Source: a virus. From it: a stretch of DNA of 23,875 nucleotides. Position numbers and translations under genes: made by a program. The notes under the pieces were generated by a model. That model was not told the DNA's origin. It saw nothing but the letters and a program-made list of their open reading frames with translations, and did not search any database. The stretch covers positions 1-23,875 of the IMG/VR virus record IMGVR_UViG_3300037134_000107; one strand, written 5' to 3'. Shown here piece by piece: positions 1 to 23,875 of this stretch. Each line of letters opens with the position of its first letter. Position 1 is the first letter of the stretch.

Positions 1-158
1 GGTCGCGGTCGCGGTCGGAGTCGTGGTCGCGGTCGCGGTCGCGGTCGCGGTCGGGGTCGTGGTCGCGGTCGTGGTCGGGGTGGTCGCGGTCGGGGTCGCG
101 GTCGTGGTCGGGGTCGGGGTCGCGGTCGTGGTCGCGGTCGCGGTCGCGGTCGCGGCCC
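1..158 (+). repeat. Hexamer array 1, (TCGNGG)n, runs off the left edge
   Basis: Counted by hand from position 3, there are 25 consecutive six-base units of form TCGNGG. The N position is C in 14, T in 5 and G in 5; one unit is TCGGAG, and none has A at N. One irregular extra TGG codon follows a TCGGGG unit, and the same irregularity occurs in array 2. The unit has no stop codon in any of the six frames, so long spurious ORFs cover it. In the TCG-NGG frame it encodes Ser alternating with Arg, Trp or Gly, and that frame ends at TGA 162-164, which overlaps the ATG at 161. The left end of the array lies outside the window. Confidence 0.95.
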
Positions 159-164
159 CTATGA
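3..164 (+). CDS. Possible Ser-Arg/Trp/Gly dipeptide-repeat peptide (5' truncated)
   Basis: The frame that reads the array as TCG NGG codons is open from the window edge to TGA 162-164, giving 53 residues of S-R, S-W and S-G dipeptides ending R-P-L. Its stop overlaps the next gene's start in an ATGA quartet, the arrangement used throughout this operon and repeated exactly at array 2. That shared frame and junction is the argument for translation. The start codon would lie left of the window. The product would be basic, disordered and Trp-containing. No family is recognised. The alternative is that the array is non-coding and open only because its unit lacks stop codons. Confidence 0.3.
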   Translation, partial: SRSRSESWSRSRSRSRSGSWSRSWSGWSRSGSRSWSGSGSRSWSRSRSRSRPL

Positions 165-475
165 ACGCCGCAAGCTTGCAGAGCGCGGTCGCTCTTCTCG
201 GCGCGACCGCGCTCCAAATCAAAGCAGAGCGCGACGCCATGGCTGCTGTGCTCCTGGCCATCGATGAGCTGTGGCGCGAGAATCACCCGAACGGCCCTGG
301 TGACCCCAATCCGTACGTGCGTATGTCAGCCGACAAGCGAATGATCTGGAGTGACCTGCGGGCCGCCCTCTCCGCGGCCGGTGTGCCACTGTATTCCGAG
401 AGGCTGCCAGAATCCGCAGACACCAACGCTCTTCGCGACGAACTCATTTCCATCATCCGGAGTCAATGCCCTTGA
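161..475 (+). CDS. Hypothetical early protein, 104 aa
   Basis: Start chosen at ATG 161, immediately after array 1. Extending upstream in frame would only add an artificial Val-Ala repeat. The protein is soluble-looking and mostly helical, with an Ala-rich N-terminus (MNAASLQSAVALLG), a region with IDELWREN and a charged C-terminus. No catalytic motif or known domain is recognised. It overlaps the next gene (466) by 10 bases, so it probably belongs to the same transcript. Its first codons, ATGAACGCC, match the starts at 974 and 1144, the other two starts associated with hexamer array 2. Confidence 0.7.
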   Translation: MNAASLQSAVALLGATALQIKAERDAMAAVLLAIDELWRENHPNGPGDPNPYVRMSADKRMIWSDLRAALSAAGVPLYSERLPESADTNALRDELISIIRSQCP

Positions 476-660
476 AAATCGCTCTAATCGTTGTCTTCTT
501 TCTGTGCGCCCTTGTGGTCGTCTTCATCCTCGCGTTCGGGATCTACTGCGCGAAGTGCTCGTACATGGAATGGCGCGAACGCCGTGACATGCACATCCGC
601 AACAAGAACATCAACCGTTACAACATGGGTGCCTTTCGCGGCACCAAGGACAGGTTCTGA
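466..660 (+). CDS. Small single-pass membrane protein, 64 aa
   Basis: The N-terminus has one strongly hydrophobic stretch (residues about 4-27, IALIVVFFLCALVVVFILAF) followed by a basic, charged tail (YMEWRERRDMHIRNKN). This predicts a single membrane span with the tail in the cytoplasm. It starts inside the end of the upstream gene, and its stop TGA shares one base with the next start at 660, so translation is likely coupled. No family recognised. Small inner-membrane proteins among phage early genes are often host-takeover or superinfection factors, but nothing here shows which. ORFs in other frames at 484-679 are shadows. Confidence 0.7.
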   Translation: MPLKIALIVVFFLCALVVVFILAFGIYCAKCSYMEWRERRDMHIRNKNINRYNMGAFRGTKDRF

Positions 661-977
661 TGAAAATCGCACTGTATAAGGCAGTCGGCGGTGGTTACTT
701 CATGGTGTGGGACGTGAGCATGGGCGGCGGGAGCGGCATCGTTGAAGGCTACGTCCGCACCAGCGAATGGATCGACGTGGAATTCTCGCCGCGTGAGAGC
801 AAGGAGTCGATCGCGGAAGAGGTGCACCAACTCGACGTGAAGGCGGACGAGATACGCGCCACCATGGGCCGCCAGCTCATCGCGATCGAGACCGCGAAAG
901 CGAACCTGCTCGCGATCAGCGATCAGCGCAGCAGCGTGGCCGAAGAGGTCGAGGGCCCGAACGAGTACGTGCCATGA
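660..977 (+). CDS. Hypothetical early protein, 105 aa
   Basis: It starts MKIALYKAVGGGYFMVWDVSMGGGSG. The N-terminal half looks like beta strands. The C-terminal half (about residues 45-95) is a charged helix with heptad-like spacing and may be a coiled coil. No recognised domain. The start overlaps the upstream stop by one base (TGATG). The TGA at 975-977 overlaps ATG 974, giving an ATGA junction that leads straight into the array-2 reading frame. Function unknown. Confidence 0.7.
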   Translation: MKIALYKAVGGGYFMVWDVSMGGGSGIVEGYVRTSEWIDVEFSPRESKESIAEEVHQLDVKADEIRATMGRQLIAIETAKANLLAISDQRSSVAEEVEGPNEYVP

Positions 978-987
978 ACGCCTGCGT
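971..987 (+). repeat. 17-bp direct repeat, left copy (flanks array 2)
   Basis: GCCATGAACGCCTGCGT here is repeated exactly at 1141-1157, 170 bp downstream, bracketing hexamer array 2. It contains the ATGA stop/start junction. The simplest reading is that the junction between the 660-977 gene and the 1144 gene was duplicated when the array arrived or expanded. Confidence 0.9.
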
Positions 988-1147
988 GGCCTTTGCAGGA
1001 TGGTCGTGGTCGCGGTCGCGGTCGGGGTCGCGGTCGTGGTCGCGGTCGGGGTCGGGGTCGTGGTCGTGGTCGTGGTCGCGGTCGTGGTCGTGGTCGCGGT
1101 CGGGGTGGTCGCGGTCGTGGTCGCGGTCGCGGTCGTGGTCGCCATGA
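974..1147 (+). CDS. Possible small Ser-Arg/Trp repeat peptide, 57 aa
   Basis: From ATG 974 (ATGA overlap with the upstream stop) the frame reads a ten-residue leader MNACVAFAGW. It then runs through array 2 as alternating Ser and Arg/Trp/Gly and ends S-P at TGA 1145-1147, which again forms ATGA with the next gene's start at 1144. By hand count the tract holds about 23 Ser, 9 Arg and 11 Trp including the leader Trp. Both junctions match the operon's usual coupling, which favours real translation. On the other hand, the leader is an exact copy of the first five codons of the 1144 gene, so this could be debris from a duplication. No homologous family is known to me. Confidence 0.4.
   Translation: MNACVAFAGWSWSRSRSGSRSWSRSGSGSWSWSWSRSWSWSRSGWSRSWSRSRSWSP
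1001..1141 (+). repeat. Hexamer array 2, (TCGNGG)n
   Basis: After TGG at 1001 there are 22 TCGNGG units (N = C in 9, T in 9, G in 4, never A) plus a final TCG. The same irregular TCG GGG TGG TCG CGG block seen in array 1 occurs here, so the two arrays share ancestry. Total length keeps all frames open. The + strand is G-rich, with GG doublets every six bases, so two-tetrad G-quadruplex formation is conceivable. The array is not CRISPR-like because there are no unique spacers. Confidence 0.95.
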
Positions 1148-1157
1148 ACGCCTGCGT
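1141..1157 (+). repeat. 17-bp direct repeat, right copy (flanks array 2)
   Basis: Exact second copy of the 971-987 sequence. It contains the ATG at 1144 that starts the 89-aa gene and the TGA at 1145 that ends the array-2 peptide. After the repeat the two copies diverge completely (GGCCTTTGC against CAAAACCGG). Confidence 0.9.
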
Positions 1158-1413
1158 CAAAACCGGCGCCATTGTCCACATGCTCGCACATGACCTGGTA
1201 TTCCATGCCGATCTGTATTTGGTCGGCGGCGCCATGGTCGTTCGCGCCAACGGCCCACTCAAGCGCGACAGCAACTGCTGGCCATCGACGGCCGCGTTCT
1301 GCCAGGACCACAAGCCCACCTACGAATTGCACGACCGGCCGTCGGCCGGTTTCTGGCGCGAGGACCTAGGCATCTTCGTGGTTCCCGCCGATCAACTCAA
1401 GGAGTTACCATGA
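1144..1413 (+). CDS. Hypothetical early protein, 89 aa
   Basis: Start set at ATG 1144, within the right 17-bp repeat. An upstream in-frame start at 1000 exists only by reading the array as Val-Ala repeats. The sequence begins MNACVKTGAIVHMLAHDLVFHADLYLVGG and includes two Cys, several His and a C-terminal FVVPADQLKELP. It looks like a small alpha/beta protein. No family recognised. Its stop at 1411-1413 overlaps the exonuclease start (ATGA at 1410), so it is probably co-translated with the recombination module. Confidence 0.65.
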   Translation: MNACVKTGAIVHMLAHDLVFHADLYLVGGAMVVRANGPLKRDSNCWPSTAAFCQDHKPTYELHDRPSAGFWREDLGIFVVPADQLKELP

Positions 1414-2231
1414 CCACCGCCGACCAGTACCACGCCGATCCTGCGCCCACAGCGTCGCTCTCATCGAGCATCGCGAACATCCTGCTCACCGAGTCGCCAA
1501 AGCACGCATGGCTCGCGCATCCACGGCTGAATCCCAAATACGTGCGCGAGACCGATTCGCGCTTCGACCTGGGGTCCGCCGCGCACATGATGCTGCTGGA
1601 ACGGCGCTCAGATGCGATCGTGCGCGTCGCGGCGGACGATTGGCGCACGAAAGCCGCAAAAGAAGCGCGCGACGCCGCGCAGGCCGAAGGCAAATACGCC
1701 GTACTTGAGCGCCAGTATGATGACATCGTGGCGATGTGCACGGTGGCCCGCGAGTTCGTCGCTGCAAGTGAGTTGGGCGACATCCTTGTCACGGGCGAAC
1801 CCGAGCAGACCCTCATCTGGCAGGAGGGCGTGACGCACTTTCGCTGCCGCCCGGACATGCTGTCCCAGGACCGGCGCGTCGTGCTCGACTATAAGTCGAC
1901 GGGCAGCGCATCGCCCGAAGCGTTCTCGAAGCAGATCGGCCGCATGAACTACGATCTGCAGGCGGAGTTCTATGTGCGTGGCATCGAGGCGGCGACAGGT
2001 ATCGCGCCCGTATTCGTGTTCTTGGCGCAGGAAATCACGCCGCCCTACGCGTGCTCCCTGACGTCGCTGTCGAATGCCTACCGCGCCATCGGCCAAGCGA
2101 AGGTTCAGCACGCTCGGTCGATCTGGGAGCGCTGCATGCGCGATAACGACTGGCCGGCGTACGACAATCAGATCCACTACGTCGAGCCGCCGCCATGGCA
2201 GTTGAACGAATTAGAGCGGGATTTACTGTGA
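1410..2231 (+). CDS. RecE-like PD-(D/E)XK exonuclease
   Basis: Putative phage exodeoxyribonuclease of the exonuclease VIII/PD-(D/E)XK group, expected to resect double-stranded DNA ends so that a partner protein can recombine the single strand. Visible motifs, in order: DLGSAAH with His59 (the GxxxH-type motif), Glu132 in GEPEQT, Asp149 in CRPDML, Asp160 and Lys162 in VLDYKST, and the QAEFY motif at 184-188. This order and spacing match the RecB-like nuclease fold. At 273 aa it is the size of the nuclease domain alone, with no long N-terminal RecE extension. The C-terminus (PPPWQLNELERDLL) appears intact. It is coupled to the gene before (ATGA) and the gene after (GTGA). The family is fairly certain; the in vivo substrate is inferred. 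Confidence 0.85.
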   Translation: MTTADQYHADPAPTASLSSSIANILLTESPKHAWLAHPRLNPKYVRETDSRFDLGSAAHMMLLERRSDAIVRVAADDWRTKAAKEARDAAQAEGKYAVLERQYDDIVAMCTVAREFVAASELGDILVTGEPEQTLIWQEGVTHFRCRPDMLSQDRRVVLDYKSTGSASPEAFSKQIGRMNYDLQAEFYVRGIEAATGIAPVFVFLAQEITPPYACSLTSLSNAYRAIGQAKVQHARSIWERCMRDNDWPAYDNQIHYVEPPPWQLNELERDLL

Positions 2232-2746
2232 GCCGGCGCACTCATTTCGTGTGCACTGTCGACGGATGTGGACTGCCGCATGACGCGAAGGGCCTTTGCC
2301 ACTCTCATTACAAACGATGGAAACTTCACGGCGATCCATTGGTGGTAAAAGCTGTTCCGCGTGGCAGCGCCCGCATAGACAAGCGTTCCGGGTATCGGAT
2401 TTTTAACAAGACTCCTGAGCATAGGCAGGTAGCAGAAAAGGCTCTGGGCCACCCTTTGCCTCCTGGCGCGATCATTCACCACGCTGATGAAGACAGGAAA
2501 AATAATGATCCCAGCAACTTGGTAGTTTGCCCGGACAACAAATATCACCGCCTGATACATCAGAGGCTAAATTCTTTCAAAGCAAGTGGACACTACGACT
2601 GGAGGAAATGCCCATATTGCAAGCGCTACGATGATCCTGAAAACATGAAGAAAGAAAGGACGGGGTACGAACCTCGCTTCGTTCACGCGCTGTGTAGAAA
2701 CTTGCTACAAAAAACCATGCGGAACACACGCCATGTTTCAGTTTAA
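2228..2746 (+). CDS. HNH homing-type endonuclease
   Basis: A free-standing HNH nuclease of about 172 aa. GTG 2228 is preferred because it makes a GTGA overlap with the exonuclease stop; ATG 2195 is the alternative. Counting from the GTG, an N-terminal zinc-knuckle region contains Cys9, Cys14 and GLCHSHY at about 23-29. The nuclease core has His84-His85, Asn97 and the distal His107 and His111, the HH-N-H-H pattern of the His-Me finger. A second Cys pair (KCPYC, 128-131) follows. Such enzymes are usually mobile and cut intron-less or cognate alleles. The gene is clearly AT-richer than its neighbours, consistent with recent arrival. It overlaps the ATPase gene by 14 bases. Confidence 0.85.
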   Translation: MSRRTHFVCTVDGCGLPHDAKGLCHSHYKRWKLHGDPLVVKAVPRGSARIDKRSGYRIFNKTPEHRQVAEKALGHPLPPGAIIHHADEDRKNNDPSNLVVCPDNKYHRLIHQRLNSFKASGHYDWRKCPYCKRYDDPENMKKERTGYEPRFVHALCRNLLQKTMRNTRHVSV

Positions 2747-3674
2747 AAGAGCTGTCAGAGAGAATGTAGGTTTACTAATTGGTTTGTGCGGTGGCACTGG
2801 CGCTGGCAAGACGTTTTCCGCTATGCGCTTAGCCTCTGGTATCGCCGCAGAAAAACCGTTTGCCGTGATCGACACAGAGGCCGGTAGAGCAAAGCATTAT
2901 TCTGATCAATTTTTGTTTGATCACGGTGACTTAAAGCCGCCGTTCTCCCCGCAGGCATACGCCGAAGCGATACTCGCGGCTGACGAGGCGAAATATCCTG
3001 TGATAGTGGTTGACTCAACTTCTCTAGAATGGAGCGGCGAAGGTGGAGTGCTCGAGATGCACGAGGCCGAACTCGACCGCATGGCGGGGGACGACTGGAA
3101 GAAGCGCGAGGCCTGCAAAATGGCGGCGTGGATCAAGCCCAAGACGCAGCACAAGAGGATGGTGCAACGATTGCTGCAGGTGCGTGCCCATTTGATCCTG
3201 TGCTTTCGCGCCGAAGAGAAGGTGGAAATGGTGCGCGACGAGGAAACTAAAAAGATGGTAATCGTGCCAAAGAAGTCGCTCACCGGCATCAACGGCTGGA
3301 TCCCGGTCTGCGAGAAGAGCCTACCCTTCGAATTGACAGCATCGTTCTTGCTCACCGCCGACGCACCCGGCATGCCGAAACCCATTAAATTACAGGAACA
3401 GCATCGTGTGATGTTCCCGCTCGATAAGCCGATCAACGAGGAGTCCGGCAAGCGAGTCGCGCAGTGGGCGTCCGGCGTGAAGGCGTCACCGATCAGCGAC
3501 GCCGCCCTCGACACTCTGTGCATGACGATGGACGTCAAGGAGATCAAGGCGCTCGAAACCGCGTTCGGCAAGGCTTATCGACAGGCCAGGACGGCTCAAG
3601 ACGAGCGAGCCATGAAGAAGCTGCAGGCGGTATACGACGGCCAGAAAGAAGCGATAGCGCTTGGCAATGTATGA
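2733..3674 (+). CDS. P-loop ATPase, Sak4/RecA-fold phage recombinase-like
   Basis: 313 aa. Walker A GGTGAGKT lies at residues 20-27 with Lys26. The DTEAGR segment (47-52) and Walker B VIVVDS (90-95, Asp94) follow, then a hydrophobic strand with CFRAEEK (157-163). This layout, with the opening AVRENVGLLIGL, fits the phage nucleotide-binding AAA_24/Sak4-like RecA-fold family. Next to a RecE-like nuclease, a role in single-strand annealing or recombination is likely; a general replication ATPase is the alternative. Residues about 250-313 form a helical tail of the sort found at the C-terminus of phage annealing proteins. The first about 95 codons are AT-rich like the HNH gene and the remainder is GC-rich, suggesting a recombinant gene. 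Confidence 0.75.
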   Translation: MFQFKRAVRENVGLLIGLCGGTGAGKTFSAMRLASGIAAEKPFAVIDTEAGRAKHYSDQFLFDHGDLKPPFSPQAYAEAILAADEAKYPVIVVDSTSLEWSGEGGVLEMHEAELDRMAGDDWKKREACKMAAWIKPKTQHKRMVQRLLQVRAHLILCFRAEEKVEMVRDEETKKMVIVPKKSLTGINGWIPVCEKSLPFELTASFLLTADAPGMPKPIKLQEQHRVMFPLDKPINEESGKRVAQWASGVKASPISDAALDTLCMTMDVKEIKALETAFGKAYRQARTAQDERAMKKLQAVYDGQKEAIALGNV

Positions 3675-3712
3675 GCGCCTCAGGATCGGGAATAGAGGGG
3701 GAGCAGGCATGA
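3671..3712 (+). CDS. Possible 13-codon coupling micro-ORF
   Basis: ATG 3671 overlaps the ATPase stop (ATGA). The frame reads MSASGSGIEGEQA and its TGA at 3710-3712 overlaps ATG 3709 of the next gene. It may serve only to carry ribosomes across the gap. It is too short for a functional claim, and chance is possible. Confidence 0.2.
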   Translation: MSASGSGIEGEQA

Positions 3713-4359
3713 GCTTTGACGAACAACCGGATGGCGACCCGCACGGCGAGTGCGCGGCTGAGATCGCCGCCGAACTTCGCCTTGCAGTAAGTGCCCGAGA
3801 TTACGCCAACGACATGATCGACAGGGAGCGTGCCCGCGTGCAGGCGCTCGCCGCCGAGCTTGCCGAAGTGAAAGCCGACCGCAAGCTATCCGAGGATGCG
3901 CGGCAGATCGAAGCGAAGCAGATTCGAGAGGCATGGGCTCGCATTCGTGCGTTGGAGGCGGCGCTGGGCGAATACGGGAGCCACACTCGAAGCTGCCAGA
4001 AGATGGCATTCGCATGGACCAGTGATTGCGACTGCGGATTCCAAGAAGTTAAGGATTTACTCAAGAACACGTCCCCCAGTGGAGCAATCCGCCCACAATC
4101 GGAAACGGAAGATGGGTATAAGCCAGAAGCTGTTGAGCGAATCTTGGCAGCAAAAAACGCGCCACGCGATCCCAGCGCGCCGACTGACCCCAAGGAGTTC
4201 TTGAAGTGGCTGCATGGTGACTCACAGTCCGAACCGCGGGGTGAGTGTTCCGGCTGCAACGGGCGCGGTGAAGTGGCGGGGCATGATCCCGATGGGTCGT
4301 GGGATACGCGCGAGTGTCCGCACTGCAAGGGGTCGGGGAAGGAAACGGATGGGTTATGA
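3709..4359 (+). CDS. Coiled-coil protein with DnaJ-type zinc module
   Basis: 216 aa from ATG 3709. This start is preferred over TTG 3661 or ATG 3667 because AGGGGGAG lies seven bases upstream. Residues about 17-88 are a long charged helix or coiled coil rich in Ala, Glu and Arg. A middle Cys cluster (Cys96, Cys107, Cys109) precedes a linker. The C-terminus has two CxxCxGxG elements, Cys180/Cys183 (CSGCNGRG) and Cys203/Cys206 (CPHCKGSG), which together make one zinc site as in DnaJ. There is no J domain, so it is not a DnaJ co-chaperone. Binding to DNA or protein is plausible. It is the last sizeable gene of the rightward operon. Confidence 0.7.
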   Translation: MSFDEQPDGDPHGECAAEIAAELRLAVSARDYANDMIDRERARVQALAAELAEVKADRKLSEDARQIEAKQIREAWARIRALEAALGEYGSHTRSCQKMAFAWTSDCDCGFQEVKDLLKNTSPSGAIRPQSETEDGYKPEAVERILAAKNAPRDPSAPTDPKEFLKWLHGDSQSEPRGECSGCNGRGEVAGHDPDGSWDTRECPHCKGSGKETDGL

Positions 4360-4438
4360 GTGACTACAGGCACCGATTGGTATGAAGGACCATCAGCGGG
4401 ACGCGCATTCCGCATCGAAAACCAAAGGAGATGTTTAG
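4356..4438 (+). other. Convergent junction with two micro-ORFs
   Basis: The rightward and leftward operons end against each other here. Two tiny rightward frames continue the ATGA chain: 4356-4385 (MSDYRHRLV) and 4382-4438 (MKDHQRDAHSASKTKGDV). The second overlaps the leftward stop at 4435-4437. They may be remnants of a once longer operon. The only hairpin found, GCGGGA at 4396-4401 with TTCCGC at 4408-4413, has no T-run, so no terminator is called. Confidence 0.25.
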
Positions 4439-5046
4439 AGGAAACCGACCTGATCGATTTCCCAAGCCTGCGGCGTCACGCCCTGTTGTTGCACGATGAA
4501 TTTATAGATCCACCCTGACACGCTGTAATCCGCCAACGGAATCGTATATACGTTCCACTGGCCAGCGGCCATCGTCGCAGGACCGTACTTGGCTTGCGAG
4601 ATGTTCAGCATGGCGCCGAAAGGAATATCGTCCGCGGTACCTTGCGCTTGGAAGAATTGCATCTGCGCAAGTGCACCCGCGACGCTCGGCTTGATCGCAA
4701 TCGTGAAATGCGTGAAGCCGCTCAGATTGAAGTTCACGCCATTGGAAGCGGGACCGGCCGAATTGGTTTTGGGGTACGGTAGCCAATACTCGAACGCTTG
4801 AGTGCCCGGCATGCCAATGACCGGCCCCGAGCCGCTGACCCCTGCGCCAGCCTGCGCGTAGTTGAACGGAACCGAATTCCAGTCGCCCTGCCACGAAAAC
4901 TTGCCGCTCATATACACCGGCGACTTGATGGCGTTCGAAGTGACAGGCGGTGTGGGCGGAGTCACGACAACGGCGGGCCCCTGGAGTGTGACCGGCTTGC
5001 CGGCGTTCAGGAGGGCGAGGTCGGCAGCGGAAATCGAAATGGTCAT
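4435..5046 (-). CDS. Jelly-roll, carbohydrate-binding-like structural protein
   Basis: 203 aa. A short N-terminal region (MTISISAADLALLNAGKPV) and a Pro/Val/Thr-rich linker (about 22-38) precede a beta-rich domain. That domain's aromatics (SWQGDWNSV, FEYWLPYP) and C-terminus (GWIYKFIVQQQG, WEIDQVGFL) look like a carbohydrate-binding module or galactose-binding-like jelly roll. No catalytic motif. AGAGG lies about nine bases before the ATG. It is the last gene of the late operon, after the lysis genes. A virion decoration or host-surface adhesin is a reasonable inference, not proven. Confidence 0.6.
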   Translation of the reverse strand: MTISISAADLALLNAGKPVTLQGPAVVVTPPTPPVTSNAIKSPVYMSGKFSWQGDWNSVPFNYAQAGAGVSGSGPVIGMPGTQAFEYWLPYPKTNSAGPASNGVNFNLSGFTHFTIAIKPSVAGALAQMQFFQAQGTADDIPFGAMLNISQAKYGPATMAAGQWNVYTIPLADYSVSGWIYKFIVQQQGVTPQAWEIDQVGFL

Positions 5047-5058
5047 GGGCGTGAGCCT

Positions 5059-5244
5059 CTACGGCGCGAGTGAAGCCACCGTAATGCCGATGGTCGGCTG
5101 ATACTTAGGCGGTGGGGGCAGGCGGGCGAGAATCCGCTCGAGCAGGTGGATTTCCCGCTCGAGCAGCCGCTCGATGCGCCATTGGGTGCGCCGGTCCTCC
5201 GGCCACCCTTGATTGGCTACGACGGCGTCGTCGATCAGGTTCAT
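5059..5244 (-). CDS. Small amphipathic-helix protein, 61 aa
   Basis: Starts MNLIDDAVVANQGWPEDRR. A central charged Leu-heptad helix (LLEREIHLLERILARL, about 27-42) is followed by a Pro run and a short tail. The ATG shares a base with the stop of the upstream gene (TGATG), supporting coupled translation. No family recognised. The helix could oligomerise or bind a partner protein. Confidence 0.55.
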   Translation of the reverse strand: MNLIDDAVVANQGWPEDRRTQWRIERLLEREIHLLERILARLPPPPKYQPTIGITVASLAP

Positions 5245-5609
5245 CAGACTTTGCGCAGGCTCGCAGCCGCAGCAACCGCGGCGGTGACCGGCGTCACGCT
5301 GATGGCAGTCGTCGGCAGGAACGCAGGCGGCGTACCGGCTTCCGTGAAGGCCTGGCTGATGGGCGCACCCAGGGTCGCACCATTGATGTCGAGGTCGGTG
5401 GCAACGACTGTGCCGGCGCCGACATTGACGCTGGTCGAGAAGGCCCAGGCGGTCGGGGTTTCGACGCCGGTCAGAAGCACCGCCGCCTGCGCAACGCCGC
5501 TCGAATCGGTGACAACGACGCTGGTCGAGGCGAAGGCCGCAGCGGTCGGAGTGGGAGTACTCGCGCCTTTGGTGATGGCGACGGTAACGGGGATCAAAGT
5601 GGCTGACAT
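5244..5609 (-). CDS. Beta-rich small structural protein, 121 aa
   Basis: Start chosen at ATG 5609, which has GGAG six bases upstream; the in-frame TTG at 5621 overlaps that site. The protein is Thr/Ala/Val-rich with alternating strands (SVVVTDSSGV, AVLLTGVE, WAFSTSVNVGAG), in the manner of a single Ig-like bacteriophage decoration domain. No catalytic residues are evident. The assignment as virion-associated rests on composition and location in the late operon. Its translation is coupled to the next gene. Confidence 0.6.
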   Translation of the reverse strand: MSATLIPVTVAITKGASTPTPTAAAFASTSVVVTDSSGVAQAAVLLTGVETPTAWAFSTSVNVGAGTVVATDLDINGATLGAPISQAFTEAGTPPAFLPTTAISVTPVTAAVAAAASLRKV

Positions 5610-5632
5610 GGAAAGCTCCAAAAAAGGGTGGA

Positions 5633-5647
5633 TTCGATCAGATCGAA
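5633..5647. promoter_or_regulatory. Perfect odd palindrome TTCGATC-A-GATCGAA
   Basis: This 15-bp inverted repeat (7-bp arms, one central base) lies in the 79-bp AT-richer gap between the genes at 5689-5886 and 5244-5609. The gap is the longest non-coding interval between consecutive leftward genes after the one at 14735. On the minus strand it is followed by ACCC and a run of six T. It could be an operator half-site pair or a weak hairpin. Function unknown. Confidence 0.35.
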
Positions 5648-5688
5648 GTAAACGCCTGATTTATGACAAATACAATCAGAAGTTGCCG

Positions 5689-5886
5689 CTACTTGCCGGC
5701 AGCGGCAGCGGTGGCTATTGCCGAGGCGAACACAGCCCGGTCCAGGCCGTATTTGTTAAAAATCGCGGTGATCGTCGCCGCCGGCACGATGCCATTGGTG
5801 CCCTGCGCCGCCGTGATCGCGTTCACGATTTCGGGCGCGGCTTGCAGCAGTCCCATCAGCAATTCCAATACTTGGGCTACGGGCAT
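5689..5886 (-). CDS. Small Ala-rich helical protein, 65 aa
   Basis: Sequence opens MPVAQVLELLMGLLQAAPEIV and contains a central GTNGIVPAATITAIFNKYGLD segment. It is amphipathic-helical with a moderately hydrophobic N-terminus. Its ATG overlaps the lipoprotein stop (TAATG). Its place directly behind the lysis genes allows a lysis-accessory role, but no recognised motif supports that. Confidence 0.5.
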   Translation of the reverse strand: MPVAQVLELLMGLLQAAPEIVNAITAAQGTNGIVPAATITAIFNKYGLDRAVFASAIATAAAAGK

Positions 5887-6281
5887 TACGGCGTACTCAC
5901 GGGTGCAAGGCAGGTATCGATCGAGGCTTTCGCCTGGGCCGCGCTCAGGCAGGCCTGGACGGTCGTTAAGGTCGCGGTGGCCGCCACGATCTGGCTGGTG
6001 GCGCTCGCCGTGTTGCCGCCCGCGTAGGCGGTATTGGCTAGACTCAGGGCCGTGTTGACCCCATCGGTGATGGTCAGCACCTTCTTTGCCTGCGCGCTCG
6101 TGATGGCGCCTGAGTTCAGGGTAGCGGTGGCCGCCAGCACAATGGCGTCGTCGGCCGCCTCGGCGGTGCTCAGCAGCTGGCTAAAGGTGGGTGCGCCGCT
6201 CGTACTCGCGCAGCTGCCAATCCAGCCGCTGGCGACGAGCACAATACCAATGCGGCAGATCGTGATTTTTTTCATGGTCAT
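5886..6281 (-). CDS. Lipoprotein in lysis cassette (possible outer-membrane spanin role)
   Basis: 131 aa from ATG 6281, which has GGGGGA seven bases upstream; ATG 6287 (ATGA overlap with the previous gene) and GTG 6296 are alternatives. Residues 1-23 form a signal peptide with basic start MKK and hydrophobic core. The lipobox Ile-Gly-Ser-Cys puts the lipidated Cys at residue 24. The mature part is an Ala/Thr-rich helical protein with a late Cys pair. Immediate neighbours are holin-like and lysozyme genes, so an outer-membrane spanin or other lysis lipoprotein is inferred. It lacks the Pro-rich short form typical of Rz1, so this is not certain. Confidence 0.6.
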   Translation of the reverse strand: MTMKKITICRIGIVLVASGWIGSCASTSGAPTFSQLLSTAEAADDAIVLAATATLNSGAITSAQAKKVLTITDGVNTALSLANTAYAGGNTASATSQIVAATATLTTVQACLSAAQAKASIDTCLAPVSTP

Positions 6282-6283
6282 TT

Positions 6284-6709
6284 TCATTTCCCCCACGGCT
6301 TGCCGGGTATTGGGATGGAAGCGGGCGCGGCGGCCTGCACAGGCGCCGGCTCCGGCTCCGGTGCAATCGAGACGGACCGCTGCACATCGGCGGCAGCGAC
6401 GGCCGCGATCGTCGCCGGATGGGCTTCGGCGCTGCCCTTGGTGAGCGTAAGTGGCTGCAGCTTTGACACAGCGCGATAAGCGATACCGATGATCGGCGCG
6501 AGAAAGGCAATGGTGCCGAACACGGCCGTCACGGTCGCCTGGATCTTATCGAGACTCGTCAGGCCAAAGGTCGAGGCGATCTTCGGGAAGATGGCGACCA
6601 AGGCGGAGACCGCGGTGACAACCTGGGCGATCTGGACGGACGAGGTGTACCAAGGAGCCGCCGCGCCAGGCAACGTGATGGGGTCGGTAATGGGTGTCGG
6701 TACGCTCAT
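6284..6709 (-). CDS. Holin candidate with two membrane spans
   Basis: 141 aa. Two hydrophobic segments at about 25-42 (VQIAQVVTAVSALVAIF) and 60-80 (VTAVFGTIAFLAPIIGIAY) are separated by a polar loop, as in class II holins. The C-terminal about 50 residues are Ala/Pro/Glu-rich and cytoplasmic or periplasmic in character, ending PIPGKPWGK. It overlaps the upstream one-TM protein by ATGA and lies two genes after the lysozyme. Holin function is inferred from topology and context; no sequence family was recognised. Confidence 0.6.
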   Translation of the reverse strand: MSVPTPITDPITLPGAAAPWYTSSVQIAQVVTAVSALVAIFPKIASTFGLTSLDKIQATVTAVFGTIAFLAPIIGIAYRAVSKLQPLTLTKGSAEAHPATIAAVAAADVQRSVSIAPEPEPAPVQAAAPASIPIPGKPWGK

Positions 6710-6948
6710 GTTTTCATCTCTTTGTCATGCTCGCTCTTCACACCTTTGGCAAAACTCGCCTCGCGCACCTCTTGAATGAAGGCTTCCATTTTGCCATTGG
6801 TGGCCTCTTGCACCCGGACGATCTTACGCGAATTCCGCACCGAAACAATAAGGCCGCCCACGGCGGTGATCAGCGTCGAAAGCGAGGTGATAAGCAGGGC
6901 GAGGCCGGTAACGCTGTTCAAGGAATCGGCGCCCCGTGCGCAAGCCAC
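6706..6948 (-). CDS. Single-span membrane protein with coiled-coil tail (lysis cassette)
   Basis: 80 aa from GTG 6948. TTG 6921, which overlaps the lysozyme stop (TTGA), would give 71 aa. One membrane span at about residues 13-37 (VTGLALLITSLSTLITAVGGLIV) is followed by a charged helix (IVRVQEATNGKMEAFIQEVREA). This single-span-plus-helix shape fits an inner-membrane spanin or an antiholin. It sits between the lysozyme and the two-span holin candidate, so it completes a plausible four-gene lysis set. Which lysis role it plays cannot be decided from sequence. Confidence 0.55.
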   Translation of the reverse strand: MACARGADSLNSVTGLALLITSLSTLITAVGGLIVSVRNSRKIVRVQEATNGKMEAFIQEVREASFAKGVKSEHDKEMKT

Positions 6949-7382
6949 GTGTTGCTGCGCATCATATACGCCGCGCGCCGGCAGCGCATCGGCGTTTCGG
7001 TGAGCCAGGCGCTCGGCTTCCCAGCCGCCACGTTGGCAAACAGCATCTGCTGCGAGACCTCCGCATAGTCACCGGCCGCGAGCGCCGCCTTGAAATCGGG
7101 CCAGCCGACCAAGCCCCCCAGCTGGTAGCACATGCTGACGAGCACCGCCTGGCGCACGTCGGAACAGGCGGCAAAGCCGGCGAGCAGCGCCGCGCGGGCC
7201 TGGGCAATGGCCAAACTGTGCGCATCCTGCGCATCCATGGCTTCCTGGCACAGGCCAGCGCCCGGGACCGCAGGATCGACCAGGCAGCCGCGGGAGATCG
7301 TCCAGAAGCCGCGCGAGTCCTTGTAGACGTGTGGGATCTGCGGCCCCTCTTCTTCGTCAACGAGTTGCTGTTCAAGCGACAT
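6918..7382 (-). CDS. Endolysin, GH24 lysozyme (T4-lysozyme-like)
   Basis: 154 aa. The N-terminus matches the GH24 active-site layout: an acidic Glu cluster (DEEEG, Glu10-12), YKDSRGFWTISRG with Asp22 and Thr28 in the E/D/T triad spacing, one residue longer than T4 between Glu and Asp. The later VSMCYQLGG and GWPDFKAALAAGDY segments match the helical lobe of phage lysozymes. It would cleave the peptidoglycan glycan backbone at the end of infection. No signal peptide or SAR anchor is seen, so export should need the holin. It starts six bases after the tailspike gene and overlaps the next lysis gene. Ser replaces the usual Gly in the TIGxG motif. Confidence 0.85.
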   Translation of the reverse strand: MSLEQQLVDEEEGPQIPHVYKDSRGFWTISRGCLVDPAVPGAGLCQEAMDAQDAHSLAIAQARAALLAGFAACSDVRQAVLVSMCYQLGGLVGWPDFKAALAAGDYAEVSQQMLFANVAAGKPSAWLTETPMRCRRAAYMMRSNTWLAHGAPIP

Positions 7383-7388
7383 AGGTTT

Positions 7389-10334
7389 TCATGCCAGTTT
7401 TATCGAGGCGGGGGCGTTTTGGTATGGCGAGGTGACACCCTTTATCGACCAGTGACATACGACGTCTACTGCGGTAGGGCTGGCCATGGTACTGCCTGCC
7501 GCTGGGCATGTGACGCTATAAGCGATGCTGCCTGTGCCCGCTGTAGTGGGGCCGCTAAGCGTGAAGGTCGTGGTGGGTGGCGCCAGCGTCGTCTCGCCAT
7601 TGACACCCGTGCGTAGCGGTGTCGTTATCGCATTCTGGTTCATCGGCGACGCCGTCGTGCCGCCCAGCTGGGCGATCTGGATGCTGACGCGGCCGACTTC
7701 TTGGCCTTCGCCGACGCTGTTCTTCACGATCGTGGTACTCCAAGTGAGTTCCATCACGGCGACAGCGTTGCTCACCTGCGGTGTCAGCGTGGCTAGCAAC
7801 GCGGCAGTCGGATAACTGCCGCCGATCGCTAAGACTTGGTTTAGTTCAGCCTCACCCGAGAGGTCGAACCAGTCGATGGCGCGCTGTGATGCTGGTGTGC
7901 CACCCAACAGAGTGATGTTTTTTAATTTAGGCGCAACCAGGCTGGTATTCACTCCGCCGCTATTGACCGATACGATTGCGTAAACGGAAGTCGTATTGCT
8001 CATATCGACGGTCAAGCCGTTGATTGTGACACCGGTGCTGAGCTTGGCTGGTGTTACTAAGATGACCGGAATGGCGCCGACACTCGCAGAGAACGCACAC
8101 TGGACATTGCTGATGTTTATGTTGGCCACACCATCAAGCGTAATGGGCGCCGCTGCGCCATGAGTGCGGAAATTCGGGGCGTTGATATTGATGCCGCTCA
8201 CAGTGCCGCTCACAGCGCCGTTACTGGCCGATATGCCTCCCCAGCACGTATCAAACGCAACGCCGTTGATGTTGACAGCATTTATCGTATCGCCGCTCAG
8301 TTGCGGCTGCAGCACGATGCAGCAACTGCTGGCGTTGCCGCTAATGCCATAGACCGGACCGAATACCATCCCGTTGATCGTAAGACTCTCGACATTCGAT
8401 AGAAACATGCCGGTCTGCTGCACATTGACCATAGTGCCACCGTCGAATCGCACATCTTGAAATTTGGTGGTCGCTGGAACAGCGGGATCTCGAATCTGCA
8501 TGATTCCGATGAGACCAAAGTCCCAAACGCAATCGACGAAGCGGAAGTCGCCTCCGTGGCTCAGGTAAATGTCATAGAGACCGAGGAAACCGATCTGATC
8601 GAAATAGCCATCGCCCAAGCTGATTGCCACGCCGCCTGTGGTCAGTGCGTTGCACCGTAGCATGTACATGCTACCCGGGGGGGTGAATGAATAGCCGATG
8701 TTTTCCTGCGAAAACTGAAGCTGCGAGAAGGTGAAGCCGCAAGAATTTCCAGCGCTGCTTTCTGCGATCGTGAGGAGATTGCAATAAATTGCGTGCTGTA
8801 TGAGGGTGGATCCGCCAATCCAGTTCCGGCCTTTGCCGTAAACCGAGAACATGCCCCGCAATACGATCGGGTAGGACAGGTGGAACGCACCGGCATCAAG
8901 TTGAATCGAGGTATTTCGATAACCAGCGAGGCCGGGCGAACTTGCCCCATTGCCGAACGCGAGATCGGCCGCATTCGCGCAAACTTGGAGAGCCGCAGTC
9001 GCATCTAATCGTACCAGCGCGCCCGTAACCGCCATCACCGCCGGATTGTTGAGCGTAACAACGCTGCCAGAAACACTCTTGATCCAAGTCGTCAGATAGC
9101 TTCCAAACCCGGAGACCAGTGGTAACGCGGAACCGCCCCACGGGTTGCCGATCGACGTCGTACTTGTCACGCCGTCCGATGTATTTGGTGTGACGAGTAA
9201 GAGCACGCCATTGACATAAATCAAATAGAGCACGGCGCCGCTCACCGCCGTCCATGTTAGGGAAAAGTTCGGCGTGGCTCCGCTTGAGATATTCTGTGTA
9301 GTGCTTGCAATACTGATGCCGCGGCCAAGGGAAACGGAGGCAATCTGGACACCGTAGGTAGTGCCAGTGCCAGAGACATTGGTAAGAACAATCCCGGTCG
9401 GTGTGCCAGGTACAGCACCCGCACCTCCGACCTGGATGCCCGCGCCGACCTCCATATCGTTCACGCTCGACAGCGTGAGTTGGGTTGAACCAGCTGCTAT
9501 CGTTCCCGTTGGAATTTGGTCACTCGGTTTTCCACCAAACCAACGCGGGTTCCAGCCCGTATTCGCATCAGCCAATGGCCCAAAGGTAGTCGTCCCGGGA
9601 CCGGAAAACACAATTTGCGAACTGGCAATGAGCGTGGCGTTGACGGTAAGCGTGATTCCCGCAGCGACCCACAGCACCGCGCCCGGCTGTGGCAAAATTT
9701 TCGCCGTGAGATTCATGTTGCTGCCGATCAGATACAGGCCCGGCTGATACGTCATGGTTTGGCCGGCGATCTGCGCGGCAGCAATCGTCGTACTCACATT
9801 TTGCGTGAGCGTTCCCGCGGTGATGTCCGCAATCTGCGCCGCGGTTAAATAGCGAAATGCTGTATAGGGCGCGTATTGGGTGCTGACTGGCGCCACACTC
9901 GCATTGCCCTCAGCAATCGTTTGTGGGTACGAGCCGGTGCTCGAGAAGGAGAAAAATTGCCACGCCGTGCCCGTGTACATGAGCTGTATAGGCTGAGCTT
10001 GTATCTCCCCGCCGGTGAGCGCGGCGCCCAGCGGATTGACGATCGCAATCGGACTCCCGCCGGCAAAACTCAGCGTCGATGGGCCCGTGTTCGCATTCAG
10101 CGGAATGAATCTAACGAGCAATCCCGTAGACAGCGTTGGCGCGACCGCCGGCTGCGGCTGCAAGGTCGCGAGCGCCACCACGTAGGCATTGGCCGCGCCG
10201 GAGTCGGCGCCAAAAAACGCCGCCTTCGAATAGAGTTCTGTCGAGTTCGCGTTGAACGCATTCCACGGCACTTGACCGCGTGCGCCGGTGCCATCGCCTG
10301 CGGCACTGCCCGTGAAGATTACTTGTTGTGTCAT
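7389..10334 (-). CDS. Large tailspike/receptor-binding protein with beta-helix
   Basis: 981 aa. The N-terminal about 40 residues (FTGSAAGDGTGARG, WNAFNANSTELYS) match the tail-anchor opening common in phage fibres. Residues about 50-135 are a small beta domain. A first pectate-lyase-like stretch is at about 170-265. Residues about 350-400 resemble an inserted FN3-like fold (SLTWTAVSGAVLYLIYVNG). The main parallel beta-helix spans about 455-800 with repeated short Gly/Asn turns (INGMVFG, ININAPNF, INISNVQC). A C-terminal beta domain ends the protein. Role: adsorption and possibly cleavage of surface polysaccharide; catalytic residues cannot be assigned by eye. Its ATG overlaps the PASTA gene stop (ATGA). 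Confidence 0.8.
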   Translation of the reverse strand: MTQQVIFTGSAAGDGTGARGQVPWNAFNANSTELYSKAAFFGADSGAANAYVVALATLQPQPAVAPTLSTGLLVRFIPLNANTGPSTLSFAGGSPIAIVNPLGAALTGGEIQAQPIQLMYTGTAWQFFSFSSTGSYPQTIAEGNASVAPVSTQYAPYTAFRYLTAAQIADITAGTLTQNVSTTIAAAQIAGQTMTYQPGLYLIGSNMNLTAKILPQPGAVLWVAAGITLTVNATLIASSQIVFSGPGTTTFGPLADANTGWNPRWFGGKPSDQIPTGTIAAGSTQLTLSSVNDMEVGAGIQVGGAGAVPGTPTGIVLTNVSGTGTTYGVQIASVSLGRGISIASTTQNISSGATPNFSLTWTAVSGAVLYLIYVNGVLLLVTPNTSDGVTSTTSIGNPWGGSALPLVSGFGSYLTTWIKSVSGSVVTLNNPAVMAVTGALVRLDATAALQVCANAADLAFGNGASSPGLAGYRNTSIQLDAGAFHLSYPIVLRGMFSVYGKGRNWIGGSTLIQHAIYCNLLTIAESSAGNSCGFTFSQLQFSQENIGYSFTPPGSMYMLRCNALTTGGVAISLGDGYFDQIGFLGLYDIYLSHGGDFRFVDCVWDFGLIGIMQIRDPAVPATTKFQDVRFDGGTMVNVQQTGMFLSNVESLTINGMVFGPVYGISGNASSCCIVLQPQLSGDTINAVNINGVAFDTCWGGISASNGAVSGTVSGININAPNFRTHGAAAPITLDGVANINISNVQCAFSASVGAIPVILVTPAKLSTGVTINGLTVDMSNTTSVYAIVSVNSGGVNTSLVAPKLKNITLLGGTPASQRAIDWFDLSGEAELNQVLAIGGSYPTAALLATLTPQVSNAVAVMELTWSTTIVKNSVGEGQEVGRVSIQIAQLGGTTASPMNQNAITTPLRTGVNGETTLAPPTTTFTLSGPTTAGTGSIAYSVTCPAAGSTMASPTAVDVVCHWSIKGVTSPYQNAPASIKLA

Positions 10335-10864
10335 GGTACGGGTGTCGGAATGCTGGGCTGGTTGATGACGGTAAATCCTGAGACGGTGATCGTCACTTGC
10401 GTCTGCTGCGTAAATTGCGTGCCCGCCGCGATCGACTGCGAAATCACGTATTGCGGCAACACGGTCGAGGACAGCACCCAGGTGGGCGATGCGATCAAAA
10501 ATCCCGCCTGCAATAAAACAAGTTGTGCATCGTAGTAGAAACGCCCGATCACATTTGGGACGGTGACGACTTTAGGAGTCGGCGCGGGCCCCAGAGAAAT
10601 GACGAGGGGTACGTACGATCCGGGAACGGCCGATAGCAGCAGCGGCACATAGCCCGTGATCACAAATCCTTCGGGTACCAGCGGATCATAGACGTAAGTC
10701 AGTTGCCCGACATTGACGCTCACGGCCGCAAAGGCGGTAACGGCGGCAGCAAGCGTGGTCGGCTCGTAGCCGTCCGCAGTCCACCCATAGAAGCCATCCG
10801 CGGTCCACTGATTAAAGCCATCAGCAGTCCATTCGGGGTTCGTGTTAAGGGGAGCGGCGGGCAT
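10331..10864 (-). CDS. PASTA-domain virion protein with WTADG repeats
   Basis: 177 aa from ATG 10864, one base after the upstream stop. Residues 12-35 hold three tandem eight-residue repeats beginning WTADG(F/Y). After an Ala-rich helix comes a partial PASTA-like half (VPEGFVITGYVP to VISLGPAP). A full PASTA-like domain follows (about 99-162: VPNVIGRFYYDAQLVLLQAGF, then VISQSIAAGT and VTITVSG). PASTA domains elsewhere bind peptidoglycan stem peptides or act as spacers. Placed between two tailspike genes, it is probably part of the receptor-binding apparatus, perhaps an adaptor joining a spike to the tail. That role is inference. Confidence 0.65.
   Translation of the reverse strand: MPAAPLNTNPEWTADGFNQWTADGFYGWTADGYEPTTLAAAVTAFAAVSVNVGQLTYVYDPLVPEGFVITGYVPLLLSAVPGSYVPLVISLGPAPTPKVVTVPNVIGRFYYDAQLVLLQAGFLIASPTWVLSSTVLPQYVISQSIAAGTQFTQQTQVTITVSGFTVINQPSIPTPVP
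10760..10831 (-). repeat. Three 24-bp tandem repeats encoding WTADG(F/Y)xx
   Basis: Residues 12-35 of the PASTA protein are three imperfect copies of an eight-codon unit: WTADGFNQ, WTADGFYG, WTADGYEP. DNA copies differ at several third positions, so expansion is not very recent. Aromatic-acid-Gly spacing like this suggests a small Trp-lined binding surface or a short beta-hairpin repeat. Confidence 0.85.
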
Positions 10865-10865
10865 C

Positions 10866-12725
10866 CTATGACATCCTCGCCCAGAACATCGTGCCGCCAT
10901 TGTTCATGGCGATCAGGAAGGCGTTAGTGTTGGCCGCGACGGTCGTGGTGAGTGTCAGCGTGCCGTTGTAATTGATGTTCTGCGCGGCCGATGAGACCAC
11001 GACCGCATTGGCTTGGGGGTTTGCGATGCGAACCTCCCAGCCCACCATATTGGTGTTCAGCGCCGGCAGCGTCAGCGTCCCGCCCGCGGCGGTCGTGAAG
11101 GCCATGTTGTTGCCGTTGCCCACGGCGATGGTAGCGCCCGTTGCGATGGATCCCGTGTTAAGAGCTATCGGGAAATTCCACACCAGTGTGTTGAAAAAGT
11201 TCCCGCTTGCGGTGAGGTCGGGCCCCTGGCCACGGATCGACAGTTGACCGAAGCCGGACGTGCCGTTCGCGGTAAAACCAATGCCCTGGTAATTGGCGTT
11301 GAAGATCGTCGGCGCCGCGCCATACATCTGCACGCGCTGGGCAGTCGAGTCGAAGTCGCACACCACACCAACGTTCTGCAGGTTGATACGGATGCCCTGT
11401 TGACCAAATAGACCACGGATGCAAATGTCAGCGGCTGATATCGCCGAATGGGTGATTCCGGTCTCCAAGTCGAAGCCGTTCAAGCCCTGCAGCACGATGT
11501 GGGCCGTGCCGCCGTTCTCAAGATCGCTCGCGCCCTTGACCGAGCAGTACGTGATGACCGACCCGGCGTCCGCCGTGCCCGCCTCGAAGACTGGCCAGCC
11601 ATGATGGGTGATGTTGACCGCCGTGCTGCCGGTGGCAACGAGCGCGACCGAGCCCGATGCACCGCCAATGGAGTTGGCTACCGTGATCGAGCCCGCACCG
11701 GAGGCGCCCGACACGGAGAGCACGAAATAGATTTGCGTCGCTACAAAACCATTCACGCTCGCCGAGAAGATCACCGGCATCCCGACCCCGTACTGCGTCA
11801 GATCTGTTACGCCGATCGTGCTCGAGGAAGCGCTCATCGTCGCGGCCTGGGTGTTGGTCACCGTCGCGCCGGAGCCGCCCAAGTCGAAGACCGAGAGATT
11901 ATTCTGGTTCGAGCTTGAGCGCGCCGACAATTGCAGCACGCGGCCCGAGCCTTGCGCCGTATTATCGCCGCCGGTGATCTTCGAGAAATGGGAGTTGCCC
12001 ATATTCCACAAGGTCGTGCCGGACGCGGTGACCATCATCCCGTGAGCATTGAAGTAGTAACTGATCCGCTCGAATGAGCACTGCGCAACGTTCTCCATCC
12101 ACATGCCCCAGGCGGTGCAGTTTTGGATGAACAGGCCATGGAAGTAACCGTACTCGCAGCCGCCCTGATACAGCGCGCCACACTTGATGCCGTAGCTGCC
12201 GTTGGAGAGCCCCATGTTGGATACTTCTGGGCAATTGATCCACGAGTTAAGGAGTTGCGCCTGGGTCGTGTACGGAGCGCCTAAATCGGTGGAATTGGCG
12301 GCGAACAGCGGGAAGGTGCCATTGCCTTGGATGATCGTTCCGCCGGTGAGCACCGGCGAGCCAGAATTAGACAGGTTATAGCCGCAGCCGTTGTAGGTCA
12401 CGCCACTCAAGAGCGGTAGCGATTGCGTGAGCGTGAGCGTCCCCGGAGGAAGCTGCACGATCGCACCGCCCACGACAGATGCGGCTTGAGCTGCGGCAAT
12501 CACCGCCGCGGTCGTCAGGGCGGTGGGGATGAAAAATATCTGCGACAGCGCGTCATCGAACATGATCGGCGATGACTGCCAGGTGAGGCCATTCGAGTAC
12601 TGCACGCCCAGATCGCTTGTCGCCGCGGGCGTGCCGATGGGGTACGCGGAAGCAGCCGGCAGGTTCGCGGAAGAATACGAGCCCTGCAGGGGCATCGGGT
12701 ACGCGAGACTTTGGGCGAGCGTCAT
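10866..12725 (-). CDS. Second tailspike, beta-helix (pectate-lyase-like)
   Basis: 619 aa. The N-terminal segment (residues about 10-55: SANLPAASAYPIGTPAATSD, VQYSNGLTWQSS) resembles tail-attachment modules of other phage spikes. The central part is a right-handed beta-helix, from the PPGTLTLTQSLPLLSG start near residue 92 through repeated GLFIQNC/FERISYY/FSKITGG rungs. A roughly 75-residue beta insert (about 300-375, GMPVIFSASVNGF to GGASGSVALVATGS) interrupts the helix. The last about 100 residues are a beta-sandwich-like C-terminal domain (TLTLPALNTNMVGWEVRI). Expected role is adsorption or depolymerase activity. It differs from the 981-aa spike, so the virion may carry two receptor-binding specificities. 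Confidence 0.78.
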   Translation of the reverse strand: MTLAQSLAYPMPLQGSYSSANLPAASAYPIGTPAATSDLGVQYSNGLTWQSSPIMFDDALSQIFFIPTALTTAAVIAAAQAASVVGGAIVQLPPGTLTLTQSLPLLSGVTYNGCGYNLSNSGSPVLTGGTIIQGNGTFPLFAANSTDLGAPYTTQAQLLNSWINCPEVSNMGLSNGSYGIKCGALYQGGCEYGYFHGLFIQNCTAWGMWMENVAQCSFERISYYFNAHGMMVTASGTTLWNMGNSHFSKITGGDNTAQGSGRVLQLSARSSSNQNNLSVFDLGGSGATVTNTQAATMSASSSTIGVTDLTQYGVGMPVIFSASVNGFVATQIYFVLSVSGASGAGSITVANSIGGASGSVALVATGSTAVNITHHGWPVFEAGTADAGSVITYCSVKGASDLENGGTAHIVLQGLNGFDLETGITHSAISAADICIRGLFGQQGIRINLQNVGVVCDFDSTAQRVQMYGAAPTIFNANYQGIGFTANGTSGFGQLSIRGQGPDLTASGNFFNTLVWNFPIALNTGSIATGATIAVGNGNNMAFTTAAGGTLTLPALNTNMVGWEVRIANPQANAVVVSSAAQNINYNGTLTLTTTVAANTNAFLIAMNNGGTMFWARMS

Positions 12726-12733
12726 TTACTGAC

Positions 12734-13126
12734 CTAACTCATATCCACGCCGAAAACATACACGTCCGCCGTGCAGGCGGCGGTGGATCCGGTGGTGAGC
12801 GAGAGGACCAAGTTCGTGGTTCCAAGCGTCGCCGTGAGGGCAATGACCGCGGGCACGATAACACCGGAGGCGAGCGAGACCCACGATTGAGCGACCGCCA
12901 CCCAGGCGTTGCCGCCCTTGGAGGCGGCATCGTAGATGCCGCCCGCGCACGCGACGGAGGCCGCGCCCGATCGTTGGCGCGCGAAAATACCGGTGACGGT
13001 ATACGCCGAGCCGCCATACACCTTCGTGAGCGGCTGATCGGTCGTCAACTGGAAATTGAGCGCGCTGCCCTTAAAGAGCAGTTGATTGGCGTTGCCAGCG
13101 GCAAATCCTGGGTTGAATACGGGCAT
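12734..13126 (-). CDS. Small tail-associated beta protein, 130 aa
   Basis: The N-terminus PGFAAGNANQLLFKGSALNFQL and later strands (YTVTGIFARQRSG, IVPAVIALTATLGTTNLVLSL, ADVYVFGVDMS) predict a compact beta-sandwich. It lies between a 354-aa tail protein and a tailspike, with 3-bp and 8-bp gaps, so it is co-translated with them. It may be a fibre-tip or baseplate-type accessory protein. No family recognised; a role in virion structure is inferred only from position and composition. Confidence 0.55.
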   Translation of the reverse strand: MPVFNPGFAAGNANQLLFKGSALNFQLTTDQPLTKVYGGSAYTVTGIFARQRSGAASVACAGGIYDAASKGGNAWVAVAQSWVSLASGVIVPAVIALTATLGTTNLVLSLTTGSTAACTADVYVFGVDMS

Positions 13127-13129
13127 GGC

Positions 13130-14194
13130 CTATAACCCGGTCGAGCCCATGCTGATATCGGAGACTCCGGCGGTACCGTTGGCCGTGATCCAGAAGCCGC
13201 GCACGCGGGCGGTCGAGACCGGATTCGGGAATTCGAACGTCGCGCCGGCCGCCAGCACATAGGTAAAGTTGGTTGCACTCGCGACGCCCGCGCCGGACGG
13301 GTCGACCAGCAAATAGAGCTTCGAGGTCGAGTCATTGCTCACGATCAGCATCACCCGATTCGCATTGACCCCGGTAATCGCTGTATCCGCTGCCGCAGAG
13401 ACCACATTCGTGGGCGCGCTCGGATAGGTAGCCACTGCATTGTTGGCGGCGAACTGATTGCGCCCGGTATCTCCCAAGATATTGGCATTGATTTGCAACC
13501 CTGAGGAGACCCCGCCATTCGAGATGAGCAGGAACGTGAGAGGGAGAATGTTACTGGCCGGTCCCAGCGCGCCTGACGTGAATTGCGAGACGACGTTCGC
13601 TTCCGGGTAGACGCCGTCCAAGGACGCAAATCCGTATTCGCCGCGAAATCTCATCCAGTAGCGATGCGGCGAATAGTCTTGGCCGATCTGCATCGCGGAG
13701 ACGCCGCCGTTGACCCCGTAGGTCATATCCGCCAATTGAGTACGTACGCCGCCGGCGTACGTGACCACGGAGAGCTGGCCGGCCAAGGACATCTCGAAGA
13801 AAAATCCATTGGTGGCGGGCGCCGCAATCGTCGGCGTTCCGGGCGTGGTGCCGAATCCGAACAGGGCGTAGTTGTTGGCGGGGAATCCCGCGGCGATCGC
13901 GGCATTGCCCACATTCACCGTATTCAGCATTTCCAAAAACGCGGGGCTTCTGGGGAAGAAGGTGCGCCGAGTCTGAAAGAGCGAATAGCCGTTCGCCGTC
14001 ACGCCACTCACGAGGTTCATCTGGCCCGCCGTCCACGCGGGCGCGGTGCCCCCGCCGCCGGAGGTCGAGAGCCACCGGTTGACGATATCGGGGGTTGTGC
14101 TGAAGTCCTCGTACCACTGAACCAACGCGTCTTGTGTGATGCGCAGCCGCCCCAGCGGGTCCTGCGTCGATTGAGTGGGCGACACGTAAGGCAT
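13130..14194 (-). CDS. Tail/receptor-region structural protein, 354 aa
   Basis: Opens PYVSPTQSTQDPLGRLRITQ. Residues about 25-240 form a lectin-like or jelly-roll region (WYEDFSTTPDIVNRW, GYSLFQTRRTFFPRSPAFLEM, HRYWMRFRGEYGFASLDGVYP). The last about 90 residues are a separate small beta domain (NRVMLIVSNDSTSKLYLLVDPSG, RVRGFWITANGT). Its position before the spike genes supports a tail or head-fibre role. No enzymatic motif seen. Confidence 0.6.
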   Translation of the reverse strand: MPYVSPTQSTQDPLGRLRITQDALVQWYEDFSTTPDIVNRWLSTSGGGGTAPAWTAGQMNLVSGVTANGYSLFQTRRTFFPRSPAFLEMLNTVNVGNAAIAAGFPANNYALFGFGTTPGTPTIAAPATNGFFFEMSLAGQLSVVTYAGGVRTQLADMTYGVNGGVSAMQIGQDYSPHRYWMRFRGEYGFASLDGVYPEANVVSQFTSGALGPASNILPLTFLLISNGGVSSGLQINANILGDTGRNQFAANNAVATYPSAPTNVVSAAADTAITGVNANRVMLIVSNDSTSKLYLLVDPSGAGVASATNFTYVLAAGATFEFPNPVSTARVRGFWITANGTAGVSDISMGSTGL

Positions 14195-14196
14195 GG

Positions 14197-14532
14197 TTAT
14201 TTGTCCGTCTTGGGCGGCCCTAGGCGCCGTTTCGTGCCCACGGGGAAGGGCATCGCGAAGGTTTGCGCGAAATCCGGCTCAGGTCCCGAAATCGAGGCGC
14301 AGCCGCCGCTCGGCTTGCACACGGCCGATTTCGACTCGCGATATTGGTGCTGCCCGTAGTCCTGTATTTCGAGGGGGCGAGAGCGCCCAGGGGCTCCAGG
14401 AGTGCCGAGTGCGCTGACCTGGATTGGCGTCGGCAGGTCGAAATGCCCGGTGCCCAAGGGGTCGTAGCGCTCCTCGAGCGGCCCGTAGGTGGTCTCCATC
14501 CGTACGCCGCGGCGAAAGAAATCTCGCTTCAT
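14197..14532 (-). CDS. Small Pro/Gly-rich late protein, 111 aa
   Basis: Start placed at ATG 14532 because GAGGAG lies seven bases upstream; the longer frame to 14583 has no comparable site. The sequence MKRDFFRRGVRMETTYGPLEERYDP is followed by a Pro/Gly-rich, largely disordered middle and a basic end (GTKRRLGPPKTDK). It sits 10 bp after the 63-aa gene and 2 bp before the 354-aa gene. No recognised domain. A small virion or assembly factor is possible. Confidence 0.6.
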   Translation of the reverse strand: MKRDFFRRGVRMETTYGPLEERYDPLGTGHFDLPTPIQVSALGTPGAPGRSRPLEIQDYGQHQYRESKSAVCKPSGGCASISGPEPDFAQTFAMPFPVGTKRRLGPPKTDK

Positions 14533-14542
14533 GTCACTCTCC

Positions 14543-14734
14543 TCACAGGTCATCGGGATTGAAATGATCGTCCTTATCCACAATCGCGTGGCGCACCTTC
14601 TCCCACTGGATCGCGGTCATGATCGCCTTGCGGCGCCGCTCGATCCGCAGCTCGTCCGCATTTTCATCGCCGCTGTCTTTCAGCAGCTCCTTGATCGCCT
14701 TGTCCAGGGTCGGATTCGGTGACTCAGTGCTCAT
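14543..14734 (-). CDS. Small acidic/basic helical protein, 63 aa
   Basis: Starts MSTESPNPTLDKAIKELLKD. The rest is charged helix (ELRIERRRKAIMTAIQWEKV) ending HFNPDDL. It is hydrophilic and soluble, with no membrane span. It is the first leftward gene after the interval containing the reverse-oriented micro-operon. No strong ribosome binding site precedes its ATG, so expression may depend on transcripts reading through from the ejection genes. Confidence 0.55.
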   Translation of the reverse strand: MSTESPNPTLDKAIKELLKDSGDENADELRIERRRKAIMTAIQWEKVRHAIVDKDDHFNPDDL

Positions 14735-14824
14735 TTTGAGATACCCGCGCTGTCATTATGTCCCATATACCCCTTTTTGGACGAATTTGCGCCTACCGTA
14801 GCGCCACACCTCAGGAGATCGCCC

Positions 14825-14944
14825 ATGTTGACCAAAACCCTCTTGTCCACTGGCATTGTCATTGTGCTGCTCATCGGCCTGGACGTCGCGAATGGCTGGC
14901 TGCAGGACTTCGTGGGCGTGCTGCGCTACATCCTGGGCGGCTGA
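14825..14944 (+). CDS. Small membrane peptide on the opposite strand, 39 aa
   Basis: Encoded rightward inside the leftward late operon. AGGAG (14813-14817) lies seven bases before ATG 14825. The product is MLTKTLLSTG followed by a hydrophobic stretch (IVIVLLIGL), then ANGWLQDFVGVLRYILGG, giving one short membrane helix and an amphipathic tail. About 34 of 39 codons end in G or C, typical of coding sequence here. No family recognised. Candidate roles are a moron-borne membrane effector, a type I toxin-like peptide or a lysis modulator. The sequence supports only that it is a small membrane peptide. Confidence 0.55.
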   Translation: MLTKTLLSTGIVIVLLIGLDVANGWLQDFVGVLRYILGG

Positions 14945-14945
14945 G

Positions 14946-15017
14946 ATGCACATCCCGTTGCTCTCGTTCCTCATCTTTTGCGCCCTGTGCTGGGCCTTCA
15001 ACGCGGCCAATCACTGA
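14946..15017 (+). CDS. Second tiny hydrophobic peptide, 23 aa
   Basis: Starts one base after the stop of the 39-aa ORF. It reads MHIPLLSFLIFCALCWAFNA with a charged end and is hydrophobic almost throughout. Its stop overlaps the end of the leftward 533-aa gene (15011) by seven bases. Close spacing to the preceding ORF suggests a two-gene unit. At this length chance is a real alternative. Confidence 0.35.
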   Translation: MHIPLLSFLIFCALCWAFNAANH

Positions 15018-16612
15018 CCGATGCCCGCTTGATCGGCGCCTGGAAGCTGGCCGGGTATCGCGGCAGCGGCCCCTTGCGCTGCTCCGGCCGCCAAGCCGGC
15101 GCCACGCTTTCCGCCACCCAGCAAAAAGACCTGCAGGCCCTTGAGGCCTGCCTGGCTGTACAGAAATGGCACACTACCCATGGCGCCGAGCACTAGCGGG
15201 TTCTGCATGATAGCCGCTGCGCCGCCGGTGGCTACATCCATGGCACCCAGCCGTCCCGCCGTTCCCGAGTCAGGCTCGCGATTACCGAGCACCGCCTCAC
15301 CCGCCTCACCCAATTTTTGCTGGCGCGCCGTGCCTTTGGCGAAGGCGCTGTGATCCTTGGAGGCATCTTGCGCGCGCACCGCACCCATGTACTGACTCGC
15401 CGTGGGGATACCCTCTTTCGCACCTTTGTACGCACCCGCGCGCTCCGCAATTTTGTACTGCGCATAGCCGTTGCGCAGCTTCGAATACTGCTTGGACAGC
15501 GCGGGGTTCTCTCGCTCCACCATGTCATCCATAGCCTCACGGGCGAACTCGATGGCCTTCCCCACCGTGCGGTCCCCGGGGTTAGTCGATTTCTGATAAT
15601 CCTCGATGTGACCGCGCAAAGTCTCGCGAATGCTCTGCAACGTCTCGCCAGACGCCTTGCCGGAGGAGGTGAATTTGGAAATGATGTCCTTGTCCAAGAT
15701 CGCGTTGACCTTCGCTTGCTGCGCCGGATCCAACGTCGAACTCGCGACCATCGTCTTGATCTGATCGAGCGCGCCGCGGAAGGAGGTTGGCGCGGACGCG
15801 GCGGCCGAGCCGCCCGGTGCAGGCAACGCGGCCGGCGGCGTTGAATTCAGGTCACCCTTCATCTTGGGCAAGATGTCATCGTAGGCCTGTGAAAACTTCT
15901 CACCCGCCTGACGGATCGCTTCGTGGCCGGCGAGCCCTTTGGTGTTGGACTGCCCGATTTCCTTCAACGAATCATTGATGGTGGCTTCTTGAAACTGCGC
16001 GACCGACTTAGCCTTCGCGTTTTTTATGATGTTGCCGACGAACGGTAGCGCGGTCAGTTTGTCCTCGAAATTCCGCACACCGCCGCCCTTGATGTCGCCG
16101 GGGGTCATGGTAACGCCCTTGTCGGCGAGGGCGCGCACTTGCGGCGAGACATTTTTCAGCGGTTTGGGCAGCGCCTGTGCGGCGCGCTCCGACGCAGTCA
16201 GCATGCCAACCGAGCGACGCGCAGCACCAGCGCCGCCGCCCATCAGCAGCGAGCTCACCGCCTCTGATGCCTTTCCCGCGGTCGAGGCTGGGGGCGGGAA
16301 CGCTGCGTCTAGACGACGCTCCTGGCCGGCGGAGGGGAGCTCATAGGGGTAGTTACCGCTCTTGTCCTTGCCTTTGATCAAATTGCCGACTGCCACGGGC
16401 ACGTCCGCAACCATCGTAGGTAGGCCGGTGATCGCCTGAGAGCCAGCGCGCACCGCCTCATTGCCAACTCCCTTCGCCGTCTCCCAGGCCTGCTGACCCC
16501 ATGATTGTTGCGGTGCAACACCCTCGGTTTTTACTTGGGGCGGGGCAGACGCTTCTTGCTCGGCGCGGGCACGAAACTCGAACTCTTCCTGTTCATGTAG
16601 TGGGGTGGGCAC
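15011..16612 (-). CDS. Internal virion (ejection) protein candidate, 533 aa
   Basis: GTG 16612 is chosen because AGGAG lies seven bases upstream. It overlaps the preceding gene by 20 bases. The protein is Ala/Lys/Gln-rich and mostly helical. It has a Gln/Glu-rich N-terminus, a Gly/Ala segment (about 123-131), a long helical centre (FEDKLTALPFVGNI, TLRGHIEDYQKSTNPGDRT) and a hydrophobic, Gly/Ala-rich C-terminal region (about 455-520). It is the third of three such genes after the nozzle gene, the place of podovirus ejection proteins that enter the cell envelope with the DNA. No transglycosylase motif was seen. Confidence 0.65.
   Translation of the reverse strand: MPTPLHEQEEFEFRARAEQEASAPPQVKTEGVAPQQSWGQQAWETAKGVGNEAVRAGSQAITGLPTMVADVPVAVGNLIKGKDKSGNYPYELPSAGQERRLDAAFPPPASTAGKASEAVSSLLMGGGAGAARRSVGMLTASERAAQALPKPLKNVSPQVRALADKGVTMTPGDIKGGGVRNFEDKLTALPFVGNIIKNAKAKSVAQFQEATINDSLKEIGQSNTKGLAGHEAIRQAGEKFSQAYDDILPKMKGDLNSTPPAALPAPGGSAAASAPTSFRGALDQIKTMVASSTLDPAQQAKVNAILDKDIISKFTSSGKASGETLQSIRETLRGHIEDYQKSTNPGDRTVGKAIEFAREAMDDMVERENPALSKQYSKLRNGYAQYKIAERAGAYKGAKEGIPTASQYMGAVRAQDASKDHSAFAKGTARQQKLGEAGEAVLGNREPDSGTAGRLGAMDVATGGAAAIMQNPLVLGAMGSVPFLYSQAGLKGLQVFLLGGGKRGAGLAAGAAQGAAAAIPGQLPGADQAGIGQ
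15133..15151 (-). terminator. Hairpin with T-run inside the end of the 533-aa gene
   Basis: GCAGGCC (15133-15139) and GGCCTGC (15145-15151) form a perfect 7-bp stem with a five-base loop. On the minus strand it is followed after a few bases by five T. It lies within the coding sequence about 120 bases before the stop. It could attenuate leftward transcription before the tail genes, or be chance in GC-rich DNA. Confidence 0.25.
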
Positions 16613-18038
16613 GCTTCCACTCCTGGTATCGCTGCTCTTTGCCGGGGTCCGCGTAGGGCGCTGGAGCAGCGCCGGCTCCTGCCGGCTTATCCGCCAACGC
16701 CGCGGCCTCGCGCACGGACTTACCGGACTTCAACGCACTGAGAACCGTCTCGTTCCCTTGCTCGATCGCGCTGGCCACCTTCTTGCTGGCGGCGATGGCG
16801 GTCTCTATTTCAGGCACCGAGCCGTTCAAAGGGAACATGTCGGCGGCCTGCTGGCGCACCGATTCGGTCGGTTGCCCGGAGCGCGAGAGGACCGTCACGA
16901 CTTCGGCCTGCGTATCGGTAATGAGATTGCGCAGGCGCTGAATCGCCGGATTCGCAACGTGCTTACCCTGGGCGGCCAGGCGCCAGTCATTCATGTCCTT
17001 CGAATCACCGAAATTCACCGCCTTGGCCGCATCCGTCAGCTGATCGTACAGACCGCCTTTTTGGTTCAGCGCCTCCATGGCGGGCTCGATGTTGCCTTCG
17101 CGCTTGGCGAGTACGCCGGCCTCACCCATCGCGACCTTCATGTCGATCTGGCCCGACTTGATCATGTCGACGATCTCGGAGGCTGGCTTGTCGGGGTACT
17201 TGTTGGCGAGATTGGTCAGCGTCGCATTCAACGTCTTGGCCGAGCGCGTGCCCTGCGGCAGCGTCACGCCGCGCACCGTCAACTCGGTTTTGATGTCGCG
17301 CGCGAGGTCCGGGAGGTTGCCGCCCGCCCCCTCCTTGGCCTTCGCCAGAGCGGCATCTAAGGTGCGCGACTGCCGATCAAACATGGCGTCAAGGCTCGCG
17401 CGCTGGCGCTGGTCCTGGTCGCTGATGCGCGCGATGGTCGAATCCATGGTCTCGACCCGCTTCCAAATGCCATCGATGGACTTTTGCTCCGCCTCCATGC
17501 GCACGTCGTCGCGCCCGTACTTCGCCGCGGCCAATTTCACCTGGGCCAGCATGTCGTTGATCGAGAGGCGCTTGTTTTGCAGGATCGATTCGAACTCTTT
17601 CTGTTCGGCTTCACTCTTCGATTGAGCTTCCTTGAACTTGGTCTGGTAGTCCCGATAACCCTTCTCGGCCTGCTCCTGATTGCCCTCCATGTACCCCTTC
17701 AACGCGCCATTGAGGGCCGCCGAGGTGCCCATCCAGTTGCCTTTGGACGCGATACCCCCGATGAGCGCCATGCCGATCAGACCCATCGAGAGCTGCTGAT
17801 ACTCTTTGGGGTCGACGAGCGGCTTGGGCTCATAGGTGGGTAGCGCGGCCTTCGGGGGCGGTGTCATGCTCTGCAGGCTGTCGATGCCGGTAGAGACCTT
17901 TTGCTCGAGCGGCTGCAGTTCCTTCTCGCGAGCCGCGCCCGACGCCTGGCGCGTGGCATCCAAGGCCGTCTGGCGCTGCGCCGCCTGCGCGACGCCGACG
18001 CTGCGATCCTGGCCCAGTTGATCGGCGGGCGTGCTCAT
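16593..18038 (-). CDS. Internal virion (ejection) protein candidate, 481 aa
   Basis: Opens MSTPADQLGQDRSVGVAQAAQ and is dominated by charged helices. A short hydrophobic, Gly-rich stretch at about 83-100 (LSMGLIGMALIGGI) is followed by a strong coiled-coil region (about 115-165, QAEKGYRDYQTKFKEAQSKSEAEQ) and more helices to residue 440. The end is Ala/Pro-rich. ATGA overlap couples it to the previous Ala-rich protein. Size, helical content and position after the nozzle and acetyltransferase genes fit a podovirus internal protein released with the genome. No enzymatic motif was found. Confidence 0.65.
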   Translation of the reverse strand: MSTPADQLGQDRSVGVAQAAQRQTALDATRQASGAAREKELQPLEQKVSTGIDSLQSMTPPPKAALPTYEPKPLVDPKEYQQLSMGLIGMALIGGIASKGNWMGTSAALNGALKGYMEGNQEQAEKGYRDYQTKFKEAQSKSEAEQKEFESILQNKRLSINDMLAQVKLAAAKYGRDDVRMEAEQKSIDGIWKRVETMDSTIARISDQDQRQRASLDAMFDRQSRTLDAALAKAKEGAGGNLPDLARDIKTELTVRGVTLPQGTRSAKTLNATLTNLANKYPDKPASEIVDMIKSGQIDMKVAMGEAGVLAKREGNIEPAMEALNQKGGLYDQLTDAAKAVNFGDSKDMNDWRLAAQGKHVANPAIQRLRNLITDTQAEVVTVLSRSGQPTESVRQQAADMFPLNGSVPEIETAIAASKKVASAIEQGNETVLSALKSGKSVREAAALADKPAGAGAAPAPYADPGKEQRYQEWKRAHPTT

Positions 18039-19414
18039 GAACCCGGTACCGACGTGCCGCTGTTAGATCCCGGCATCCTCGGTTGCCCGGTGCCTGTCTG
18101 CAGCATCAGCGCCATTTCAGCGGTCTGCGCGGCGAGCTGCTGCGCCTCCTGACTCTGCTGCAACTGCATGTTGCCGATGCTGGTCAGCGTGGCATCGCCG
18201 CCGGACAGCTCGGAGAGCGCCGCCTGCACGTTCTGCTGCTGCGCCTGGGCGTAAAGTTGCTGGCGCTGCGTATTAGCGTTGGACGTCATCTGCGCAATCT
18301 GCTGCTGCACGATTCCGGAGTTCTGGTTGCCCTGACCGGAATTGGCCGCCGCCTGCTGAATCGCTTCGGTCTGCTGCGTGATCTGCTGATCGATAGTGGC
18401 ATCGATCGAGGCTTTCTGGCTGCCCCATTCGGGGGTCGCCGTGCCGCCCGACTGGATGGTCGAGGTTGCGCCCTGCACCGCCTGCGTGGCGCCCGCCGAG
18501 GCCGTCTGCGAGGCGCCGGGTAGTTTCGGCTTGCTCAGCGCGTTCTTCAGTGACAAGCCCAGCATGCCGGCCGTGCCGACGTTCTTGGCGTTCGAGAGCC
18601 AACTTCCGAGGCCGCCCGACTGGCTGGCAATATCCATGGGGCCATAAGCAGGGTTATCTGCGCCCATCTCCGCGAGATCAGACGCCGACAGGGAGGTGTC
18701 GATGCTGGGCTGCGCAACGCTCGCGGGATCGAGTCCCAGCGATTGCATCTGGTCGGACGTCAGCGTCTGCAAGGACGGGGTGGTATCACTCGAGCTTAAA
18801 AATTGGGTCGCTGCGGAGGCCGCATCAGCACCCGCTGCCCCAAGACCCGCGTCCGCCGCAGTAGAAGCGGCTTCCGATGCCGCTTCCGAGCTTAATGTGC
18901 CCGTATCCGCCCCAATTGACGCCAATGTGTCGGCACTTATACTCGTGGCATCAGCGCCCAAACCCGAAGATACCACGCCCTCTACGCCAGACCCTCCGCC
19001 TCCCGCAATGGCGCCCGTCGTAGTGGCGCCTGTGGTCGCGCCTGTGGTAGCCGCGTCAGCGGTGGCGGACGGGAGCGCTGATGTCAACGCATTGGCGCCG
19101 CCGGTAGCGCCCGTAGCGGCTGCGGTAGTGGCGAGACTCGAGGACAAACCCGCGTCCGCCGCAGTAGAGGCTGCTCCAGATGCTGCCTCAGAGCCCAAAG
19201 TGGCCGTATCCGAACCAATCGAACTCAGGGTGTCCGCGCTCAAGCCCGTAGCATCGGCGCCCAGGCCCGCAGAGGCCGCGTCCGCACCGCCGAACGCGCC
19301 CGCCGCATCGGCCGCGCCCAGGCCCGCAGCCGCGCCCCCGGCGGCCACATCGACCGCGCCCGCCGATGCCAGCGTATCTAGAAGCGTACCTAAAATTGGT
19401 ACCGAAACACCCAT
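18035..19414 (-). CDS. Ala/Gly/Ser-rich internal virion protein candidate with repeats, 459 aa
   Basis: The first about 200 residues are low-complexity Ala, Gly, Ser and Thr. They contain two 41-residue repeats (50-90 and 151-191, each starting GLGADAT), separated by a Gly/Thr-rich spacer. A middle region (about 210-290) is mixed, with PAYGPMDIASQSGGLGSWLSNAKNV. Residues about 315-440 are Gln/Ala-rich helix (IDQQITQQTEAIQQAA, QRQQLYAQAQQQNVQA), likely coiled coil. It is the first of the three ejection-type genes. The start overlaps the GNAT stop by one base (TAATG). Confidence 0.65.
   Translation of the reverse strand: MGVSVPILGTLLDTLASAGAVDVAAGGAAAGLGAADAAGAFGGADAASAGLGADATGLSADTLSSIGSDTATLGSEAASGAASTAADAGLSSSLATTAAATGATGGANALTSALPSATADAATTGATTGATTTGAIAGGGGSGVEGVVSSGLGADATSISADTLASIGADTGTLSSEAASEAASTAADAGLGAAGADAASAATQFLSSSDTTPSLQTLTSDQMQSLGLDPASVAQPSIDTSLSASDLAEMGADNPAYGPMDIASQSGGLGSWLSNAKNVGTAGMLGLSLKNALSKPKLPGASQTASAGATQAVQGATSTIQSGGTATPEWGSQKASIDATIDQQITQQTEAIQQAAANSGQGNQNSGIVQQQIAQMTSNANTQRQQLYAQAQQQNVQAALSELSGGDATLTSIGNMQLQQSQEAQQLAAQTAEMALMLQTGTGQPRMPGSNSGTSVPGS
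18842..18964 (-). repeat. 123-bp coding repeat, copy B
   Basis: Encodes residues 151-191 of the 459-aa protein. It matches copy A (19145-19267) at 34 of 41 amino acids by hand count. The DNA copies have diverged mainly at third positions, so the duplication is old but maintained as protein. Confidence 0.8.
19145..19267 (-). repeat. 123-bp coding repeat, copy A
   Basis: Encodes residues 50-90 of the 459-aa protein, with the pattern GLGADAT, SADTL, SIG, DT, TL, SEAAS, AASTAADAGL shared with copy B. The two copies are about 300 bp apart in direct orientation. Confidence 0.8.
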
Positions 19415-19887
19415 TAGAGCACCCTGCCCATAGTCTGTTCCTCGAACGCGTAGCCTAAGCGATTCAGAAGCTCCGACATCTGGTTACACGGCTTCACATG
19501 CCATAACAGTCTTTTCACCCCTAAGCTTCTAGCGGTGCGCTCAGATTCTCGAATCAAACGCATCGGGATCGAGCCCTTGCGGTGCGCCAGATCTACATAG
19601 AACACGTCATTAATTGCGAAAAGCGTGCTCTTGTAATGCGGGCTATTAGTCAGATAAAACACTGAATACCCCACCAGCTGACCATCGACCCTCGCAGTCA
19701 AACAGAACAACATTCCTGTCTGGTCCAACTCACAATATTTCTGGAAATCCGGGTCATAGGGGACTTGATCGCGATAGTTGGCAATCTCCAGCCAATGAGC
19801 TTTCAGCAGTGGCTCGAATTCCGCGATGAGTGCAGTCGAATACGTTTCCCGCTGGATCGTGATCTGCGGTTTCAGCTGCGCGTTCAT
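19414..19887 (-). CDS. GNAT-family N-acetyltransferase
   Basis: 157 aa. A GNAT fold is indicated by the strand LVGYSVFYLT (71-80), the strand AINDVFYVDLAHRKGSIPM (91-109; HRKGSIPM stands where the acetyl-CoA-binding R/QxxGxG/A loop belongs), the helix RLIRESERTARSLG and strand VKRLLWHV (124-131), then LLNRLGYAFEE (140-150). It would transfer an acetyl group from acetyl-CoA; the substrate is unknown. GC is lower than in neighbouring genes. It is coupled by overlaps to the HxxxH protein and the first ejection gene. A GNAT in this position, among virion genes, may act on a virion or envelope component. Confidence 0.75.
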   Translation of the reverse strand: MNAQLKPQITIQRETYSTALIAEFEPLLKAHWLEIANYRDQVPYDPDFQKYCELDQTGMLFCLTARVDGQLVGYSVFYLTNSPHYKSTLFAINDVFYVDLAHRKGSIPMRLIRESERTARSLGVKRLLWHVKPCNQMSELLNRLGYAFEEQTMGRVL

Positions 19888-20288
19888 GTCAATCCTAGTT
19901 GCTGATATTCGAAGTCGTGCATTTCCTGATGAATATACATCCAGTCATAAAACTGGTCCGCCGAGCCGAAATCCACCTGTGAGAGGTCCGGCGCGACCGT
20001 CGGCGACTGGCCCAGAAGAGTATAGGAGTAGTTGTGCATATCGGCATGCACTTTGAGCCAATCCTGCAGGGAGGCGGGCACCTTCTGGCCCGCTTTGCCG
20101 TCGCTCATCAGCTTCACCCAGGCGTCCTCCGCGGCCTGGCTATCAATGCCGAAGGTTGAAAAGGGCACACTGAACTTCGCGGTCAGCGCGTTCGCCGTCT
20201 CCAAATGCACAAAGCGATGCACCAGCAAAAAGTTCTGCAGGCCCTGCCGGTCGTTAAATCCCGTGGTCGCTGAAAGATCGATGTTCAT
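19884..20288 (-). CDS. HxxxH-motif protein, 134 aa
   Basis: All-helical small protein with three HxxxH motifs: His24/His28, His81/His85 (DWLKVHADMHNYSY) and His120/His124 (DWMYIHQEMHDFEY). The last two are clearly related repeats, each starting DW and followed by an acidic or aromatic tail. HxxxH on a helix puts two His on the same face and is often used for metal binding. No family is recognised. ATGA overlaps on both sides tie it to the nozzle gene and the GNAT gene. A metal-binding or assembly role is only a suggestion. Confidence 0.6.
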   Translation of the reverse strand: MNIDLSATTGFNDRQGLQNFLLVHRFVHLETANALTAKFSVPFSTFGIDSQAAEDAWVKLMSDGKAGQKVPASLQDWLKVHADMHNYSYTLLGQSPTVAPDLSQVDFGSADQFYDWMYIHQEMHDFEYQQLGLT

Positions 20289-22285
20289 GCCATGATGTTC
20301 CGGTCCGCTTTGCCACGCAGCGCCAGCATGTTGATCTGCGTCATGTCGGTCGAACCCGCCACAGTCAACCCCAGATATTGGGCGCCTTGCGGCGCTGCGT
20401 TATTGGCGAGCGTCACCTCAAACTGATAGCCCGCGGGCGAGACGGTCACCGCTTGCGCTAAGTTGCTCGACAATTCGGTGTCGACGTTCACGGTCACCCC
20501 CGTGGCGCCGGCGCCGACCCACACGCCGCCGATCGCCGCATTGATCGACTGCTTCTCGTGAGTCGGCGAGCCGCCGTCCCAGAGTTTGGTCTTGAGCAGC
20601 CATGGGCTCAACGTCGCGGATCCAAACATCGTGTAAATGGTGGTGGTGACGCCGTTGGTGCGCAGCGCGTAGAGCGTCTCGACGCCGCCGAGAGGCACCG
20701 ACGCCATCGCCGTGGTCAGCAGACCCGCGCCCGTCGTGTAGGGGAAGGAATACGCCCACCAGCGACCGCGAAAGAACAGCACGAACAGGGGGCGCGTGGT
20801 GCCGCCCTGCGTGAACACGTCAGCCACCAGAAATTGCAGTACGGCGCACAGCTCGCCGCGGATCAGCGCGGAGCCGCCGTAGACTTGCAAGCCGCCAAAG
20901 GTGTTTTGGATGATTCCTGAGATCTTCTCGGAGATCTTCTCAGGCGTCGCACCCGCGAGCAGATAGATGCCCGACGCGTTGTAAAAGATGATCGCGCGAT
21001 AGTAGGGAAACACCGAGGCCGGCGCACTGCAGCCCACGGACGCCGTCACATTGATGCGCGAGAACGAGGTCACACCCGAGCTCACCGTCACATTCGAGAG
21101 CGCGTCGATCGACGTATCGCCGAAAATGTACAGGTAGTTGTTCGCCGAATAGAGCACGGTGATGTTCGCGTGCAGGTACGAATCAGAGATGGAGAACGAG
21201 CCGCCGACGCCGCCGAATGAATCATAGGTGTCGATGTCGGTGAAGTAGACCGTGCGCCCAAGCCCGATCCAGACCCTGCCCGCATAGGTTGCAATGCTGG
21301 TGCCGCCGATAACGTCGCTGGAGGCCACGCTGAACGTGTCGTACAGGGGCGTGCCCGCCGCGCCCGTGTCGGTCAGCGTGTAGGTCGTGCCAATGTAGTT
21401 TAAGCCGCGGGTGACCACGGTCGCGGAGATGGCTTTGATGCGGGTGCTGAAGGTAGCGCCCGTGCCCACGCCCGTCGTCGCGATCACGGTTCCAGTTGGG
21501 CCCGTCGCTGAACTCACGGCAGTTGCGCCCGTGGCAATCGGCCCGGGATAGTCGCCGCCCGTGGAGAGCGTGATCCCGGTGATCGGCCCCGTCGCCGCGC
21601 TGCCCGATATCGAGGCGACCACGATGCTGGCATCAGTCGTCGGACTCCCGTCCGTCAGAGTGATCGTATCCCCAACCGCATAGCCCGTTCCGGCTGTGAC
21701 CAGAGTCACGGTAGATACTTCGTAGACCGCCTGGACGCTGCCCCCGGTGGGCGTGCCCGCGCCCGTGAGGGTTGCGTAGACCGTGGAGCCACCAGCAAAC
21801 GTGTTCGCGGTCACGAGCGTGGCGTTAGTTAAGGAATTGTTCTGCGGCGTCAGCGTACCCGCCGTCGTGACATTCCAATCCCAATAGCCCGCGGGGTCAA
21901 CAATCAGAAGGCCCTGGTTGTTGTAGGGCGTCGCATAGGTCTGACCGGAGGTGAGCCCCGTGATGATTTTCTGCCATGAAAACGCGCCCGACAGCAGCAC
22001 GATATAGCCGTTGCCGCTCGCGGCGAACACCACGAATTGATAGTTGACGCCACTTTGCGTGAACGTCGTCGTATAGGTGGGGCTCGTGGCCTCGTTCACC
22101 GAGGTTTGACTCGAGACAGTGGGTACCGGATAGAGCGCTCCCGCGGCCACGGGGATTGCGTTCTCGCACCAATAAAATTCGTTGTCACTGATCGCTTCGC
22201 GCGCCGCGATGTTGTTCATGCCCTCGAATTCACGCAGGATGAATTCGGGGTTCTGGCCGCCTGCATTGGCCGATTTAGCCGCCAT
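20285..22285 (-). CDS. Tail nozzle / DNA-stabilization-like beta-propeller protein
   Basis: 666 aa. The N-terminus (FEGMNNIAAREAISDNEFYWCENAIPVAAGAL) and later propeller-like blades (GRVWIGLGRTVYFTDIDTYDSF, NNYLYIFGDTSIDAL, GVETLYALRTNG) resemble the packaged-DNA stabilization or tail-hub proteins of P22-like and the nozzle of T7-like phages. An inserted region at about 160-325 contains Gly-Tyr beta repeats (TAGTGYAVGDTITLTDG). The protein would cap the tail tube and gate DNA exit. It starts 11 bases inside the adaptor gene. Assignment to a particular family is by shape and position, not by a unique motif. Confidence 0.65.
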   Translation of the reverse strand: MAAKSANAGGQNPEFILREFEGMNNIAAREAISDNEFYWCENAIPVAAGALYPVPTVSSQTSVNEATSPTYTTTFTQSGVNYQFVVFAASGNGYIVLLSGAFSWQKIITGLTSGQTYATPYNNQGLLIVDPAGYWDWNVTTAGTLTPQNNSLTNATLVTANTFAGGSTVYATLTGAGTPTGGSVQAVYEVSTVTLVTAGTGYAVGDTITLTDGSPTTDASIVVASISGSAATGPITGITLSTGGDYPGPIATGATAVSSATGPTGTVIATTGVGTGATFSTRIKAISATVVTRGLNYIGTTYTLTDTGAAGTPLYDTFSVASSDVIGGTSIATYAGRVWIGLGRTVYFTDIDTYDSFGGVGGSFSISDSYLHANITVLYSANNYLYIFGDTSIDALSNVTVSSGVTSFSRINVTASVGCSAPASVFPYYRAIIFYNASGIYLLAGATPEKISEKISGIIQNTFGGLQVYGGSALIRGELCAVLQFLVADVFTQGGTTRPLFVLFFRGRWWAYSFPYTTGAGLLTTAMASVPLGGVETLYALRTNGVTTTIYTMFGSATLSPWLLKTKLWDGGSPTHEKQSINAAIGGVWVGAGATGVTVNVDTELSSNLAQAVTVSPAGYQFEVTLANNAAPQGAQYLGLTVAGSTDMTQINMLALRGKADRNIMA

Positions 22286-23147
22286 AGACGTCCGGCAAAC
22301 GGCCCGTGTAAACGGAGGTCACCTCGCGCACCCGGCGCTGATACTGCTCCAAGAACTGCTGCGCCTCGCCATAATTCTGCGCGTTGTTCTTGGCGAGATA
22401 CGCGGCATAGAACTTGATCGGATCCTGACTCATCGGCGGGATGGCGTCCGCCGTTGTCGTATCCCCGATCGCGTACGGCGTCGGCAGAATGATCGAATCG
22501 ACCTCGATGGCGTAGGACTGGTCCGGGCACGGCCCCACGAAGATGCCGTTGTCCCCATAGACCGCCCAGGCCACCGGCTGGCGCTGGTAGGAGGCCGCCA
22601 AGAAGGGGCGGAACCAGGCGGAGAACATGCGCCACGGATACCACTGCAGCGAGTATCGCTCGGTGCCCCACAGCAGGTTGACCGAGAGAATGTCGTACGT
22701 GAGAACCGAGATGACGCCTACTTGCGCCGTGGCGCCGGCGCCGGCGCCTGAATCAGTGATCGTGGCAACAGGGGCTGAGGAGTAGCCGCTACCGAAGTTC
22801 GTAAATGAGACGGCGTTGACCGCGCCCCCACTCTGGGACACCGTAGCGGCTACACCTGAGCCTCCGCCTCCACTGAAACTAATCGCAGGAGCTGAATAGC
22901 CTGCCCCGGGCGTAAGAACAACCCCACCGTCGACGGCGCCAAATGTGTATTGCTCAACCCCGCCAGTGACGTACGAATTCTGGAGCGTTCGCAGACAGCC
23001 AGTATCCATGACAGTCTGTTTGCGCGCTTCATTGATGTAGCCGTCGATCTGCGATTGCGTCCAACGATTGCCGTTGGGATCGTGGAGCAGATCGTAAACC
23101 TGGAACTCATAGGTGCCGGGAGTGGTCGCGGGCGCAAGAAACGTCAT
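22275..23147 (-). CDS. Head-tail adaptor (connector)-like protein
   Basis: 290 aa. Residues 12-55 (TYEFQVYDLLHDPNGNRWT, GYINEARKQTVMDTGCLR) and 235-290 (PPMSQDPIKFYAAYLAKNNAQ, RRVREVTSVYTGRLPDVYGG) give the helical ends typical of phage adaptor proteins that bind beneath the portal. A Gly-rich beta insert (about 75-145) with two GxGY repeats (PGAGYSAPAISFSGGGGSG, FGSGYSSAPVATITDSG) interrupts the helical frame. It starts three bases after the 106-aa gene's stop and overlaps the nozzle gene. Function inferred from fold hints and from order: small head-region proteins, adaptor, nozzle. Confidence 0.65.
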   Translation of the reverse strand: MTFLAPATTPGTYEFQVYDLLHDPNGNRWTQSQIDGYINEARKQTVMDTGCLRTLQNSYVTGGVEQYTFGAVDGGVVLTPGAGYSAPAISFSGGGGSGVAATVSQSGGAVNAVSFTNFGSGYSSAPVATITDSGAGAGATAQVGVISVLTYDILSVNLLWGTERYSLQWYPWRMFSAWFRPFLAASYQRQPVAWAVYGDNGIFVGPCPDQSYAIEVDSIILPTPYAIGDTTTADAIPPMSQDPIKFYAAYLAKNNAQNYGEAQQFLEQYQRRVREVTSVYTGRLPDVYGG

Positions 23148-23150
23148 TCA

Positions 23151-23471
23151 TCACGCGGCTTCGGATTTGCGCGTGTTCTCGAGCAGCGAGGACTTCGAGA
23201 CCATCACCGCCTCATCGAAGACGAACCGTGCGAGCTTCTTCACGCCGTCGAGGTTCTCGACATACGTCTTTTTCTCCGGATCGTAGGTCATCGACCAGCC
23301 CAGGCGCACCAGCGCCTCCGACTTGTCCGGCAGGTTGAAGGCGAACAGGTGGGTCGCCGCATCGCTCGAGATCAGCACCCGCTCGCCGGGCGGGAAGACG
23401 AAGTCCTCGCCGTCATAGCGGTCCTGGTGCACGAAACTGTTCTTGTTGGTCACGAAAATCTGCTTAGCCAT
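23151..23471 (-). CDS. Small head-region protein, 106 aa
   Basis: Begins MAKQIFVTNKNSFVHQDRYDGEDFVFPPGERVLIS, a compact beta domain that resembles conserved small phage proteins found between capsid and adaptor genes. Residues 40-60 (HLFAFNLPDKSEALVRLGW) and the end (KKLARFVFDEAVMVS) are alpha/beta. GGAG lies seven bases before the ATG. A decoration or head-completion role is inferred. No enzymatic motif. Confidence 0.65.
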   Translation of the reverse strand: MAKQIFVTNKNSFVHQDRYDGEDFVFPPGERVLISSDAATHLFAFNLPDKSEALVRLGWSMTYDPEKKTYVENLDGVKKLARFVFDEAVMVSKSSLLENTRKSEAA

Positions 23472-23502
23472 AGGTCAACTCCGGCTTGGATGCTTCACAT
23501 GC

Positions 23503-23526
23503 CATGCCCACCAGCGGCGGGCCATG
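23503..23526 (-). other. Imperfect hairpin in gap between two head-region genes
   Basis: CATGCCCACC and GGCGGGCCATG can pair with one bulge and one mismatch. It lies in the 58-base gap between the 113-aa and 106-aa genes and has no T-run. It could tune late-operon expression. Low confidence. Confidence 0.25.
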
Positions 23527-23529
23527 TCC

Positions 23530-23871
23530 TCAGAACGATTGCAGCTTGACGACATCGGACGCACCGCCCACCACCGGGGTCTGCACCGCGACCGTCGTCA
23601 CCGTACCGGCCGCCAACTGCGTGCCCAGCGCGAGCGTCGGCACCGCCTGGATGTTCACGCCGCCGAAGTTGTTGCCCGACAGGGTCGTGATCCCGGTGGT
23701 CGCCGCCGTGACGGTAGTCGGGAACTGCGGATTGGAGATGCGCTGCGTGAATGACACGGACGTGTTGGCCGCCGGGGTCGCCACGGTCACGCCGCCCTGA
23801 AACAGGGCATACGCGCCGGTGTAGCCGACGCCCGCCGTGGTGTTCGTGATCGAGGTGATCGTGAAATTCAT
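23530..23871 (-). CDS. Small beta-rich head-region protein, 113 aa
   Basis: Starts MNFTITSITNTTAGVGYTGAYALFQGG near the right edge. It is Thr/Val/Ala-rich with alternating beta strands (VTVATPAANTSVSFTQ, GTVTTVAVQTPVVGG) and no charged active-site motif. Its place ahead of the 106-aa and adaptor genes suggests a capsid-associated or decoration protein. Which virion part it joins is not shown by the sequence. Confidence 0.6.
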   Translation of the reverse strand: MNFTITSITNTTAGVGYTGAYALFQGGVTVATPAANTSVSFTQRISNPQFPTTVTAATTGITTLSGNNFGGVNIQAVPTLALGTQLAAGTVTTVAVQTPVVGGASDVVKLQSF

Positions 23872-23875
23872 GATC

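Follow-up and report, generated by a model that had tools for sequence, protein, structure and literature searches.

A small Ser-[Arg/Gly/Trp] repeat gene, paired in phages with a gene of predicted Sm/LSm fold, as the origin of twin hexamer arrays

The window analyzed here, 23,875 bp of an IMG/VR viral record, holds two arrays of the hexamer TCGNGG, at 1–155 and 1001–1141 (spacing 845 bp). What are these arrays, and why do both run in the same frame into the start of the following gene? An earlier note, made from the letters of the window, had described twin arrays of one six-base unit about 850 bp apart, with a common irregular block and with a TCG-NGG frame that ends each time in a TGA overlapping the next ATG. 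All of this was found as described: the TGA at 162–164 overlaps the ATG at 161, and the TGA at 1145–1147 that at 1144. The exact 4-unit pattern occurred 32 times in the window as opposed to 0 times for the reversed control. One unit of array 1 reads TCGGAG. We conclude with high confidence that each array is a copy of a small gene coding for protein, SX, consisting of a short head and a tract in which Ser alternates with Arg, Gly or Trp, and that SX and X, a gene of predicted Sm/LSm fold whose stop is overlapped by the SX start in most phages, make up a conserved two-gene module of phages.

The window arrays and their tandem relatives

The features referred to below are as follows.
1..164, plus strand: 3′ portion of a repeat gene of the S-[RGW] type in frame 3, tract ...SRSRSRSRPL and stop, truncated by the contig start; the stop overlaps the next ATG
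75..89, plus strand: irregular block TCGGGGTGGTCGCGG (S-G-W-S-R), with a second occurrence at 1100–1114; present in three of the four L130 copies
161..475, plus strand: ORF after array 1, 104 aa, without family match
974..1147, plus strand: complete S-[RGW] gene, MNACVAFAGW, S-[RGW] tract, SP and stop, 57 aa; homologous copies in L128 and L130
974..987, plus strand: ATGAACGCCTGCGT, direct repeat copy 1 and start of the repeat unit; opens each tandem copy in L130
1144..1157, plus strand: ATGAACGCCTGCGT, second copy of the direct repeat, which now forms the 5′ end of the gene after array 2; an N-terminal piece absent from L141
1144..1413, plus strand: gene downstream of array 2, 89 aa; its L141 homologue starts near window residue 13
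1410..2231, plus strand: exonuclease VIII-like gene (phrog_412, E 1.1e-65)
2733..3674, plus strand: ATPase resembling Sak4-like annealing proteins (phrog_1366, E 2e-58; phrog_124, E 8e-5)
3284–3565 of the related contig L130: gene X, beginning MSEKVVSGPWVIGQNYLIRTVTMIDTGRV and ending LPAKQK and stop

The record starts inside array 1, and the 5′ start of the array-1 ORF is outside the contig. A megablast of the whole window against phages gave zero matches. When the 1144–1413 gene was used as the query, three near-identical contigs were recovered, two of which (L128 and L130) carry the complete locus, in the order divergent HTH gene, small gene, gene X and three tandem SX copies. The tandem copies each begin ATGAACGCCTGCGTGGCCT(T/A)TGCAGGATGG(TCGNGG)n. 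The trio is followed by the three genes at 161–475, 466–660 and 660–977 of the window, and then by a fourth copy, corresponding to 974–1147. Each SX copy in these two contigs encodes MNACVA(F/Y)AGW, the S-[RGW] tract and a stop that overlaps the next ATG (ATGA). Window 1–164 shares the 3′ end CGGCCCCTATGAACGCCGCAAGC with the third tandem copy, in which the head, MNACVAYAGW, is complete; the start sought by the earlier note to the left of the window is thereby supplied. The irregular block is an inherited anchor of the SX copies of the window phage.

The 14-bp direct repeat ATGAACGCCTGCGT that flanks array 2 represents the first bases of the repeated SX unit itself. In a more distant relative, L141, the homologue of the 1144–1413 gene starts further in and the array is absent; since L141 has no array, the fourth copy looks like a displaced member of the post-X cluster. 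The most fitting reading of array 2 of the window is that of a single copy displaced from the tandem cluster behind X. The first codons of the 1144–1413 gene (1144–1180) seem to be derived from an S-[RGW] head, with 14 bp in common, and would be a new N-terminus relative to L141.

The whole SX gene is tandemly duplicated in L130, L018, L097 and L071, and tracts differ between close relatives. When the window is aligned with L133 (same contig as L130), zero differences are seen in the 813 bp that separate the arrays and the right flank of array 2 is 98.7% identical, whereas array 2 shows 12 substitutions and 12 gap columns. Similarly, the last SX copy before the 161–475 gene has 24 residues in L130, as compared with at least 52 codons of tract in the window. 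Thus, of the suggestion that the arrays are a mobile or expandable element, the second half stands in part, as whole-gene tandem duplication and as tracts that differ among near-identical phages. The arrays are identical in L128 and L130, which come from different samples, and L129 agrees where it overlaps; this argues against random assembly error, with short-read assembly still calling for caution.

A two-gene module in phages

The exact (TCGNGG)8 pattern recovered at least 119 stretches from IMG/VR, and just before the arrays we found the 3′ end of a single gene family, X. When loci were examined array first, with profiles of both X types (A and B, described below), X lay directly upstream in 72 of the 88 array loci with enough sequence, the median distance from the X stop to the array being 38 nt. 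X was found elsewhere in the locus in nine of the other 16, several of which have SX before X, bringing the loci with X to at least 81 of 88. An S-[RGW] ORF precedes X, instead of or besides following it, in L048, L085, L109, L113 and L105. A mobile element targeting gene starts, the other half of the suggestion above, does not agree with this linkage to X, nor with the SX 3′ ends: among the 139 S-[RGW] ORFs having both start and stop, only 35 end in ATGA, and a further 17 end in GTGA or TTGA.

The reciprocal search used X only, with the arrays left aside, and gave at least 382 confirmed IMG/VR loci (one peptide pattern) plus 10 loci in MAGs of bacteria or archaea. We inspected 88 of these X loci, namely 78 newly fetched IMG/VR loci (from the best 80 of the 382) and the 10 MAG loci, and 76 had an S-[RGW] ORF downstream of X. 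The 12 negatives include L156, L169–171 and L229, with short or decayed S-x tracts; L148, with a TCT-type tract; and L147 (same contig as L237), with a tract immediately upstream of X at the contig start. By eye, no S-x tract was seen in five of the 88 X loci (L153, L194, L215, L223 and L230), indicating that SX is not strictly required. X was carried by two of 50,697 GenBank phages, MW202573 and MW202825, each with the repeat ORF; their records give Manatee Spring as the source and describe both genomes as circular and complete. MW202573 has X of type A and an SX, MNAAIIRAGLDASWSWS... to its stop, that overlaps the X stop; MW202825 has X of type B, unannotated, and two tandem S-x ORFs. Besides the window, the viral contigs L013, L014, L023, L029, L041, L056 and L067 have a contig end that falls within an S-[RGW] array. 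Such repeats break short-read assemblies and can hide X, which accounts for the many viral contigs that end in arrays.

The constant neighbor of SX is thus the upstream X and not the following gene. This bears on the idea that SX is a translated leader or attenuator, in which the passage of ribosomes over uniform codons would control, by way of the ATGA overlap, how the next gene is expressed. The junctions of the window do reflect operon-style overlap, in keeping with the coupling to the next gene that had been proposed, 52 of the 139 ORFs have a 3′ overlap, and a single Ser codon is used throughout each tract. However, the majority of SX ORFs have no overlap with the gene that follows, and a leader would need neither the balance of Arg, Gly and Trp nor heads that follow the type of X (both described below), so that we regard this explanation as improbable. 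A frameshift fusion of X and SX is also unlikely, as SX starts at varied offsets (−1, −4, +2, +10 and others) with its start codon kept.

The exonuclease VIII-like gene at 1410–2231 places the window cluster in an early/recombination region, to which the Sak4-like ATPase at 2733–3674 also belongs, and in other phages X–SX has helicases, primase, exonucleases and HTH repressors, that is, early and replication genes, as neighbors. In cells, X was present in two of the 45 genomes of the family of an Isosphaeraceae MAG. In genome samples of three phyla, the counts were 1 of 392, 1 of 398 and 1 of 301, the single positive being each time a genome already known to carry X, and none was found in plasmids. 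In the Isosphaeraceae MAG, X is located on a contig of 649 kb. Genes for LytB, glucokinase and G6PD lie approximately 65–80 kb away on one side of X, and one for a luciferase-like monooxygenase approximately 100 kb away on the opposite side. In this contig (L234), X–SX is close to siphovirus Gp157, ArdC-type antirestriction and TrwC relaxase genes, and the locus is an integrated element in a planctomycete. The element mixes phage and conjugative features, and its GC content is 0.52 as compared with 0.58–0.60 about 65–100 kb away.

Coding and turnover of the repeat tract

In the tracts reached through X, Ser is encoded by TCG (958), TCA (370), AGC (258), TCT (83), TCC (20) and AGT (8). The hexamer family differs among phages (TCGNGG, TCANGG, TCTNGG or AGCNGG), and only the S-[RGW] protein reading is common to all. 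AGC and the TCN codons are more than one step apart. Since Ser is kept while its codon switches, the conserved entity is the residue and not the DNA word. In 51 heads, picked solely by an ATGA or GTGA overlap with the X stop, pN/pS (counted simply, from codons with a single-base difference) was 0.16 in the SX frame as compared with 1.07 and 1.87 in the other frames. Arrays in random frames, which the earlier note had named as evidence against its reading, were looked for in the (TCGNGG)8 set, and the opposite was found: among the matches listed, 91 of 121 arrays have an ATG no more than 25 codons away when read in the Ser frame, as opposed to 22 and 19 for the remaining two frames; a downstream stop is reached within 15 codons in 103 of 121, as opposed to 45 and 40. 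The results showed that SX is under selection in one reading frame and is protein-coding. The arrays thus encode small basic Ser-Arg/Trp peptides, as suggested earlier, with Gly as the third partner of Ser.

The Arg-Gly and Val-Ala frames were rejected, as they lack starts and cease to spell these dipeptides when Ser is encoded by AGC or TCA. The same codons abolish dual coding of S-X with R-G and the antisense Pro-Arg reading, both of which were likewise rejected. The consensus of the commonest head type is MNxAILRxGFD. SX gave nothing above the cut-off in Pfam, PHROGs or NCBIfam, only low-complexity matches below it.

Ser codons are 98% uniform inside a tract. For Arg, 63 tracts have CGG only, 20 have AGG only and four have both; each phage thus has three unit types. 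Across tracts, the R:G:W proportions are 0.336:0.336:0.327. Their spread between phages (S.D. 0.12–0.14) comes close to the 0.107 of a random draw and is much smaller than the 0.218 produced by blind duplication of units. Identical units stand side by side less often than expected (0.307 vs 0.348, z −5.3), and the longest internal repeats are slightly long (5.4 vs 4.3 units when shuffled), a slight excess that is a trace of duplication. In the TCGNGG units only N varies, the remaining five positions being changed in 0.4–1.4% of units. Codon use is largely restricted to NGG: 547 of 584 Gly codons are GGG, and 550 of 576 Arg codons are CGG or AGG. Protein-level selection alone does not explain this near-exclusive use of NGG codons, which would be expected if an original TGG-type codon could change in its first base only, with re-amplification of the changed units.

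These regularities raise the possibility that the arrays are a DNA-level repeat, arising by microsatellite-like slippage or as a selfish hexamer, that is merely read through. The confinement of variation to N, the uniform Ser codon of each tract, the internal repeat length and the frequent breaking of contigs in arrays are what it would predict. But it does not account for unrelated hexamers with one shared S-[RGW] reading, for the conserved heads, for the fixed position beside X or for an Arg content near one third of the units whether written with AGG or CGG. The codon-family switch and the conservation of the heads already largely refute it, and we consider it very unlikely. Even less credible is a diversity-generating retroelement or another targeted mutator as the source of the variable N. 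One variable base amid fixed neighbors fits such a process, as adenine mutagenesis of a (TCGAGG)n template would give TCGNGG. However, N is confined to three of the four bases in the tracts (A or C, rarely both), a pattern that adenine mutagenesis would not produce, and a reverse transcriptase (RVT_1, 35.2 bits) was found in just one of 35 X-bearing records, some of which may be fragments (L166 contig, G1148:C1:50766-51191).

SX is thus a protein-coding gene whose tracts are rich in Arg and Trp and essentially devoid of acidic residues; the 57-aa protein of 974–1147 has 9 Arg, 11 Trp and zero acidic residues. The analysis showed the protein to be basic and hypervariable, with a composition that predicts disorder.

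Predicted fold of X and possible functions of the pair

X had no sequence match in the PDB and nothing above the cut-off in Pfam, PHROGs or NCBIfam. Its two types are homologous (hhalign probability 96). The AF2 model of type A, built from a 31-member alignment, had a pLDDT of 91 and matched best the archaeal SmAP1 (1lnx; Z 10.3, 1.8 Å over 68 residues), and the model of type B had a pLDDT of 81 and a best Z of 10.8. When the models were compared with solved chains, Sm/LSm proteins filled all of the best 50 rows for both types (Z 9–10.8). Both types of X are thus predicted to adopt the Sm/LSm fold, a five-strand small beta-barrel; the N-terminal helix of the fold is present in the type-B model only. 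The best Foldseek E-value against the PDB was 3e-3, placing the likeness at the level of fold, without support from sequence. The Sm2 motif carries RG in the loop between strands 4 and 5. By patterns defined here (no library HMM matched), a Sm2-like RG in that loop occurs in 84 of 134 type-A domains and is absent from type B, and a Sm1-like G-x-[LVI]...L occurs in 118 of 134 type-A and 21 of 23 type-B domains.

The heads of SX follow the type of X: RxGF[DE] heads occur 69 times with type A and 0 times with type B, and KxKY-like heads 13 times with type B and 0 times with type A, a trend and not a full table, as these regular-expression classes leave many heads as ‘other’. The match may reflect only joint inheritance.

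We tentatively propose, with somewhat less than even confidence, that X would assemble into an Sm/Hfq-type ring that binds RNA, a proposal made from monomer models. The head of SX would dock on X, with the basic, disordered Arg/Trp tract serving as an RNA-binding arm supplied in trans; the pair, produced early in infection, would act as an RNA chaperone or RNP. Similarity to the Sm fold does not by itself establish RNA binding by X. Tract length and order would turn over quickly through gain, loss and shuffling of S-R, S-G and S-W units, within limits set by selection for a balanced R/G/W mixture. It is possible, if rather doubtful, that X–SX is a widespread and undescribed class of phage RNP, in which a viral Sm-type ring has a separate, hypervariable and recombining S-[R/G/W] arm that can be re-tuned through three codon pairs.

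A different function would follow if X–SX were a conflict pair, with SX as a Trp/Arg-rich cationic effector (in host takeover, superinfection exclusion or as a toxin), X holding or neutralizing it, and the tract turnover being the signature of an arms race. Two small, usually overlapping genes in an order typical of many toxin–antitoxin operons, tracts abundant in Arg and Trp and practically free of acidic residues, tract differences among near-identical phages, and a location near a repressor and early genes are all consistent with this. On the other hand, no toxin–antitoxin family matched, X occurs in hundreds of phages and almost no cellular genomes, unlike typical toxin–antitoxin pairs, and the extra tandem SX copies without extra X in L130 and L018 would unbalance an antitoxin. 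We consider a conflict pair unlikely, but it is the foremost alternative to the ring and arm.

The proposed ring and arm resemble known systems in part. RG tails occur on SmB/D1/D3 and Lsm4. SX is similar to the disordered tails of the Sm superfamily in being a low-complexity arm associated with an Sm-fold protein, and Arg-rich like the eukaryotic ones; unlike these tails, which act in cis, it comes in trans from its own gene and has a conserved head, an S-[RGW] pattern and hypervariability among close relatives. X is like the Sm/LSm/Hfq superfamily (SmAP1 1lnx, eukaryotic Sm/LSm rings) in predicted fold (approximately 68–70 residues, Z approximately 10), in being a small single-domain protein and, in most type-A members, in the Sm2-like RG loop. 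It differs in being phage-encoded, in having no sequence match in Pfam, NCBIfam or the PDB, in its separate S-[RGW] partner gene and in being known from a predicted monomer fold. The C-terminal domain of Hfq is reported to be a disordered tail that is acidic (PMC5606850) rather than basic. With the RS domains of eukaryotic SR proteins, SX shares Ser-Arg dipeptides, a resemblance only: Gly and Trp are as frequent as Arg, and there is no RRM and no sign of regulation by kinases. Phage proteins in BFVD with predicted Sm-like folds (uncharacterized proteins and DUF6948 proteins) are like X in predicted fold (best E 9e-4); since X has no Pfam hit, it is outside DUF6948 as modelled. We found no paper on phage Sm-like proteins with such partners in a search that excluded subscription journals and preprints. 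The Sm fold itself is well known; it is for SX and the X–SX pair that no counterpart was found.

X is encoded by at least 382 IMG/VR loci, most of those inspected having SX, and Pfam, PHROGs and NCBIfam contain neither. If X does form a ring and SX its arm, phages would have a minimal and quickly evolving counterpart of the Sm rings that bear RG tails, and a direct test bed for how the composition of a disordered arm tunes an RNA-binding ring. Even without this mechanism, a protein that preserves its residue pattern through wholesale switches of the codon word, each lineage making that word uniform again, is an unusually clear example of how repeats evolve when selection acts on the protein.

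Three further observations concern the rest of the window. A short stretch at 3697–3777 does not align with L133, its flanks being 98.7% and 99.8% identical, and is possibly a recombination point or a small replacement. On the minus strand, at 7389–22285, seven large ORFs (354–981 aa) had no PHROGs match at E 1e-3. Weak matches to virion-structural PHROGs at 22278–23147 are the only ones in this nearly uncharacterized late module.
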